Shown: positions 1-64,000 of the stretch, piece by piece
Numbering within the stretch: the first letter of the stretch is position 1
How the letters are laid out: every line of letters starts with the position of its first letter
Source of the DNA: Methylococcus capsulatus
GTDB lineage: Bacteria; Pseudomonadota; Gammaproteobacteria; Methylococcales; Methylococcaceae
NCBI RefSeq assembly: GCF_036864975.1
Contig: NZ_CP104311.1
Span: 2,359,513 to 2,423,512, forward strand
Direction of reading: 5' to 3'
DNA length: 64,000 nt
Position numbers and translations under genes: made by a program
Notes under the pieces: model-generated
What the model was told of the DNA's origin: nothing
Database searches by the model: none
Seen by the model: only the letters and a program-made list of their open reading frames with translations

Positions 1-1346
1 TGTTCCACCTCGGCGCCCACCCAGCCCTTGGTGATCTTGATCAGGCGGGTGAGGTCGAAGGAGCGGGTGTCGATACCGCGGCGCTCCAAATGGATGCGGA
101 AGATTTCGACCCGTTCGTCATCCAGCGGCAGGTCGACGAAGAAAATTTCGTCGAAACGCCCTTTTCGCGTCATTTCAGCCGGCAGGAGGTCGATGCGGTT
201 GGCGGTGGCGGCCACGAACAGGCCGCTGGTCTTTTCCTGCATCCAGGTCAGGAAGAAGGCAAAGATGCGCCCTTGTTCGCCGGCGGACTCGGTGGAGTTG
301 ACGCCCATCTCGATTTCGTCGAACCACACCACGGCCGGTGCGATCTGTTCCAGCATGCGGCAGGCAGAAACGAAAGCGCCTTCGGCGCTGCCGTGACGGC
401 CGGAAAAGATTTCGGTCATGTCGATGCGGTAGAGCGGCAGACCGAAGGCGGAGGCGATGGCCTTGACCGAAAGGCTCTTGCCGCAGCCGGAAACGCCCAT
501 GATGAGTACGCCCTTGGGCACGATTTCGGCGCTGATGCTGTCACGGAGCTGGAACAGTTCACGCCGCTCCATCAGCCATTTCTTCATGATCTCCAGGCCG
601 CCGACGCTGTCGATCTGGGTGCCGTCGGCGACGTACTGGATCATGCCTGTGCGGTTCACCAGCAGGCGCTTTTCCTCATACAGTGCGGGCAGGGAATCCG
701 CCCCCAGGGCGCCCCGTGCGGCCAGGGCACGGCGGATGGCATGGCGCGACTCATCGAGCGTCAGGCCCTGCAGCGCCCTCGCGATCTGAGTGAGAGTGGC
801 GTCATCGGTGTCGGCGCTACCGCCCAGCGCCTTCACGGCTTGGACTTCGTCGCGGAGGAAGTCGATCAGTTCGGCCAGATCCGGCAGCGTCAGCTCAATG
901 TACATGATGCTTCGGCTGAGTTCCTCGGGAATGTAACGGACCGGCGAGGAAATGACGACGAATTTGTTGTGGTCGAAGCAGACACCGTACAGGTCGCGCA
1001 GGCGGCGGCGGATGTCGGCCCGCTCGCGCAGCGGTTCGTGGAAGTCCTTCAGGTGGAACAGGGCAGGTCCCTGGTAAGCGGCGATGAAATCGAGCGCGGC
1101 GCGGGGGTCGGAAGCGGACGCGTCGGCCGCGCCCTCGTCGCAGCGCAGACCTTCGGTCAGGCTCCAGGTCCAGACCGGCACTTTCGTGTTGAAGAAGCGC
1201 TGCGCGGCGTCCTTGAGGAGACGCTCGACGCGCTGTTCCTCAGAGGAGCGGATGTAGCTCAGCGGCCGCGCGGATTCGACGATCTCGCGCAATGCGGCGA
1301 TGGAACGGCTTTCGGATCGGGCGGGAGGGGTGGTTGAGGAAGTCAT
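1..1346 (-). CDS. AAA+ ATPase, Ycf46-like (3' end outside the window)
   Basis: The gene is read on the minus strand from an ATG at 1346 and runs off the left edge, so about 448 residues are visible. The Walker A loop reads GVSGCGKS (coding for it lies near 470-500) and the Walker B reads VVWFDEIE. A sensor-1-like segment, FVAATANRID, follows. The N-terminal ~200 residues hold the alpha/beta region (ALDFIAAYQGPALFHLKDFH) that precedes the AAA module in Ycf46-type proteins. This family has an AAA module without the partner subunits of classical proteases, and its cellular role is poorly defined. A 415-codon open frame on the opposite strand (90-1337) is only its shadow. The family is fairly certain; the function is not. 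Confidence 0.85.
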   Translation of the reverse strand, partial: MTSSTTPPARSESRSIAALREIVESARPLSYIRSSEEQRVERLLKDAAQRFFNTKVPVWTWSLTEGLRCDEGAADASASDPRAALDFIAAYQGPALFHLKDFHEPLRERADIRRRLRDLYGVCFDHNKFVVISSPVRYIPEELSRSIMYIELTLPDLAELIDFLRDEVQAVKALGGSADTDDATLTQIARALQGLTLDESRHAIRRALAARGALGADSLPALYEEKRLLVNRTGMIQYVADGTQIDSVGGLEIMKKWLMERRELFQLRDSISAEIVPKGVLIMGVSGCGKSLSVKAIASAFGLPLYRIDMTEIFSGRHGSAEGAFVSACRMLEQIAPAVVWFDEIEMGVNSTESAGEQGRIFAFFLTWMQEKTSGLFVAATANRIDLLPAEMTRKGRFDEIFFVDLPLDDERVEIFRIHLERRGIDTRSFDLTRLIKITKGWVGAEVE

Positions 1347-1511
1347 CGACAGTGTTCTTGCTGGACGGGGTGCGGCACCCGCTATGCCGGGTGCCCGGGA
1401 AAGAACGGCGGTGTGCCGGGTCCGGCGAGGACCATGCAGGATGATACACCAAGCGTGTGCCCGGCGGCATACCGCCGCCGGGCACACGGGTTCAAGGTCG
1501 GCTGCGGCGCC

Positions 1512-1889
1512 TCATTCGACCGTGCCGAGTTCGAAGATCACCAGTTCGGCATCGTTGCCACCGATGTTTTCGACGGTCATTGCGCTCCCAGTTTCCCAGA
1601 ACACGTCGCCGGCCCCGTAGTCGTGCCTTTCGCCCGCGTCTTCCACCCGCAGCCGGCCCTGGAGCACGTAGCGGGGGCCGGTGCCCTGGTGGGTATGGAT
1701 CGGCGTCTTGTAGCCCGGCGGAAACCGGACGCGGATGAGACGGGTATCGACCGTATTGGCGGGGAGGATCACCGTTTTCTGCAGCAGAAGCTGCCGCGCC
1801 GCTACTGGCTCCTCGGCGACAGCCGTGGCACCGAAGCACGGCAGGCCCAGCAGAAGGATGAAGTACAGATGAAAACGTTTTCTCGACAT
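1512..1889 (-). CDS. Secreted small cupin-domain protein
   Basis: This is a 125-residue protein with an N-terminal signal peptide: a basic start, a hydrophobic run, and a likely cleavage site after AVA near residue 25. The rest is a single cupin-2 barrel. The metal-binding histidines are visible in IHTHQGTGPRYVLQG, and the second half carries GDVFWETGSAMTVEN. Such proteins often bind a metal or a small ligand in the periplasm. No substrate can be deduced. The gene stands alone between the ATPase and the carbonic anhydrase, both on the same strand. The short gap upstream (1890-1949) holds no other gene. Confidence 0.8.
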   Translation of the reverse strand: MSRKRFHLYFILLLGLPCFGATAVAEEPVAARQLLLQKTVILPANTVDTRLIRVRFPPGYKTPIHTHQGTGPRYVLQGRLRVEDAGERHDYGAGDVFWETGSAMTVENIGGNDAELVIFELGTVE

Positions 1890-1949
1890 GATTGTCCTCC
1901 GGAATGAAGGGAAGGCGTCCTGCCCTGGATCTGTCGGCGTCGCCGCGGC

Positions 1950-2528
1950 CTAGGCCGCTCTGCCAGCGGCCGTGGCCTCTGGCACTTCCACCAGGCGGCC
2001 GGTGCGGACGTCGTAAAGGTAGCCGTGGATCGGAATGTCACCGGGAACCAGGGGGTGGCGGCGAATGCGCGTGACATCCTCCAGCACGCTTTGTTGCTGA
2101 TTCTCGATGGTCAGCCAGTTGATGTACTTGCCCTCGGTGCAGCCGGGACCCTCACAGCAGTCGTGCCAGCCGCTGGCATCGATCGTCGCAGTCTTCAAAC
2201 TGCTGGCGAGGAGATTGTTCATGATTTCGTTGGTGAAGGTTTCCATGCCGCAGTCGGTATGGTGGATCACGAACCATTCGCGGGTGCCCAGCAGTTTGTA
2301 GGAAATGACCAGCGAACGGATGGCGTCGTCGCTGGCGCGTCCGCCGGCGTTGCGGATGACATGGGCATCGCCTTCGCTAAGGCCCGCATACTTGGCCGGA
2401 TCGAGGCGTGCGTCCATGCAGGTTAGGATCGCAAAGCGGCGGCCCGGCGGCATGGGCAGGTCGCCTTTGTCGAAAGTGGATGCATAACCCTGGTTGGCTG
2501 CCAGTACTTCATTGAGAATCTGCGACAT
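1950..2528 (-). CDS. Beta-class carbonic anhydrase
   Basis: A 192-residue protein expected to interconvert CO2 and bicarbonate. The zinc-site signature is present: CMDAR near residue 37 and HHTDC near residue 88, matching the Cys-Asp-Arg and His-x2-Cys ligands of beta-carbonic anhydrases. An ATG 14 codons further upstream exists, but GAGGAG lies about 9 bases before the ATG at 2528, so that start is preferred. The methyltransferase gene lies 38 bp upstream on the same strand, so the two may be cotranscribed. In a methanotroph it could supply bicarbonate for carboxylation and anaplerotic reactions; that role is inference. Confidence 0.9.
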
Positions 2529-2566
2529 GGTGTTGGTCTCCTCTGGTTTGGTTTTTTTACAAGGGC

Positions 2567-3211
2567 TCAAGCCCGGCGGTAAATCAAAGCAAAGTCATTG
2601 GAAGGCATATCGATCTCATCATCCAGCCGCATCCCGTGTCTGCCGGCGGCGCGGTGCAGTTCGGCGATGTCTTCCAGCGCCCAGCCGTTTTGTCCGACCG
2701 ACCGCAGCAGGCGGTCGAATTCTTCGTCGAACGCGGATATGAACCGGCCGTAATCCAGGAGCGGGCCATGGACGAACAGGAAGCCGCCGTCCGCCAGTAG
2801 CCTCGAACTGCATTGCATGATCCTGCCGACGATCGAAACCGGGGCGGTCTGGACGACGTTGATGTAGTAAATGGCGCCGAATTCTTCGCCATCCGGCCAG
2901 GTGTGCGGCTGCCTCAGGTCCAGTCTGCGTGGGCGGGCGACGTTGGCCAGGCCGCTTTGCCGGGTCAGCTCTTCGATATGAGGCAGCAGGTTTTCGTCAC
3001 CGTCTGAAGGATGGAACGTGATATGGCCGAAATACTGCGCAAAATAGTGCGCATGCATCCCAGTGCCCGCAGCGAGTTCCAGCACATCGCTTTTTTCCCG
3101 GGGAAAGATGCCTTTCAGGACGTCGAGGATGGCGTCGCGGTTCCGCGAGCCGGTCCTGGTCATATCAGGGCTGAGCGGTGGGGGATCGAGCGGTGGTCTC
3201 TCCGAATACAT
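2567..3211 (-). CDS. DUF938 SAM-dependent methyltransferase-like protein
   Basis: A 214-residue class I methyltransferase fold. The SAM-binding loop reads [16 protein letters not shown] near residue 45, and [10 protein letters not shown] follows in the place of the acidic second motif. These features match the DUF938 (methyltransferase 26) family, whose substrate is unknown. The C-terminus ends DFALIYRRA, typical of the last strand. It is the first gene of a short minus-strand run with the carbonic anhydrase. The 215 bp upstream, between this start and the divergent sigma-54 regulator, should hold both promoters, but I see no strong consensus there. Confidence 0.85.
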
Positions 3212-3426
3212 TCTTCAGGGATTCTCCTGGGGAATTGTCGAACGGTCGCGAACGGTATGCCAGCCTAAGCACCCGGGCGTGCGCGTGAGCCTTGGTGCAG
3301 AGGACGTGCCAAGTCCGTTCACGAATAAATTCATTCGCTTATGAAGCGACAGAGGGCCTCGAGCAGAAAATATATTTCAATGATTGAAATATGTTTTCAA
3401 TCCTTCTCCTGTGACATGGTAGCCTT

Positions 3427-5076
3427 ATGGCCGTTCGAAGCGCGGCGCCTCTCGGGTTGGGAGCTTGCGACACGCTTGCGTTCCACGGTACGCCATGGTT
3501 TTTTTGTTCCCCCATGCAAGGTACAAGTTTTTCTCAACTGACCCCCATCGGCTTTCTGCAGACTTTCGTTCTGGAACTGATGCATGCCTGCGAGGAGGCC
3601 GGGCTGGCGCCTGCCGAACGCCTGATCGACCGGATTGCACGTAGTGCAGCCCGTTTTTTCGAGGAGGCTTTCCGGGAGGAATATGCCGTGGAGGGGGCCT
3701 TGGACCCCAAGCGTTATGCGGAGCTGGTCGTGGGGCTGAAAAACCATATTGGCGGCCAGTTTTCGTTGGCCTCCCGAGAGGCCGGCTGCATCCGCGTGGT
3801 GAACGAGCGCTGTCCTTTCGGTGAGGGCGTCAAAAACTCTCCGGAACTGTGCCGGATGACGTCCAGTGTGTTCGGTGGGATCGCCGCCCGGAATTTCGGT
3901 TACGCCAAAGTGACGCTGGCCAGGCGCATAGCCATGGGTGATCCCTGTTGTGAAGTCCACATCCATCTCGACCCGCGGGTCGCCGGGAAGGTGGAAGGGG
4001 CCGAATACCTCGCGCCGCCGCCGCCCTGTGACCGCCGGGCCATGGACGCGCTGCAGGCGCGCATCGACGAGCAGATGCACCGGATCTGGTGCCAGATGAA
4101 TGCCCACCGACATTCCCGCGGCTCGACCCGGCCGCCGACTATCGTCGCCAAGTCGCCGGCTATGCAGGCGGTCTTGCAGGCGATCGAAACGGTCGCCCCG
4201 ACGCCGGCCACAGTGCTGATCCATGGCGAGACCGGCGTCGGTAAGGAACTGGTGGCGCGGGCCATCCATGCCATGAGCGAGCGCTGCCAGGAGTCCTTTG
4301 TCGCGGTCAACTGTGGTGCGATTCCCGAAGGAATCGTCGAAAGTGTGCTGTTCGGCCATGAGAAGGGCGCTTTCACCGGGGCGGTCGAGGTTCACCGCGG
4401 ATATTTCGAGCGGGCGGATGGCGGCACGCTGTTCCTGGACGAGGTGGACGCGCTGACGCCGGCGATCCAGACGCGCCTCCTGCGGGTCATTCAGGAAGGT
4501 GAACTGGAGCGTGTGGGCGGGCATAAAACGCTGATGGTGGATACTCGCATCATTTCCGCCACCAATTGCGACATCGAAAAGGCCGTCGCCGAAGGCCGCT
4601 TCCGGCAGGACCTCTACTACCGGCTCAACGTGGTCAAGATCGTGATTCCGCCGCTGCGTCAGCGGCCCGAGGACTTGCCGCACCTCGTCGGCCTGATCCT
4701 CGGGCGCCTGAGCAGACGCTACGGCAAGCCCGTGAATTCGGTGAGCCCGGAGGTCATGAGCAGGCTGCTTGCCTATGCCTGGCCCGGCAACGTGCGTGAA
4801 CTGGAAAACATCCTGGAGAAGGCGGTGCTGTTCGCGCAGCCGCCGGAGATCACCGACGTGCCTCTGCCAGATGCCGATCCGGCGGTCGGCGGGCAGTCTT
4901 GGAAAGCGCTCCGCCGGCAGACGCTCGAGCGTCTCGAGCGGTCCTATCTGGAGCAGGCGTTGCGGCGCGCCCGGGGTAGCGTGAACGCAGTCGCCGAATG
5001 GATGGAACTGACGCCGAGGGCGGTATATTTGAAACTGAGCGCCTATGGCATGGACCCAGCCAAATTCCGCGGGTGA
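3427..5076 (+). CDS. Sigma-54-dependent activator with methanogen-type cysteine-rich sensor domain
   Basis: This is a 549-residue enhancer-binding protein. Residues ~45-190 form a domain with several conserved cysteines (AGCIRVV, RCPFGE, ELCRMTSS, DPCCEV). It resembles the methanogen output/MmoR-type sensor region rather than a phosphoreceiver. Then come a sigma-54 AAA+ domain with Walker A GETGVGKE (~265), the sigma-54-contacting GAFTGA loop (~313) and Walker B GGTLFLDEVD, and a C-terminal Fis-type helix-turn-helix. The start is uncertain: neither 3427 nor the in-frame ATG at 3514 has a Shine-Dalgarno. The latter fits better where the conserved sequence begins. It sits 158 bp upstream of the polyene-like cluster on the same strand and is the obvious candidate regulator. 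Confidence 0.88.
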   Translation: MAVRSAAPLGLGACDTLAFHGTPWFFCSPMQGTSFSQLTPIGFLQTFVLELMHACEEAGLAPAERLIDRIARSAARFFEEAFREEYAVEGALDPKRYAELVVGLKNHIGGQFSLASREAGCIRVVNERCPFGEGVKNSPELCRMTSSVFGGIAARNFGYAKVTLARRIAMGDPCCEVHIHLDPRVAGKVEGAEYLAPPPPCDRRAMDALQARIDEQMHRIWCQMNAHRHSRGSTRPPTIVAKSPAMQAVLQAIETVAPTPATVLIHGETGVGKELVARAIHAMSERCQESFVAVNCGAIPEGIVESVLFGHEKGAFTGAVEVHRGYFERADGGTLFLDEVDALTPAIQTRLLRVIQEGELERVGGHKTLMVDTRIISATNCDIEKAVAEGRFRQDLYYRLNVVKIVIPPLRQRPEDLPHLVGLILGRLSRRYGKPVNSVSPEVMSRLLAYAWPGNVRELENILEKAVLFAQPPEITDVPLPDADPAVGGQSWKALRRQTLERLERSYLEQALRRARGSVNAVAEWMELTPRAVYLKLSAYGMDPAKFRG

Positions 5077-5103
5077 CAGCCGTCACCGCCCCGGGGCGGC
5101 TGT
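5076..5103. terminator. GC-rich inverted repeat directly after the sigma-54 regulator
   Basis: ACAGCCG (5076-5082) pairs with CGGCTGT (5097-5103), and the interior contains the perfect palindrome CCGCCCCGGGGCGG (5086-5099). It starts on the last base of the regulator's stop codon and is followed by only a short TT. It could be a weak intrinsic terminator or a binding site for the activator upstream of the next operon. The sequence alone does not decide. Confidence 0.4.
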
Positions 5104-5136
5104 TTCCGGTAGGCTGGCCGGCGGCAAAGTATGGTC

Positions 5137-5152
5137 TGGCCTGAATCGTGCT
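5137..5152 (+). promoter_or_regulatory. Candidate sigma-54 promoter (-24/-12) before the polyene-like cluster
   Basis: TGGCCTGAATCGTGCT keeps the invariant GG and GC dinucleotides exactly 10 bases apart, as sigma-54 promoters require, with TGGC at -24 and TGCT at -12. Two positions of the wider consensus are off. It lies between a sigma-54 activator gene and the first gene of the cluster. An alternative sigma-70 -10 box, TATAAT, is at 5203-5208, but with no convincing -35. Confidence 0.35.
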
Positions 5153-5234
5153 TTCGATTGTCTGGGATTCCCGCAGTCATGCAAAATTCTTTGGGAAACC
5201 CCTATAATTTCGACTCTTTTTGTTCAAACAGCTT

Positions 5235-5540
5235 ATGTCTCATCCATTGAATCACGGAAAGATGGCGACGACGTTCCCGGACGAAACGCTCGAGCGCGAA
5301 GTGGCCGATTTGGTCATCTCCACCTTGAACCTGGATGTGAGCCCGGAGTCGGTCGATCCCGAAGCACCGCTGTACCGCGAGGGGCTGGGGCTGGATTCGA
5401 TCGACATCCTGGAGATCGCATTGGTCGTTTCCAAGCGCTACGGGTTCCAGCTGAGGGCGGACAATGAGGACAATGTCCGCATTTTCGGTTCGCTGCGCAG
5501 TCTTTGCCAGCACATCGCGGCCAACCGCGTCGAATGCTGA
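5235..5540 (+). CDS. Acyl carrier protein of the polyene-like cluster
   Basis: A small acidic protein with the phosphopantetheine attachment motif GLDSIDILEIAL; the serine carries the prosthetic group. It would hold the growing chain for the ketosynthase, dehydratase and ketoreductase encoded downstream. The start is uncertain. ATG 5235 gives 101 residues and ATG 5262 gives 92; the shorter form fits where ACP homology begins and has GGAAAG just upstream, though very close. The stop codon overlaps the ATG of the next gene. Only one ACP is visible here, whereas characterised aryl-polyene clusters commonly have two. Confidence 0.85.
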   Translation: MSHPLNHGKMATTFPDETLEREVADLVISTLNLDVSPESVDPEAPLYREGLGLDSIDILEIALVVSKRYGFQLRADNEDNVRIFGSLRSLCQHIAANRVEC

Positions 5541-6214
5541 TGTGCCGGGCGCGGTTGGCACTGTCCTGGTTCTTCGCCGGTTTTGCTCTGGCGGCCTATG
5601 CCGCATTCAATCATTACCTCACAGCCGTTCATCCGGGAAGTTCGCTGGTGGCGTGGCTCCCTCTTGCTCCGGTTGCGATGGCGGCGGGGGCTGTCGCTTG
5701 GCGGTCACGTTGGCGCTATTCGTTGGTCGGCGCCGGTGCCGGTCTGCTGGCGCTGCTGTGGTTGTCTCCGGACCGACTGGCGCCGGGCGAGAAGGTGCTC
5801 TATGTTTATCTTACCGAGCATATCGGCATCAATCTGTTCCTGGGCTGGGGATTTGGCAGTACCCTCCTGGGGGGGCGTGAGGCATTGTGCACGCGGTTCG
5901 CACGTTCGGTTCACGGTGCTCTGCCTCCCGAGGTGGAGCGGTATTCGCGTGCCGTGACAGTGGCCTGGACGGTTTTTTTCGGCGGCGTTGCGGCCGTTTC
6001 TGTGCTGCTGTTTTTCTTGGTTTCCATCGACGCCTGGTCGGTTTTCGCTAATTTCGTGAACTTGCCATTGGCGGTGGCGATGTTCGTGGCGGAATACCGC
6101 ATCCGCTTGCGGGTGCTCCCGGATTTTCCGCATGCCTCGATTCTGGCCGGTTTCCGCTCGTTCACGGCATCGTCCAGGCCCGGCGGGGCTGTCACCGAAG
6201 CGGGACGAGGATGA
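5534..6214 (+). CDS. Integral membrane protein of the polyene-like cluster
   Basis: A protein of about 226 residues made mostly of hydrophobic segments. I count six or seven likely membrane helices, for example LALSWFFAGFALAAYAA near the start and VFFGGVAAVSVLLFFLV later. Position and composition match the COG4648-type membrane protein found between ACP and ligase genes in aryl-polyene and xanthomonadin clusters. Its molecular role there is unclear. The start overlaps the ACP stop (ATGCTGATG, so 5534 or 5540), which implies translational coupling. The C-terminal ~20 residues look soluble and unstructured. Confidence 0.72.
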   Translation: MLMCRARLALSWFFAGFALAAYAAFNHYLTAVHPGSSLVAWLPLAPVAMAAGAVAWRSRWRYSLVGAGAGLLALLWLSPDRLAPGEKVLYVYLTEHIGINLFLGWGFGSTLLGGREALCTRFARSVHGALPPEVERYSRAVTVAWTVFFGGVAAVSVLLFFLVSIDAWSVFANFVNLPLAVAMFVAEYRIRLRVLPDFPHASILAGFRSFTASSRPGGAVTEAGRG

Positions 6215-6223
6215 ATCCAGCGG

Positions 6224-7564
6224 ATGCGGCAGATGGCCGATTTCCCTTTCCTGACACATCCATCCCTGGATGACACCGTTGCCTTCCGTAAGGGGCGCGC
6301 GATCACCGTCCGGGAATTTCTCGGTGAGGCCGCGGCCCTGGCTGGATGGCTGCCGGAGCGGTCCTATCTGCTGAACGACTGCGCGGACCGTTACCGATTC
6401 GCCGTGGTATTCGCCGCGGCCTTGCTACGTCGGCAGGTCAGTCTGCTGCCGCCGACCTTGACTGCGGAAACCGTGCAGCAACTCGCCGCTTCGTTCCCCA
6501 ACCTCTATTGCCTGACCGATGATCCGACCCGCGATCTGGATCTGCCGGTCTGGCTGTATCCGGAGGATTTGATCCCCCTGGGCATAGACCGGATACCGGC
6601 GGCGGATGCCGGTCAGATCGCGGCGGTCGCCCTCACTTCGGGCTCCACCGGGACGCCCGTGCCGCATGCCAAGACATGGGCGAATCTGGTGCGGAGCGCC
6701 CGTGCCGAAGGGGAACGGCTCGGAATCGCGCAAGGCCGTCACACCTTGCTCGGCACCGTGCCGGCGCAGCACATGTACGGATTCGAATCCACGGTGCTGT
6801 TGCCGCTCCAGAACGGCGCTGCGTTTTCCTCCACCCGCCCGTTCTATCCGGCGGACGTGTGCGCGGAAATCACGCAATTGCCGGGCGCCGTGGTCCTGGT
6901 CACCACACCTTTCCACCTGCGTGCTCTTTTGAACATTGATGGGAGCCTGCCACACATCGAACTGCTGGTTTCGGCCACAGCTCCTCTGGCGCCGCAGCTC
7001 GCCCAGGCCGCCGAATCCCGTTTCGGCGCGCCCCTGCTGGAAATCTACGGCTGCACCGAGGCCGGCCAGCTCGCGACCCGACGGCCGGTCGAGGGACCCG
7101 AGTGGACGGCGTTTCCCGGGGTATCCATCATCCGGGCCAAGGACGGCTTCCGGGTGCGCGGCGGTCATGTTTCGGGCGAGGTGAGGCTGGATGACGTGCT
7201 GGCACTGAAGTCCCCGCAGCGCTTCGTCTGGCTCGGGCGCTCCGGTGACCTGGTCAATATTGCCGGCAAACGCACCTCCCTGGCGTATCTGAATCACCAG
7301 ATCACTTCGATTCCCGGTGTCGTGGACGCGGTTTTCGTCATGCCGGATGAAGACTCGCTGGGGGCGGTGACCCGCCTGACGGCCTATGCCGTCGCCCCCG
7401 ACCTGACCCGTACGGGCTTGATGCAGGCCCTCCGGGAGCGGCTCGATCCCGCTTTCCTGCCGCGTCCTTTGTATCTGGTCGCCAGCCTTCCGCGCAATGC
7501 CACGGGGAAATTACCCCGAAGCGCGCTGGAGGCGTTCTCGGACAGTCTGAGGGAGGCTTCGTGA
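6224..7564 (+). CDS. AMP-binding acyl/aryl-acid activating enzyme
   Basis: A 446-residue member of the adenylate-forming family, shorter than typical acyl-CoA synthetases (~550) but normal for aryl-polyene ligases. Visible core motifs are the P-loop LTSGSTGTPVPHAK, YGCTEAG, the hinge region SGDLVNIAGKR and the C-terminal catalytic lysine in NATGKLPR. It should activate a starter acid, plausibly an aromatic acid such as 4-hydroxybenzoate, and load it on the ACP. The substrate is inferred from cluster type only. The stop codon overlaps the GTG of the next gene. Confidence 0.85.
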   Translation: MRQMADFPFLTHPSLDDTVAFRKGRAITVREFLGEAAALAGWLPERSYLLNDCADRYRFAVVFAAALLRRQVSLLPPTLTAETVQQLAASFPNLYCLTDDPTRDLDLPVWLYPEDLIPLGIDRIPAADAGQIAAVALTSGSTGTPVPHAKTWANLVRSARAEGERLGIAQGRHTLLGTVPAQHMYGFESTVLLPLQNGAAFSSTRPFYPADVCAEITQLPGAVVLVTTPFHLRALLNIDGSLPHIELLVSATAPLAPQLAQAAESRFGAPLLEIYGCTEAGQLATRRPVEGPEWTAFPGVSIIRAKDGFRVRGGHVSGEVRLDDVLALKSPQRFVWLGRSGDLVNIAGKRTSLAYLNHQITSIPGVVDAVFVMPDEDSLGAVTRLTAYAVAPDLTRTGLMQALRERLDPAFLPRPLYLVASLPRNATGKLPRSALEAFSDSLREAS

Positions 7565-7866
7565 GCACGGCCGCAGGCAGCGTCGGGTTCCAAATACCGG
7601 CAGAGCATCCGGCCTGCGACGGGCATTTTCCGGGATTTCCTGTGGTGCCCGGCGCCGTTTTGCTGGATGAGATCCTGAGCCGCCTCGAATCGGCGCTGGC
7701 GATCGATCTCTGCGGCTGGCGTCTGTCGGTCGCCAAGTTCCCGGCGCCGCTCGCGCCCGGCGCCGAGGTGTCGCTGGAATACCGGCTGGATGAGCAGGGC
7801 GCCGTCCGGTTCGGTCTCGTCTCCGATGGCCGCGCCGTCGCCAGCGGAATCCTGGTTCTCCGATGA
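7561..7866 (+). CDS. Hotdog-fold dehydratase/thioesterase, FabZ/ApeI-like
   Basis: A 101-residue single hotdog domain starting at GTG inside GTGA, which overlaps the ligase stop. The active-site-type segment HPACDGHFPGFPVVPGA is the FabZ/FabA signature, with the catalytic His and Asp region. In aryl-polyene pathways a protein of this size acts as 3-hydroxyacyl-ACP dehydratase together with a second hotdog protein; one is encoded at 15400. Its own stop overlaps the next ATG. Confidence 0.82.
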   Translation: MSTAAGSVGFQIPAEHPACDGHFPGFPVVPGAVLLDEILSRLESALAIDLCGWRLSVAKFPAPLAPGAEVSLEYRLDEQGAVRFGLVSDGRAVASGILVLR

Positions 7867-8810
7867 GCGATCCGTTCTCGCCGCGCGGGCCGGCCGCCGC
7901 CTCGCACTGGGCGGAACGGCCTGAGCGCAGCAACATGTTCTTTTTGCGGATCATGGTATGGATCTCGCTGCGGTTGGGACGGCGGGCCGGGCGCCTGGTT
8001 CTTCACCTCATCGTGATCTATTTTCTGCTATTCGCACCCAGCGCCCATCGCGCGTCACGTAACTATCTGCGCCGGGTGCTGGAGCGGCCTCCCGGGCTCT
8101 CCGACTGCTACCGCCATTTCTTCCGCTTCGCCTCGACCATTCACGACCGCGTGTATCTGCTCAACGGTGAGTTCGACCGTTTCGACATCCGTGTCATCGG
8201 CGAGGAAGTGATGGAGCAGGTTCTAGCGGAAGGGCGGGGCGCGTTTTTGCTCGGAGCGCACTTCGGCAGTTTCGAGGTGCTGCGGGCGCTGGCCAGACAG
8301 CGTCCAGGACTGGAGTCCGCGATGGTGATGTACGAGGAGAATGCCCGCAAGATCAATGCCATGCTGGCGGCCATCGCGCCCGGCCGCGGCGGCGAGGTCA
8401 TTCCGCTGGGACGGCTGGATTCCATGCTGCGCCTGCGAGAAGCGCTGAATCGTGGCAAGATCGTCGGCATGCTGGGCGATCGTAGCCTGGGTTCCGAGCC
8501 TGCCCGGCAGTTGCCGTTCCTGGGCGAGTTGGCGTACTTTCCGACCGGTCCCTTGCGGTTGGCGGCCTTGATGAAGCGGCCGGTCCTGTTGATGGCCGGG
8601 ATCCATCTGGGTGGAAACCGTTACGAGCTTCATTTCGAAAGGCTCGAGGACTTCTCCGATGGATCCGGCGACCGGTCCGAAGTAGCGGGGGCGGCTATGG
8701 CCCGCTACGTGAAACGGCTGGAGACGCTGTGCCGGCTGCATCCTTACAACTGGTTCAACTTTTTCGATTTCTGGGCCGCGGGACACGCGCGCACCGGTGG
8801 CGCAGGTTAG
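7863..8810 (+). CDS. LpxL/HtrB-family acyltransferase
   Basis: A 315-residue protein. A membrane-anchoring helix near residues 40-60 (LVLHLIVIYFLLFAP) is followed by the acyltransferase domain. The H-x4-E catalytic motif appears as GAHFGSFEVL. GDRSLGSEPARQLPFLG corresponds to the phosphate/lipid-binding block of lysophospholipid and lauroyl acyltransferases. In polyene clusters such an enzyme is thought to transfer the finished acyl chain to a membrane anchor; that is inference. Coupled by ATGA to the preceding gene. Confidence 0.83.
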   Translation: MSDPFSPRGPAAASHWAERPERSNMFFLRIMVWISLRLGRRAGRLVLHLIVIYFLLFAPSAHRASRNYLRRVLERPPGLSDCYRHFFRFASTIHDRVYLLNGEFDRFDIRVIGEEVMEQVLAEGRGAFLLGAHFGSFEVLRALARQRPGLESAMVMYEENARKINAMLAAIAPGRGGEVIPLGRLDSMLRLREALNRGKIVGMLGDRSLGSEPARQLPFLGELAYFPTGPLRLAALMKRPVLLMAGIHLGGNRYELHFERLEDFSDGSGDRSEVAGAAMARYVKRLETLCRLHPYNWFNFFDFWAAGHARTGGAG

Positions 8811-8814
8811 GTTC

Positions 8815-9396
8815 ATGGGATTTCGTTCGGGAATCACCGTCATCTGTCTGATGTTGAGCTGCGTCGCCACGGAGGTGCGGGCAGGGCCGTGGGGTGTCGC
8901 CCAACTGATGGAGGCGCTCGCCGCCAGGCATTCCGGACGGGCCGAATTCGTGGAACGAAAGTATGTCTCGATACTGACCGAACCGGTGGAATCCTCGGGT
9001 GAACTGACGTTCGTCAAGCCGGATCGGCTGGAAAAGCGGACGGTCCGGCCCGTCAGCGAACGCCTGGTGCTGGAGGGTGATCGGCTCAGCCTGGAGCGGG
9101 GCGGAGAACGCCGCAGCGCAGGATTGGATGAATATCCCGAAATCGCCGCGCTGGTGGGCAGTATCCGCTCCATCTTGCTGGGCGATCGCATCGCCCTGGA
9201 AAAGCTCTACCGTCTGTCGCTCAACGGCGACGCTGGCCGTTGGACGCTGCTGCTGGTGCCTTCGACACCGGCAGTGGCCGAACGGGTCGCCTACCTTCGC
9301 ATCGGCGGTTTTGACGGTAAGGTCGACCGGGTCGAAATCCACCTGCCCGGAGGCGACTATTCCGTGATGTCGATCCGGGAAATCGCACAGCGATGA
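8815..9396 (+). CDS. LolA-like periplasmic carrier protein
   Basis: About 193 residues with a signal peptide; likely cleavage falls after VRA near residue 24. The mature part matches the LolA/LolB-like fold used in aryl-polyene clusters: LMEALAARHSGRAEFVERKYVS at the start, SSGELTFVKPDRLEKRTV in the middle, and a C-terminal GFDGKVDRVEI strand. It is presumed to shuttle the lipid or polyene between inner and outer membrane. A GTG at 8797 would give a slightly longer product, but ATG 8815 makes the better signal peptide. The stop overlaps the exporter's ATG. Confidence 0.8.
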   Translation: MGFRSGITVICLMLSCVATEVRAGPWGVAQLMEALAARHSGRAEFVERKYVSILTEPVESSGELTFVKPDRLEKRTVRPVSERLVLEGDRLSLERGGERRSAGLDEYPEIAALVGSIRSILLGDRIALEKLYRLSLNGDAGRWTLLLVPSTPAVAERVAYLRIGGFDGKVDRVEIHLPGGDYSVMSIREIAQR

Positions 9397-11765
9397 CCGT
9401 GACGCACCGCTGGCCGCTCATCGTCTGGCTTTTGTCGCTCGGCGTGTTCGCGGTGGCGGCAGGCCGTATGAGGCTCGCGACCGATCTGTCGGCATTTTTG
9501 CCGAGCCGGCCGAGCGCAAGCGAGCAGCTCCTGATCGACCAGTTGAAAGAAGGGCCGGCCTCGCGGCTGGTCCTGATCGCCGTCGAGGGGGCGACCGATT
9601 CCGCCCGTGTTCTCATTTCCGGGCGCATGGCGGAGCGGCTCCGGCACGATGCGGAGTTTTCGGCGGTGAGCAATGGGGCGGCGGCCGAGCGCGAGCCGGA
9701 ACAACAGCTGCTGTTCCGCCGGCGTTACCTGCTGAGCCCTTCGGTGACGCCGGAGCGATTCACGGAAGAGGGACTGCGCAGTGCGGTACGCGTTTCCATC
9801 GACCGGCTCGCTTCTTCAGGGGGATTGATGACCAAGTCCTTGCTGCCGAGCGATCCGACGGGCGAACTGCTGGGCATCCTCGATCGCCTGGGGGCCGAAG
9901 CGCACCCGGAAACCGCCAGCGGCGTGTGGGTGTCACGGGACCGCCAGCGTGCGCTGCTGCTCGCTCAAATCCGCGCGGCGGGATCGGACACGGATGCCCA
10001 GGAGCGGGCGCTCGCATCCATACGCGCCGCCTTCGTCGCGGCCGTCGGGGAGGCAGGGGTGGGGGATGCCCGCTTGATCCTGTCGGGCCCCGCGGTGTTC
10101 ACTGTGGAGGCCCGGGATCGGATCAAGGGCGAGGCTATCCGCTTGTCGGCGTTCGGCACGGTCGCCGTGGCCGTTCTGCTGTTCGCCGTGTACCGCTCGC
10201 TCGCGGCGCTGCTCCTGGGCCTGGTGCCGGTGGCGACCGGCGCCCTGGCCGGTATTGCGGCCGTGAGTCTGGGCTTCGGTATGGTCTATGGGATCACCCT
10301 CGGGTTCGGGGCGACGCTGATCGGCGAGGCGGTGGACTATGCCATTTATCTGTTCGTCCAGACCGGCGAGCGGCGGCGGGAGGAGAAGGGCCCGGGCTGG
10401 TTCGACCTGTACTGGCCGACCATCCGCTTAGGGGTCATGACCTCGGTGTGTGGCGCCCTGCCTTTGGCCTTGTCGGGCTTCCCCGGTTTTTCGCAGCTCG
10501 GCGTCTATTCGATCGCCGGATTGCTGGCCGCGGCCGCCGTCACCCGCTGGGTATTGCCGAGGCTGTTGCCTCGGGGGTTCCGGATTCGCGATCTCAGCGG
10601 GGCGGGAGAGCTGCTGATTCTCTTGGTATCCAGACTGCGGCCGCTGCGGTGGCTGGTGCCGGCGGCGGCCGTGTTGGCCAGCGGGATGCTGTGGTTGCAC
10701 CGCGACAGCGTGTGGAATGAAGAGCTCAGTGCGCTCAGTCCGGTTCCACTTGAAGCCCAACGCCTGGATGCCGAGCTTCGGGCCGACCTGGGCGCGCCAG
10801 ACGCGGGTTACCTGGTCGTGGTGGGCGGGCAGGACGCCGAAGCCGCCTTGCAGGCTGCGGAACGGGTGTCGTCACATTTGGCGGCACTGGTCGAGCAAGG
10901 CGTCATCGCCGGCTTCCAGAGCCCATCCAATTACCTCCCCAGCCGGCGGACCCAAGCTCTTAGGCGCGCGGCCTTGCCGGAAGATGGCGTGCTGCGCGAA
11001 CGCTTCGCGGCGGCGGTTCGAGGGCTGCCGGTACGTCCCGGAGGTTTCGAGAATTTCTTCGCCGACGTGAAGGCCACCCGCGCGGAGCCGCTGCTGAGCG
11101 CCGAGGAGCTGCGGGGTACGCGCTTCGCGTTTGCGGTGGATTCGCTGCTGATGCGGGGCCGCTGGGGGTGGACGGCCCTGCTGCCGTTGCGTGCTCCTGC
11201 AGAAACGTCCGGGCCGGGCGTGGACGCACCCCGGATCCGTGCCGCATTGTCCGAGCTTCAGGAAGCCGTTTTCCTCGATCTGAAGGCCGAGACGGACCGC
11301 CTCTATCAGGGCTATCTGAGCGAGGCGACCCGGCTGTCCGCCGGCGGAGCGGGGGCGATCGTGCTCCTGCTGGCCCTCTCCCTGCGTTCGCCGTGGAGGG
11401 TGCTGCGGGTCTGCCTTCCGCTCGCCGCCGCGCTGGCCTTGGTCACCGCCGCGCTGGTGACGGGCGGGCATCGGCTGACCATGCTGCATCTCATCGGGAT
11501 GATGCTGGCGGTGGCGATCGGTTCCAATTACTGCCTGTTTTTCGACCGCCTCGCCCAGGCTGGCGCCACGGTCCGGCCCCGCCTGGGAAGGACCCTGGTT
11601 TCGCTGACTCTGGCGAATCTCGCCACGGTGGCCATATTCGGCCTGCTGGCCGGTTCCTCGGTGCCGGTTCTGAGCGCGATCGGGGTGATGGTGGCGCCGG
11701 GTACTTTTCTGGCCCTGGTGATTTCGGCGATGTATTGGAAACCGGACGAGGGGTGCATGCCATGA
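9393..11765 (+). CDS. MMPL/RND-type exporter
   Basis: A 790-residue transporter with two homologous halves. Each half has one N-terminal helix, a large periplasmic loop (about residues 40-245 and 430-640) and a block of five helices. The first block includes FGTVAVAVLLFAVYRSLAALLLGL and the second LTMLHLIGMMLAVAIGSNYCLFFDRL. This is the MMPL layout. In aryl-polyene loci such a protein is proposed to move the lipidated product out of the inner membrane to the LolA-like carrier encoded just before it. It overlaps both neighbours by ATGA. Confidence 0.87.
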   Translation: MTVTHRWPLIVWLLSLGVFAVAAGRMRLATDLSAFLPSRPSASEQLLIDQLKEGPASRLVLIAVEGATDSARVLISGRMAERLRHDAEFSAVSNGAAAEREPEQQLLFRRRYLLSPSVTPERFTEEGLRSAVRVSIDRLASSGGLMTKSLLPSDPTGELLGILDRLGAEAHPETASGVWVSRDRQRALLLAQIRAAGSDTDAQERALASIRAAFVAAVGEAGVGDARLILSGPAVFTVEARDRIKGEAIRLSAFGTVAVAVLLFAVYRSLAALLLGLVPVATGALAGIAAVSLGFGMVYGITLGFGATLIGEAVDYAIYLFVQTGERRREEKGPGWFDLYWPTIRLGVMTSVCGALPLALSGFPGFSQLGVYSIAGLLAAAAVTRWVLPRLLPRGFRIRDLSGAGELLILLVSRLRPLRWLVPAAAVLASGMLWLHRDSVWNEELSALSPVPLEAQRLDAELRADLGAPDAGYLVVVGGQDAEAALQAAERVSSHLAALVEQGVIAGFQSPSNYLPSRRTQALRRAALPEDGVLRERFAAAVRGLPVRPGGFENFFADVKATRAEPLLSAEELRGTRFAFAVDSLLMRGRWGWTALLPLRAPAETSGPGVDAPRIRAALSELQEAVFLDLKAETDRLYQGYLSEATRLSAGGAGAIVLLLALSLRSPWRVLRVCLPLAAALALVTAALVTGGHRLTMLHLIGMMLAVAIGSNYCLFFDRLAQAGATVRPRLGRTLVSLTLANLATVAIFGLLAGSSVPVLSAIGVMVAPGTFLALVISAMYWKPDEGCMP

Positions 11766-12574
11766 AGCCACGGCAAGCCGGGCGCTGGACGCCGTCGGTC
11801 GGCATCAAGGCGTCCATGGGTTTCCACGCGGCCGCGTCAGTGCTGGCTTTATGGCGGCCCGATGACTGGCTCGCGGCGCTAGGGGCGGTTGCTGCGAACC
11901 ATGTCTTGTTGACAGCGGCGGGGCTGTGGCCACACAGCCGGCTGCTCGGCCCCATCATCACGCGTTTGCCGGCGGCGGCGGCGGCACGCGGCGAGGTGGC
12001 CATCACCATCGACGACGGGCCCGATCCGGAAGTGACCCCCCAGGTGCTGGACATCCTGGAAGTCTACGGAGCGACGGTCACATTTTTCTGCATAGGCCGC
12101 AAAGTCCGGGAACAAGCCGAGCTTTGCGCAGAGATGGCGGCACGGGGCCATGCCCTGGAAAACCACAGCTACAGCCATAGCCATATGTTTTCGTTATGCG
12201 GGCTGAGCGGCTTCGAGCGCGAACTGCGTCTGGCGCAGGAGGCACTCACCGCGGTTTACGGAACACCGCCCCAGTTCTTCCGGGCGCCGGCGGGCCTGCG
12301 CAATCCCCTGCTCGATCCCGTCCTGGCCCGGCTGGGCCTTTCCCTGGTGAGCTGGACCCGCCGCGGCTTCGATACGCGCAGCGGTCAGCCGCGGCGCGTG
12401 CTGGCCGCGTTGACCCGGCGGCTGCGGGCCGGGGACATCCTGCTGCTGCATGACGGCAACGCCGCCCGCACCCGGGGCGGCCGCCCTGTCATTCTGGAAG
12501 TGCTGCCGCCGCTCCTCGAGGCCATCCGGCAACGGCGGCTTCGTCCCGTGACCCTGCGCGCCGCCTGCCCATGA
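11762..12574 (+). CDS. NodB-type polysaccharide deacetylase-like protein
   Basis: A 270-residue protein. An N-terminal hydrophobic stretch (about residues 15-60) anchors a NodB homology domain. Visible motifs are AITIDDGPDPE, whose Asp-Asp supplies a metal ligand and the catalytic base, HSYSHSHM with histidine metal ligands, RAPAGLRNP, and DILLLHDG near the C-terminus. The family removes acetyl groups from amino sugars. In this setting the substrate may be a sugar head group or a different N- or O-acyl bond. Both ends overlap neighbouring genes by ATGA. Confidence 0.85.
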   Translation: MKPRQAGRWTPSVGIKASMGFHAAASVLALWRPDDWLAALGAVAANHVLLTAAGLWPHSRLLGPIITRLPAAAAARGEVAITIDDGPDPEVTPQVLDILEVYGATVTFFCIGRKVREQAELCAEMAARGHALENHSYSHSHMFSLCGLSGFERELRLAQEALTAVYGTPPQFFRAPAGLRNPLLDPVLARLGLSLVSWTRRGFDTRSGQPRRVLAALTRRLRAGDILLLHDGNAARTRGGRPVILEVLPPLLEAIRQRRLRPVTLRAACP

Positions 12575-13281
12575 TCCGAGCTTTCAAACGGCTGCTCGTC
12601 GAAGTCGCCGCCGCGCCTTACCGCCGGGCGGGGCGTTTCGCCTGGCATTTCGCCCGCGGTAAGCTCAAGTCCGATCCGGTCTTCATTGCCTTGCTCGAAC
12701 GTAATCTTTTGCCAGAAAAGGCGAGGCTGCTGGATCTGGGTTGTGGCCAGGGGCTCTTGGCGTCGCTGCTCCTGGCTGCGCGCGCCTTACACGAGGCGGG
12801 TTTGTGGCCGCCGGACTGGGCGCCGCCGCCGCGGCTCGACGGCGTACGGGGCATCGAGCTGATGCCGGCCGATGTCGCTCGTGCCAGACAAGCGTTGCTG
12901 GAACGGGCCGAAATCATCGAGGGCGACATCCGCCTTGCCGACTTCGGCATTGCCGATGCCGTGGTGGTGCTGGATGTGCTGCATTACATGGCGTATCCGG
13001 ATCAGGAAACCCTCCTGCGCCGCATCCGCAACGTTCTGACTCCTCGCGGCGTGCTGTTGCTGCGGGTGGGAGATGCCGGAGCCGGGCTGCCGTTCCTGGT
13101 GAGCTTCTGGGTGGACCGGCTAGTGACTTTCCTTCGCGGACATCGCCTACCGGCGTTATACTGCCGCCCCTTGCCGGCCTGGTGCAGTCTGCTCGAAGAG
13201 CTCGGGTTCCGTGTGGAAGCGATCCCGATGAGCCAAGGAATGCCCTTTGCCAATGTGTTGCTGGCGGCCCGGTTGGGCTAG
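12571..13281 (+). CDS. Class I SAM-dependent methyltransferase
   Basis: A 236-residue methyltransferase. The SAM-binding motif I reads LLDLGCGQGLLASLL near residue 54, with IELMPADV as the acidic motif II and DAVVVLDVLHYM as motif IV. It could methylate the aryl head group (O- or C-methylation), as known for some aryl-polyenes; the exact reaction is inferred. It is followed by a 140-bp gap, the longest inside the cluster. Confidence 0.83.
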   Translation: MIRAFKRLLVEVAAAPYRRAGRFAWHFARGKLKSDPVFIALLERNLLPEKARLLDLGCGQGLLASLLLAARALHEAGLWPPDWAPPPRLDGVRGIELMPADVARARQALLERAEIIEGDIRLADFGIADAVVVLDVLHYMAYPDQETLLRRIRNVLTPRGVLLLRVGDAGAGLPFLVSFWVDRLVTFLRGHRLPALYCRPLPAWCSLLEELGFRVEAIPMSQGMPFANVLLAARLG

Positions 13282-13421
13282 TGTCTCGGCGCAAAGGGTA
13301 TGTCCAAAGACCAAGGCAAGGGTTTCGTGCACCATTTCGGGATTCGGCCGCCCGCAACCCATCGGCCCAAAATAGTTCCTCTTCCGGTCACTCCCGCCTT
13401 CGAGCGGACAATCTGCTGTCT

Positions 13422-14612
13422 GTGACGCCCCTGCTGATTTCCGATTTCACCCTGACTACCTGCATCGGGCGAGGGCGTAGAGCCACGTGCGATGCCCTGC
13501 AGCAGGGGTTGACCGGACTGGCGCCCTGCCGGTTCGAAACCGTCGCCCTGGATACCTTCGTCGGCGAGGTGGCGGGAGTCGACCAGGTCGTTATTCCCCG
13601 GCGTTTGTCCGCCTTCGATTGCCGCAACAACCGTCTCGCCCTGCTGGGTCTGAAACAGGACGGCTTCACGGAAGCGGTGCGCGAGGCGGTGGGACGGTTC
13701 GGGAGACGCCGCGTCGGGGTGTTCATCGGCACCAGCACCTCCGGCATAATGGAAACCGAGCTGGCCTACCGCCGGCGCGATCCGTCCAGCGGGGCTTTGC
13801 CGGCGGATTTCGACTACGGCGGGACCCACAACTGTTTTTCCGCCGGCGCTTTCGTCCGCGACTATTTCGGTATCGAGGGACCGGCGGTGGTGGTGTCTTC
13901 CGCCTGTTCGTCCAGCGCCAAGGTTTTCGGCAACGCCGCCCGCATGATTCAGTCCGGGCTGATCGACGCGGCCGTGGTCGGCGGCGTCGACTCGCTGTGC
14001 CTGACCACGCTGTACGGGTTCAATTCGCTGGAGCTGCTTTCGCCCCGGCCTTGCCGGCCTTTCGACGCCCGCCGCGAAGGCATCTCGATCGGGGAGGCGG
14101 CGGCTTTTGCCCTGCTGCAACGGACCCCGGACGATGCCGGACCCAAGGCCCTGTTTCTGCTCGGTATCGGCGAAAGCAGCGACGCTTATCATATGTCGGC
14201 GCCGCATCCGGAGGGCTTGGGCGCCAGGGCGGCGATCGGCGCGGCGCTGGCATCGGCCGGCTTGCCACCGGAGCGTATCGGTTACATCAACCTGCACGGT
14301 ACCGGCACCCGCGCCAACGACGCGGCGGAGGCCTTGGCCGTGCATGCGATCTTCGGCAATGCGGTAGCGTGCAGTTCCACCAAGGGGTCGACCGGCCACA
14401 CCCTGGGGGCGGCGGGGGCCGTCGAGGCTGTCATCAGCCTCTTGGCGATCCGGCACGGGTTCATGCCTGCGGGCGTGAATACGGGAATATTGGAGCGGGG
14501 ATTTGAGCTGGACTATGTCCGTTCCTGCCGCCATGGACGTCTGGAGACCGTGCTGTCGAATTCGTTCGGATTCGGCGGCTCCAACTGTGCGCTGGTGTTC
14601 GGACGGACATGA
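13422..14612 (+). CDS. Beta-ketoacyl-ACP synthase (active ketosynthase)
   Basis: A 396-residue KAS I/II-type enzyme that extends the chain by decarboxylative condensation. The full catalytic triad is visible: Cys in SSACSSSA, His in NLHGTGT and His in STKGSTGHT. The protein ends with the usual NSFGFGGSN block. The reading frame stays open far upstream (to 12741) inside the methyltransferase gene, but family homology begins at PLLISDFTLT, so the GTG at 13422 is the likely start. The stop overlaps the next gene's ATG. Clusters of this kind often have a second active ketosynthase; none is seen here. Confidence 0.88.
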   Translation: MTPLLISDFTLTTCIGRGRRATCDALQQGLTGLAPCRFETVALDTFVGEVAGVDQVVIPRRLSAFDCRNNRLALLGLKQDGFTEAVREAVGRFGRRRVGVFIGTSTSGIMETELAYRRRDPSSGALPADFDYGGTHNCFSAGAFVRDYFGIEGPAVVVSSACSSSAKVFGNAARMIQSGLIDAAVVGGVDSLCLTTLYGFNSLELLSPRPCRPFDARREGISIGEAAAFALLQRTPDDAGPKALFLLGIGESSDAYHMSAPHPEGLGARAAIGAALASAGLPPERIGYINLHGTGTRANDAAEALAVHAIFGNAVACSSTKGSTGHTLGAAGAVEAVISLLAIRHGFMPAGVNTGILERGFELDYVRSCRHGRLETVLSNSFGFGGSNCALVFGRT

Positions 14613-15409
14613 CCCTACTTCACTGCCTTATCGAAGGCATAGGCGCAATCGGCCCGGGTTTCGCCAGCCCTGAAGAATTCCGGAGGCTGATCGAGACGGG
14701 CCAGGCCGATCCCTCTGCGCCGACCCCAGTGCCGGCGCCGACCTGCCTGCCGGCGGCGGAGCGGCGGCGCGCCGGGACGTCGATCAAGCTCGCTCTGGCC
14801 GCAGGGTTGCAGGCCATGGAGGCTTCCGGCCGCGATGCCACGACCCTTGCGACAGTGTTCACCTCGTCGGGCGGGGATGGCGACAATTGCCATGTCATCT
14901 GTGAAGCGCTCGCCTCGGACGACCGGCAGATTTCGCCGACACGGTTTCACAATTCGGTACACAACGCCCCGTCCGGCTATTGGGGCATAGCGCTTGGCGC
15001 CACGGTGCCCTCGACCAGCCTGTGCGCCTTCGACGCCAGCTTCGGCGCCGGCCTCCTCGAAGCCATGGCGCAGGTTGCTCAGAGTCGCGAGCCGTGCCTG
15101 CTCATTGCCTACGACGTGCCTTACCCTTATCCACTGAGCCGCGTGCGGGCGATCGGTGGCGCCATGTGCCTGGCGCTGGCGCTGGCGCCCGAAGCCACGG
15201 CCCGGAGCGTGGCGCAGCTCACCGTGGGCTTGGGTGAGGGGCCTTGCACCGGGCTCAGCGAACCTGGCTTGGAAGCCATGCGGCGCAGCATTCCCGCCGG
15301 CCGTGGGCTGCCCTTGCTGCGGGCGCTAGCGCTTGCCGAGCCGTGTCGTCTCGTCATCGATTATCTCGATCCATTGCGTCTCGAACTGGAGGTCGCACCA
15401 TGCCGCTAG
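14609..15409 (+). CDS. Ketosynthase-like chain-length-factor protein
   Basis: A 266-residue protein resembling the N-terminal half of beta-ketoacyl synthases (PF13723 type). FHNSVHNAPSGYWGIA and TSLCAFDASFGAGLLEA match the structural core, but the catalytic Cys-His-His triad is absent or incomplete and the C-terminal half is missing. Such proteins act as non-catalytic partners (ApeC-like chain length factors) of the active ketosynthase in aryl-polyene synthesis. It directly follows the active ketosynthase with a 4-bp overlap, which suits equimolar production of a heterodimer. Confidence 0.8.
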   Translation: MTLLHCLIEGIGAIGPGFASPEEFRRLIETGQADPSAPTPVPAPTCLPAAERRRAGTSIKLALAAGLQAMEASGRDATTLATVFTSSGGDGDNCHVICEALASDDRQISPTRFHNSVHNAPSGYWGIALGATVPSTSLCAFDASFGAGLLEAMAQVAQSREPCLLIAYDVPYPYPLSRVRAIGGAMCLALALAPEATARSVAQLTVGLGEGPCTGLSEPGLEAMRRSIPAGRGLPLLRALALAEPCRLVIDYLDPLRLELEVAPCR

Positions 15410-15861
15410 ACCGAGATTGGATCGCACAGCGGATTCCCCATGCCGGCGCCATGTGCCTGTTGGATCGGGTATTGACCTGGAATGCCGAACGGTTGCGCTG
15501 TGTAGCCGTCAGCCACCTCAGTCCCGGCAATCCGCTCCGCTCGGGTGGTCGGTTGTCGGTGGTCTGCGGGATCGAGTACGCGGCCCAGGCTACCGCCGTA
15601 CACGGCGCTCTGCGATCGGCCGGAGAAGAGGATGCGCCGCGTAGCGGTTTCCTGGTCAGCGTGCGCGACGTCGAATTCCATGTGCGCCGGCTGGATACAT
15701 TGGACGGGGATCTGGTGGTCGAAGTGGAACGCCTCACCGGCGACGGAAACGATGCGCTCTATCAATTCCGTCTGCTGGCTACGGATGGCCGTGAGCTGCT
15801 GACTGGGCGTCTCGCGGTGCGGCTGGACGCGGAAGCAGGTGAAGGACGAGTAAAGCTATGA
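15400..15861 (+). CDS. Hotdog-fold 3-hydroxyacyl-ACP dehydratase, ApeP-like
   Basis: A 153-residue hotdog protein beginning at ATG 15400, preceded by a clear GGAGG at 15388-15392; upstream in-frame codons belong to the previous gene. IPHAGAMCLLDRVLTW is the dehydratase-type helix and active-site region, and CGIEYAAQATAVHGAL is the central helix. It would dehydrate the 3-hydroxyacyl intermediates made by the ketoreductase, perhaps paired with the small hotdog protein at 7561. It overlaps the ketosynthase-like gene by 10 bp and the ketoreductase gene by 4 bp. Confidence 0.82.
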   Translation: MPLDRDWIAQRIPHAGAMCLLDRVLTWNAERLRCVAVSHLSPGNPLRSGGRLSVVCGIEYAAQATAVHGALRSAGEEDAPRSGFLVSVRDVEFHVRRLDTLDGDLVVEVERLTGDGNDALYQFRLLATDGRELLTGRLAVRLDAEAGEGRVKL

Positions 15862-16577
15862 GGCAGGCCCTGGTCAGCGGCGGCAGTGGGGGCATCGGCG
15901 CGGCGATCTGCCGCCGGTTGGCCGCCGACGGCCTGCACGTCTGGGTGCATTACCACGGCCATCGCGAGTCCGCGGAACAGGTCGTGGATTCGATACGCCA
16001 TGCCAGCGGCAGCGCCACAGCGATCGGCTTTGACGTTTGCGACGCGGCGGCGGTCGCTGAGGCCATTGGTACGATGTGTGCGGAGCGGCCCATCCAGGTA
16101 CTGGTGAACAACGCCGGTATCCACGACGACGCCGTGTTTCCGGCGATGGGAACCGCCCAATGGCAACGGGTCATCGACGTTTCACTGAATGGCTTCTTCA
16201 ACCTCACCCAGCCGCTGGTCATGCCGATGATCCGCGAGCGCTGGGGCCGGATCGTCAACATTTCCTCGGTGGCAGCACTCACCGGCAACCGCGGCCAAGT
16301 CAACTATTCCGCCGCCAAAGGCGCATTGCATTCGGCCACCAAGTCCCTGGCGTTGGAACTCGCCAGCCGGGGCGTGACCGTCAACGCCGTGGCGCCGGGC
16401 ATCATCGAAACCGGCATGGCGGAAGGCGTGTTCGACCGGGTGGCTATTGAACGCCTGGTGCCCATGAAGCGGGCCGGCCGGCCGGAAGAAGTGGCCGATC
16501 TGGTGGCGTTCCTGGCCTCCGACCGCGCCGCATATATCACCGGGCAGATCATCTCCATCAACGGCGGCATCATCTGA
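15858..16577 (+). CDS. 3-ketoacyl-ACP reductase, FabG-like SDR
   Basis: A 239-residue short-chain dehydrogenase. The nucleotide loop is GGSGGIGAAI. LVNNAGIHDDA holds the NNAG motif, NISSVAA the catalytic serine, and YSAAKGA the catalytic Tyr and Lys. It ends ITGQIISINGGI, as FabG proteins do. It should reduce the 3-keto group with NADPH during polyene chain building. It is the last recognisable biosynthetic gene of the cluster and lies 10 bp before an antiporter gene on the same strand. Confidence 0.88.
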   Translation: MRQALVSGGSGGIGAAICRRLAADGLHVWVHYHGHRESAEQVVDSIRHASGSATAIGFDVCDAAAVAEAIGTMCAERPIQVLVNNAGIHDDAVFPAMGTAQWQRVIDVSLNGFFNLTQPLVMPMIRERWGRIVNISSVAALTGNRGQVNYSAAKGALHSATKSLALELASRGVTVNAVAPGIIETGMAEGVFDRVAIERLVPMKRAGRPEEVADLVAFLASDRAAYITGQIISINGGII

Positions 16578-16586
16578 AGGGCATCC

Positions 16587-17867
16587 ATGAGCACGTCCCC
16601 CGCGACCACCGTGTCGGTCCACGCGGCCGAAACCCTGCTGTTCTTCACCTTGCTGCAACTCGCCGTCATCGTGCTGATCGGGCGGCTCGGCGGCGCCCTG
16701 GCCATTCGCGCCGGCCAATCTCCGGTGGTCGGCGAGATTCTCGGCGGCGTCGTCTTGGGGCCTTCCCTGTTCGGATTGCTCTGGCCCGACATCTTCACAT
16801 TCGTGTTCCGCTCCGCCCCGCCCGAACCGCTCACCATCCTCTCGCAGCTCGGCCTGATCCTGCTGATGTTCCAGATCGGACTCGAATTCGATTTTTCTCA
16901 TCTGAAAGAAAGGCGCAACCGCCGCGCGGTCCGCAACGTGGCCCTCGCCGGCCTGCTGTTGCCGTTCGCGCTAGGCTTCGGCTTCGGCTATCAGACCGCG
17001 CCGCTGCTGTCGCCCGAGGCCGACCGCATCGCTTCGGCGCTGTTCGTCGCCACGGCTTTTTCGATCACGGCCCTGCCCATCCTGGGGCGGATCATGATCG
17101 AATTCGGTATGACCGACCACAAACTTGGCGTCATCGCCATCAGCGTGGCGGCGATCAACGACGTGGTAGGCTGGCTGCTGCTGGCCGTGGTCACCGCGCT
17201 GACCGTTGCCGCATACTCCCATGCCGAATTCGCGCTCAAAGTAGGGCTGGTCGCCGCCTTCGTCGGGCTGAGCTGGTTCGTGGCGCGGCCGGTGATGAAG
17301 TGGCTGGTGCGGCGGCTGCATAAAGCCGGAGCCGGGCTGACGGGCAACCAGCTTGGTGTGCTGCTGGCCGGGATATTCCTCGCCGGCATATGCACCTACA
17401 AACTAGGGATCTTCGCGATCTTCGGCGGCTTCATGATGGGCGTGCTGCTGCATGACGAAGCGGAACTACGCGCAGCTTGGAAGGACAGGGTAGGGCACTT
17501 CGTCACAGTGTTCTTCCTTCCCATCTTCTTCACCTACACGGGTTTGCGCACCGAGATCGGCGGTTTGGACACCCTGCAGCTATGGGGCTGGTGCGCTCTC
17601 GTCATCCTGCTGGCCACCATGGGCAAGTTCGGCGGTGCTTACCTCGCCGCGCGCCTGTCAGGACTCGATCGCCACGAATCGGCCATTCTGGGCATCATGA
17701 TGAATACCCGCGCCCTCATGGAACTGATCGTGCTCAACGTTGGCTACGACCTCGGCGTGATCTCCCGCAACGTCTTCACCATGCTGGTGCTGATGGCGAT
17801 CGTCAGCACGGTTCTGACCACCCCCTGTTTGAGGGCTTGGTTGCCGAAGACCGCACCTGAGGCGTGA
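16587..17867 (+). CDS. Kef-type (CPA2) cation:proton antiporter
   Basis: A 426-residue membrane protein with about 12 helices. The family hallmark is SPVVGEILGGVVLGPSLFG near residue 45, the substrate-path helix, with further conserved blocks FQIGLEFDF and ATAFSITALPILGRI. There is no C-terminal TrkA-N nucleotide-binding domain, so it corresponds to the antiporter core only. It starts 10 bp after the ketoreductase stop and might share its transcript. A role in the polyene pathway is not expected. Confidence 0.85.
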   Translation: MSTSPATTVSVHAAETLLFFTLLQLAVIVLIGRLGGALAIRAGQSPVVGEILGGVVLGPSLFGLLWPDIFTFVFRSAPPEPLTILSQLGLILLMFQIGLEFDFSHLKERRNRRAVRNVALAGLLLPFALGFGFGYQTAPLLSPEADRIASALFVATAFSITALPILGRIMIEFGMTDHKLGVIAISVAAINDVVGWLLLAVVTALTVAAYSHAEFALKVGLVAAFVGLSWFVARPVMKWLVRRLHKAGAGLTGNQLGVLLAGIFLAGICTYKLGIFAIFGGFMMGVLLHDEAELRAAWKDRVGHFVTVFFLPIFFTYTGLRTEIGGLDTLQLWGWCALVILLATMGKFGGAYLAARLSGLDRHESAILGIMMNTRALMELIVLNVGYDLGVISRNVFTMLVLMAIVSTVLTTPCLRAWLPKTAPEA

Positions 17868-17909
17868 ACCCAGGGGAGCGAGGATGAGAGCGTCCCACGG
17901 CGTGATGAA

Positions 17910-18158
17910 TCAGGGTATCGGTTGCCCATGTCTCCATAATTCATATTCACTAATATCAATATTTCCGTTCCACACGACGGCATACCCTCCCTCATCCACC
18001 CGGACCGATCTAAACAAAGCGAGATTCGTCAAAGGTGAAAACATTTCCTTACTTGGCAATGGCGTGACGTCGTACTTTCGCTTTTGTTGATTATCAAACC
18101 CGACAAACAAGGCATGACTCTCTACCGCCTTTACTGACTTTACTCTTGGGTACTTCAT
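17910..18158 (-). CDS. DUF2442-family small protein (antitoxin-like)
   Basis: An 82-residue protein with the DUF2442 pattern: an N-terminal KYPRVKSVKAVESHALFVGF strand pair, DNQQKRKYDVTPLP, LFRSVRVDEGGYAVVWNG, and the C-terminal DISEYELWRHGQPI. Members commonly sit next to DUF4160 genes in putative toxin-antitoxin pairs. Here a decayed DUF4160 gene ends 7 bp upstream on the same strand. Base composition is clearly lower in GC than the surrounding genes, which suggests acquisition by transfer. Confidence 0.75.
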   Translation of the reverse strand: MKYPRVKSVKAVESHALFVGFDNQQKRKYDVTPLPSKEMFSPLTNLALFRSVRVDEGGYAVVWNGNIDISEYELWRHGQPIP

Positions 18159-18164
18159 TGTCTA

Positions 18165-18408
18165 TTATAGTGGTGGCAGTTTATGTAACTCCTGCTTATC
18201 CCACATTTCCTTCAGTTCATTCTGGTACATGGATGCCTTATTCAATAACAAGGTTATTCGCTCGGCTTGGTAAATCACCTTCGATCATTTCAAGGGTTTC
18301 GAGGTCGAACAGGCCTACATAATTCACCGTACACGGCGTGGAAATGCGGTGGGGGCGCCGAAGAACAGCTTAATGATTATCCCGTAGCATCTTGCTATCT
18401 CAGGCATA
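18165..18408 (-). pseudogene. Decayed DUF4160 gene, partner of the DUF2442 gene
   Basis: Reading the minus strand from ATG 18408 gives MPEIARCYGIIIKLFFG. The family pattern then continues only if the frame is changed three times: PPHFHAVYGE in a second frame, YVGLFDLETLEMIEGDLPSR in a third, and SMYQNELKEMWDKQELHKLP to a stop at 18165. Stitched together these match a full-length DUF4160 protein of about 80 residues that has lost bases near the conserved H-P-P-H region. The gene is therefore inactivated. I assembled this by hand translation; the frameshifts are explicit in the sequence. Confidence 0.72.
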
Positions 18409-18595
18409 TGCTTTCCGGTGTCTAATGCCATAACAATTTATTGAATCGTTTTCGTATAGTTTGCGGTCACCATTACCACGCCGCCTGCCGTTCGACAAGC
18501 TGCCTCGGGTTGCTCAGGCTGTCCTCCTGTCTATCATCCCTTCACATGAAAACAGGCCGACCGAACATCAAGCGGGAAAGCGCGTGATCTTCGTC
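18409..18595. other. AT-richer intergenic gap with no recognised gene
   Basis: Nothing convincing is coded here on either strand. It separates the worn DUF2442/DUF4160 pair from the 3' end of the NRPS operon. Confidence 0.5.
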
Positions 18596-19324
18596 TCAGA
18601 TGTACAGCGGCGCCATCTTCCGCCAGGCATGCCCCTGGTGCGCACGCCCGTCCCAGGTATGGAGGGCGTGGGAAATGCCCTTGGACCACAGAATCCGGCT
18701 CAGTTCGCGGTTGTTGTCGAGAAAAGGATCGTCGCCGCCCACTACGAGCACGATGTCCATGCGCCGCAGCGCTTCGAGCCGCCAGTGGCATTCCAGGTTG
18801 GGGAGAAAATGCGAGGGGGTGTGGTAGTAAATGGTGTCGTCGTAATAACCGTCGAACAGGTCGCGGAAGTGTTCCACGCCGTGGGTAAGGTCGTAGCGGC
18901 CGGAGAAGGCAGCCACCTTGCGGAACAGGTGGGGGTGGCGGAAGGCGATATTGACGGCGTGGAACGCGCCCAGGCTGCAGCCGTGCGCGATGGTGCAGGG
19001 ATGCGGGTTTTTGGCGGCCATCAAAGGGAACACTTCATTGAGGACATATTCCTCGAACTGGACGTGGCGCCGGATGCGCTCGGCCGGGTGGCGCCAGAAG
19101 CAATAGAAGGATTCGTGGTCGATGCTGTCCAGGCAGAACAGTTGCAGGTGGCCGGCCTCGATCTTGGGCCGCAGGCTGTCCACCAGCCGGAGGTCTTCAT
19201 ACTCGTGGAAGCGGCCGTCACGGGTCGGGAAGACCAGGACTTTGGCGCCGGCATGGCCGAACACCAGCAGTTCCATGTCTCGGCCCAGGCGTTCGGTGTA
19301 CCAGCAGTGATATTCCCGATTCAT
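18596..19324 (-). CDS. Esterase, D/PF00756-like alpha/beta hydrolase
   Basis: A 242-residue protein of the putative esterase family. The nucleophile elbow is GCSLGAFHA near residue 115. LVVGGDDPFLDNNREL probably supplies the acid, and a C-terminal histidine lies in DGRAHQGHAWRKM. There is no signal peptide, so it should be cytoplasmic. It overlaps the AXE1-like gene by 4 bp (its ATG lies within that gene's stop region), so it is the third gene of the NRPS transcript. It might hydrolyse an ester or thioester in, or released from, the NRPS product; the substrate is unknown. Confidence 0.75.
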   Translation of the reverse strand: MNREYHCWYTERLGRDMELLVFGHAGAKVLVFPTRDGRFHEYEDLRLVDSLRPKIEAGHLQLFCLDSIDHESFYCFWRHPAERIRRHVQFEEYVLNEVFPLMAAKNPHPCTIAHGCSLGAFHAVNIAFRHPHLFRKVAAFSGRYDLTHGVEHFRDLFDGYYDDTIYYHTPSHFLPNLECHWRLEALRRMDIVLVVGGDDPFLDNNRELSRILWSKGISHALHTWDGRAHQGHAWRKMAPLYI

Positions 19325-20274
19325 AGCAATTCGAAAAAAGCTGCGATGGCGGCGGACAGCGATCGGTCCTGTTCCGGTTTCCGGGGATAGTCGAAATGCC
19401 CGGCCTCCAGTACGAACAGCTCCTTCGGGCCGGCGAGCGCGTTGTAGACGGCGAACTGGCCGGGCGGCGCGACGGCCGGATCGAACAGAGCGGCGGCGAC
19501 GTGCACCGGGATTCCGATGAAACGTGCGGCGATGGCGGCATCGTAATAGGCCAAGGTTGCCATGACGTTACCGTGTAAGGCCTGATAGCGCCGGACCGAT
19601 TCTCCGCTGCCGACGGTCGGTAGGGTCAGCCGCAGCCGTTGATGGCCGAAGGTCGGCACGTTGAAATGGGCCCTGCGGATGCGCGGTTCCCAGGGCAGGC
19701 TCAGGGCGCCGATGCCGCCGCCGAAACTGATGCCGAGGTAGCCGATGTGGCCTTCGGTCTCGGGAAACAGATCGAGCAGGGAGCTGACGGCCAGCCAGAG
19801 GTCTTCCACGCAGCCGCCGAGGACATAGCGGTCGCGATCCTCGATCTCGCACAGCACATGCCGGTCCGGCGTTTCCGGAATCTCGGGGCAGCGACTGCGG
19901 GAGAGGCCGCGGAAGCAAGGAAACAGGATGGCGGCGTCCGCGAACGGCAGGTCGAGATCGGGCCCGGCGCGGCCGCCATAGCCGTGGCCGACCACGAAGC
20001 CGCGGCGGATTTCCCCTTGTGCCGGAACCAGCGCCCACCCGCCGATGGTGATCGCGCCGGTCGAGCGGTAGCAGAGGTCGAATACCTGGAAACGCGGATG
20101 GTTCCAGCCGCAGCGGCGGAGTTCCGGCCGGGGCGCTAGGTTTCTCGCATCGTCATACCGTGCCGACCAAAAGGCGGCGAAGTCTTCCGGCGGGTCGGGC
20201 GCTTCCACCCGGAGCAACTGGTCGAGGGAAAACCCGTAGGTCGGGTCGAACGGATAAGCATGGCTGAACGGCAT
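19321..20274 (-). CDS. AXE1-like acetyl-ester hydrolase
   Basis: A 317-residue alpha/beta hydrolase resembling acetyl xylan esterase/cephalosporin deacetylase. FVVGHGYGGRAG is the oxyanion region and LGISFGGGIGALS the nucleophile elbow with its serine. The catalytic acid is probably in ALFDPAVAPPGQ, and the histidine is in LEAGHFDYP. The start at 20274 gives the family's usual N-terminus. The frame extends further upstream but into the NRPS gene, whose stop lies at 20291. No signal peptide. Probably acts on an acyl ester linked to the NRPS pathway; this is inference from position. Confidence 0.77.
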   Translation of the reverse strand: MPFSHAYPFDPTYGFSLDQLLRVEAPDPPEDFAAFWSARYDDARNLAPRPELRRCGWNHPRFQVFDLCYRSTGAITIGGWALVPAQGEIRRGFVVGHGYGGRAGPDLDLPFADAAILFPCFRGLSRSRCPEIPETPDRHVLCEIEDRDRYVLGGCVEDLWLAVSSLLDLFPETEGHIGYLGISFGGGIGALSLPWEPRIRRAHFNVPTFGHQRLRLTLPTVGSGESVRRYQALHGNVMATLAYYDAAIAARFIGIPVHVAAALFDPAVAPPGQFAVYNALAGPKELFVLEAGHFDYPRKPEQDRSLSAAIAAFFELL

Positions 20275-20290
20275 GGTTTCCGGCACGGGG

Positions 20291-23200
20291 TCAGGGATTG
20301 CTGCTCCTCCGGGAGCGCGCGCGGCGTCGCAGTTCGTTGGCCAGCGTGCCAACGTGCGGTTCGCCGAGCAGGGTGTAATGGTCGCCAGGCACCTCCACCA
20401 CGTCGATCGCTTCCGCCAGTCCGTTCCAGCCGAGCAACGGATCGTTCAAAGCGGTGGCGGCCTGCTGGCGGGCACGGAACAGCGTCAGGGTGCCGGGATA
20501 GAAGCCGGGCACGTAACGGTAGGCGGCCCGGACGTTTGCAGCTTTCATTTCCTGAAGCTGCCGGATGTCGGCCTGGCCGCGCGCCAGGCGGGCGTGAACG
20601 CACTGTTTCGCCCATTGCATTTTGTCGCGCAGGAACCGCAGCTTGTCCGCGGCGCCGAGTTTCAGGAAATGGCTGGTGAGGCGGAGCAGTTTGGTGGCGA
20701 AATGGGGGGCGTCCGCCGCGCGGTTCCAGTTGTCGAAGTTCGCCACCAGCGCGACCTCGTCGCCCAGGGCATGGAACTGGCGGGCCATTTCGAACGCAAT
20801 GATGCCCCCCATGGAGTGGCCGCCGATCCAATACGGTCCCTGTGCCTGGACGGTTTTGATTTCAGAGACGTAGAGCCGGGCCAGGCTTTCGATGTCGGCG
20901 CCGACCATGGCATCGTCGCAGTCCTCCATGCCGGGCGACTGGATGCCGTAGACATTGAAATCGGCTTTCAAACGTTCGGCGAGGGCGTGGTACCAGTGTA
21001 CGTTCCCGCCCACCCCATGGACGAGGAAAAGGGCGGGTCCCGCGGCGGCCTCCAGGCTCAAGGGAACGATGTGGCTGCTCTGAGCCCCGTCCCGGCTCCT
21101 GCCTTCGACCAGCGCCGCCAGCTGTTCGACCGTGGCGGCCTTCGCCAGGGCGGCGAACGAAAGCCGTTGGCCGCAGACGAGTTCGATTCGAGTGAGAAGC
21201 TGGAAGGCGCGCAGAGAATCACCGCCCATGGCGAAGAAATTGTCCCGGATGCCGATCGAACGCGCCGGAAAGATTTCCTCGAAGATCGCGGCGAGTTTCC
21301 GCTCGGTGTCATTGCGGGGAGCGTCGGCGCTGCCGCCTGCCGGGGTGGGCACCGCCGGGTCGGGCAGGGCCTTGCGGTCCAGCTTGCCGCCCGGCGTGAG
21401 CGGAAATTCCGTCATGACCACGAAGGTTTGAGGGATTTCGTGCTCCGGCAGGGTGTCTCGCAGGAAAGCTTTCAGTCCGTTGGCGTCGAACCGGTGGCCC
21501 AGTGCCGGCACGAGGTAGGCGGCGAGGTATTTCCCGCCCGCCGTTTCGACGGCTTTCACCACAGCCTGGGCCACGCTGTCGTGACGCTCGATCGCCGCTT
21601 CGATTGCGGCCGGTTCGACGCGGAATCCGCTGATCTTGACCTGGTCGTCGTTGCGTCCCACGAAAAACAATTGGCCGTCGCTGTCGTAACGCACCAGATC
21701 ACCGGTCCGGTACATCCGCGCCTCGGCGTCGCCGGCGAATGGTTCGGGGACGAAGGCCGCAGCAGTGAGTTCGGGACGCCGCAGATAGCCTTTCGCCACG
21801 CCGGCACCGCCGATGTACAGTTCGCCCGGAACGCCGATGGGCACAGGTTTCAGATGGTGATCGAGCACGTACAGGCGGACGTTGTCGATGGGGCGGCCGA
21901 TCGGGGGATCGGTGAGCGGGGAGGCCGGCGGAGACGGCGGGTGGTAGACGGTCGCGGTGACCGTCGTCTCCGTCGGTCCGTAGCTGTTGAACCAGGCAAC
22001 GCGGGCCGCGCCAGGCAACCGGTTCCAGGCATCCAGCATGGCGCGGGAGGCCTTTTCTCCGCCCACCACGGTCAGTCGCAGGCTGGCAGGCAGGCCACCG
22101 CCGCTTGCCGTGAGTCCGCGCACCAGTTCGTTCCAGAATGCCGTGGGAATGTCGAATACGGTGATTCTTTCGCGGTCGGCCCAGTTTAGGAATTCGTGCA
22201 CCGAATGCCCACGGCTCTCGTCGCGGAACACGACCGTCCCACCGGCGTGCCAGGTCGGGTAAATCTCCTCCACGCAGATGTCGAAACTCAGGGAGGCGTA
22301 CTGCAGGACCCGGTCTCCCGGCGCCAGGCCGTAGCGGCGACCTATCGCCACGCACAGGTTGACGATGCCGCGATGCGGGACCATCACGCCCTTCGGCAGG
22401 CCCGTCGAACCGGAGGTATACATCAGATAAGCGATGTCGTCCGGCCCGGCCGGGCACGGCGGCGCTTCGTCCGGGCCGGCAACGCCGGTTTCCCGGTCGG
22501 CATCCAGCCTCAGCAGGTCGATGCCGGGAAGGTGAAAGGCATCGGCCAGGGCGCTCCGGGTCAGTACGATCCGGGCGCCCGAGTCCTCGAGCATGTAGGC
22601 GATCCGCTCTGGGGGATAGGCGGGGTCCAACGGCAGGTAGGCGCCGCCCGCTTTCAGTACGCCGAGTAGGCCGACGGCGAGTTCGCAGCGACGGTCCAAC
22701 AACAGGGCGACCACGACACCGGGACCGGTGCCTTTGCCCAGCAAAAACGCCGCCAGGCGATTCGACCGCCGTTCCAGCTCGCCGTAACTGAGACGTTGGT
22801 TTCCACTTTGGACTGCGATGGCGTCGGGCGTGCGGCGTGCCTGCGCGGAGAAAAGTTCGCCCAGGGTGACCTGAGGGTAATCGGCACGGGTGTCGTTCCA
22901 TTCCACCGTGAGGCGCCGCAGCTCGTGGTCGGGGAGAGTGCGGAGGTCTGCGAGTCGGCCATCGGCGCAGGCCGTCAGGCTTTCGAGGATCGTCAGGAGC
23001 TGTTGCAGCATACGTTCGACCGTGTCGTCCTCGAACAGGCGGCGGTCGTATTCGATCTTCAGCAGCAGGCCGTCGGCGAGGTAGCCTGCCAGGATGAGGT
23101 GGTCGGTCTGTTCTTTCAGCTCGAAATGGCGTTTGTCCCAGTCGCCGCCGCGGGATTTCACGACGTGGTAGTTCTCGAACACCACAATGGTGGTGAACAG

Positions 23201-24253
23201 TGGCATGTCGGGTGACAGACCGCTCCATGCATGGATGCGGGCCGTCGGCGTGTGTTCGTGGTCGCGCACGCTCAGGTGCTGGCGCCGAAGTTCGCGGATG
23301 AATTCAGCGACGGGTCTGGCAGGGTCGATCTTCAGGCGCACGGGGGTGGTGTTGATGATGGGCCCGACGATGGCCTCGCCCCCCGGCACGGATTTCCGGC
23401 AGGAGCGCGTGGCGCCGAACACCACGTCGTCGCGTCCGCTGTGGCGTGCAATCAGCAGTCCCCAGGCGGACTGAACCAGGGTGTTGAGGGTGACGTCCTG
23501 TTTCTTCGCCAGTTGCTGGAGCGCCTCATAAAGGGCTGGAGGTGTCCAGGCTTGAACCAGTCCGGCGGTGTGGGCAGGCGGCAAGGGCCGCGGCTCGGGC
23601 AGGGCGCTCAGGACCCGGTTCGGTTCATGGAAATCGCCCAGCAGCCCGCGCCAGTAGCCTTCACTCGCCGCGAAATCGAGCGAGTCCAGCCAGCCGATGT
23701 AGTTGCGGTAAGGCGTCGGCGGCGGCAGCTCCGGTGCGTAACCATCGCGCAGCGCCTGGTAGAGACGGAACAGCTCTTCCATGACGATGAGCCGTGCCCG
23801 CCCGTCCAGCAGCGCATGGTGGTAGGTCCACACCGCCCAGTGTTCGTCCTCACCGGTTCGGATCAGGGTCAGGCGATGTAGCGGCGCCCGCGCCAGGTCG
23901 AAGCCCCGCAGCCTGTCCTCGGCGAGGAAGGCGTCGAACCGGCTTTCCTGCTCCGGGCGTGGCATCGCCCGCCAGTCGAAATCGGCCCAGGGCATCGCCA
24001 CAGCGGGTTCGACCCGTTGCCGCGGCGCCTCCACGTTCCGCCAGACGAATGCCGTCCGCAGGATGTCATGCCTGGCGATGAGGCGGCTCCAAGCCTCGCG
24101 ATAAGCGTCTTGGTCGAGATTTTCGCGGGTTCGCAAAACCAGTTGCTGGATGTAAGTGCCTACCCGCTGATCGAACAGGGTCGCCGACAGCATGTTTCCC
24201 TGCATCGGCGAAAGCGCGTAGCAATCCGTCACGTTCTGCTCCTTGACGTTCAT
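20291..24253 (-). CDS. Single-module nonribosomal peptide synthetase (C-A-T-TE)
   Basis: A 1320-residue enzyme. The condensation domain (~8-440) has an intact HHALLDG at 145-151. The adenylation domain (~465-965) has LMYTSGSTGLPKG at ~610, NSYGPTE at ~757 and the A10 lysine in PGGKLDR. The carrier domain (~983-1052) has GGDS, with Ser ~1013 for phosphopantetheine. The thioesterase (~1073-1310) has GGHSMGG, Ser ~1147 and a GDH histidine. By hand alignment the substrate pocket reads about D-I-E-D-V-G-S-V-T-K; the acidic residues suggest a basic amino acid, tentatively. With one module and an N-terminal C domain, it could join an acyl group or a partner's intermediate to one amino acid. No MbtH or phosphopantetheinyl transferase gene is nearby. 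Confidence 0.92.
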   Translation of the reverse strand: MNVKEQNVTDCYALSPMQGNMLSATLFDQRVGTYIQQLVLRTRENLDQDAYREAWSRLIARHDILRTAFVWRNVEAPRQRVEPAVAMPWADFDWRAMPRPEQESRFDAFLAEDRLRGFDLARAPLHRLTLIRTGEDEHWAVWTYHHALLDGRARLIVMEELFRLYQALRDGYAPELPPPTPYRNYIGWLDSLDFAASEGYWRGLLGDFHEPNRVLSALPEPRPLPPAHTAGLVQAWTPPALYEALQQLAKKQDVTLNTLVQSAWGLLIARHSGRDDVVFGATRSCRKSVPGGEAIVGPIINTTPVRLKIDPARPVAEFIRELRRQHLSVRDHEHTPTARIHAWSGLSPDMPLFTTIVVFENYHVVKSRGGDWDKRHFELKEQTDHLILAGYLADGLLLKIEYDRRLFEDDTVERMLQQLLTILESLTACADGRLADLRTLPDHELRRLTVEWNDTRADYPQVTLGELFSAQARRTPDAIAVQSGNQRLSYGELERRSNRLAAFLLGKGTGPGVVVALLLDRRCELAVGLLGVLKAGGAYLPLDPAYPPERIAYMLEDSGARIVLTRSALADAFHLPGIDLLRLDADRETGVAGPDEAPPCPAGPDDIAYLMYTSGSTGLPKGVMVPHRGIVNLCVAIGRRYGLAPGDRVLQYASLSFDICVEEIYPTWHAGGTVVFRDESRGHSVHEFLNWADRERITVFDIPTAFWNELVRGLTASGGGLPASLRLTVVGGEKASRAMLDAWNRLPGAARVAWFNSYGPTETTVTATVYHPPSPPASPLTDPPIGRPIDNVRLYVLDHHLKPVPIGVPGELYIGGAGVAKGYLRRPELTAAAFVPEPFAGDAEARMYRTGDLVRYDSDGQLFFVGRNDDQVKISGFRVEPAAIEAAIERHDSVAQAVVKAVETAGGKYLAAYLVPALGHRFDANGLKAFLRDTLPEHEIPQTFVVMTEFPLTPGGKLDRKALPDPAVPTPAGGSADAPRNDTERKLAAIFEEIFPARSIGIRDNFFAMGGDSLRAFQLLTRIELVCGQRLSFAALAKAATVEQLAALVEGRSRDGAQSSHIVPLSLEAAAGPALFLVHGVGGNVHWYHALAERLKADFNVYGIQSPGMEDCDDAMVGADIESLARLYVSEIKTVQAQGPYWIGGHSMGGIIAFEMARQFHALGDEVALVANFDNWNRAADAPHFATKLLRLTSHFLKLGAADKLRFLRDKMQWAKQCVHARLARGQADIRQLQEMKAANVRAAYRYVPGFYPGTLTLFRARQQAATALNDPLLGWNGLAEAIDVVEVPGDHYTLLGEPHVGTLANELRRRARSRRSSNP

Positions 24254-24460
24254 TGCGTCGTATCGGGGGTCTTGTCCAGCATAGCCTCAACATGTGTAAG
24301 CAGATGGACATTTACAGGACATTCATGGGAACTGTGAACGCCGGCGCAGCGGCATTTCCGCAAAAGGGGCGGATTCGCTGTATCATTTCCGCTTTGATGC
24401 GTCTTAGACCCGAGTTGCGGGTGGGATCGGACCGATGGCGGCGTGCGGCCGAGTCGGCAT

Positions 24461-24466
24461 TATAAT
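24461..24466 (+). promoter_or_regulatory. Possible -10 box before the lipoprotein/proA operon
   Basis: A perfect TATAAT lies 6 bp before the first possible ATG (24473) and 18 bp before the better one (24485). No clear -35 is found at the usual distance. If used, the leader would be very short. Confidence 0.3.
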
Positions 24467-24484
24467 TAGGAAATGGTTGATTTC

Positions 24485-24886
24485 ATGAAGGGGAAATTTT
24501 CATTGGTGCTGGTGCTTGCGCTGCTGGCAGCGTGCGCCGGCAAGGAACAGGGCGATTTGCGCGAGGCATTGCTGGCCAAGCTCCAGGACGACAGCGATCT
24601 CAAGGACTACAAGCTCGATCCGGGCGAAATCGCGGACTGCGTAGTCAACGATCTGACGGACGATCTCCCGGGTTTCCCGGGCGACCCGCGGCGCAAGCAA
24701 TACTTGACGGCCTATGCGCGGTTCTATTCGGTGAAAGGCTCGGGTGATTTCGAGAAGGTGGCCGAGGAGTACAAGGATCTATTCGGGTCGGTCAAGGCGG
24801 CCCATCAGGCGGCGCTGCGCATGACCGATTACATCATGACCTGCATGGGCCAGGCGATCGAACGTAACGGTCCGACGGAACGATGA
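24485..24886 (+). CDS. Small predicted lipoprotein
   Basis: A protein of about 133 residues starting MKGKF, with a hydrophobic signal and a lipobox LLAAC, so the cysteine at residue 17 should be lipidated. The mature part is charged and helical ([20 protein letters not shown], then [13 protein letters not shown]). An in-frame ATG 12 bp upstream would add MVDF to the signal. It matches no family I recognise. It overlaps proA by 4 bp, so it is probably the first gene of the proA-nadD-haemoglobin run. Confidence 0.7.
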
Positions 24887-26175
24887 CGGCGGTAAGCGCA
24901 TTGCGTCCGACCGGGCCCGAGGCCGTGGCGGAATACGTGGACGGCCTGGCGCGGCGCGCCCGGGAAGTCGGGCGGGTCCTGGGGCGGGCCGAGACGGCGG
25001 CGAAGAACCGGGCGCTGTTGGCGATAGCCCATGAGCTCGAGCAGTCGGCGGCACTGCTGATCGACGAAAACCGCAAAGACCTCGAGGCCGGCGCGGCCAT
25101 GGGGCTGGAGCGGGCCCAGCTCGAGCGGCTGGGAGTCGACGCCAAACGGGTCCAGGCCATGGCCGCGGGACTTCGGGAGATCGCCGCCCTGCCCGATCCG
25201 GTGGGTGAAATCAGCGGCCTGACCTACCGGCCGTCCGGCATCCAGGTCGGACGGATGCGGGTGCCGCTGGGTGTCATCGGCATCATCTACGAATCCCGTC
25301 CCAACGTCACCGCCGATGCGGCGGGGCTGTGCCTGAAGTCCGGCAACGCCTGTATCCTGCGCGGCGGTTCCGAGGCGATCCATTCCAACAGGGCCATCGC
25401 GGCCTGCATCCGCCAGGGTCTGGAAGCCGGGGGGCTGCCGGCCGATGCGGTCCAGCTCATCGAGACCACCGACCGCGCGGCGGTCGGCGCGCTGCTGGCG
25501 GCGGACGAGTACGTCGACATCATCGTGCCGCGCGGCGGGCGTTCGCTGATCGAGCGTGTCGTGGCGGAGTCGCGGATCCCGGTCATCAAGCATCTGGATG
25601 GCATCTGCCATGTCTACATCGACGACGGCGCGGATCCGGTCAAAGCCCGCCGCATCGCGATCAATGCCAAGACCCAGCGCTACGGGGTCTGCAACGCCAT
25701 GGAAACCCTGCTGGTCGCCGCCGGCATCGCGCCAGCGATCCTGCCGGAACTGGCGGCGCTGTACCGGGGCGAGGGCGTCGAACTGCGCGGCTGCCCCGAA
25801 ACCTGCCGCCTCGTGCCGGACTGTGTTCCGGCCACCGATGTGGACTGGGACACGGAATACCTGGCCCCGATCCTGGCGGTCCGCGTGGTCGCCGGACTGG
25901 ACGAGGCGATCGAGCACATCCACCGCCACGGCTCGGGCCACACCGATGCCATCGTCACCGAGGACTATGGTCGCGCCCGCCGCTTCCTGCGCGAGGTCGA
26001 TTCGGCTTCGGTCATGGTGAATGCCTCGACGCGTTTCGCCGACGGCTTCGAGTACGGCCTGGGGGCGGAGATCGGCATCAGCACCGACAAGCTCCATGCC
26101 CGAGGACCGGTCGGGCTGGAAGGGCTCACCACCCAGAAATTCATCGTGCTGGGCGACGGCCACGTCCGGACTTGA
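24883..26175 (+). CDS. proA: Gamma-glutamyl phosphate reductase
   Basis: A 430-residue enzyme that reduces gamma-glutamyl phosphate to glutamate semialdehyde with NADPH, in proline synthesis. Full family length. The catalytic cysteine lies in [16 protein letters not shown]. Other ProA blocks are [19 protein letters not shown] and the C-terminal [19 protein letters not shown]. The partner kinase proB is not in the window. It overlaps the lipoprotein gene by ATGA and is followed 13 bp later by nadD. Confidence 0.95.
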
Positions 26176-26188
26176 GGCGGCACAAGGG

Positions 26189-26821
26189 ATGATCGGCATT
26201 TATGGCGGCACTTTCGATCCGGTCCACTACGGGCATCTGCGGGCGGCGCTAGAGGTCCGGGAAGCCTTGGAACTGCGCGAACTGCGCTTTCTGCCTTGTC
26301 GCCAGCCGCCCCACCGTCCGCCGCCGGTGGCCGATGCCCAGACGCGCCTGCGCATGCTGGAGATTGCACTGGCCGATGCCGATGGCGGCGTCACCCTCGA
26401 TACCCGCGAACTGGACCGCAACGGGCCGTCCTACATGGTCGACACCTTGAGTTCGATCCGCAAGGAAATCGGCGACGAACCGCTCTGTCTCATCCTCGGT
26501 CTCGATGCGTTCCTCGCGCTGCCGGCCTGGCATCGCTGGCGCCGGCTGTTTTCTCTGGCGCACATCGTGGTGCTGCAGCGCCCGGATTACGACATCGAAT
26601 ACGCCGAGGATTTGGAGCATTGTGTCGAGGAACGGCAGGTGGCGGACCCGGCGCAACTCGCGGCCCAGCCGGAGGGGATGATCTATTTTCTGGAAGTGAC
26701 CCAGCTCGCCATCGCTTCCACTTCGATCCGCCGCATGCTGCGGGAAGGGCGCAGCGCCAAGTACCTGCTTCCGGATGCGGTGCTCGAACTGATCCACCGG
26801 GAATCGGTTTACGCCAAATGA
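26189..26821 (+). CDS. nadD: Nicotinate-nucleotide adenylyltransferase
   Basis: A 210-residue nucleotidyltransferase that converts nicotinate mononucleotide to deamido-NAD. The N-terminus MIGIYGGTFDPVHYGHLRAA carries the GGTFDPxHxGH signature, and the C-terminal STSIRRMLREG is the ISSTxIR-type motif. The ATG at 26189 starts exactly at the conserved N-terminus; the frame is open upstream inside proA. In many proteobacteria rsfS follows nadD; here a haemoglobin gene does. Confidence 0.94.
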   Translation: MIGIYGGTFDPVHYGHLRAALEVREALELRELRFLPCRQPPHRPPPVADAQTRLRMLEIALADADGGVTLDTRELDRNGPSYMVDTLSSIRKEIGDEPLCLILGLDAFLALPAWHRWRRLFSLAHIVVLQRPDYDIEYAEDLEHCVEERQVADPAQLAAQPEGMIYFLEVTQLAIASTSIRRMLREGRSAKYLLPDAVLELIHRESVYAK

Positions 26822-26834
26822 GATCGTTTCAGCC

Positions 26835-27230
26835 ATGCAGGAACCGCTAACCCAGACACCCTATCAGCGCCTCGGTGGTGCGGAAGTGCTGCACGAACTG
26901 GTCGAACGTTTTTACGGTTACATGGACACGCTGCCGGAGGCGGCGCCGATCCGGGCCATGCATGCCGAGGACCTGTCCGGTGCCAAGTCCAAGCTGTTCA
27001 AGTTCCTCTCCGGTTGGCTGGGGGGGCCGGATCTGTTCATGCAGGAGTTCGGCCATCCGCGTCTGCGGGCGCGGCATTTCCCATTTTCGATTGGTGTATC
27101 CGAGCGCGACCAGTGGCTCTTGTGCATGCGCAAGGCACTCGACGACATTCCGCTGGACGGCCCGTTCCGCGAAGCCTTGTACGAAGCCCTGGCGCGCACC
27201 GCTCACCACATGATCAACCGCGAAGATTGA
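26835..27230 (+). CDS. Group II truncated haemoglobin
   Basis: A 131-residue 2-on-2 globin. The proximal histidine lies in EFGHPRLRARHFPF, the distal-pocket tyrosine at B10 in ERFYGYMD, and the G8 tryptophan that marks group II in ERDQWLLCM. Such proteins bind O2 or NO and may have peroxidase or NO-detoxifying roles. It sits 13 bp after nadD and 8 bp before the ATPase gene, so it is probably cotranscribed with housekeeping genes. Confidence 0.9.
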   Translation: MQEPLTQTPYQRLGGAEVLHELVERFYGYMDTLPEAAPIRAMHAEDLSGAKSKLFKFLSGWLGGPDLFMQEFGHPRLRARHFPFSIGVSERDQWLLCMRKALDDIPLDGPFREALYEALARTAHHMINRED

Positions 27231-27238
27231 CACGCCCG

Positions 27239-28078
27239 ATGCGTCTAACCCCTCAAGAGTTTCTGGACTGGGATTGCAAGAAGATCACCCTGCTCGGCAT
27301 GTCGGGGACGGGCAAGACCACCCTGGCCAACAAGCTGCCGAAACGGACCTGGTTCCATTATTCCGGCGACTACAGGATCGGCACCCGCTATCTGGATGAG
27401 CCGATTCTGGACAACATCAAGCGCCAGGCCATGGAGGTGCCGTTCCTGCGGGATCTGCTGATGTCGGATTCGATCTATATCTGCAGCAATATCACCGTTG
27501 ACAATCTGGCGCCCATCTCCTCCTTCCTGGGCAAACTCGGCGACCCGGCGAAAGGCGGCCTGCCGTTGAAGGAGTTCAAGCGGCGGCAGGCGCTGCACCG
27601 GCAGGCCGAGATCGCGGCGATGCGCGACGTACCGGAATTCATCGACAAAGTGCGCAAGATTTACGGTTACCAGCATTTCATCAACGATGCCGGCGGCAGC
27701 GTGTGCGAATTGGACGATCCGGCAACCCTGGAGGTACTGGCGGAAAACACGCTGATCCTCTACATCCGCACCAGCCCGGAATTGGAGCAGATGCTGGTCG
27801 AACGGGCCGCGCGCGATCCCAAACCGTTGTATTACCGGGAAGCTTTCCTGGATGAATATCTGCCGGTTTTCCTGAAAGAAAGGGGCTACCCTTCGGTCGA
27901 GGCCATGCCGCCGGACGAATTCGTGGCTTGGGTGTTTCCTTACCTGTTCAAATCGCGCCTGCCACGCTACCAGGCCATCGCCGACCGATACGGCTACACT
28001 GTGGACGTCGCGGACGTCGCCCGGGTGCGGGACGAGGGTGATTTCTTAAAACTCGTGGCCTCGGTCCTGGGCGGCTGA
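27239..28078 (+). CDS. P-loop ATPase/kinase-like protein next to metA
   Basis: A 279-residue protein with Walker A GMSGTGKTTLANKLP near residue 20. The following sequence, TWFHYSGDYRIGTRYLDEP, fits a nucleotide-kinase-like fold. ATG 27239 starts just before homology, and the open frame upstream belongs to the haemoglobin region. A later block, NTLILYIRTSPELEQMLVERA, resembles the LID/Walker B side of shikimate-kinase-like proteins. Its substrate is unknown. It lies 13 bp before metA on the same strand, so a link to methionine metabolism is possible but unproven. Confidence 0.72.
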   Translation: MRLTPQEFLDWDCKKITLLGMSGTGKTTLANKLPKRTWFHYSGDYRIGTRYLDEPILDNIKRQAMEVPFLRDLLMSDSIYICSNITVDNLAPISSFLGKLGDPAKGGLPLKEFKRRQALHRQAEIAAMRDVPEFIDKVRKIYGYQHFINDAGGSVCELDDPATLEVLAENTLILYIRTSPELEQMLVERAARDPKPLYYREAFLDEYLPVFLKERGYPSVEAMPPDEFVAWVFPYLFKSRLPRYQAIADRYGYTVDVADVARVRDEGDFLKLVASVLGG

Positions 28079-28091
28079 GGGAGGGATTGTC

Positions 28092-29159
28092 ATGCCTCTG
28101 GTCGCACATACCGATCTTCCCACCTTCCAGCGTCTGCGTGAGGAGGGCCAGGACGTCCTCAGTGTCGAAAGGGCCGCCCGGCAGGACATCCGGGAAATGC
28201 ACATCGGCCTTCTGAACATGATGCCAGATGCCGCCCTGGAAGCCACCGAGCGCCAGTTCTTCCGGCTGGTCGGTGGAGCCAATCCGATCGTGCAGTTCCA
28301 CATGCATCCGTTTACCATCGAGGGGTTGCCGCGCGGGGAACAGGCGGCGGAGCACATCGCCCGTTATTACGAGAACTTCGACCGTATCCGCGAGGAGGGC
28401 CTCGACGGTCTGATCGTGAGCGGGGCCAACGTCACCCATCCACATCTGCAGCAGGAAGCCTTCTGGCAGCCGCTGACCGAGGTGTTCGACTGGGCGCGCA
28501 GCCATGTCACCTCGATCCTGTGCTCGTGCCTCGCCACCCACGCTCTGTTCCAGTACAGCTACGGCGTGGAGCGCACCCATCTCGGTTTCAAACGCTGGGG
28601 CGTCTATTCGCACCGGGTGGTCGAGCCGCTGCATCCGTTGGTGGCGGATATCAACACCCGTTTCGACGTGCCCCATTCGCGCTACAACGAAATTTTCCGC
28701 GAGGACATGGAGGCCGCCGGACTGCGGGTGCTAGTCGAGAGCGAAGAAGCCGGGGTGCACCTCGCGGTGAGCCCGGATCTGTTCCGCGTCGTCTACTTTC
28801 AGGCCCATCCGGAGTACGACACCGTGAGTCTGCTCAAGGAGTACAAGCGCGAAATCCTGCGCTACTTTTCCGGCGAGCGCGAGGATTACCCGCCATTCCC
28901 TGAACATTATTTCTCATTGGAAGTGGGCGCTGCGCTCAACGACTACGGCCAGGCCCTGCGCAGTGCCCGCCGGGCGGGCAGGGCACCGCCGGAATTCCCG
29001 GAGGAATTCGTGCGTCGGCACCTGGACAATACCTGGCGAGATACAGCCAAGGCGGTGTTCAACAACTGGCTCGGCAAAATCTACCAGATCACCGACCAGG
29101 ACCGCCGCAAGCCCTTCATGGATCACATCGACCCGGACAATCCGCTTGGATTGGCGTAG
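28092..29159 (+). CDS. metA: Homoserine O-succinyltransferase (MetA family)
   Basis: A 355-residue enzyme of the MetA family that acylates homoserine, the first committed step to methionine. The nucleophile cysteine sits in ILCSCLATHALFQY. RWGVYSHRV and VVYFQAHPEYDTVSLLKEYKRE supply the conserved histidine and glutamate region. Whether succinyl- or acetyl-CoA is preferred cannot be settled by family alone. Its 3' end overlaps the convergent transporter gene by 44 bp. Confidence 0.9.
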   Translation: MPLVAHTDLPTFQRLREEGQDVLSVERAARQDIREMHIGLLNMMPDAALEATERQFFRLVGGANPIVQFHMHPFTIEGLPRGEQAAEHIARYYENFDRIREEGLDGLIVSGANVTHPHLQQEAFWQPLTEVFDWARSHVTSILCSCLATHALFQYSYGVERTHLGFKRWGVYSHRVVEPLHPLVADINTRFDVPHSRYNEIFREDMEAAGLRVLVESEEAGVHLAVSPDLFRVVYFQAHPEYDTVSLLKEYKREILRYFSGEREDYPPFPEHYFSLEVGAALNDYGQALRSARRAGRAPPEFPEEFVRRHLDNTWRDTAKAVFNNWLGKIYQITDQDRRKPFMDHIDPDNPLGLA

Positions 29160-30120
29160 CGGCATCGAATCCGTGCCCCATGGCCGGCAGGGGCCGGTGC
29201 GTCCGCAGCCGCCACCAGCCCGCCAGCAGGCTGCCGATGATCGAATGGAAGCTGGCGGAGATCGCCGAGGGAATGGGCGCCAGCGCCATAGCGGCGAAAT
29301 TGGCCTTGGCCAGCACAGTGGCGAGTCCCGAGTTCTGCATGCCGACCTCGATGGCGATGGTGCGGACCACCGCGTCCCGGTAGCCTAGCATCCTGGCGAA
29401 GACATAGCCCAGCCCGAATCCGCCGACGTGCAGCAAGGCAACGGCGCCGAACAGCTTGAGCGCGGCGGCCTTGATGATGTCGGCGTTGGCGCCGATGATG
29501 CTGGCGCAGATGAAGGCTATGAAGATCACCGACACCAGCGGCGTCACCGGGCTGACGGCATGCACCAGCCGCGGCGCATAGCGGTTCAGCAGGAGGCCGG
29601 CAGTGACGGGCATGACGATCACCTGCAAGGTGTTCAGGAAGATGCCCCAGCCGTCCACCGGCGTATAGGCGCCCGCCAGGAACTTCACCAGCAGCGGGGT
29701 CATCACCACCGCGGTGAAGGTCGACACCATGGTCAGCAGCACGGACAGCGCCACGTCAGCACGGGCGATATAGCTTACCACGTTGGAAGCCGTGCCGCAG
29801 GGGCAGCAGGATACCAGGATGAGTCCCACCGCCAGTTCGGGCTCGAGTGTCAGCCCATGCGCAATCGACCACCCCAGGAACGGCATGATGCCGAAATGCG
29901 CCATGGTGCCGGCAAAGATGATCCGCGGCATCTTCGCCACCCGGCGGAAATCGTCGAACGTGAGCGTGATGCCCATGCCGAGCATGATGACCGACAGACC
30001 CCAGACGATCATCGGGCCAGTGAACCAGGTAAACCAGGCGGGGAAATACAGCGCCATTCCTGAGCACAGCAGCACCCAGACCGGAAACAGGTTTGCCAAT
30101 GAATTGCAGATTCGAAGCAT
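29116..30120 (-). CDS. Bile acid:sodium symporter (BASS) family transporter
   Basis: A 334-residue membrane protein with about nine or ten helices. Family blocks are GLILVSCCPCGTASNVVSYIARADVALS, with the conserved crossing-helix CPGG-like region, and IEVGMQNSGLATVLA near residue 265. BASS members import organic anions with sodium; the solute is unknown. The last 15 codons read into the metA 3' end, and the C-terminus is a soluble tail. Confidence 0.87.
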   Translation of the reverse strand: MLRICNSLANLFPVWVLLCSGMALYFPAWFTWFTGPMIVWGLSVIMLGMGITLTFDDFRRVAKMPRIIFAGTMAHFGIMPFLGWSIAHGLTLEPELAVGLILVSCCPCGTASNVVSYIARADVALSVLLTMVSTFTAVVMTPLLVKFLAGAYTPVDGWGIFLNTLQVIVMPVTAGLLLNRYAPRLVHAVSPVTPLVSVIFIAFICASIIGANADIIKAAALKLFGAVALLHVGGFGLGYVFARMLGYRDAVVRTIAIEVGMQNSGLATVLAKANFAAMALAPIPSAISASFHSIIGSLLAGWWRLRTHRPLPAMGHGFDAATPIQADCPGRCDP

Positions 30121-30181
30121 CGTCGGACGCCGTGAAAGAGAAACTGCGAAGTTTACGGGTTATCGCGACAAGGTGTAACTC

Positions 30182-30688
30182 ATGACGATCCCGAACAACG
30201 TTACGGACTTCCTGCGCATCAGCGTGCCCCGGCAATGTCTGGAGTTGATCGAAGCCGGAAAGGTGGTGGCCCGCTACCGTGTGTCCACCGCGAAGAACGG
30301 AGTGGGCGAAAAGCGCGGCTCGGAATGCACGCCGCGCGGCTGGCACCGGATCCGCGCCAAGATCGGTGCCGGACTGCCGGCAGGGGCCATCCTGGTCGGG
30401 CGCCGGCCCACCGGCGAAATCCACACGCCGGAACTCGCCGCCCGCCATCCCGGCCGCGACTGGATCTTGAGCCGCGTCCTCTGGCTGGGTGGGCTCCAAC
30501 CAGGCTTCAACCGCTACGGCGAAGTCGACACGACCTGGCGCTACATCTATATCCATGGCAGCCCGGACGACGGTGTGGACGGCACGCCCCGGTCCCATGG
30601 CTGCATCCGCCTCACTTCCGCCGACGTCATCGAATTGTTCGACCGGGTGCCCGCCGGAGCGCTGGTTTATATAGACGCGGACGCCTGA
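30182..30688 (+). CDS. L,D-transpeptidase-fold (YkuD) protein without a signal peptide
   Basis: A 168-residue protein that is almost entirely a YkuD domain. The catalytic segment is IHGSPDDGVDGTPRSHGCIRL, with the histidine and the nucleophile cysteine in SHGCIRL. Typical L,D-transpeptidases cross-link peptidoglycan or attach lipoprotein in the periplasm, yet no signal peptide or anchor precedes the domain here. It may use another export path or act on a cytoplasmic substrate. A REP-like element follows its stop. Confidence 0.85.
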   Translation: MTIPNNVTDFLRISVPRQCLELIEAGKVVARYRVSTAKNGVGEKRGSECTPRGWHRIRAKIGAGLPAGAILVGRRPTGEIHTPELAARHPGRDWILSRVLWLGGLQPGFNRYGEVDTTWRYIYIHGSPDDGVDGTPRSHGCIRLTSADVIELFDRVPAGALVYIDADA

Positions 30689-30693
30689 GGACC

Positions 30694-30787
30694 GTAGGGC
30701 GGATGCCGAAGGCGATCCGCCAACTTCCTTGCCGGCACGGATGCCGCTTCGGAATGGCGGAACCCGGAAGAGCCGGTTCCGCCCTAC
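30694..30787. repeat. REPIN-like palindromic element, copy 1
   Basis: A 94-bp element. Its ends are inverted (GTAGGGCGGA and TTCCGCCCTAC), and it holds two hairpins: one based on GGCGGAT/ATCCGCC with a GCC-GAA-GGC core (30699-30721), and a second based on GGCGGAAC/GTTCCGCC (about 30756-30783). Two inverted REP-like units in tandem are the layout of a REPIN. The first hairpin recurs in inverted orientation at 33724-33750. Confidence 0.6.
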
Positions 30788-30824
30788 TCCAGACGGAAGG
30801 CGATCGGCCGACACTGTTAGCCTT

Positions 30825-33580
30825 CTACCGGAACGTCGCCCTCACCTGCGTACTCCGGTTCATGGTTACCGTGCATGTACCGGTTCCGCTGCAGCCACCG
30901 CCGGACCAGCCGGCGAACCTGCGGCCGGCGGCCGGCGTGGCGGTCAGCGTAACTGCGGTGCCTTGGTAGAACTGCGCGCCGCAGGTCCGGCCGCAGTTGA
31001 TGCCGGCCGGACTGCTGGTGACGGTGCCGGAGCCGCTGCGGATCACGACGAGGCCGTAGCGCGGGATCGGAGTGAAGTTGGCCGTGACCGTCCTGTTGCC
31101 ATCCAGGGTGATGCCGCACGGCCCGGTCCCTGAGCAGACACCGCCACTCCAGCCGGCGAAACGGTAACCGTAGGCAGGCGTCGCGGCCAGAACGACGTTC
31201 GTACCCCGAGCGAACGTGGCGCGGCACTGGCTGCCGCAGTTTATGCCGGCGGGGTCGCTGATGACGCCGCCCTCGCCGGTGCGGTTCACGTTGAGCACAA
31301 CGGGTACCGCGGCAACGCTGTAACTGTGCGTGACCGCAGCCTGATTGCCGGCCTGGTCGGCCGCGGCGACGGTGAAGGCATGGGCGCCCACCGCGGCGGT
31401 GTCGATCGCCGCGCCCGGCGCCACCGGCCCGGCACAGGTCGCGACGCCGGAGAGGCCGTCGCTGCAGGCGTAGTCGGCCAGGATGCTGCTGTTCCGCAGG
31501 TAACTCTGGCCGTCCTGCGTGGTGGTGAGGTTGATTACAGGCGGCGTGGCATCACGCTTGATGGTGACGCTTTGCGTAGCGCTGCCGCCGCCGCTCACCG
31601 CCGTGCAGGTGTAGGTCTGGCCAGAGGTATCGGCGGAGACCGTGACCATGTCACAGCCCGTTTGCGAAGTGACCCGCGATTCCGGATCAGTCACGCTCCA
31701 GTTCACCGTGACATTGCTCCGGTACCAGCCGTTGGCGCCGAGGGTGCCGGTGACGGTCGGGGTAACGACCGGCGCGGTGGTGTCCGGCAATGCGACCGCC
31801 ATCACGTAGTCCCGGCGGGCCGCGAAGCCGTTACCGTCGCGGACCGCTACAGTGAAGCCGAAGCTGCCTTCCGTTTCCGGCGTTCCGCTGAGCAGGCCTT
31901 CCGCGTCCAAGCTCAGTCCGTTCGGGAGGCTGCCGGCGGCGAGCTCGAACCGCGGCTGGGGCGGGAGGTACGGCCCCGTGGCATCGGCCAGGCTCAGGGT
32001 TCGGGCGTAGGCCGTGCCCAGCCTGCCGGCCGCCAGCGTCGCCGGCTGGATCACCGGCTGCGGCGCCTGGCCGCTGGCGTTGCCGCCCCAGCAGAGCACC
32101 TGCCCGCCGGTGGTCACGCCGCAAGTGTGATAGCCGCCCGCGCTGACCTGGGAGAACTCCCCATCCGGCGGCGTCGCCTGGCCGTAGCCGTTGTCGCCCC
32201 AGCACGCCAGCGTTCCGTCGGTGCGCAGGCCGCAGCCATGCTGCCAGCGCGCCGTGACCTCGCGGAAGCTCCCGGCCGGAGCCGTCGCTTGGCCGAAATT
32301 GTCATAGCCCCAGCAGGCCAGGCCGCCGTCGCTCTTCAGCCCGCAGGTGTAATAGGCGCCGGCGGCGATCCGGGTGAAAGTCCCCGCAGGCGGCGCGGCC
32401 TCGCCGCTGCCGTTCGAGCCCCAGCACGCCGCCGCGCCGCCGCTGCGCAGGCCGCAGGTGTGGTAGTACCCCACGCTGACCTGGGTGAAAGCCCCCGCCG
32501 GCGGCGTGGCCTGGCCGAGGGGATCGCCGTTCCAGTCGTCGTTCGAGCCCCAGCAAGCCAGGCTGGCGTCGGCCCTCACCCCGCAGCTGTGGCGTTCTCC
32601 GGCGCTCACCTGAGTGAACACGCCGGTGGGGGGTGTGGCCTGGCCGTAGGCGTCATCCCCCCAGCAGGCCAGCTTCAGGTCCGGACGGACCTCGCAGGCG
32701 TTGTAGCCGCCCGTGCCCACCCGGCGCTGGGCGGGCCGCTCGAACACCACGACATGCTGGGTGCAGGAAGAGGACTGGCCGAAGGCGTCCGTCGCGGTCC
32801 AGACCACCGGCGTGGTGCTGGGCGGGAACTGGGCCGGCGCGTCGTTCTCCGGCGTCAGCGGGTTGCCGGCGCCGTCGCTGGCCGTCGCCGCGCCCAGGGC
32901 AACCGGCTGGCCCTCGAGCGCCCCCACGTCCGCCGGGCAAAGGACGACCGGCGCATTTTCCGGCGGCGTTCCGACGGTCCAGGTATAGCGGGGAAGCGCC
33001 GTGTGGTTTCCGGCCGCGTCGACGACCTCGAGCGCGAAGCGGTGCAGACCGGGCGTCAAGCCCGTATAGCTGACCGGCGACTGACATGCACTTTGAACCC
33101 CATCGAGGGAGCAGTAGGCTTGAATTGGTGAGAAATCGCTCGCCGTAAACTGAAAAGTAGCCGAGGTGTTTGGCGTAGAGGCGGGGGGGTGCTTTGTAAA
33201 ACAACTGTTGGTGCGGTCCAATCGGCCACCCATGCAGCATCTTGAGGAAGTGACTCATTGTTAGCACTGTCAACGGCAATTATACTGATCGACTGCTGCC
33301 CCTCATTTGTGATCGTGAAGGTCGCGGAAGTATTCGTGCAAGAAGAAACTGACCCAGAAGAAACTTGGCAATAGACCGTGAAGGGAGAGTCATCAGTGAT
33401 GGTGTAGTTCACCGTAAATGTATGCTGTGACGAATAGGCGGGGGGAAGTGCACCGACGAAGGTAACCACGGGTGGTGTCGTATCGGCGGCGTAGGCGGCG
33501 CTGGTTGCAATCGTCGCCAGCAGGAAGCCCGCCAGCGCCCTGCCGGCGGCCGTCGTCATTCGGGTCGTGAAAGGGTCCAT
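30825..33580 (-). pseudogene. Large secreted RCC1-repeat/Ig-like surface protein, frameshifted
   Basis: Read from ATG 33580 (GAGGAG nearby), the protein has a signal peptide (ATSAAYA cleavage) and Ig-like segments, then shifts frame at a C7 tract (33183-33189) and continues to 30825. The combined length is about 917 residues. After the break come a second Ig-like unit, six repeats of the type CGLRxDGxLACWGxNxxGQA from an RCC1/BLIP-II-like beta-propeller, a putative Ig domain, and two C-terminal InlB-type B-repeats (YRFAGWSGG, RRFAGWSGG). As written, only ~130 sensible residues are made before the shift. The event may be a true mutation, a phase-variable switch or a sequencing error. Confidence 0.85.
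33183..33189 (-). other. Homopolymer G7 (C7 on the coding strand) at the frameshift
   Basis: Seven identical bases sit exactly where the two reading frames of the RCC1-repeat gene must be joined. The coding reads ...STPP in one frame and ASTPNTSATF in the other. One base more or fewer restores a single frame. Confidence 0.7.
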
Positions 33581-33723
33581 GCGCGTCTCCTCATCGCCAA
33601 AGTCCGCGGATGCCATGACATCCGTCCAGTCGCCGCGAAACCTCACGCCGGATTCGCGTTCCGCATCAGTCAAATGGACGATGATTTTTTTCTTGATTTG
33701 TGGTAGATGCCTGTGATGGGGAT

Positions 33724-33750
33724 TTGGCGGATCGCCTTCGGCATCCGCCC
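33724..33750 (-). repeat. REP-like palindrome, inverted copy 2
   Basis: The 27 bp are the exact reverse complement of 30697-30723. The hairpin lies 144 bp upstream of the RCC1-repeat gene, so that gene is bracketed by oppositely oriented copies. The second half of the REPIN seen at copy 1 is not clearly present here. Confidence 0.6.
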
Positions 33751-34097
33751 GCCACAGAGGCGAATCGAGACCCGCTCCTGGCGGTCCAAGAGGAGCACCG
33801 GGCGATAAGGTCTCTTCGGCCTCGGACGCTTCGGTATGGTTGTTCTGGGATTCATTGTCAGAGAGGCACATAGTGGATTCCCATTGTTTCGTTTTCCACG
33901 AAAGAGGCTACCGCGCTCCGCCACCCGGATAACGCCAAGTAAAGCGGCGGACGGACCCGTTGAGGGTAACCTCCAGGCCTTGAGCGTAACGTGTTCTTGA
34001 GATCGCCGGGCTCCGCGGTATGCCGCCCGGCTCGAATTCAACCGGCGCCGTCGCTGGCGATGCCCGCTGGGCGGCCATTACCCCATTGGCCGCTAAA
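33751..34097. other. Intergenic stretch between REP copy 2 and the insertion sequence
   Basis: No convincing gene is present. The minus-strand open frames here lack family features and overlap the upstream side of the RCC1-repeat gene. Promoters for that gene presumably lie between 33590 and 33720, but no consensus stands out. Confidence 0.4.
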
Positions 34098-35658
34098 CTA
34101 GCAACCTGTCGGACTGAAGGTTGAGAATTGCATGTTAAGGCGAAGCGGTGGGTTGGATTTTCAAGATGATCGAGCCGATGAAATGGCTGAAATGGCGGTC
34201 GAGTGATCCCGCCCCTGCTTTAGGCGGGCATCAGGGCGAACATCCGCCGCACATTCCAGGCCAACGTCACCAGATGCCACTCGCCTTTGACCTTTTGCAG
34301 CCCGCGCAGCGAGAATTGCCTGAACCCCATCACCGATTTGATGATGCCGAACACCGGTTCCGGAATCTGCTTGCGCAGCGCGTACAAGCGCTTGCCCTCC
34401 GGTGTCGCCAGTCGATGCGCCATTGCCTGCATCGGCGTGGCATTCCCGGGCGCGGGCCCGGCTTCCTCGAAGCGCTTCTTCCAACCCGGATGATGCTGCT
34501 CACGCCCCAGCGAAATCAGCGGCGCGATCCCGGCCGCTGCGCAACCATTCACATTGGCCTCGGAGAAATAGCCGTTGTCGGCCAGCAGGCTTTCCGGCTT
34601 GCCCAGTCCTTCCGGCAACGCGCCCAACTTCTTCAGCATCGGCGCGACCTGCCGCTTGTCGTTGCTGTCCTGCACCACGTCTTGCGCCACCACCAAGAGG
34701 CTGTCGGCCGCCACCACCGCCTGCGCGTTGTAGCATTGTTCGAAACCGCCGCCAGATACCGGCATGATGCGCGATTCTTCGTCGGTCAAGTTCACTTGGT
34801 CGGTCGGGCCGGGGCCGGTCGCAGGCGGCGCGGGCGGTTTGCCGGGCGGGCGTCTGCCGCTGGCTTTCTCTTTCTCTTCGCGCGCGGCCAGCTTCGCCTC
34901 GTACCCGGCCTGTTCGCGCGTGCAACGCTCCATGGCGCGCACTTCGATCTTGCGTTTGGCCTCGCCGATCTTCGCCAGACGGTCTTCGCGAATTGCCAAC
35001 TCTTCCGGGATCGACAGGCCGTCGGGCACGTCCGCCCGGTCGCAGGCTTCCGCCAGCGCCAGCAGTTCGGCCACTTCCTGCTTCAATTGCGCTTCGAGCT
35101 TGTTAGCGTGTTCGTAGGACAGCGCGCTGTGGCGCGAGGCGTTGGCGTGAATCTTGGTGCCATCGAGCGCCACCGTGCCGAGTTTCAACAGGCCCATCTC
35201 GCGCGCCAGTATCAACACCTCGACGAAGAGGCGCTCGATGTCCTTGAGGAAGCGGCGGCGAAAGCTGGCCAGGGTGTCGTGATCGGGGTGGCTGTTGGCG
35301 GCGATGAAGCGGAAGGCCACCGAGTCATGGGTGGCGCGCTCGATCTTGCGGCTGGAGAACACGCCGGTGGCGTAGCCGTACACCAGAAGCCCGAGCAGCA
35401 TGGCCGGGTGATAGGACGCGGAGCCCGAGCCGCGGTAGGCGCGGGTCATGGAAGACAGGTCGAGCCGGTCGATGACTTCCACCACGAAGCGCGCCAGGTG
35501 GCGTTCGGGCAGCCATTCGTCCACCGAGGGCGGCAGCAAAAATCCAGTGCTGCGGTCTATCGGACGGAAGTTGCTCATGGCAGCCTCGCTGTCGGGGAAG
35601 GAACGTCGTGATTATCGCATTTCAGAATGCCAGACGGTTAAGTCCGACAGGCTGCTAG
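34098..35658. mobile_element. IS1182-type insertion sequence with CTAG target duplication
   Basis: The element spans 34102-35654 and is flanked by CTAG (34098-34101 and 35655-35658), the likely 4-bp target duplication. Terminal inverted repeats read CAACCTGTCGGACT on the left and, complemented, CAGCCTGTCGGACT on the right (13 of 14 identical). It carries one intact transposase gene on the minus strand, so it may be active or recently acquired. Confidence 0.83.
34220..35578 (-). CDS. IS1182-family transposase
   Basis: A 452-residue DDE transposase, full length and uninterrupted. The N-terminus (LLPPSVDEWLPERHLARFVVEVID) and SYHPAMLLGLLVYGYATGVFSSRKIE are typical of IS1182/IS5-like enzymes. 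The catalytic acids are likely in GTVALDGTKIHANAS, LLADNGYFSE and the C-terminal PEPVFGIIKSVMGFR with its downstream glutamate region. A charged linker, ~200-265, precedes the second catalytic block. It lies inside terminal inverted repeats. Confidence 0.93.
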   Translation of the reverse strand: MSNFRPIDRSTGFLLPPSVDEWLPERHLARFVVEVIDRLDLSSMTRAYRGSGSASYHPAMLLGLLVYGYATGVFSSRKIERATHDSVAFRFIAANSHPDHDTLASFRRRFLKDIERLFVEVLILAREMGLLKLGTVALDGTKIHANASRHSALSYEHANKLEAQLKQEVAELLALAEACDRADVPDGLSIPEELAIREDRLAKIGEAKRKIEVRAMERCTREQAGYEAKLAAREEKEKASGRRPPGKPPAPPATGPGPTDQVNLTDEESRIMPVSGGGFEQCYNAQAVVAADSLLVVAQDVVQDSNDKRQVAPMLKKLGALPEGLGKPESLLADNGYFSEANVNGCAAAGIAPLISLGREQHHPGWKKRFEEAGPAPGNATPMQAMAHRLATPEGKRLYALRKQIPEPVFGIIKSVMGFRQFSLRGLQKVKGEWHLVTLAWNVRRMFALMPA

Positions 35659-35693
35659 GCAATATAGCATGGCGGGAGGGTAATATTCCGCGT

Positions 35694-35716
35694 AGTATTT
35701 CCCTCAATGTAATACT
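35694..35716. promoter_or_regulatory. Inverted repeat before vapB, possible autoregulatory operator
   Basis: AGTATT and AATACT flank an 11-bp spacer, starting 39 bp before the vapB ATG. AbrB-type antitoxins usually bind such palindromes in their own promoter. No binding evidence is available here. Confidence 0.35.
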
Positions 35717-35732
35717 TTTGGGCGGGGTTCCC

Positions 35733-35963
35733 ATGCGCATCACCAGTAAAGGCCAGGTCACCATTCCGGCCGAGATTCGCCGGCAGGCGGGTTTGCCTCC
35801 AGAATCCGAAGTGGAGTTCGAGTATCGCGACGGTGTGGTCATCCTGCGGCGGGTCGGCGGGGAAACGCGCGGCGAGGAATTGGTCTCGCGTCTTGCCGGC
35901 ATGTTCAGCGCCTGCGGCAAGAGTACCGACGAAATCATGCGCGGGACTCGCGGCGAGGAATGA
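35733..35963 (+). CDS. vapB: AbrB/SpoVT-type antitoxin (VapB)
   Basis: A 76-residue protein whose N-terminus MRITSKGQVTIPAEIRRQAGL is the swapped-hairpin AbrB DNA-binding domain. The charged C-terminal half (ELVSRLAGMFSACGKSTDEIM) would wrap the toxin. The ATG at 35733 starts the domain; the open frame continues upstream into the insertion sequence, which lies only 75 bp away. It overlaps the toxin gene by ATGA. Confidence 0.88.
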   Translation: MRITSKGQVTIPAEIRRQAGLPPESEVEFEYRDGVVILRRVGGETRGEELVSRLAGMFSACGKSTDEIMRGTRGEE

Positions 35964-36391
35964 TGGCGGCCGTCCTCATCGACACCCATGTCATCATCGA
36001 CGCCGCGAGCCCTCGAACCGAATGGCATGAATGGTCCGCGCGGCAATTGTGCCGGGTTGTCGACGACTTCGGCGGGTGCGTCAATCCCATCATTTATGCG
36101 GAACTGTCGGCGTACGTGAACGACGAATCGGCGCTGGCCGCGCTGATCGACGATTTCCTGTTGGAAAAGGCGCAATTGCTCTGGCAGGCCGCGTTCCTCA
36201 CCGGCCGGGCATTCGTCGCCTACCGCCGTCGCGATGGAAACCGTACCGCGCCCTTGCCCGATTTCTATATCGGCGCCCACGCTCAGGTCGCCGGGCTCAG
36301 GCTGCTGACCCGGGACGCGGCGCGTTATCGAACCTATTTCCCGGATTTACAGCTGATCGCGCCGAACTGGGATCCACGGAGACTGCCATGA
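35960..36391 (+). CDS. vapC: PIN-domain ribonuclease toxin (VapC)
   Basis: A 143-residue PIN domain. Acidic active-site residues are visible in VLIDTHVIIDAA (first Asp), IIYAELSAYV (Glu), PLPDFYIGAHAQ (Asp) and LLTRDAARYRTY (Asp). Expected to cleave RNA when freed from VapB. It overlaps vapB upstream and, unusually, overlaps ubiX by ATGA downstream. The toxin gene is therefore physically coupled to a housekeeping gene. Confidence 0.88.
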   Translation: MMAAVLIDTHVIIDAASPRTEWHEWSARQLCRVVDDFGGCVNPIIYAELSAYVNDESALAALIDDFLLEKAQLLWQAAFLTGRAFVAYRRRDGNRTAPLPDFYIGAHAQVAGLRLLTRDAARYRTYFPDLQLIAPNWDPRRLP

Positions 36392-36981
36392 CTCCATCCA
36401 AGCGTCTCATCGTCGGTATCAGCGGTGCCACGGGAATCATCTATGGTGCGCGGCTGCTGGAGCTGCTGAAAGACACCGACATTGAGACGCACCTGGTGGT
36501 GTCCCGGGCCGCCGACCTCACCCGCGCGCACGAGCTGGCGCTGAGCGCCGCGGCGCTGCGTGGCCTCGCCAGCGTGAGCTACGGTGCCAACGACGTCGGC
36601 GCGGCGCTTGCCAGCGGCTCATTCCGGACTTCAGGCATGGTGATCCTGCCGTGTTCCATGCGGACGCTGGCGGAGATCGCCACCGGCGTGACCAGCACCC
36701 TGCTGACCCGTGCCGCCGACGTCGTGTTGAAGGAGCGGCGGCGGCTGGTGCTGCTGGTGCGGGAGACTCCGCTGCACGCTATCCATCTGCGTAATATGCT
36801 GACCGTGACCGAATGCGGCGCCATTGTCATGCCGCCGGTGCCGGCGTTTTATACCCAGCCGCAGACCATCGACGACATGGTCACCGATACCGTGTGCCGG
36901 GTACTGGATTTGTTCGACATCGATGTGGGCCGGGCCAAGCGCTGGGGCGAGGACATCGATACGGGCGCGGCAACGGCTTGA
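36388..36981 (+). CDS. ubiX: Flavin prenyltransferase
   Basis: A 197-residue UbiX/Pad1-type protein that makes prenylated FMN, the cofactor of UbiD decarboxylases (ubiquinone pathway). The N-terminus RLIVGISGATGIIYGARLLELL is the flavin-binding start, LPCSMRTLAEIATGV the central helix, and RRRLVLLVRETPLHAIHLRNML the prenyl-phosphate-binding block. The ATG lies within the vapC stop codon. It converges with the VOC gene 7 bp downstream. Confidence 0.93.
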   Translation: MTPSKRLIVGISGATGIIYGARLLELLKDTDIETHLVVSRAADLTRAHELALSAAALRGLASVSYGANDVGAALASGSFRTSGMVILPCSMRTLAEIATGVTSTLLTRAADVVLKERRRLVLLVRETPLHAIHLRNMLTVTECGAIVMPPVPAFYTQPQTIDDMVTDTVCRVLDLFDIDVGRAKRWGEDIDTGAATA

Positions 36982-36988
36982 GCCAGCT

Positions 36989-37348
36989 TCAGCTTCCGGC
37001 CCATTGCAGGTAACACACCGCGGTGCCGTCCGGATCGCGCAGGCTGAATGTGCGGGCCCCCCAACTCGTCGTGACCGGCGGCGGAGCGGCCATGGCGAGA
37101 CTTCGGTAGGCGGCGTCCACGTCTGCGACTTCGATCACCAGATGGATCCGGTCGCCGACCGGACCGAGTTCCAGGGCCGCTTTTTCGCGGGCCGCATCGA
37201 GGATTTCCAGCTTCAATCCGTTCAGGTCGAACACGCAGCCGCGTCCATTCGGGCGATCCCATTGCTGCAGGACGGCGAAACCGAGCGCCTTGCCGTAAAA
37301 ATCCGTCAAAGCCTCGAACTGCCGGGTCGTGAGCGCAACGTAACTCAC
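36989..37348 (-). CDS. Glyoxalase/VOC-superfamily protein
   Basis: A 119-residue protein with the paired beta-alpha-beta-beta-beta modules of the vicinal-oxygen-chelate fold: [21 protein letters not shown] at the start, [17 protein letters not shown] in the middle, and [18 protein letters not shown] at the end. The metal ligands are not fully assignable. It overlaps pyrD by 4 bp and is cotranscribed with it. Substrate unknown. Confidence 0.8.
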
Positions 37349-38364
37349 GGCGTGGCGAGCGTCCGCCCGATTTCGGCCAGCAGGGCCGGGCCGCGGTAGA
37401 TGAAGCCGGTATAGACCTGCACCAGGCTGGCTCCGGCCTCAAGTTTGGCCATGGCATCTGCGCCGGAAAAGATGCCGCCGCAGGCGATGATGGGCAGCCG
37501 GCCCTGCAAGACATCAGCCAGCTGCGCGACGACCGCGGTCGAACGCGAAAACAATGGTTTGCCGCTCAGGCCGCCGGCCTCTTCGGCATATTTCAGTCCC
37601 TCCACGCCGTGCCGGGAAGCCGTGGTGTTGGTGGCAATGACGGCGTCCACACCGTGGCGGACCAGGGCTCTGGCCAGCGCCTGGATCTCCTCCGGATTCA
37701 TGTCGGGGGCGACCTTCAGAGCCAGCGGCACCCGTCTGCCATGTTCTCCCATCAGTTTCTCGCGTTCCTGCATCAACCCGCCCAGCAATTCGTCGAGCTG
37801 GGCGCCGAACTGCAGGCTGCGCAGGCCAGGCGTGTTGGGGGAGGAGACGTTGAGGGTGACGTAGTGGGCATATGGATAGACCGCTCTGAGCCCCTCGCGG
37901 TAATCGTCCAGCGCCCGCTCCACCGGGGTCGTCAGGTTCTTGCCGATATTGATCCCCAGGATGCCGCGGTAACGGGCTTGTCGGACTCGGCCGATGAGGT
38001 GTGCCACGCCCAAGTTGTTGAAGCCCATACGGTTGATGATGGCGCCTGCCTCGGGCAGCCGGAACAACCGGGGTCTGGGATTGCCGGGCTGGGAGCGTGG
38101 CGTGACTGTGCCGATTTCAAGGAAGCCGAAACCGAGTGCAGCCAGTCCGTCGATGCAGTCGCCGTTTTTGTCCAGGCCGGCGGCAAGACCGACCGGGTTG
38201 GGGAATTTCAGCCCCATGACGATACGCGGGCTGGCTGACAGGGTCTGCTCCCAGGGATTGAGCGGGCCCAGCTTCGATACCATCCGCAGGGCCGACAGGC
38301 TCAGGGTGTGGGCGGTTTCAGGGTCCAGGCGGAACAGCAAGGGACGGAGCAGCTTTTCGTACAT
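37345..38364 (-). CDS. pyrD: Dihydroorotate dehydrogenase (quinone), class 2
   Basis: A 339-residue enzyme, the normal length for class 2, which oxidises dihydroorotate to orotate using quinone. [19 protein letters not shown] is the membrane-associating N-terminus, and [37 protein letters not shown] a core FMN block. The class 2 serine lies in [15 protein letters not shown]. An in-frame ATG at 38400 would add 12 residues, but homology begins at 38364. Confidence 0.94.
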
Positions 38365-38396
38365 GAGGCGAGTAGTGGGTTGTAGTCTGCAGACCT

Positions 38397-39209
38397 TCAT
38401 TGTGAATCCGTCTCCCAGAGGGGGAGGGGATTTGCCTTCTTTCCCCTTTGGGACACCTCTGTCGGGAGCGGATTTGAATTGACTCGAAGGGTGCCGGGGG
38501 ACGACGCCGGGCATGAGAAGGTCTGGGGAGGAGGGGGCGGAATCAGCCGGCGCACCGCGGCCACGGCGTCGGGATCGAGTCCGGCGGTGCGCCGGGCGCT
38601 GTGGCAGAGCGCGCCGCGAAAGCCGAGGTAATCGGGCTTGAGGCTCAACAGCTCCGGTATGTCCTCTTTGCGGAGCGAGCCGGCCAGGCCGCAGAGCAGG
38701 CCCTGCTCTCGAGTCTCGCCGACGAATTGTTCCAGGGTCGGACGATCGAGCAGGCTGGTCAGTGGGCCAGAGGCTTTGTCCCGGGTGTCTAGCATGGCGC
38801 CGGCGAAGCCTGCTCTCTTCAGCCGGACGATCCAGTCGAAATCCGGCAGATCGTCCGCGAATAGCACGGCGATCAGCCGCGTCCCACGACCGGCCAAGTG
38901 CGCGAGGGTCGCCAGGGTAGAGCCCCAGTCCCCGCCCCGGAACATGCCGATCTTGACGTAATCCACGCCGGCGGCGGCCATCGCCAGCACGGCGCGGCAG
39001 ATCGGATCCGGGTCCAGCGGCAGGTCGCCGATGGTGGCGCTGACCGGCACCGTGCCATGCATCTCAGCCACGATCAGGCCCACTTCTTCCGCTGGCAGGG
39101 CACCCAGGCTGCCGCGCTCAGGTGCTTTGAGGTCGACGATGTCGACGCCCGCCTCCCGGGCGATGCGCGCCTCGGCCAGGTTGCGGACGCTGGCGAGCAT
39201 GCCGCTCAT
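38397..39209 (-). CDS. mfnB: (5-formylfuran-3-yl)methyl phosphate synthase-like, methanofuran pathway
   Basis: The product is 270 residues. Residues 1-230 form a TIM-barrel matching the MfnB family ([27 protein letters not shown] at the start; the lysine in VDLKAP and VKIGMF is expected in the active site). MfnB makes the furan precursor of methanofuran, the C1 carrier used for formaldehyde oxidation in methylotrophs. The C-terminal ~40 residues, rich in Pro and Ser, are not part of the family and look like read-through into repeat-rich DNA. The start overlaps the upstream DUF447 gene by 4 bp. Confidence 0.87.
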
Positions 39210-39817
39210 GCAGTTTGCTCCCGCCCGGTCTGATACGCTTCGATAGTTTCCATCAGCCAGCTCCAAGCCTCCAGTTCACGGGGACCGGCGGTCTTGTCCA
39301 GGCCGATACGCAGATAATCCAGCTCCCGCTCGATCTTGCTCCAGGGCAGGAAGTGCAGGCGACTGACGAGGATAGCGGCTTCCAGCACGGCGAACTGGGC
39401 GCGGTTGAAGCCACGGAATGGCGCGTGGTTGGCCTCGTGTACCACGCGGAAGTAAAGGCGTGGCCTTTCCGGATCTTCCTCCTGCCGGATCAGTTCGAGT
39501 TCGGCATGCGCCAGAGCACCGCCCAGACGCTGGCCGGGAACGTGTTCGGCCGGGACCAACGGCCAGTCACGGCGGCCGGTCAGACAGCCGGCGAAGATGC
39601 GGACGTCGTCGCTGTAATTGACCACAGCGCAGCCGGAAGCCAGTATGTTGTCCAGGGTCCGGGAAGGCCGGAACGGCATGATGAGGTAATCAGCTCCGCT
39701 GCTCTTTGAGTCAACTCTGCTGCTCTTCGAGTCGGGGTTCAGCAGGTGGATGCCCATGGGGGCGATGTGCGCGGTTTCTCCGGCGGCGGCCGTGGTCAGC
39801 AGGGTTTCGCGGATCAT
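39206..39817 (-). CDS. DUF447-family protein of the C1-cofactor operon
   Basis: A 203-residue protein of the DUF447 family, found in methanogens and in methylotrophs beside tetrahydromethanopterin/methanofuran genes (IRETLLTTAA, FRPSRTLDNIL, ASGCAVVNYSDDVRIFAG, RLHFLPWSKIERELDYLRI). The fold is flavin-reductase-like and the exact reaction is not established. Residues ~29-43 contain two copies of a 7-residue repeat of the type DSKSSGA, coded by a 21-bp DNA repeat that also occurs in the neighbouring gene. The start lies 3 bp after the DHPS-like gene. Confidence 0.82.
   Translation of the reverse strand: MIRETLLTTAAAGETAHIAPMGIHLLNPDSKSSRVDSKSSGADYLIMPFRPSRTLDNILASGCAVVNYSDDVRIFAGCLTGRRDWPLVPAEHVPGQRLGGALAHAELELIRQEEDPERPRLYFRVVHEANHAPFRGFNRAQFAVLEAAILVSRLHFLPWSKIERELDYLRIGLDKTAGPRELEAWSWLMETIEAYQTGREQTA
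39691..39732 (-). repeat. 21-bp minisatellite, two tandem copies within the DUF447 gene
   Basis: Two units, 39691-39711 and 39712-39732, differ at only four positions. They code DSKSSRV and DSKSSGA on the minus strand. A third unit lies in the adjacent gene at 39889-39909. Confidence 0.75.
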
Positions 39818-39820
39818 GAT

Positions 39821-41239
39821 TCATTCACCCCTCGGTTTGGCCAGTGTGGTGCCGGCCGGTTTGTATGCGTGCGGGTCGACCGTGGAGTCAGCTCCGCTGC
39901 TCTTCGAGTCCTGCGGGTCGACGGCGCAGCCCCAGTCCAGGGTTTCGTCCTGGGTGTAGCGCTTGCCGAGCTGCCAGGCGATCTGGGCGCGGGCCAGTTC
40001 CACCCCGAGATAGAAGGCATGACCGCCGTCGTGTTCCACGGCCAGTGATGGATAGAGCTGGAACGGATCGGTGGCGCTGTGGAAGCCGTCCCGGTTGAAG
40101 ATGTGGATGCCCTCGGCGCTGATCTGTATCCGGTAACTGGGGTCGCGGATGGCCTGGGCCAGTTCCCGGATTTCCGCTTCCGAGTAAGGGAAGGGGGCGC
40201 GTTCATGGAGCGCCATCAGGCCATCACCCATGTGCTTGGGCAGCGCGTTCGCTTCGCGGGCGGCAAACATGATCCGCCGCGCCATATCGGCTTCGGCCAC
40301 GGCCCGCCGCGCATGTTTGCTGACCTGGGTCGCCAGGATGGCGCGGATGCCGAGTTCCGAACACACCCCCAGCAGCAAGGCATTGATGCCGGCGGTATCG
40401 GCATGGGTCAGCTCCGTGAGATTGCCGACGCCCATCATGATCTCGACATCCGGATGGCGGCGACGGGTTTCGTGGTAGCGCACGAGGGAATCGGCGAAGC
40501 CGAAATGGATGGGATCGAGGATGGGATCGACCAGGAACGGTCTGCTACGCCCTTGCATGTCGGCGACGGCGCGGTCGAGCGAATCCAGATCGCCGTGCCG
40601 GGCTGGGATCAGGACAGGAGTGGAGGGTACCTGGTCGGCAACCCACAGCGAGTCTTCGTGTAGGCTGAGCAAATAGTCGGCGCCGGCTCTGCCGCCCTGC
40701 ACCAGATCCTCGGGTTCCAGCGAATCCACACTGACCTGGAACCCTCCCTCCTTGAGAGCGCCGATTGCTGCTTCAAGGTGGGGAAATGGCGTGGCTGGGA
40801 GGCAACCGAGGTCGATCACGTCCGCGCCGTGTTTGCGGTAGTCGGCGGCCTGGCGCAGGATGCCGTCGACATCCAGGTGGGGGGCGTCGACGATTTCGGC
40901 GAAGATTCTGATGTCGTAGCGGCTGAGATCCGGCCTCCGCGCTGCCCGTCCGAAGAACTCCGGCAGATCGCGTAGTTCTTCCGGCCCCCGTTCCACCGGC
41001 AGTCCCAGGTCCCGAGACAGGGTTTCGAGGTCGCCGCGGCAGCGCCCTGGCACCAGGATGCGGTCGGCGCCAAAGGTGTCTTTCAGCCGCCGGCGGATCA
41101 TGTCCGCGGTCATCAGCGCGGCGACACTGAGGCCGAGCTGGTGCACCGTGTATTCGAATTCCGGCGCCATCTCCTCGAGAATCCGATGCAGCTGTTGCTC
41201 TGCCAGCTTGCCGGTGAGGAACAGGATGTGTTCCGCCAT
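39821..41239 (-). CDS. Dihydropteroate synthase-like protein of the C1-cofactor pathway
   Basis: A 472-residue protein. Residues ~115-390 resemble the pterin-binding TIM barrel (ADVIDLGCLPATPF, VSVDSLEPEDLVQGGRAGADYLLSLHE, MMGVGNLTELTHADTAGINALLLG). The N-terminal ~110 residues are specific to the methylotroph/methanogen group (ILFLTGKLAEQQLHRILEEM). In methylotrophs this gene is needed for or associated with tetrahydromethanopterin synthesis. The C-terminal tail carries one DSKSSGA unit of the same minisatellite as its neighbour. No clear ribosome binding site precedes the ATG. Confidence 0.85.
   Translation of the reverse strand: MAEHILFLTGKLAEQQLHRILEEMAPEFEYTVHQLGLSVAALMTADMIRRRLKDTFGADRILVPGRCRGDLETLSRDLGLPVERGPEELRDLPEFFGRAARRPDLSRYDIRIFAEIVDAPHLDVDGILRQAADYRKHGADVIDLGCLPATPFPHLEAAIGALKEGGFQVSVDSLEPEDLVQGGRAGADYLLSLHEDSLWVADQVPSTPVLIPARHGDLDSLDRAVADMQGRSRPFLVDPILDPIHFGFADSLVRYHETRRRHPDVEIMMGVGNLTELTHADTAGINALLLGVCSELGIRAILATQVSKHARRAVAEADMARRIMFAAREANALPKHMGDGLMALHERAPFPYSEAEIRELAQAIRDPSYRIQISAEGIHIFNRDGFHSATDPFQLYPSLAVEHDGGHAFYLGVELARAQIAWQLGKRYTQDETLDWGCAVDPQDSKSSGADSTVDPHAYKPAGTTLAKPRGE
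39889..39909 (-). repeat. 21-bp minisatellite, single copy in the DHPS-like gene
   Basis: One unit, identical to 39691-39711 but for one base. It is bracketed by GCGGGTCGAC at 39871-39880 and 39913-39922, a direct repeat whose 42-bp spacing is exactly twice the 21-bp unit. Confidence 0.7.
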
Positions 41240-41321
41240 GGGTGGGTGCGGGGATGTCCGGGATGGGAGTGAGGGGGCGGAAAGTATAGCAAAGCCGCTG
41301 CGGAGCGCCGTCTCTCGATGC

Positions 41322-44300
41322 TCAAAGTTTGAACGGCAGGGGATCGCGGAGAAAATCCTCGAATTTTCCGGCCGGCAACGGCGGGCTGATCAGATAACCC
41401 TGCGCCTGGTCGCAGCCCAGGGTTTTGAAGCAATTCAACTGCGCTTGCGTTTCTATCCCCTCGACGGTGCAGGTCAGTTCCAGACTTTTGGCCAGCGAGA
41501 CGATGGCGCGGGAGATCGACAGATTGTTGCAGTCGTCGGCGCCCCAGGGGATGAACTCGCGTGCCACCTTGAGATGGCTCAGGGGCAGCCGGCGCAAGTA
41601 GCTCAGCGAAGAGTAGCCGGTGCCGAAATCGTCCATGGAAAAACTGACGCCGGTGCGCTTGAGTTCCAGCAGCGTCCGGACGACCGTATCCACGTCTTGC
41701 AAGAGCAGCCGCTCGGTCAATTCGAGTTCCAGCAGGGCCGGATCCACTGCGGTCTCAGCGAGAGAATCCGCGATCAGCCGGACGAAATTCGGTTCGCGAA
41801 ACTGGCGCGCCGAGATGTTCACCGCGATGCGTACCGGCTTCAGCCCGGATCGCAACCATTCGGCGAGCCTCTGGCAGACCGTTTGGATGACCCATTCGCC
41901 CAGCGGAACGATCAATCCGCTATCCTCGGCCACCTGGATGAATTCATCCGTGGGCACCCGACCGAGTTCGTGGCTGTTCCAGCGCGCCAACGCTTCGGCG
42001 CCGCTGAGGGTGCCGCTTTGCAGGTTCATCTGGGGCTGGAAGGCGAGCTCCAGTTCCCCATTTTCCAAGGCCTTTCGTAACCGGGTTTCGATCGACAGCA
42101 GTCGGTTGGCCCGGCGGTTGAGATCGGGGGTGAAGAACTCGTAGTTGCCGCGGCCTTTCTCCTTGGCCAGGAACATGGCGGCATCGGCGCTCCGGAGCAG
42201 GCCGTCGGCGTCGCGAGAGTCTTCGGGAAACAGGCTGATGCCGCCACTGAGACTGACGAACAGCTCATGGTGGTCCAGTACCACTGGTGTCTTGACGGCT
42301 TCGATGGCCGCCAGGGCGAAGCGCGAGGGGTAACTGATGTCGTCGAGGTCTTCCATCAGGACGGCGAACTCGTCGCCGCCGATGCGTGCCAGGGTATCGG
42401 CGGGCCCCAGTCGTTCCTCGAGGCGGCGGCTGACTTCCAGCAGGAGATTGTCGCCCACATCATGGCCCAGGCTGTCGTTGATGAGTTTGAAGCGGTCGAC
42501 GTCGAGAAACAGGAGGCCGAGCCGTTTGCCAGCCACCAGCGCCTGGGCTACGGCTTGTTCCAACCGTTGTTGGAACCGGAGCCGGTTGGGCAGCTGGGTC
42601 AAGGGGTCGTAATACGCCAGATAATCGAGGTAGTGACGGCTTTGCCGCAACTGGGCCTCGAAGCTGTTGCGTTCGGTGATGTCGTTATTGACTTCGACGA
42701 TGGCGCGCGGCGTGCCTTCGGCATCTCGGTACAATTCCCAGTGAGTGGCCACGGTCCTTTCCCTGCCTTGCCGATCGACATGGATGAGTTCGCCTTTCCA
42801 ATGACCGTCGGCGAGTAGCTGCTGGCGGATCGTGGCCAGCGGCAGGGGAAACCTGCTGTTCAGCAATTCGTGGGAGGTACGGCCGAGCGCTTCGTCCCTG
42901 CTCCAGCCGTAGAATTTTTCGGCGTAACTGTTCCAGAAGACGATGCGGTCATCCAAATCACGCGCCAGGACGTGAGCGTGCTTGAGCAGCTCTGCCTGCT
43001 GGCGAAGTTCCGCCGCCTGCGCGATCAGCTCCTGTTCGGCCTGCTTCAGCGATGTCACTTCGTCGAAGGTGATCACCAGTCCTTCCACACAGCAGTTGTC
43101 CCGCGACCGGTAGGGCAAGATCTTGCGAAGATACCAGGCCCCCTGCCGGTCGAGGATTTCCCGGCTCTTGGGGCCTTCGCCCTTGAGCACGTCCGCTGCG
43201 TCATGGAACAGTTCACCGTCTTCGAAGTGGTGGACGATGTCGCCGAAAGGCCGGCCGATGTCGCTGGGGATGAGGTGCATCAGCCGGTTGCATGCGGGGG
43301 TATAGCGGCGGATGTTGAGGTTGCGGTCGAGGAAAAGGATCGCCAGGTCGGTGGCGACCAGGAGATTGTTGAGGTCGTTGCTGGTGGCTTCCAGTTCCAC
43401 GACCTTCGCGTCGAGCATGGCGTTGGTGGCGGTGAGTTCGGCATTGAGCGACTGCAGTTCTTCCCGCGCGCTTTCCAGCTCTTCGTTGGCCGACTGGAGT
43501 TCCTCGTTCATGGCCATGATTTCTTCGTTCGAGGCCCGCAGTTCATCGTGGGTATGGCGGCTTTTCTCGATGGTGCGGCGGAGGTCCTCCCGGGTCGCCG
43601 CGAGTTCCTGCTCGAGCTGCTGCAGCAGCCAGCCGTCATCCCCGCTCCTGGTTGCCGTCGTCGCGACCGGATCAGCCGGCGCTTCCGCTTCCAGCCCGAT
43701 CAGAAACAGATCGGAGACCTGGTCATCGGCGAGGGGGGTGACGGTGATACGGACCGCTTCCGGCAGCGGGAAAGCGTGGCCGCTTCCTGCTACCACTGCG
43801 GCGACTTTCCTTTGCTCGCGTCGGCATAGGTCCAGCGAAGAGCGCAGCATGGCGCGCAACGGCGATTTGACGAGCTTGAACAGATCGAGGCTCGGTTCGC
43901 CGGAAGGCAGTTCCAGGTACGGTTGAGTGTTGCCGCTGATATAGAGGACTTCATGTCGGTCATTCGCCACGATCAGGGTAGCGGCGTGGCGTTCGATCAG
44001 TCCGCGGTACAACCTTTCCTGGAACTCGTGTGTCCCCGGAAAGGCGGTCAGAATCCGCCCTTCGGCGAGGCGCGCGGTGGTCGCTGGAGCAAACGGCGGC
44101 AGGCTTGGCCGCACTGCAGCGGCAGCATCGTTGCGCCGGAATATGCGCCAGGGCTTCGAAATCTCGTCGAACAGGCGGGCAGCCTCGCCGAGACTTTCCG
44201 AACTGCCGAGGAACAGGTGACCGCCGGGGTTGAGAATGAAGTGGAAGCTTTCGAGCAGTTTCTCCTGGATCTTCGCATTCAGGTAAATCAGGACGTTGCG

Positions 44301-45464
44301 GCATACCACAAGGTCGAGCCTGGAAAACGGTGGGTCGCCGATCAGATTGTGAGGGGCGAAGACAATGGATTCCCTTATCTGTTTCGCGATGCGGTAAGCC
44401 TCGCCCTCCCGGATGAAATGGCGCTCCAGGCGTGTTTTGGAGATGCCTGCCAGAGCCGCTTCGGAATAAAGACCTTGGCGGGCGAAATCCAGCGCCTCGG
44501 CATCGACGTCGGTCGCAAAGATTTGCAGGCGCGGCCGTTGTCCGATGCGCTCGAATCCTTCTGTCAGAAGAATGGCGATCGAATAGGCTTCCTCGCCGGT
44601 GGAGCAGCCCGCGACCCAGCACCGGACCGGCCGGTCGGCGCCTACTTCCCCGCAAATCACCGGGACGACGGTGGCTTCTAGTAGTGCGAAGGCCTCGGTA
44701 TCGCGAAAAAAGGCCGTGACCCCGATCAACAGATCTTCGGCCAGGCAGGCGAGTTCGTTCACGTCGGTCTCGAGCAGTTTCAGGTAACCGGCTGGCTCCT
44801 CGATGCGGGCGATGTCCATGCGGCGTGCGATGCGGCGCTGCAGCGGAGGGAGTTTATAGGCACGGAGATCGGCACCGGAATGGCTGCGAACCAGGTCGAG
44901 AATCGCCATCAGGGCTTCTGAACCAGCCGCTGGTTTGCCGTTCGCCCAATTTTCAATGGCTTGCGCGATGGCCTCCGGTTCGGAATCCGCCTTGTCCGCC
45001 CCAGCTCCGAACCGCGGCGTGGCGAATACCAAGCCGCCGGCGCGTTCAATCACACCTGCCAGCGTGCGTTCCAGGTCCGAGGCGTCCCGGCGGCATACGA
45101 CCGCGGTCTGGCCATGGCGATCCGTCGGGAGCGATCGCAGGACATGCTCCACCGGATGACCGGAAGCAGGTGGGCTGTCCACCCTCGCCCGTCCGTTCTC
45201 GATGGCCAGATATTTCCCGGAAGGCGGGAGGTACGCGTGTGACGGCAGAACGGGAGCGCCGGATTCGGCGATCGTCACCGGCAGAGGCAACCGCGTCTCG
45301 GCCAGTTGAGCCAGAGCGGTTTCCGAAAGTGCGGGGAGGAAAAACGCGGCTTCGCAGTTTGCGGGGATCGCCTCGAAAAATGCTCTCACCAGCTCGGTCT
45401 CCTCCCAGCAAAGGATGACCAGGCGACCGGCGATCGACCCTTCGTCGGCTTTTACACTGTCCAT
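41322..45464 (-). CDS. CheB-remnant/CheR/PAS/GGDEF/EAL signalling protein
   Basis: A 1380-residue protein. Residues ~15-160 resemble CheB methylesterase but lack the nucleophile serine motif. Residues ~185-460 are CheR (LQRRIARRMDI, WVAGCSTGEEAYSIAILL, FATDVDAEALDFARQGLY, LDLVVCRNVLIYL). A coiled coil (~640-720) and two PAS domains follow. Then comes a diguanylate cyclase with an intact GGDEF (RIGGDEFAVL) and a C-terminal phosphodiesterase EAL (SGAEALARW, ELTERLLL, DDFGTGYSS). In the EAL domain the usual LKID reads LKVA, so activity may be altered. It links chemoreceptor-type methylation to c-di-GMP in one chain. Confidence 0.9.
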   Translation of the reverse strand: MDSVKADEGSIAGRLVILCWEETELVRAFFEAIPANCEAAFFLPALSETALAQLAETRLPLPVTIAESGAPVLPSHAYLPPSGKYLAIENGRARVDSPPASGHPVEHVLRSLPTDRHGQTAVVCRRDASDLERTLAGVIERAGGLVFATPRFGAGADKADSEPEAIAQAIENWANGKPAAGSEALMAILDLVRSHSGADLRAYKLPPLQRRIARRMDIARIEEPAGYLKLLETDVNELACLAEDLLIGVTAFFRDTEAFALLEATVVPVICGEVGADRPVRCWVAGCSTGEEAYSIAILLTEGFERIGQRPRLQIFATDVDAEALDFARQGLYSEAALAGISKTRLERHFIREGEAYRIAKQIRESIVFAPHNLIGDPPFSRLDLVVCRNVLIYLNAKIQEKLLESFHFILNPGGHLFLGSSESLGEAARLFDEISKPWRIFRRNDAAAAVRPSLPPFAPATTARLAEGRILTAFPGTHEFQERLYRGLIERHAATLIVANDRHEVLYISGNTQPYLELPSGEPSLDLFKLVKSPLRAMLRSSLDLCRREQRKVAAVVAGSGHAFPLPEAVRITVTPLADDQVSDLFLIGLEAEAPADPVATTATRSGDDGWLLQQLEQELAATREDLRRTIEKSRHTHDELRASNEEIMAMNEELQSANEELESAREELQSLNAELTATNAMLDAKVVELEATSNDLNNLLVATDLAILFLDRNLNIRRYTPACNRLMHLIPSDIGRPFGDIVHHFEDGELFHDAADVLKGEGPKSREILDRQGAWYLRKILPYRSRDNCCVEGLVITFDEVTSLKQAEQELIAQAAELRQQAELLKHAHVLARDLDDRIVFWNSYAEKFYGWSRDEALGRTSHELLNSRFPLPLATIRQQLLADGHWKGELIHVDRQGRERTVATHWELYRDAEGTPRAIVEVNNDITERNSFEAQLRQSRHYLDYLAYYDPLTQLPNRLRFQQRLEQAVAQALVAGKRLGLLFLDVDRFKLINDSLGHDVGDNLLLEVSRRLEERLGPADTLARIGGDEFAVLMEDLDDISYPSRFALAAIEAVKTPVVLDHHELFVSLSGGISLFPEDSRDADGLLRSADAAMFLAKEKGRGNYEFFTPDLNRRANRLLSIETRLRKALENGELELAFQPQMNLQSGTLSGAEALARWNSHELGRVPTDEFIQVAEDSGLIVPLGEWVIQTVCQRLAEWLRSGLKPVRIAVNISARQFREPNFVRLIADSLAETAVDPALLELELTERLLLQDVDTVVRTLLELKRTGVSFSMDDFGTGYSSLSYLRRLPLSHLKVAREFIPWGADDCNNLSISRAIVSLAKSLELTCTVEGIETQAQLNCFKTLGCDQAQGYLISPPLPAGKFEDFLRDPLPFKL

Positions 45465-45498
45465 GCTGCCGGCGTTTCCTGACTATCCAAAAAAATTT

Positions 45499-47139
45499 TC
45501 AGCGTAGCGACTTGAGGTAGCAGATCAGGCCGTTGGTGGATGCATCATGCGAAGTGACCGGCGCATCACCGGGGAGTTCGGCCAGAATGGTCTTCGCCAG
45601 CTTCTTGCCGAGTTCCACGCCCATCTGATCGAAGGAATTGATGTGCCAGACCACGCCCTGGGTAAATATCTTGTGCTCGTACAAGGCGATAAGCATGCCG
45701 AGGGTATGGGGGTCGAGACGGCGGTACAGGAAGCTGTTGGTCGGTTTGTTGCCGGGGAACGTCTTGGCGGCCGCCAGCGCCTCGAGCCGGTCGGGAGGAA
45801 GGTTTTCCGCGGCGATCTCCTGGCGGGCTTCATCAGTGGTGCGCCCGCGCATCAAGGCTTCGGTCTGGGCCAGGAAATTGGAGATGAGGATGTCGTGGTG
45901 TTCGGCCAGGGGGTAATGGCTTTCGGCCGCCGCGAGGAAGTCGCAGGGAACCAACACGCTGCCCTGATGGAGCAACTGGTAGAAAGCATGCTGGCCATTG
46001 GTGCCGGGCTGGCCGAAGATGACGGGACCGGTGGAGTAGGTCACCGGCCGGCCTTCGATGTCGATGGTTTTGCCGTTGCTTTCCATGTCGGCCTGCTGAA
46101 GATAGGTCGGCAGATCCTCCAGATATTGATCGTATGGCAGTACGGCATGGCTCTGGGCGCCGAAGAAATTGATGTACCAGATGCCCAGAAGCCCCATCAA
46201 CACCGGAATGTTGCGCGCGAACGGGGCGGTACGGAAATGCTCATCGACGAAGTGGGCGCCTTCGAGCAGTTCCTCGAAGTGGTCCATACCGATACTCAGG
46301 GCGATGGGCAGGCCGATGGCCGACCACAGTGAATAGCGGCCACCCACCCAGTCCCAGAATTCGAACATATTGAGGGGATCAATGCCGAACTCCACCACTT
46401 TGCTCCGGTTGGTCGAAATAGCAACGAAGTGGCGGGCGATGGCAGTTTCATCCTGAATACGTTCCAGGAGCCAGGCGCGGGCCGAACGGCCATTGGTCAT
46501 GGTCTCCTGGGTCGTGAAAGTCTTGGAGGCGACGACGAACAGGGTGGTTTCCGGATTCAGCGGCCTAAGGATTTCGACCAGGTCGGATTCATCGACGTTG
46601 GAGACGAAGTGCGCGCGCAGCCGCGGATCTGCATAAGGGAGCAGGGCTTTCACTACCATCTTGGGGCCCAAGTCGGACCCGCCGATGCCGATGTTGACCA
46701 CGTCGGTGATAGCCTTACCGGTTGCGCCGCGCCATTCTCCCGTGCGCACGGACTGTGAGAACCGGCGCATGCGGTCGAGAACGCGGTTGACCTCCGGCAT
46801 GACGTCTTTGCCGTCGACGAGAATCGGACGGTTGGAGCGGTTGCGCAGGGCGACATGGAGCACTGCGCGGTTCTCCGTGACGTTGATCCGTTCGCCGTTA
46901 AACATGGCATCGATCTTTTCACGCAGGCCGGCCTCTTCGGCGAGCCGGATCAACGTAGCGACGGTTTCCCGGGTGATCCGGTTCTTCGAGTAGTCGAACA
47001 GCAGATCGCCCAGCCGGACGGAAAAAGCATCGAAACGCCCCGGATCGTCGGCGAACATGTCGCGCATATGGCGGGGGGCAATGGTCTTGTAGTGTTCGGA
47101 AAGAGTCCGCCAGGCGGGGAGGTCGGTCGATTGTGGCAT
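45499..47139 (-). CDS. pgi: Glucose-6-phosphate isomerase
   Basis: A 546-residue enzyme that interconverts glucose-6-phosphate and fructose-6-phosphate; full family length. Signatures are [40 protein letters not shown] and the C-terminal [24 protein letters not shown]. The ATG at 47139 has AAGGAA just upstream; the frame is open further (to 47280) without homology. In a ribulose-monophosphate-pathway methanotroph it serves hexose-phosphate flow. Confidence 0.95.
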
Positions 47140-47279
47140 GGTTTCCTTATCATAGTGTCGCGCGGGCTGGTGGCTGCCGCTCATAGCATAAATGCTACTA
47201 CAAGCGGCGGGGGTGGGCGAAGCTCGGGCGGCATTGGGTTTATAATGGGTTGCTTTGAACCTCGCAGCGGAAAGACGCA

Positions 47280-48677
47280 ATGAGCATCCAGCAAAAGCCC
47301 TGGGGAGGGCGGTTCGAGGAGGCGACGGACGCCTTCGTCGAGGCCTTCACTGCCTCTGTGGATTTCGACAAGCGGCTGGCGTCGCATGATATCCGGGGCT
47401 CGATCGCACATGCCACGATGCTGGAGCGGCTGGGGCTTCTCACCGGCGAGGAACTGCGGGCGATCGTCGGCGGTCTCGAAGCCATCGGCGCAGAAATCGA
47501 GGCTGGTGAATTTCCCTGGTCGGTGAGTCTGGAAGATGTGCACATGAACATCGAGGCCCGCCTGACTCAGCGGATCGGTGAAGCCGGCAAGAAGCTGCAT
47601 ACCGGGCGATCCCGCAACGACCAGGTGGCTACCGACGTACGCCTGTACCTGCGCACCGAAATCGACCGCATCTGTGGCCTGATCCTGCGACTGCAGACTG
47701 CGCTGGTGGATCTGGCCGAGCGTGAGGCGGGCACCATCATGCCGGGGTTCACTCATCTGCAGGTAGCGCAGCCGGTCACTTTCGGCCATCACATGATGGC
47801 TTGGTACGAAATGCTGTCGCGTGATTACGACCGGTTGCGCGATTGCCGCAAACGGGTCAATGTCATGCCGCTGGGCGCCGCGGCCCTGGCCGGTTCCAGT
47901 TTCCCTCTGGACCGCGATTACGCGGCGGCGCTGCTCGACTTCTCCGGGCCGGCGGCGAATTCGTTGGATGCCGTCAGTGATCGCGATTTCGCCATCGAGT
48001 TCGCCGCCTGCGCCAGCCTAGTGCTGATGCATCTGTCACGCTTTTCGGAGGAGCTGATCCTGTGGACCTCGGCCCAGTTCGGTTTCGTCGAACTGCCCGA
48101 TGCTTTCTGCACCGGCTCGTCGATCATGCCGCAGAAGAAGAATCCCGATGTACCCGAACTCATACGCGGCAAGAGCGCACGGGTATTCGGTCATCTGTTC
48201 GCGCTGCTGACCCTGATGAAGAGCCAGCCGCTCGCCTACAACAAGGACAACCAGGAGGACAAGGAGCCGCTGTTCGATACGGTCGATACGGTGGCGGGCT
48301 GTCTTCGCGCCTTCGCTGACATGATGCCGCACGTGCGGCCGAACCGGTCTGCCATGTACGCCTCGGCCCGTAAGGGCTACGCGACCGCTACCGATCTGGC
48401 TGACTACCTGGTCCGGCGTGGGACGCCCTTCCGCGACGCCCATGAAATCGTGGGCAGGGCGGTCCGCTTAGGGATAGACAGCGGCCGCGACCTGGCGGAT
48501 ATCCCGCTGGAGGAGCTTCGATCGCTGTCCGATGCCATCGGGCCGGACGTTTACCAGGTCCTGACGCTGGAGGGTTCGGTGGCGGCGCGTTCGCATCCTG
48601 GCGGCACAGCGCCTGATTGCGTGAGACGGGCCGTCGCCGATGCGCGGGTCCGCTTGGCGACCCTGCAGGAGAGCTGA
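47280..48677 (+). CDS. argH: Argininosuccinate lyase
   Basis: A 465-residue lyase that splits argininosuccinate into arginine and fumarate. The N-terminus [20 protein letters not shown] is characteristic, and the family signature [15 protein letters not shown] is present near residue 280. [19 protein letters not shown] is the substrate-binding block. It is divergent from pgi (140 bp between starts) and overlaps the following gene by one base (TGATG). Confidence 0.95.
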
Positions 48678-49300
48678 TGGCCGGCGAAAGCTGCAATACC
48701 CTGGTCGACCTGATGCGCCACGGCGAACCCGCCGGCGGCAGCCGTTACCGCGGGCAGATCGACGACCCCTTGAGCGCCGTAGGTTGGGAGCAGATGTGGC
48801 GGGCGGTGGGCCGGCATTGCCCGTGGGATGTGATCGTCACTTCTCCGCTGCTGCGCTGCCAAGCGTTTGCGGAGGCTTTCGCCGAGCGCCATCGACGACC
48901 GCTGGAAATTGAGCCGCGCTTCAAGGAACTCGGTTTCGGCGTCTGGCAGGGCAAGACCCGGGAAGAAATCACCACCGAATACGATCCGGGGGTGCTGCAG
49001 CGCTTTTATCGCGATCCCCTCAACCACCGTCCGGAAAATGCCGAAGGCTTGGGGGATTTCCGCAGCCGCGTCATTTCGGCCTGGAAGGAGATGCTGGAGC
49101 GGCACCTCGGCAAGCACATCCTGGTCGTCTGCCATGCCGGCACGATCCGCATGGTGATCGCGCACGTGCTCGACGTGCCGCTCGCCAATCTGTTCCACAT
49201 CAAGGTGGCCAACGCGGGCATCACCCGCATCGAGTGCATCGAGCAGGGCGACGAATTCCTGTCGCAACTGGTGTTCCACGGCGGCACGCCGGCCGCTTGA
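48677..49300 (+). CDS. Histidine phosphatase family protein
   Basis: A 207-residue phosphatase/mutase-fold protein. The catalytic histidine is in VDLMRHGEPAGG and the second histidine in VVCHAGTIRMVIAH; VIVTSPLLRCQAFAEAFAE is a further conserved block. Alpha-ribazole phosphatase or a broad-specificity phosphatase is the best guess. AGGAGA lies before the ATG, which overlaps the argH stop. It is convergent with the CorC-like gene 19 bp downstream. Confidence 0.85.
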   Translation: MAGESCNTLVDLMRHGEPAGGSRYRGQIDDPLSAVGWEQMWRAVGRHCPWDVIVTSPLLRCQAFAEAFAERHRRPLEIEPRFKELGFGVWQGKTREEITTEYDPGVLQRFYRDPLNHRPENAEGLGDFRSRVISAWKEMLERHLGKHILVVCHAGTIRMVIAHVLDVPLANLFHIKVANAGITRIECIEQGDEFLSQLVFHGGTPAA

Positions 49301-49319
49301 AGGGCAGACCGGATCAGGA

Positions 49320-50618
49320 TCATCCGGCCACCGGCGTAAGCCGCGTGACCAGAATCTTGTCGACCCGGTTGCGGTCCATGTCGACAACCTCGAACCGCAG
49401 ATCCTGGAATTCGAAGCTGTCGGTCACCTTCGGCACGTTGCCCAGCCTCAGCATGACGAAACCGGCCATGGTATGGAAATTGCCGGTCTCCTCCTCCGGC
49501 AGGGCATCGAGGTCGAAGAGCTGCTTGAAGCGCTCGATATCGAGCATGCCGTCGACCAGCCAAGAGCCGTCTTCGCGCTGCGAGACCTGGGGTTCTTCCT
49601 CAGGGGTTTCGGAGGCGATGGCGCCGACGATCGCTTCCAGCACATCGGTCAGCGTCACCAGGCCGGTCAGTTCGCCGTATTCGTCCACCACCAGCGCCGT
49701 CTGCAAGTGCGACCGCTTGAAATGTTCGAGCAGCTGCATCAGCGAGAGCGAGTTGGGGACAAACAGCGCGGGGGTTACCAGTTCCGCCAGCTCCGGCTTT
49801 TCGCCAGCCAGCAGGCGGTTCAGCACATCCTTGGTTTTCACGAAGCCGAGGACGTTGTCCACGCCGCCCCGGCACAGCGGGATGATCCAGTGCGGATGGT
49901 CGGTCAGGATGCCGCGGTTCGCTTCGTAGGACTTGGTGACATCCAGGTAGACCACGTCCTTGCGCGGCGTCATGATCGCGCCGACCTTGCGGCTGTCCAG
50001 CCGCAGGATGTTTTCCACCAGCTTCTGCTCGACTTCTTCGAACACCCCTTCCAGCGTGCCTTGCTGCAGCAACAGCTTGATTTCCTCTTCCGTGACCGAG
50101 GGCTGCCGGACCGGTCTGGCGCCGAGCAGCCGGAGCACGATGTCCGTGGATACGCTCAGAAGTTTGACCAGGGGGAGGGCGATGAGGGAAAGAAAATGCA
50201 TGGGTTTTGCCACAGCCGCCGCGATGGCTTCGGCGTGGAGCAGAGCCAGCCGTTTGGGCACCAGTTCACCGATGATCAGGGACAGATAGGTGATCGCGCA
50301 AACGGTGACCGTGAGGCTGATCTCATGGGCATACGGAGCCAATTCCGGCATCGTGAGCAAGAGCGGCTCGAGTTGGCTGGACACCGAAGCCTCGCCCAGC
50401 GCGCCGTTCAGCACCCCGATCGTGGTGATGCCGACCTGCACCGTAGAGAGGAACCGCGAGGGCTGTGCCGCCAGTTCGAGGGCACGCATTTCGCCGGTGC
50501 CGCCTTTGTCGGCCCGTTGTTGCAGCCGGGACCGCCGGGCGGAGACAATGGCCATTTCGGACATCGCGAACAGGCCGTTGACGAAGATGAGGAACAGAAC
50601 CAATCCGATCTGGATCAC
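49320..50618 (-). CDS. CNNM/CorC-family membrane protein (DUF21-CBS-CorC)
   Basis: A 432-residue protein. The N-terminal DUF21 region (about residues 1-190) has several helices and SEMAIVSARRSRLQQRAD. A pair of CBS domains (~205-335) contains RKVGAIMTPRKDVVYLD and LQTALVVDEYGELTGLVTLTD. A C-terminal CorC/HlyC domain (~350-430) ends the protein. Members are linked to magnesium or cobalt efflux. Full length, no defects. Confidence 0.9.
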   Translation of the reverse strand: MIQIGLVLFLIFVNGLFAMSEMAIVSARRSRLQQRADKGGTGEMRALELAAQPSRFLSTVQVGITTIGVLNGALGEASVSSQLEPLLLTMPELAPYAHEISLTVTVCAITYLSLIIGELVPKRLALLHAEAIAAAVAKPMHFLSLIALPLVKLLSVSTDIVLRLLGARPVRQPSVTEEEIKLLLQQGTLEGVFEEVEQKLVENILRLDSRKVGAIMTPRKDVVYLDVTKSYEANRGILTDHPHWIIPLCRGGVDNVLGFVKTKDVLNRLLAGEKPELAELVTPALFVPNSLSLMQLLEHFKRSHLQTALVVDEYGELTGLVTLTDVLEAIVGAIASETPEEEPQVSQREDGSWLVDGMLDIERFKQLFDLDALPEEETGNFHTMAGFVMLRLGNVPKVTDSFEFQDLRFEVVDMDRNRVDKILVTRLTPVAG

Positions 50619-51042
50619 TTTATCGGGTGCAGGTAGTGGAACAATGGCACAGGCTCACGAGCGAAGCGGAACTGAACCCCGGGGCTGGAGCACGGATGGT
50701 GGCGATCCCCGGCAAACCGGCGGGGTGCGTGCGAGGTGGCTGGGAGGCTCGGGAGTAGGAAAAGTTCATGCCCATGGCATGAACTGGGATATTCGTCGGA
50801 CACGAGTCAGTCCGTCAATCGGCCGTCCGGCAAAACCGGCGGTTGGGATGGGTTGAGGATTCGAACATGATGACCGGCAAGAGGCTGATATGCCCCGGGC
50901 GTTAGCGTAGCGGGGTCGTGGGTTCGATTCAACTGTTTTCGCGCGTAGCCGGGTGAGGCTGGCGGGCCGAAACTTGTTGTAACGGAGGGGGCGTTTGTTC
51001 TAAGTTAGGCGCCAGCCAACAATACTGAAGGGGAGGCGGTTC
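50619..51042. other. Long intergenic region with palindromes upstream of the PPi-PFK gene
   Basis: No gene is seen in 424 bp. It holds a perfect palindrome at 50765-50785 (GTTCATGCC-CAT-GGCATGAAC), two CCGGCAAA-type hairpins near 50708 and 50826, and an inverted pair GGCTGGCG (50957-50964)/CGCCAGCC (51010-51017) close to the start of the PPi-PFK gene. A short T-arm-like string near 50928 does not form a tRNA. Confidence 0.5.
51010..51036 (+). promoter_or_regulatory. Leader of the PPi-PFK gene with ribosome binding site
   Basis: GAAGGGGAGG at 51027-51036 lies about 7 bp before the ATG at 51043 and is a strong Shine-Dalgarno. The upstream arm of the GGCTGGCG/CGCCAGCC inverted repeat ends at 51017, so the leader could fold and leave the Shine-Dalgarno exposed. 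Confidence 0.5.
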
Positions 51043-52305
51043 ATGGCGGCGCGGAATGCTTTCTATGCCCAGTCCGGCGGTGTGACCGCCGTTATCAACG
51101 CATCAGCCTGCGGGGTGCTGGAAACCGCCAGGCAATATCCCGACCGTATCGGCACGGTCTACGCCGGGCGTAACGGCATCGTCGGCGCACTCACCGAGGA
51201 CCTGATCGATACCGGGCAGGAAAGTGCCGAAGCCATCGCCGCACTGCGTCATACGCCGTCCGGGGCGTTCGGTTCCTGCCGCTACAAGCTCAAAGGACTG
51301 GAGGAGAACCGGGCCCAATACGAACGGCTCATCGAAGTCTTCCGCGCCCACGACATCGGTTATTTCTTCTACAACGGCGGCGGGGATTCGGCCGATACCT
51401 GCCTGAAGGTTTCTCAGCTTTCCGAAAAGCTGGGCTATCCGCTCCAGGCCGTCCATATTCCGAAGACGGTGGACAACGATCTGCCGATCACCGACTGTTG
51501 TCCGGGGTTCGGTTCGGTTGCCAAGTACATCGCAGTATCGGTACGTGAGGCGACGTTCGATGTGCGTTCCATGGCGGCGACTTCCACCTGCATCTTCGTG
51601 CTCGAGGTCATGGGCCGCCACGCCGGTTGGATCGCCGCAGCCGGGGGACTTGCGAGCGACGAGCGGCATCAGCTGCCCCTGGTCATCCTGTTTCCCGAGC
51701 GGGTGTTCGACCCGGAACGGTTTCTACGGGCGGTGGACGAAAAGGTCCGGACGCGCGGCTATTGTTCGATCGTGGTGTCGGAAGGCATCAAAGACGCCGA
51801 CGGCAGATTCGTCGCCGAATCCGGCAGCCGGGACGTGTTCGGACATGCCCAGCTCGGTGGTGTGGCGCCGGTCGTCGCCGCTCTGATCAAGGAGCGCCTG
51901 GGCTACAAGTACCACTGGGCCGTGGCCGATTACCTCCAGCGTGCGGCCCGTCACATCGCCTCCCGCACGGATGTCGAGCAGGCTTACGCGTTGGGGAAGG
52001 CGGGCGTCGAGATGGCTCTGAAAGGGCGCAACGCCGTGATGCCGGCCATCGTCCGCACCTCGGATTCGCCGTATCGTTGGGAAATCGCGGCCGCCAATCT
52101 GGCGGAGGTGGCCAACGTCGAAAAGAAAATGCCCCTCGAATTCATCAGCGCCGACGGCTTCGGCATCACCGAAGCATGCCGCCGCTACCTCCAGCCGCTG
52201 ATCGAGGGCGAGGATTACCCGCCCTATGTCGGAGGCTTGCCGGACTATGTGACTTTGCGGAATGTCGCCGTCCCGAAAAAACTGGCTGCTTCGTTCAGCG
52301 TCTGA
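51043..52305 (+). CDS. pfp: Pyrophosphate-dependent 6-phosphofructokinase
   Basis: A 420-residue PFK that uses pyrophosphate and is reversible. The PKTVDNDLPIT block carries the lysine typical of PPi enzymes where ATP enzymes have glycine, and YNGGGDSADTCL replaces the ATP-type loop. Other conserved blocks are GFGSVAKYIAVSVREATFD and EVMGRHAGWIAAAGGLA. In Methylococcus capsulatus this enzyme is known to act on fructose-6-phosphate and also on sedoheptulose-7-phosphate, which fits the ribulose monophosphate and Calvin-type cycles. It lies 52 bp before the H+-pyrophosphatase gene on the same strand. Confidence 0.94.
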   Translation: MAARNAFYAQSGGVTAVINASACGVLETARQYPDRIGTVYAGRNGIVGALTEDLIDTGQESAEAIAALRHTPSGAFGSCRYKLKGLEENRAQYERLIEVFRAHDIGYFFYNGGGDSADTCLKVSQLSEKLGYPLQAVHIPKTVDNDLPITDCCPGFGSVAKYIAVSVREATFDVRSMAATSTCIFVLEVMGRHAGWIAAAGGLASDERHQLPLVILFPERVFDPERFLRAVDEKVRTRGYCSIVVSEGIKDADGRFVAESGSRDVFGHAQLGGVAPVVAALIKERLGYKYHWAVADYLQRAARHIASRTDVEQAYALGKAGVEMALKGRNAVMPAIVRTSDSPYRWEIAAANLAEVANVEKKMPLEFISADGFGITEACRRYLQPLIEGEDYPPYVGGLPDYVTLRNVAVPKKLAASFSV

Positions 52306-52357
52306 GTTCCTCACCTAACCTATTCCGTAACACCAACAACGTTCGAGGAGTATCGCT

Positions 52358-54490
52358 ATGGCTTGCTCGGTTATGTCCTGCGCCCGGGAGGGGCTGTGTT
52401 GTGTGATGAGCAATCCGCGGACCAAGGTGATCGCCTTGGCGGGGCTCGCGGAATTTCTCGCGATCGGCCTGCTGGTCGACTGGGGAACGGCATTTGCTTT
52501 TACTGCTGCGCTGTCTGCGCTGCTCTACGGCATCCTCTCCATTGGCTGGATCAATGCCCAGCCTGCCGGCAACGAGCGGATGGTGGAGATCGCCACGGCG
52601 ATCCAGCAGGGTGCCCAGGCTTATCTCAACCGTCAATACCGTACCATCGGGACCGTCGGTTGCCTGTTGTTCTTTGTCATCGGTGCTTTCCTGGGGTGGT
52701 CGATCGCCTTCGGCTTCGTGATCGGTGCCGCCCTTTCCGGTGCGGCGGGCTACATCGGCATGAACATTTCGGTGCGCGCCAATTCCCGCACGGCCCAGGC
52801 CGCCATCACGGGGATGGACGAAGCGTTTTCGATGGCATTCCGGGGCGGGGCCATCACCGGCATGCTGGTGGTGGGTCTGGGGCTGCTCGGCGTGGCCGGC
52901 TACTATGCCCTCCTCAAATCGGCCGGCGCGAGTGATCCGCTCCATGCCCTGGTGGGCCTGGCGTTTGGTGGTTCGCTGATCTCGATTTTCGCCCGATTGG
53001 GCGGCGGGATCTTCACCAAGGGCGCTGACGTCGGCGCCGACCTGGTCGGTAAGGTGGAAGCGGGGATTCCCGAAGACGATCCGCGCAATCCGGCTGTGAT
53101 CGCCGACAACGTGGGCGATAACGTCGGCGATTGCGCGGGTATGGCGGCTGACCTGTTCGAAACCTATGCGGTGACCATTGTCGCCACCATGTTGCTGGGA
53201 GGTCTCCTGACCGGGGGTAATGAGGCGGCCATCGTGTACCCCTTGGTGCTGGGCGGCGTTTCTATCCTCGCCTCGATCATCGGCACCTTCTTCGTCCGGA
53301 TCACCCCGGGTAAGAAGATCATGAGCGGGCTGTACAAAGGTGTGATCGTAGCGGGGGGGCTCGCAGCGGCGGCTTTCCTGCCGATCACGGGCTTCGTGTT
53401 CGGCGGCGGCCTCAGCCTCGGCGGTGTCGACGTGTCCTGGATCGGCATCTTCTTCTCCGCCCTGATCGGGCTGGGCCTGACCGGGCTGATGGTGGTGATC
53501 ACCGAGTATTACACCGCGACAGAATTCGCCCCGGTGCGCCACATCGCCGAAGCGTCCACCACCGGCCATGGCACCAACATCATCGCCGGCCTCGGCGTGT
53601 CGATGAAGGCGACCGCCGCGCCGGTGCTGGCGGTGTGCGCCAGCATCTGGGGCGCCTATGAGCTGGCGGGGCTTTACGGCATCGCGGTGGCGGCCACCTC
53701 GATGCTGTCCTTGACCGGCATGATCGTCGCGCTGGATGCCTACGGTCCGATCACCGACAACGCCGGCGGTATCGCCGAGATGGCGGAACTGCCGGAGTCG
53801 GTCCGCGCCATCACCGACCCGCTGGATGCCGTGGGCAACACCACTAAAGCCGTGACCAAGGGCTATGCGATCGGCTCGGCGGGGCTGGCTGCGCTGGTGC
53901 TGTTCGCCGACTATACGCATAACCTGGGCGGCAACGTCAATTTCGATCTGTCGAACCACATGGTCATCATCGGCCTGTTCATCGGCGGCATGGTGCCCTA
54001 TCTGTTCGGCTCCCTGGCCATGGAGGCGGTGGGACGGGCTGCCGGCGGTATCGTCAACGAAGTGCGGCGGCAGTTCCGGGAGATACCGGGCATCATGGAG
54101 CACACGGCCAAGCCCGATTACTCAAAGGCGGTCGACATGCTGACCCAGGCGGCGATCAAGGAAATGGTCGTGCCTTCCTTACTGCCGGTCGTGATTCCAG
54201 TCCTGGTGGGGCTGCTGCTCGGCAAGGAGGCGCTGGGCGGCGTGCTGATCGGCACCATCATCACCGGCCTGTTCGTTGCCATCTCGATGACCACCGGCGG
54301 CGGCGCCTGGGATAATGCCAAGAAGTACATCGAGGACGGCAATTTTGGCGGCAAGGGATCGGAAGCGCACAAGGCGGCCGTCACCGGCGATACCGTCGGC
54401 GATCCTTACAAGGACACTGCAGGTCCCGCCGTGAATCCGATGATCAAGATCATCAACATCGTCGCTCTCCTAATCGTGCCTCTGCTTTGA
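52358..54490 (+). CDS. hppA: Membrane-bound H+-translocating pyrophosphatase, K+-independent type
   Basis: A 710-residue protein with about 16 helices that couples PPi hydrolysis to proton pumping. The catalytic block [38 protein letters not shown] contains the metal-PPi aspartates. At the cation-discriminating site the sequence is GNTTKAVTK, with lysine where K+-dependent enzymes have alanine. GAGGAG precedes ATG 52358. With the PPi-PFK next to it, the pair could recycle pyrophosphate as an energy carrier. Confidence 0.95.
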
Positions 54491-54872
54491 ATCCTCCCAT
54501 TCCCTCTCCCTGTGGGCAATGCCCAATGACCCAAGCCGTCATACCGGCAGGGATCGCCGGACCAATCCGCCCGGAGCGGCTCATTGGCCCTGGCCCGCTG
54601 GGTGTCGGGCGGGACAGCCCGGCATGACTCCAGGTCAGATGGAGGTGTACAGCCGTCGTTATCCTTGGCTTCCGGATTTTGGGGTTCCCCCGCCGGAACA
54701 ACGCGTTCTTCTTCTTGGCTGGACCGCGTTGTCCCTCTGAGAGATGAGCTGAGGGTCTGTTCCAGTTTCCTGTATATTCCCTCCTTTCGATAAAGCCGTC
54801 AGGGGTCGCCGGTGGCAAGCCGGTCGCCGCTCTTGCGGTTTACGGGATTCCAACCGGATTCGAGGTGATGCG
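54491..54872. other. Intergenic region with a dispersed-type inverted-repeat element
   Basis: No gene is supported in these 382 bp. GTCATACCGGC (54538-54548) and GCCCGGCATGAC (54617-54628) form the imperfect inverted ends of a 91-bp element of the kind scattered between genes in many genomes. A small hairpin GGGCAATGCCC lies at 54514-54524. The promoter of the following oligopeptidase gene should lie between 54760 and 54870. Confidence 0.5.
54538..54628. repeat. 91-bp element with GTCATRCCGG-type inverted ends
   Basis: The ends GTCATACCGGC and (complemented) GTCATGCCGGGC are near-identical and inverted; no transposase is inside. Only one copy is present in this window, so the claim that it is a genome repeat is inference from its structure. 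Confidence 0.45.
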
Positions 54873-56921
54873 ATGACCAACCCTTTGCTGGAAGATTACG
54901 AGCTGCCACCGTTCTCGCGCATCGAAGCGAGCCATGTATTGCCGGCGGTTCGACAAATCCTGGGTGAAAGCCGGACTGCGGTGGACGCGTTGCTCCACCG
55001 CGGCGGGCCATATACCTGGGCCGGGCTGGTGGAGCCCCTGGACGATCTCGACGACCGTCTGAACAAGGCCTGGTCGCCGGTCGCTCATCTGAACGCTGTG
55101 ATGAACAGCGAGGCGTTGCGGGATGCCTATAACGCCGGTCTGCCGCTCTTGAGCGAATATGCCACCGAAATGGGTCAGAATACGGGGCTGTACGACGCTT
55201 TCCGGGAAATCGCCGAAGGCGTGGAGTACGCCCGGCTGGATACCGCCCAGCGCAAGGTTATCGACAATGCCCTGCGCGACTTTCGCTTGTCCGGTGTGGC
55301 CCTGGAAGGGAGGCAGAAAGCGCGTTTCAAGGAAATCGCCCAGGAGTTGTCACGCCTAGGCAGCCGGTTTTCGGACAATGTGCTCGATGCCACCAAGGGC
55401 TGGACGCGGCATATCGACGACGAGGCGATCTTGGCGGGAGTACCTGAAACCGACCGGGCGGTGGCCCGCCAGGCCGCGGAAGCCGAAGGTAAGAGCGGCT
55501 GGCTGTTCGGCCTCGCCTTCCCCTCCTACATCGCCATCATGACTTATGCCGATGACCGGGCGCTTCGGGAGGAGTTCTACCGGGCCTATGTGACCCGCGC
55601 ATCGGAAACCGGCCCCCACGGCGGGCGCTGGGACAACGGCGAAGTGATGGAGAAGATCCTGGCCCTGCGTCATGAAGAGGCCAGACTCCTCGGCTTCGCC
55701 AACTACGCCGAGCTGTCACTCGCCACCAAGATGGCGGAGAGCCCCGAACAGGTGCTCAGCTTCCTGAACGATCTGGCCAAAAGGGCGCTCCCCTTCGCCC
55801 GGCGTGACCTGGAGGAGCTGAAGGCTTTCGCCAGCGAGCATCATGGCCTCGACGAGTTGCAGGCTTGGGATCTCGCCTATTACTCCGAAAAACTCCGCCA
55901 GCACAAGTATGCGTTTTCCGAAGAAGATGTGAAGACCTACTTTCCCGCCGAACGCGCGGTTTCCGGTCTGTTCGCGGTGGTACAGCGGCTCTACGGTCTG
56001 GAAATCAAGCGGCGTGAAGGTGTCGACGTCTGGCATCCGGATGTCCGCTATTACGAGATATTCGACCGCAGCGGCGAACGGCGGGGCGGGTTCTATCTCG
56101 ACCTCTACGCCCGGCCCTGCAAGCGCAGCGGAGCCTGGATGGACGAATGCATCAGCCGGCGCCGCATCGGCGGCGCGATTCAGATGCCGGTCGCCTATCT
56201 GACCTGCAATTTCACCCCGCCCGCAGGCGATGAGCCGGCGCTGCTGCGGCACGACGACGTGGTGACGCTGTTCCATGAATTCGGCCATGGCCTGCACCAT
56301 CTGCTCACCCGCGTCGAACATCTCGGCGTCTCGGGAATCCGTGGCGTGGAATGGGATGCGGTGGAATTGCCGAGCCAGTTCATGGAGAACTTCTGCTGGG
56401 AGCGCGAGGCGCTGGCCTTGATCTCCGGCCATTACCGGACCGGTGAGCCTCTGCCGGATGAACTGCTGGCTAGGATGCTGGCGGCGAAAAACTTCCAGGC
56501 CGGCATGCAGACGGTCCGTCAACTGGAGTTCGCCCTGCTGGATTTCCGCATTCATCACGAATACGATCCGGCCCGAGGCGGACGCGTCTATGAAATCCTC
56601 GACGACGTGCGGCGGCAGGTCTCGGTCATGCCTCCTCCGCCGTACAACCGCTTTCCCCACAGCTTCCAGCACATCTTCGGTGGCGGCTATGCGGCGGGCT
56701 ATTACAGCTATAAATGGGCGGAAGTCCTGTCGAGCGATGCCTTTTCGCTGTTCGAGGAGCACGGCATCTTCGATCCGGAGACCGGCCATGCTTTCCTGAG
56801 CAACGTGCTGGAACAGGGGGGGCGTCGCAGTGCGCTGGAGTCCTTCGTCGCCTTCCGCGGCCGGGAACCGGAAATCGAGGCGTTGTTGCGCCATAGCGGA
56901 ATGCTCGAATCCGCCGGCTGA
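54873..56921 (+). CDS. prlC: Oligopeptidase A (M3 zinc metallopeptidase)
   Basis: A 682-residue protein, the normal length for PrlC. The zinc site is VTLFHEFGHGLHHLLTR (HEFGH), with the third ligand glutamate further on in FMENFCWERE. FQHIFGGGYAAGYYSYKWAEVLSSDAF is the conserved M3 substrate-binding block. It degrades short peptides in the cytoplasm, including signal-peptide fragments. The start, MTNPLLEDYELPPFSRI, is typical. Confidence 0.95.
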   Translation: MTNPLLEDYELPPFSRIEASHVLPAVRQILGESRTAVDALLHRGGPYTWAGLVEPLDDLDDRLNKAWSPVAHLNAVMNSEALRDAYNAGLPLLSEYATEMGQNTGLYDAFREIAEGVEYARLDTAQRKVIDNALRDFRLSGVALEGRQKARFKEIAQELSRLGSRFSDNVLDATKGWTRHIDDEAILAGVPETDRAVARQAAEAEGKSGWLFGLAFPSYIAIMTYADDRALREEFYRAYVTRASETGPHGGRWDNGEVMEKILALRHEEARLLGFANYAELSLATKMAESPEQVLSFLNDLAKRALPFARRDLEELKAFASEHHGLDELQAWDLAYYSEKLRQHKYAFSEEDVKTYFPAERAVSGLFAVVQRLYGLEIKRREGVDVWHPDVRYYEIFDRSGERRGGFYLDLYARPCKRSGAWMDECISRRRIGGAIQMPVAYLTCNFTPPAGDEPALLRHDDVVTLFHEFGHGLHHLLTRVEHLGVSGIRGVEWDAVELPSQFMENFCWEREALALISGHYRTGEPLPDELLARMLAAKNFQAGMQTVRQLEFALLDFRIHHEYDPARGGRVYEILDDVRRQVSVMPPPPYNRFPHSFQHIFGGGYAAGYYSYKWAEVLSSDAFSLFEEHGIFDPETGHAFLSNVLEQGGRRSALESFVAFRGREPEIEALLRHSGMLESAG

Positions 56922-56958
56922 ATTTTTTCGAGCTTCACAACCGACAAGGAGATGAATC

Positions 56959-57129
56959 ATGGTCGAATATCACAAATACCAATGTTCCGCCTGCGGCTAC
57001 ATCTACGACGAAACCGAAGGCGATCCCGACGCAGGGCTTCCGCCCGGCACTGTTTTCGAAGATATTCCCGAAGGCTGGGGTTGTCCTGAGTGCGGCGTGG
57101 ACAAGAGTTTCTTCGAGCTGCTGGATTGA
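56959..57129 (+). CDS. Rubredoxin
   Basis: A 56-residue protein with the two Fe-binding knuckles [15 protein letters not shown] and [19 protein letters not shown] precedes the ATG by 8 bp. It is one of the smallest genes here and lies 37 bp after prlC on the same strand. It carries electrons for an unknown partner; methanotroph rubredoxins have been linked to alkane or oxidative-stress enzymes, but nothing here shows which. Confidence 0.93.
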
Positions 57130-57166
57130 GCAGGAAACCGTGTTCGCCGGCCTGGTGGGCGGCGAC

Positions 57167-57210
57167 GGCCAGGCTGTTCACCGGCGGTCACGCCGGTGAG
57201 CAGCCTGGCC
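57167..57210. terminator. 44-bp near-perfect palindrome after the rubredoxin gene
   Basis: GGCCAGGCTG (57167-57176) pairs with CAGCCTGGCC (57201-57210), and inside it TCACCGGCG pairs with CGCCGGTGA around a GTCA loop; a single mismatch separates the two stems. This is a very stable hairpin. It lies 38 bp after the rubredoxin stop and 73 bp before the Tim44 gene. No T-run follows, so it may be a terminator or a transcript stabiliser. Confidence 0.6.
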
Positions 57211-57282
57211 TTGGCGGGGGAGTTGTAATTAGCCCTTGCTTCCCCTATAACACCTGCGACGATGTTGAGGCTTGAGGGCCCT

Positions 57283-58209
57283 ATGAATAAGATTTTCGGA
57301 TTCGCACTGAGTACCGTGCTCGTCACGGCACTGTTGTTCTCCGGCATGAACGACGCGTTCGCCAAACGCCTGGGCGGAGGCAAGTCCTTTGGAAGCAGGC
57401 CGTCATACAGCGAACCCTATCGGCGTTCGACCGACGGAAATTCCTTCTCGCAGACCCAGCGGCCGGCTTATCAGCCCGCTCAGTCGGCCAACGCCGCCAG
57501 CCAGCACAACCAGGTGGCGCGTGAGGCCTACGCCCGCCGTGGCGGACTGATGGGCATGCTTGGCGGCTTGGCGCTGGGTGGCCTGCTGGGTGCCATGCTG
57601 TTTGGCGGAGCTTTCGAGCACCTGAATTTTTTCGACATCCTGCTGTTCGCGGGGATCGGCTATTTGCTCTATCGGCTGTTAGCCGCCCGCAGGAGTCAGC
57701 CGCAGCCTGCGACGGGGGCGGGCTATTACCCGCATTCGGAAAATACCGTGGGCATGAAGCAGTCTTCGGGATATCCTTCCTTCGATACCGATCTGCTTTC
57801 CCGTCGAAGTGGTGCGCAGCCGGGACCAGCCTTCCCGGCGGATTTTGACGCAACCGGTTTTCTCAACGGCGCCAAGGCCGCCTACCGCCAGCTCCAGGCG
57901 GCATGGGATGAACGTGACCTGGGGACCTTGCGGGGGCTCACGACCGACAAGGTGTTTGCCGAATTGCAGGACCAGTTGCGGGCATCCGCTGCGCGCCACC
58001 GCACGGAGCTGCTGCGGGTCGATGCGGAAATCCTGGAGGTCAGCGACCGCGGTGACGAACGTGAGGTCGCCGTGCTGTTCGACGTCACCCTGCGCGAGAC
58101 GCCAGCCGAAGAACCGGCCGTGGTTCATGAAGTCTGGCATTTCGTGCGCTCGCGTTCGAGCCGACAGCCTACTTGGTTCCTGGACGGCATCCAGCAGGTC
58201 GAGGACTGA
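57283..58209 (+). CDS. Tim44-domain secreted/membrane protein
   Basis: A 308-residue protein with a signal sequence, cut after DAFA, near residue 28. It then has a low-complexity stretch, a two-helix membrane region (MLGGLALGGLLGAMLFGG; FDILLFAGIGYLLYRLL), and a C-terminal Tim44/MBA1-like domain (FLNGAKAAYRQLQAAWDERDLGTLRGL, VAVLFDVTLRETP, VHEVWHFVRS). Bacterial members are of uncertain function. The start MNKIF fits a signal peptide; the longer frame from 57262 does not. Confidence 0.83.
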   Translation: MNKIFGFALSTVLVTALLFSGMNDAFAKRLGGGKSFGSRPSYSEPYRRSTDGNSFSQTQRPAYQPAQSANAASQHNQVAREAYARRGGLMGMLGGLALGGLLGAMLFGGAFEHLNFFDILLFAGIGYLLYRLLAARRSQPQPATGAGYYPHSENTVGMKQSSGYPSFDTDLLSRRSGAQPGPAFPADFDATGFLNGAKAAYRQLQAAWDERDLGTLRGLTTDKVFAELQDQLRASAARHRTELLRVDAEILEVSDRGDEREVAVLFDVTLRETPAEEPAVVHEVWHFVRSRSSRQPTWFLDGIQQVED

Positions 58210-58238
58210 AGATCGTCTCCTTACGCCGAGGCAGGAGA

Positions 58239-58742
58239 GTGAGGGGGCGGTTAGTCCGGCTCCTCGCCGCCGCAGGCTTGCTCGCGGCGGTGATCTGGCT
58301 CGGCTATGGACACCTGGAGAGCAGAAGTCTGTCTCCGGCTCTGGGTTTCACCACCATCAATGGACAAAGGGTGAATCTCGGGGACTGGCGCGGCCATCCC
58401 GTCCTGCTGGCGTTCTGGGCCAGCAATTGCCGCGTTTGCCTGGAAGAAATGCCGGAGCTCGCTGCGATGTTTCGGGATTATCAAGGGCAAGGGCTGCGGT
58501 TGGCGGCAGTGGCGATGCCTTATGATGTGCCCAGCCGCGTCGTATCTCTGGCCGGGAGGGAAGGCTGGCCGTTTCCTGTGGCGCTCGATCCCCTGGGTGA
58601 ACTGGCACGTGCGCTCGGGGTCGAACTGGTGCCGAACTGCTACCTGCTGGACGGCGACGGTGCGATCGTTGCGACGCACCTCGGCAAACCGGATTTCCGC
58701 GAACTGCGGGGAACGATAGGCAAGCTGCTCCGGGAGGGATGA
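58239..58742 (+). CDS. TlpA/ResA-like membrane-anchored thioredoxin
   Basis: About 167 residues starting at GTG 58239 (GAGG lies 7 bp upstream). An N-terminal helix (LVRLLAAAGLLAAVIWLGYG) anchors a thioredoxin fold with the redox motif in ASNCRVCLEEMPEL and a cis-proline region VELVPNCYLLDGDG. It probably reduces or oxidises periplasmic disulfides, for example for cytochrome c maturation. An upstream TTG at 58173 is in frame but less likely. Confidence 0.83.
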   Translation: MRGRLVRLLAAAGLLAAVIWLGYGHLESRSLSPALGFTTINGQRVNLGDWRGHPVLLAFWASNCRVCLEEMPELAAMFRDYQGQGLRLAAVAMPYDVPSRVVSLAGREGWPFPVALDPLGELARALGVELVPNCYLLDGDGAIVATHLGKPDFRELRGTIGKLLREG

Positions 58743-58746
58743 GCGC

Positions 58747-59169
58747 ATGTGGCTGAAAGCTTTTCACCTGATCTTCATGGTGACGTGGTTCGCTGGTCTG
58801 TTCTATCTGCCGCGGCTGTTCGTCTACCACACCATGACCTCCGATGCGGTGGGTATCGCCCGGTTCAAGATCATGGAAAGAAAACTGTTCTGGGGAATCA
58901 TGACGCCGGCGATGCTTCTGACCCTCCTGTTCGGTGTCTGGATGTTGGCCGACTATGCCTGGGCAGTTTACGGCGGCAGCGGTTGGCTGCATGTCAAGCT
59001 GATTCTGGTCGCGCTGCTCGTCGGCTACCACGGCCTGTGCTGGCAATGGCTGCGGGATTTCGCCGAAGACCGCAACAGGCGCAGCCATCTGTTTTACCGC
59101 TGGGTCAACGAAGTCCCCGTGCTGTTTCTTTTCGCCATCGTCCTGCTCGCAAGTTTGAAACCCTTCTGA
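58747..59169 (+). CDS. hemJ: Protoporphyrinogen oxidase HemJ-like membrane protein
   Basis: A 140-residue protein with four helices. HLIFMVTWFAGLFYLPRLFVYH at the start holds the first conserved histidine, and WLHVKLILVALLVGYHGLC the conserved lysine and histidine pair. HemJ converts protoporphyrinogen IX to protoporphyrin in bacteria lacking HemY or HemG. It starts 4 bp after the thioredoxin-like stop and is followed 12 bp later by the FmdB gene. Confidence 0.9.
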   Translation: MWLKAFHLIFMVTWFAGLFYLPRLFVYHTMTSDAVGIARFKIMERKLFWGIMTPAMLLTLLFGVWMLADYAWAVYGGSGWLHVKLILVALLVGYHGLCWQWLRDFAEDRNRRSHLFYRWVNEVPVLFLFAIVLLASLKPF

Positions 59170-59181
59170 GGAGATGCACGA

Positions 59182-59394
59182 ATGCCCACCTACGACTATG
59201 CCTGCCGATCCTGCAACCGGGATTTCACCGTAATGCAGAAAATCGCCGATCCGGCGCCCGTCTGTCCGCACTGCGGCGCCGAGTCGGTGACCAAGAAGCT
59301 ATCGGCACCCGCCGTGCATGGCAGATCGAGCCATTCCTCGCCGCCTGCAGCCGGCCACGGCTGCGGCATGGGCGGCTGCGGCTGCAAGCATTGA
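59182..59394 (+). CDS. FmdB-family zinc-ribbon regulator
   Basis: A 70-residue protein with two CxxC knuckles, YACRSCNRDF and PVCPHCGAE, forming a zinc ribbon, and a Ser/Gly/Cys-rich C-terminus ending in GCGMGGCGCKH. The FmdB family is named for a putative regulator of formamidase. The extra cysteines in the tail might bind metal. GAGG precedes the ATG. Confidence 0.85.
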   Translation: MPTYDYACRSCNRDFTVMQKIADPAPVCPHCGAESVTKKLSAPAVHGRSSHSSPPAAGHGCGMGGCGCKH

Positions 59395-59429
59395 TTTCGT
59401 TCGAGTCCATCCGGTGAGGCCCGAGGTGG

Positions 59430-60004
59430 GACGATCCGCCTGACGGGCCTGATCTGCCATCCTCACCCTCGCCTCGGGCGGGATGCGGCCTCTGCGGAGC
59501 AGTGCCGCTGTCTCGACCAGGGCGGCGTCGATCCCAGCATCATCGCCCATCCACGGCATGCCGGCCGTTTCCCCCTTTGCATCCGGCACGGGATCTGCAC
59601 CCGGCTGGTACGATGGCGAATTCTATCCAACCTGTCCGCGCCTTTCGATAGAGTGATTCCTGCTGCATAGCGATGCCGGTCAACGGCGATAGGGAATCCT
59701 GGTTTTGCTTCCAGCGTGTCGGTCCGGAAGCCCCCCGTTCTGGAGAGACCGGGCGTGCCCTTCTGGAGCGGGCCGGTTGGGCGCTGAAATGGTTGCACCG
59801 GCAGGTCGCTCGGTCATGGTCTGTTTTTGATCGCATCCAATCCGCCGCTGACGCTTCTCCTGCGGCGAAGCGTTCATCGTGGGACCGCTCCAGATAAGCG
59901 CCGATGTCACGGAGCGCGGGCTCCGGATGGCCGATCAGGCGCGCCAATTCTGCCAGGGCCTTCCTGGCATTCTCGTCATCGACTTGAATGACCGTGCCGG
60001 CTAT
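59430..60004 (-). pseudogene. Remnant of a Mu gpG-like phage virion morphogenesis gene
   Basis: In-frame from the codon ATA at 60004 the sequence reads AGTVIQVDDENARKALAEL followed by a conserved IGHPEPALRDIGAYLERSHDERFAAGEA. This matches the start of Mu gpG-like phage proteins. The original ATG appears to have become ATA; the preceding stop forms TGATA where TGATG would be expected. Beyond about residue 75 the frame no longer follows the family, although family-like pieces (VETAALLRRG in another frame near 59500) persist. The gene is broken and degraded. Confidence 0.6.
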
Positions 60005-60300
60005 CAGGCCACCGCATCGGTGGGAAGATCGTCCGTGAGCTCCGGCAAAAGGATTTCCAGTTCGGGCGACAATTCGTACCCGAAGCCGGCGAAGATCAGA
60101 GCCAATGAGGCTGGGTCATGAAGGGGATCGGGCACTTCGATCGTTGGCCACGTGGGGAGTGTGACTTTTCCCTCGGCGCGCTCGACCATCCGGCGCGCCC
60201 GATCGGCATCGGGGCCAGTCAAGGTACCGGTGTCGCTATCCCAGGAAAACGACAGCGCTTCACCGGCCAGATGATGAGACAAGGTCAGGTCGAGTTTCAT
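60004..60300 (-). CDS. Small hypothetical protein, probably of phage origin
   Basis: A 98-residue open frame that starts at the overlapping ATGA after the MuF-like fragment and ends in TGATA, overlapping the gpG remnant. The sequence has an acidic, proline-rich second half (VPDPLHDPASLALIFAGFGYE, then ELTDDLPTDAV). I do not recognise the family. Its tight overlap with a phage gene on each side suggests it was a phage head-region gene; whether it is still functional is unknown. Confidence 0.5.
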   Translation of the reverse strand: MKLDLTLSHHLAGEALSFSWDSDTGTLTGPDADRARRMVERAEGKVTLPTWPTIEVPDPLHDPASLALIFAGFGYELSPELEILLPELTDDLPTDAVA

Positions 60301-60831
60301 GGCCGGAAATGGAACAACAGGCCGAGTGCCACTTTGAGCATCTCGCGATCGAATATTAGCAACTTTGCCAGCAATTCATCCGCGAATTTGTCCTCACCCA
60401 GGAGGCCCTGGAACGCCATGGTCATGACCTCGAGCGCGTTGTGCCCCTCGTACTCCCGCCCCTGGTAGCGATGCACATACTGGTCGGGCCGTCCACGCTC
60501 GCTCTTGGCACAGGCGAACAGGATTTCGGACGGTGGCCTCCGTCACCGGTGTATCGGCGCGCCAACACCCGGATGGGATCCTGACTTGGGGCTATCTCGG
60601 CTCGCGCTGCCGGGGTCGTGCGGGCTGGTTTATGCAGGGCGATCTGCATGGGGCGGACTCTCTTACGTCGATATCACATGATGGCGCGAAATGCGCCGTC
60701 AACAGCGCTCGCGCATAGAATAACGGATAATGCCTTTCGTCTATAGGATCGTCCGGGACGTAACAGGTAGCAAAGGTATAGTCGCGCCACTTAAGGGCCG
60801 CCGCAGCCGTCCACGGCGGCGCCGTTCTCAT
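60297..60831 (-). pseudogene. Remnant of a phage head (MuF-like) protein gene
   Basis: The last ~80 codons, read to the stop at 60297, contain DQYVHRYQGREYEGHNALEV, MTMAFQGLLGEDK and MLKVALGLLFHFRP. This resembles the C-terminal part of MuF-type phage head morphogenesis proteins. That frame is closed by a stop near 60542, and the likely continuation (DTPVTEATV) lies in another frame, so at least one frameshift is present. Another short frame, from ATG 60831 (FYARALLTAHFAP), may be a further piece. Family assignment is moderate. Confidence 0.45.
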
Positions 60832-60987
60832 TTTTTCCGGCGTTTACGGCGCTGCGCATGAATTTGCAGACGCCACTTGGTTCGGTTTAGGCGCGTGCCA
60901 CCGCATGGCAGGCGGGCAATCGCTGTAGGTGGAGTGTCGCAACGGCTCCGGGAGTTGGTGCAGCAGCGTCGATACCCCACCTTGGGC

Positions 60988-61770
60988 TCAAAAGTTCGGC
61001 AAGCCGACGAAGTTGTAGCCGGCATCGACGTAGAGAATCTCGCCGGTGATGCCGGAGGCGAGATCCGAGCAGAGGAAGGCGGCGGCGTTGCCGACTTCTT
61101 CAATGGTGACGTTTTTGCGCAGTGGCGAAGCCTGTTCGGCTTTTGCCAGCATTTCCCGGAAGTTGGCGATGCCGGAGGCGGCCAGCGTCCGGATGGCACC
61201 GGCGGAGACGGCATTGACTCGAATGCCTTCCGGCCCTAAGGAATAGGCCAGGTAGCGGACATTGGCTTCCAGGCTGGCCTTGGCGACCCCCATGACGTTG
61301 TAGTTGGGGACCGCGCGTTCGGCGCCCAGGTACGACAGGGTGAGCAGGGCGCCGTTGCGTCCGGCCATCATCGCCCGGCCGGCCTTGGCCAGGGCGGCGA
61401 AGCTGTAGGAGCTGATGTCGTGGGCGATACGGAAGTTCTCGCGGGTGACCGAGTCGATGTAGGAGCCTTCCAAGGCTTCGCGGGGAGCGAAGGCCACCGA
61501 GTGGACGATGCAGTCGAGGCCGTCCCAGTGCTTGCCCAGATCGGCGAACAACTGCTCGATCTCGGCGTCGCTGGAGACGTCGCAGGGCAGGACGATGGAG
61601 GAGTCGCAGTCGGCGGCCAGCTTTTCCACGCGTTCCCTGAGCTTCTCGTTTTGGTAGGTGAAAGCGATCTCCGCGCCCTGCGCCTTCATCGCTTCGGCGA
61701 TGCCCCAGGCGATCGAGCGGTTGCTGGCGACGCCGACGATGAGTACGCGCTTGTTTTGCATGAAACCCAT
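60988..61770 (-). CDS. fabI: Enoyl-ACP reductase (NADH)
   Basis: A 260-residue SDR that reduces the enoyl-ACP intermediate in fatty acid synthesis. The nucleotide-binding start [22 protein letters not shown] is typical of FabI. The catalytic Tyr-x6-Lys lies in [19 protein letters not shown], and IRTLAASGI is a characteristic block. AAGGAG precedes ATG 61770. The open frame upstream to 61821 lacks homology. It sits opposite a divergent substrate-binding lipoprotein. Confidence 0.95.
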
Positions 61771-61865
61771 GGGGATGCTCCTTCGGGATGGGGTTTTTGG
61801 AAAGGCGCAGAGTATCGCCAAGGGCCAATGGGCTGTCCAGCGCTATCGTCCACGGGTGGTTCGCG

Positions 61866-61871
61866 TATAAT
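61866..61871 (+). promoter_or_regulatory. Possible -10 box before the oligopeptide-binding lipoprotein gene
   Basis: A perfect TATAAT lies 28 bp before the GTG start. The -35 region at the standard spacing does not fit consensus, so this is weak. Confidence 0.3.
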
Positions 61872-61898
61872 TGCCCACCTTTTTCATGGGCTCGGATT

Positions 61899-64000
61899 GT
61901 GATCAGGAGATCGGGCGAACTCGGGTTGGGGCTGCTGCTGGTTGTCACCCTCGGGCTGGCGGGCTGCGAGGGGCCGCTCAACAGCCCGTATCCGGCGGAT
62001 GATGCCGAGCGCAACATTCTGTATTCCTCGTTTTCGGAGCGTCCCAAGCATCTCGACCCCGCGCGCGCCTACAGTTCCGACGAGAGTCTCATCATTGGCC
62101 AGATCTACGAGCCGCTGCTGCAGTATCACTACCTCAAGCGCCCTTATGTCCTGGAGCCGGCGACCGCTGAGGCCTTGCCGGAGATCCGCTATCTCGACGC
62201 CAAGGGCCGGCCGCTGCCGCCAGGCGCGCCGGATTCGGCCATCGCCTACAGCGAGTACGACTTCCGCCTGAAACGCGGCATCCGTTTCCAGCCGCATCCG
62301 GCCTTCGCCCGCAGCGCGGAGGGCGAGTACCTCTATCACCATCTGAATCCCGAGCAGCTCGCCCAAATCCGGACCTTGGCGGATTTCCCCGAAACCGGTA
62401 CCCGGGAACTGACGGCGGAGGATTACGCTTACCAGATCAAGCGTCTGCTGCATCCGGCGCTGCATTCGCCGATCGCGGAACTGATGAAGGAACACATCGT
62501 CGGCTTCAAAGCGCTGGGGGACATCCTCGAGCGGGATTATTTCGCCACTCCCAAAGGCCGCTTCTTCGATCTCCGACCTTATACCCTGGAAGGTGTGCGG
62601 GTTCCGGACGCTCATCGCCTCGTCATCCGGCTCCATGGCAAATATCCGCAGTTCCGCTTCTGGCTGGCGATGACCTTCTTCGCGCCCATGCCCTGGGAGG
62701 CCGACGCCTTCTATGCCCAGCCGGGGCTCATCGAGAAGAACATCACGCTGGACTGGTATCCGGTGGGTTCGGGCCCTTACCTGCTGGCGGAGAACAACCC
62801 CAACCGTCGCATGGTGCTGGAACGCAATCCCTATTTCCACGAGGACCGCTATCCGGCCGAGGGCGATCCCGAAGACGGGCCGGCCGGTCTGCTGGCCGAC
62901 GCGGGCAGGTTGTTGCCGTTGGTCGACCGGGTGGTCATGATTCTGGAAAAGGAAACGATCCCTTATTGGAACAAGTTCCTGCAAGGCTATTACGATTATT
63001 CCGGCATCGCTTCGGACAATTTCGACCAGGCGGTGCAGGTCGGCAGTTCGGGCAGTCCAGAGCTGACGCCGGAAATGCTGGAGAAGGGCATCCGGCTGGA
63101 GACTTCGGTCGCGGCGTCCGATTACTACCTCGGGTTCAACCTGCGCGACCCGGTGGTCGGCGGACTGGACGAAGCGCACTGCAAGCTGCGCCAGGCGCTC
63201 AGCATCGCCATGGATTACGAGGAATTCATCGCTATCTTCATGAATGGCCGGGGGGTACCAGCGCAAGGCGTGCTCCCGCCAGGCATCTACGGCTACCGGG
63301 AAGGGGAGAAGGGGATCAATCCTTATGTCTACGACTGGGTGGACGGGGCGCCACGGCGCAAAAGCATCGAAACCGCCCGCCGTCTGCTCGCGGAGGCAGG
63401 CTACCCCAACGGCGTCGATGCTGTGACCGGCAAGCCGCTGGTGCTGTATCTCGATCTTTCCACCCACGGCGCAGACGACAAGCCGTTACTGGCCTGGTAC
63501 CGCAAGCAACTGGAGAAGCTCGGCGTACAACTGGTGTTTCGTGCTACCGACTACAACCAGTTCCAGCAAAAGATGGCGGCCGGTAACGCCCAGATCTACC
63601 AGTGGGGCTGGAATGCCGACTATCCCGATCCGGAGAATTTCTTCTTCCTGCTGTACGGGCGCAATGCCAAGGTACCGAATGGCGGCGAGAATGCCTCGAA
63701 CTATGTGAGCGAAGAATTCGACCGCTTGTTCGAACGGATGCGCAACTTGGACGATGGTCCGGAGCGTCTGGCACTGATCGATGCCCTGCAGGAAAAGGTC
63801 CGGCACGATGCCCCTTGGATTTTCGGGCTGCATCCCAAGGGTTTCTCGCTGCATCATGCCTGGTACGGTAATCTCAAGCCCAACCTGATGGCCAACAACA
63901 AACTCAAGTACCTGAAGATCGACGCACGGCAGCGCGCGGCCCGCCGCGCCGAGTGGAACCGGCCGGTGTGGTGGCCGCTGTTGGCGGGATTGGCGCTGTT
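61899..64000 (+). CDS. Oligopeptide ABC transporter substrate-binding lipoprotein (3' end outside the window)
   Basis: The gene starts at GTG 61899 and stays open to the right edge, giving at least 700 residues. MIRRSGELGLGLLLVVTLGL then AGC forms a lipoprotein signal with a cysteine at residue 23. The rest matches the SBP_bac_5 family (RNILYSSFSERPKHLDPARAYSS; AEDYAYQIKRLLHPALHSP; VGSGPYLLAENNPNRRMVLERN; WNADYPDPENFFFLLYG). The family's usual end is near residue 660; here a basic stretch and a hydrophobic WWPLLAGLAL follow, suggesting a C-terminal membrane helix or a fused domain beyond the edge. Confidence 0.87.
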   Translation, partial: MIRRSGELGLGLLLVVTLGLAGCEGPLNSPYPADDAERNILYSSFSERPKHLDPARAYSSDESLIIGQIYEPLLQYHYLKRPYVLEPATAEALPEIRYLDAKGRPLPPGAPDSAIAYSEYDFRLKRGIRFQPHPAFARSAEGEYLYHHLNPEQLAQIRTLADFPETGTRELTAEDYAYQIKRLLHPALHSPIAELMKEHIVGFKALGDILERDYFATPKGRFFDLRPYTLEGVRVPDAHRLVIRLHGKYPQFRFWLAMTFFAPMPWEADAFYAQPGLIEKNITLDWYPVGSGPYLLAENNPNRRMVLERNPYFHEDRYPAEGDPEDGPAGLLADAGRLLPLVDRVVMILEKETIPYWNKFLQGYYDYSGIASDNFDQAVQVGSSGSPELTPEMLEKGIRLETSVAASDYYLGFNLRDPVVGGLDEAHCKLRQALSIAMDYEEFIAIFMNGRGVPAQGVLPPGIYGYREGEKGINPYVYDWVDGAPRRKSIETARRLLAEAGYPNGVDAVTGKPLVLYLDLSTHGADDKPLLAWYRKQLEKLGVQLVFRATDYNQFQQKMAAGNAQIYQWGWNADYPDPENFFFLLYGRNAKVPNGGENASNYVSEEFDRLFERMRNLDDGPERLALIDALQEKVRHDAPWIFGLHPKGFSLHHAWYGNLKPNLMANNKLKYLKIDARQRAARRAEWNRPVWWPLLAGLAL

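Follow-up and report, generated by a model that had tools for sequence, protein, structure and literature searches.

Genes for a probable xanthomonadin/arcuflavin-type aryl-polyene-lipid pathway at two loci in Methylococcus

Background

Among described pigment systems, the closest to the genes reported here belong to the xanthomonadin, Lysobacter and arcuflavin branch of aryl polyenes, where passages of three papers give one acyl carrier protein (ACP) and one ketosynthase with a half-size partner as usual (PMC3691225, PMC8253772, PMC3949708); the single ACP of xanthomonadin clusters is also stated in a passage of PMC8253772. According to excerpts of PMC3949708, the arcuflavin genes arcA-arcX of Azoarcus sp. 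BH72 lie at two unlinked loci, insertion in either of which yields colourless colonies; the set includes a polysaccharide deacetylase (arcN) and a methyltransferase (arcM), and arcG follows arcH. A dibrominated xanthomonadin is produced by Steroidobacter cummioxidans 35Y, as reported in a passage of PMC5979037. Genome mining found aryl-polyene clusters to be dominant in Methylococcaceae among methanotrophs (passages of PMC11964084); those passages do not separate the xanthomonadin type from other types and leave a second locus unmentioned, and the word Methylococcus is absent from the text. Literature searches turned up no description of a pigment of this kind in Methylococcus.

The window analysed here is a 64,000-nucleotide stretch of Methylococcus capsulatus DNA. 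We consider it highly probable, from homology and gene content, that it carries most of an aryl-polyene-lipid pathway of the xanthomonadin/arcuflavin type, with a 3-hydroxybenzoate starter and a probably halogenated head.

Results

Gene content and layout

Thirteen plus-strand genes form one run at 5262-16577, followed by a Na+/H+ antiporter gene. They are listed below; fractions of 58 refer to the full-flank near-relative loci defined under Distribution.

5262..5540, plus strand: ACP, ApeE/ArcV-like; NF006617 (PRK09184) 145 bits vs cut-off 70; E. coli ApeE 47%
5540..6214, plus strand: COG4648-like membrane protein, ApeG-like; weak ApeG match (E 4e-4 over 44 residues), no match in Pfam and NCBIfam searches; conserved in the genus; 43/58 loci
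6224..7564, plus strand: AMP-ligase, ApeH/ArcT-like, predicted hydroxybenzoate:ACP ligase; PF00501 1e-20; ApeH 26%, E 2e-20
7561..7866, plus strand: hotdog dehydratase subunit, ApeI/ArcS-like; ApeI 35%, E 7e-8; no Pfam match
7863..8810, plus strand: LpxL-type acyltransferase, equivalent to the C-terminal half of E. coli ApeJ, ArcR-like; PF03279 9e-17; 31% to ApeJ residues 236-549, E 8e-43
8815..9396 (alternative start 8797), plus strand: LolA-like periplasmic carrier, ApeL/ArcQ-like; PF19574 (LolA_3) 2e-19; NF053544 (LolA2_flexi) below cut-off
9393..11765, plus strand: MMPL/RND exporter, ApeM/ArcP-like; PF03176 3e-11; ApeM E 7e-16
11762..12574, plus strand: ArcN-like deacetylase of the NodB type (CE4), carrying a hydrophobic segment at its N terminus; PF01522 4e-28; 54/58 loci
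12571..13281, plus strand: SAM methyltransferase, ArcM-like; PF13489 3e-10; no match to E. coli ApeB; 44/58 loci
13422..14612, plus strand: active ketosynthase, ApeO/ArcK-like, GTG start; NF006618 543 bits vs 407; ApeO 42%
14609..15409, plus strand: half-length ketosynthase partner (chain-length factor), ApeC/ArcJ-like; PF13723 6e-27; ApeC 29%, E 1e-13
15400..15861, plus strand: second subunit of the hotdog dehydratase pair, ApeP/ArcI-like by position; assigned solely from its place in the run and its conservation (57/58 loci); no Pfam match, ApeP comparison not significant
15858..16577, plus strand: 3-ketoacyl-ACP reductase, ApeQ/ArcH-like; NF004200 (FabG) 364 bits vs 273; ApeQ 46%
16587..17867, plus strand: CPA2 Na+/H+ antiporter, ArcG-like; PF00999 3e-55; downstream of the reductase in the genus

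The cluster therefore holds, by its listed members, a dedicated ACP, AMP-ligase, ketoreductase, LolA and MMPL export proteins and two hotdog dehydratases. An earlier sequence-only reading had counted twelve consecutive genes; every gene it named is present on the plus strand, and the count is 13, as in its own list. Its observation that most are joined by 4-bp overlaps holds at 7 of 12 junctions (AMP-ligase/first dehydratase, first dehydratase/LpxL, LolA/MMPL, MMPL/NodB, NodB/methyltransferase, ketosynthase/partner and second dehydratase/reductase), the remainder being -1 (ACP/ApeG-like), +9 (ApeG-like/AMP-ligase), +4 with the ATG start (LpxL/LolA), -10 (partner/second dehydratase) and +140 bp (methyltransferase/ketosynthase). 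The one long transcript it suggested is doubtful at the methyltransferase/ketosynthase junction, whose length in the five other Methylococcus genomes is 142, 807, 1144, 2041 and 6809 bp; the larger gaps hold open frames, on the opposite strand in two. The start of the ACP gene is uncertain (5235 in the earlier reading vs 5262 by genus alignment).

The 13-gene order is kept in four of five other Methylococcus genomes; in the fifth, a draft (G014), the genes from the end of LolA to the reductase lie on one contig ending in LolA, and the AMP-ligase lies on another. Given this kept order, the gene run is more than chance. Within the genus the order is the same and the tightness unequal. The antiporter gene, 9 bp downstream of the reductase, probably belongs to the run as its last gene; it follows the reductase at all five of the other Methylococcus loci, after 18-46 bp at three of them and after 309 bp and 2615 bp at the remaining two.

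Regulation

Two further features lie upstream of the run.

3427..5076, plus strand: sigma-54-dependent activator with an N-terminal MetOD1 domain; Pfam Sigma54_activat 1e-69, MetOD1 1e-13
5137..5152, plus strand: candidate -24/-12 (sigma-54) promoter-like element, TGGC-N7-GTGC; conserved in the genus

The activator, which likely regulates the cluster, is found upstream in all four other genus loci reaching that far; among the 58 full-flank loci it occurs only in M. capsulatus Texas (same genus), together with a 120-bit partial match in L133. Both TGGC and GTGC and their spacing are kept in five distinct genus sequences, as read by eye from the alignment. The candidate element rests on this conservation, since a window scan for the sigma-54 consensus with three mismatches showed no excess (146 found vs 151 expected). 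A scan of 4900-18300 for sigma-70 promoters and terminators likewise gave no excess over shuffles.

The ketosynthase pair

The window ketosynthase retains its Cys-His-His residues (ACSSS, LHGTGT, GHTLG), and the adjacent partner of 266 aa lacks a Cys at the corresponding alignment position, in line with the earlier description of it as catalytically incomplete. (All three ketosynthase patterns occur in 73 of 117 rows, the 44 failures being open to real loss or an over-strict pattern.) The best solved match of the ketosynthase was 6qsp_A, an ApeO (E 7e-81 vs 2e-53 for the top FabF-type entry). At E 0.01, the only solved matches of the half-length partner were 7f28_A and 6qsp_B, the partners of the ketosynthase's two best matches. 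By family, ApeO/ApeC and solved-structure matches, the pair is of the aryl-polyene kind, which fits better than ordinary fatty-acid enzymes, and the claim of an aryl-polyene-type cluster in a methanotroph stands.

A second locus

Four further pathway genes sit ~338 kb from the window cluster, in an order identical in 6/6 genus genomes searched.

G000:C1:2715693-2716730, minus strand: chorismatase; PF21168 142 bits vs cut-off 27; FkbO and Hyg5-type structures matched
Second locus: flavin halogenase; PF04820; GWFWFIP motif; best solved matches are halogenases including PltA
Second locus: PlsC-type acyltransferase; ApeD 32%
Second locus: GT2 (glycosyltransferase); 41% to ApeJ residues 9-242

The chorismatase also matched TIGR04444 (E 3e-72, 243.5 bits, below the cut-off of 325), and on these matches it is assigned to the XanB2/Hyg5-type family. 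With positions mapped by eye via Hyg5 numbering, the catalytic Glu is kept, as are two of the three residues named for 3-hydroxybenzoate-type (CH-II) chorismatases (PMC7170507); its product is uncertain because the third is Ala. The GT2 and the LpxL-type protein, separate in Methylococcus, correspond to a single fused protein, ApeJ, in E. coli; resemblance of the GT2 to DPM synthase and ArnC was weak (E 5e-6 and 4e-4). The second-locus genes probably serve to form the aromatic head, to halogenate it and to contribute to the lipid anchor.

Comparison with known pathways and alternative readings

The Azoarcus comparison rests on the published gene table, as excerpted from PMC3949708, rather than on BH72 sequences. 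By that table, BH72 arcuflavin and Methylococcus share the halogenase, chorismatase, two acyltransferases, glycosyltransferase, antiporter, reductase, two dehydratases, half-ketosynthase, ketosynthase, methyltransferase, polysaccharide deacetylase, exporter, LolA protein, AMP-ligase and ACP, as well as the arrangement at two unlinked loci. In Azoarcus the break separates the methyltransferase and deacetylase genes from the ketosynthase genes, at the junction that is the 140-bp gap of Methylococcus; in Methylococcus these two sides are joined, and the halogenase, chorismatase, acyltransferase and GT2 lie apart. The neighbouring regulator is a sigma-54 activator in Methylococcus and a two-component pair in Azoarcus. 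With the xanthomonadin genes of Xanthomonas and the pigment genes of Lysobacter enzymogenes, compared by description in passages of PMC3691225, Methylococcus shares one ACP, one active ketosynthase with a half-length partner, two dehydratases, LolA, an exporter and a XanB2-type enzyme. Lysobacter is described there as having no halogenase, whereas Methylococcus has one; the word "deacetylase" is absent from that paper, and Methylococcus has the NodB-type enzyme. Among E. coli proteins, ApeE, G, H, I, J (C half), L, M, O, C and Q are matched by window proteins, and apart from C the genes follow a broadly similar order.

The sequence-only reading had instead seen a reduced aryl-polyene set. On that view an E. 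coli/Xenorhabdus-type pathway would start from 4-hydroxybenzoate made by UbiC and yield a shortened polyene, which we regard as unlikely. UbiC is present in the genome, so 4-hydroxybenzoate is available as a starter, and homologues of the ACP, ligase, ApeO, ApeC and ApeQ are found. However, ApeA, B, D, F, K (thioesterase), N and R are unmatched among the 13 cluster proteins, and no ApeR lies beside the cluster. The availability of 4-hydroxybenzoate and the lack of ApeK and ApeN matches also weigh against the preferred reading. The single E. coli CFT073 cluster (apeA-R; L007) contains a second ACP (F), ApeR, K, N, A, B and D, with the GT2 and LpxL-type parts fused; among its annotated genes there is no deacetylase, halogenase, chorismatase or antiporter, all present in Methylococcus, and these together with the methyltransferase form the arcuflavin set.

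Searching the whole genome, as that reading advised, did not reveal a second aryl-polyene ketosynthase or ACP. PF13723 matched a single partner protein, and PF00109 matched five ketosynthases, none ApeR-like by context: the window enzyme, one beside the main ACP and KAS III, FabB next to FabA, a type I PKS, and a PRK06333 enzyme, which passes the fabF model as well and may conceivably act as initiator. PF00550 gave five matches, including two small free-standing ACPs, of which the non-cluster one lies beside fatty-acid genes. The count of one ACP and one active ketosynthase within the cluster is correct, yet this number cannot tell chain length. It had been judged against the E. coli/Xenorhabdus branch, whereas one ACP and one ketosynthase with a half partner are usual in the xanthomonadin branch, as far as the passages cited above describe it; with the remaining parts at the second locus, the set looks ordinary for its kind, not reduced. 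The 58-locus gene counts agree, and a "shortened or altered polyene" finds no support. Nor is the deacetylase an addition, given arcN in the excerpted Azoarcus set and its presence in near relatives.

A dedicated fatty-acid-like pathway to a non-polyene lipid, for instance one with an atypical acyl chain, saturated or hydroxylated, in the outer membrane, appears very improbable: the core enzymes are all related to those of type II fatty-acid synthesis, and a presumed enoyl reductase encoded elsewhere in the genome could act with them, but the ketosynthase pair sides with ApeO/ApeC, the halogenase and chorismatase co-occur, and fatty acids are already served by FabB-FabA, the PRK06333/FabF-type enzyme and the further ketosynthase by the main ACP. 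DarB is a KAS III-like enzyme. An arcuflavin/flexirubin-like hybrid, with the polyene acid esterified to a dialkylresorcinol, was dropped as scarcely credible: gene content is nearest to the tabulated part of Azoarcus arcuflavin, but the only KAS III in the genome (PF08541) lies at the fatty-acid locus beside the main ACP and a ketosynthase, which largely refutes the hybrid, leaves no DarB candidate and so no DarA/DarB pair, unlike Azoarcus, and means that no resorcinol ester is expected. A starter fed by an aromatic ammonia-lyase was also ruled out, with no PF00221 match in the genome.

Distribution

Thirty-eight family genomes were split at 49% identity to the window ketosynthase type. Chorismatase was found in 24/26 genomes with this type and 1/12 without (Fisher p 7e-7, relatedness ignored), the two exceptions with the type being G024 and G029.

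Relative loci were the best 80 of at least 582 confirmed relatives (at least 593 pattern matches), picked by ketosynthase likeness, so frequencies describe near relatives. They were taken from the 58 loci with at least 21,000 bases (22 short-flank loci were left out; M. capsulatus Texas is one of the 58) using profiles built from the same loci; only presence was counted, because these profiles give several spurious "CLF", "dh2" or "MT" labels per locus in overlapping frames. The window NodB-type deacetylase carries all four motifs searched for by regular expressions; all four occur in 64/86 rows, and the 22 rows failing at least one may reflect real loss or an over-strict pattern. Within 10 kb of the ketosynthase, chorismatase occurred at 31 of the 58 loci and halogenase at 27 with at least 300 bits (38 including 11 weaker matches). 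Halogenase being missing or weak at about half of them, halogenation is no constant of the branch. The antiporter was found at 13 with strong matches (at least 300 bits), or 25 including 12 weak ones.

In the ketosynthase tree, Methylococcus neighboured MAGs of Gammaproteobacteria and L096, a Steroidobacteraceae locus (support 85, not starred), and stood apart from 16 other family rows; together with the dibrominated xanthomonadin of Steroidobacter, the position of L096 speaks for the xanthomonadin-type reading. From this placement, Methylococcus may have gained the cluster horizontally; a constraint joining 26 family rows, a group defined after the tree was seen, was not rejected (AU p 0.152).

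Discussion

The Methylococcus pathway is probably, as judged from its genes, a xanthomonadin-like relative of known aryl-polyene pathways. A six-step route can be proposed from homology, building on the observed gene content, families, conserved second locus, co-occurrence and ApeJ fusion. The second-locus chorismatase would turn chorismate into 3-hydroxybenzoate, which the AMP-ligase would load onto the single cluster ACP. The ketosynthase with its half-partner, the reductase and the hotdog dehydratase pair would then add malonyl units to give a conjugated polyene, whose aromatic head would be decorated by the second-locus halogenase and the window methyltransferase. The lipid anchor would come from the second-locus GT2 and PlsC-type acyltransferase working with the window deacetylase and LpxL-type acyltransferase: the GT2 would form a lipid-linked N-acetyl sugar, the deacetylase bare its amine and the LpxL-type enzyme attach the polyene. 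Finally, the MMPL exporter and LolA-like carrier would bring the lipid to the outer membrane, where reactive oxygen and light would be quenched.

Of the whole pathway, the route to the amino-sugar anchor is the least understood. Its fullest version is put forward tentatively: a halogenated aryl polyene anchored on an ArnC/ArnD-like or Nod-factor-like amino-sugar lipid, in which the GT2 would make a lipid-linked N-acetylhexosamine, the NodB-type enzyme deacetylate it and the LpxL-type enzyme N-acylate the amine with polyene from the ACP, the pathway being split in two loci, one by the sigma-54 activator. If so, the deacetylase would be the hallmark of an entire branch of beta- and gammaproteobacterial pigment lipids whose anchor is amide-linked. 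As a NodB-type deacetylase and a GT2 regularly occur together, the anchor chemistry of this branch, so far unsolved, can be tested in Methylococcus, a laboratory organism that is non-pathogenic.

On this reading, Methylococcus would have a membrane pigment of the xanthomonadin type, probably halogenated, and its pathway appears complete when the second locus is included. If this is true, methanotrophs of this genus would own an aryl-polyene membrane antioxidant, and "aryl polyene" calls from genome mining of methanotrophs ought to be sorted according to starter and halogenation.

Cluster organisation in Methylococcus

The host genome is a single contig of 3,432,651 bases, on which the window lies at G000:C1:2359513-2423512. 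The cluster genes named in the sequence-only reading are real: thirteen run on the plus strand from 5262 (or 5235) to 16577, and a CPA2 antiporter gene starts 9 bp past the reductase. The 13-gene order was kept in four of five other genomes of the genus; in the draft G014 a contig ends within the LolA gene and the AMP-ligase gene lies on a different contig. The window ketosynthase shares 88% identity with the one from Methylococcus capsulatus str. Texas, which is in turn identical to the ketosynthase of another genome of the genus, G010 (loci L012 and L088). This places the host in Methylococcus.

The run had been likened to one long transcript. Seven of the 12 junctions are four-base overlaps. 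The single-transcript picture is loosened by the variable methyltransferase/ketosynthase gap, the widest intergenic gap in the window cluster.

Positions of the variable methyltransferase/ketosynthase junction in Methylococcus loci
Window, 13282-13421
L040, 6771-8811
L041, 6967-8110
L042, 7151-7957
L043, 7194-14002

Across the genus this gap measured 140 (window), 142, 807, 1144, 2041 and 6809 bp, and the larger gaps contain open frames, which in L040 and L041 run on the opposite strand. With such variation in length and content, the run is better seen as two parts, one from ACP to methyltransferase and one from ketosynthase to antiporter. The Azoarcus arc genes are split at the same methyltransferase/ketosynthase-side junction (PMC3949708). 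The L040 frame is 640 aa long; the L043 junction holds two roughly 800-aa frames that include repetitive stretches, and this locus also carries the C-terminus of the methyltransferase a second time.

Upstream of the ACP gene, two candidate regulatory features were located.

Candidate regulatory features (window positions)
3427-5076, sigma-54 activator with a MetOD1 domain, upstream of the ACP gene in the genus
5137-5152, -24/-12-like element between the activator and ACP genes, kept in five distinct sequences of the genus

At the loci examined, no full match to the activator was found outside the genus. We infer that the cluster may be under sigma-54 control, the bare -24/-12 pattern being a common one.

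Elsewhere in the neighbourhood, a single-module NRPS (condensation, adenylation, carrier and thioesterase domains) is encoded at 20294-24253 on the minus strand, adjoined by esterase and acetyl-xylan-esterase-like genes (18599-20352, minus). A type I polyketide synthase, with a ketosynthase domain in a 2967-aa frame, lies some 16 kb outside the left end of the window (G000:C1 ~2342545, minus).

Core enzymes and the usual gene set

The window ketosynthase scores 543 bits and clears the cut-off of NF006618 (PRK09185); the ACP clears that of NF006617. The closest solved structures to the ketosynthase were 6qsp chain A (E 7e-81) and then 7f28 chain B (2e-72), both of which we take to be ApeO-ApeC complexes, with FabF-type structures matching more weakly, from E 2e-53; for the half-length partner, 7f28 chain A and 6qsp chain B were the sole matches among solved structures. 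Against the E. coli CFT073 aryl-polyene locus (L007, gene letters after PMC8253772), window proteins matched ApeE, G, H, I, L, M, O, C and Q as well as the C-terminal half of ApeJ, the ACP matching ApeE better than ApeF. No significant best-partner match to ApeA, B, D, F, K, N, P or R was found among the window cluster proteins.

A pattern scan of a species-genome collection returned at least 582 ketosynthase relatives. The best 80 of these, from Burkholderiales, Rhodocyclales, Nitrosomonadales, Chromatiales, a Steroidobacteraceae MAG and others, were used for comparison, and 58 of the 80 loci had full flanks (at least 21,000 bases).

Gene frequencies at the 58 full-flank loci (among the best 80 of at least 582 relatives)
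NodB-type deacetylase, 54
Methyltransferase, 44
GT2, 44
PlsC-type acyltransferase, 40
Chorismatase, 31
Halogenase, strong match 27 (38 including weak)
Antiporter, strong match 13 (25 including weak)
ApeR-like ketosynthase, 10
ACP by profiles, one in 45, two in 5, none detected in 8

Judged by these frequencies, the window cluster is a standard form among its near relatives. The single ACP and ketosynthase and the added deacetylase, which had been singled out as noteworthy, are all usual. Across the same best 80 of at least 582, the deacetylase gene was found in 73 loci; at 67 of these it immediately followed the MMPL gene and preceded a methyltransferase (49) or a ketosynthase (18). The second hotdog dehydratase was assigned by its position and by its presence at 57 of the 58 full-flank loci.

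A second locus in the host genome

Searching the host genome with the GT2 and ApeD-like acyltransferase genes that adjoin the cluster in other genera revealed both together, approximately 338 kb from the window cluster, in a four-gene group (L087, G000:C1:2706000-2724000).

Genes of the second locus, in order (L087 positions)
12056-10731, minus, halogenase with GWFWFIP; flavin halogenases matched in the PDB (best E 1e-58)
10731-9694, minus, chorismatase passing PF21168, its start overlapping the halogenase stop; TIGR04444 match below cut-off
9697-8918, minus, ApeD-like acyltransferase, homologue of the gene adjoining the cluster in other genera
8921-8154, minus, GT2 aligning with E. coli ApeJ residues 9-242

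The window LpxL-type protein aligns with ApeJ residues 236-549, so that proteins of the two Methylococcus loci together correspond to one fused E. coli protein, which ties the loci to each other. The four-gene order was the same in six of six genomes of the genus; in the four genomes with a single contig, hundreds of kb separated this locus from the ketosynthase, and in the two drafts they were on different contigs.

The chorismatase matched FkbO and Hyg5-type structures, 5ag3 and 5a3k being presumably Hyg5. Alignment by eye showed the catalytic Glu kept, Gly and Cys, as in Hyg5, at two positions where FkbO has Ala, and Ala at the other Gly position of the Gly, Gly, Cys signature given for CH-II chorismatases in PMC7170507.

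Distribution in Methylococcaceae

Outside Methylococcus, seven sampled loci of the family (L052-L056, L061, L062) had halogenase and chorismatase genes inside the cluster region, four of them (L055, L056, L061, L062) with GT2 and acyltransferase genes as well. Of 38 family genomes, 26 have this ketosynthase type and 24 of these carry a chorismatase, against one of the 12 that lack the type. G024 and G029 (L044, L045) have ketosynthases 65-66% like that of the window, yet no chorismatase was found genome-wide, so their starter must come from elsewhere. The chorismatase match in G012 (L196, G012:C1:292650-293678) extends across one TAG, which may simply mark a shorter C-terminus.

Further aryl-polyene lineages occur in other Methylococcaceae (L057-L060, L063-L070), some with ApeR, ApeK and two ACPs, and some genomes hold two or three aryl-polyene clusters.

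Proposed pathway and described pigment systems

Starter, ligase and extension chemistry would be those of characterised enzymes, to which they are assigned by homology; confidence is lowest for the anchor step of the proposed pathway. The deacetylase has CE4 motifs and one hydrophobic segment (residues 36-57, by hydropathy), and the GT2 is weakly like DPM synthase and ArnC, with a PpgS match below cut-off; together they suggest a lipid-linked amino sugar. In Xenorhabdus, the core of the aryl-polyene lipid is glucosamine. The structure of this lipid is given as solved in PMC8253772 and cited as a preprint in PMC9177418.

Azoarcus BH72 has the same parts, PS-deacetylase, methyltransferase, antiporter and halogenase among them, in two unlinked loci, and arcK or arcT insertions yielded a colourless strain (PMC3949708); Lysobacter, like the window, has one ketosynthase with a half-length partner (PMC3691225); xanthomonadin clusters likewise have a single ACP (PMC8253772); Steroidobacter cummioxidans 35Y, outside Xanthomonas, produces a dibrominated xanthomonadin (PMC5979037); and among methanotrophs, aryl-polyene clusters are reported to be dominant in the Methylococcaceae (PMC11964084). 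No description of a xanthomonadin-type pathway in Methylococcus was found in the openly accessible literature searched. Interest centres on the second locus and the predictions that follow from it.
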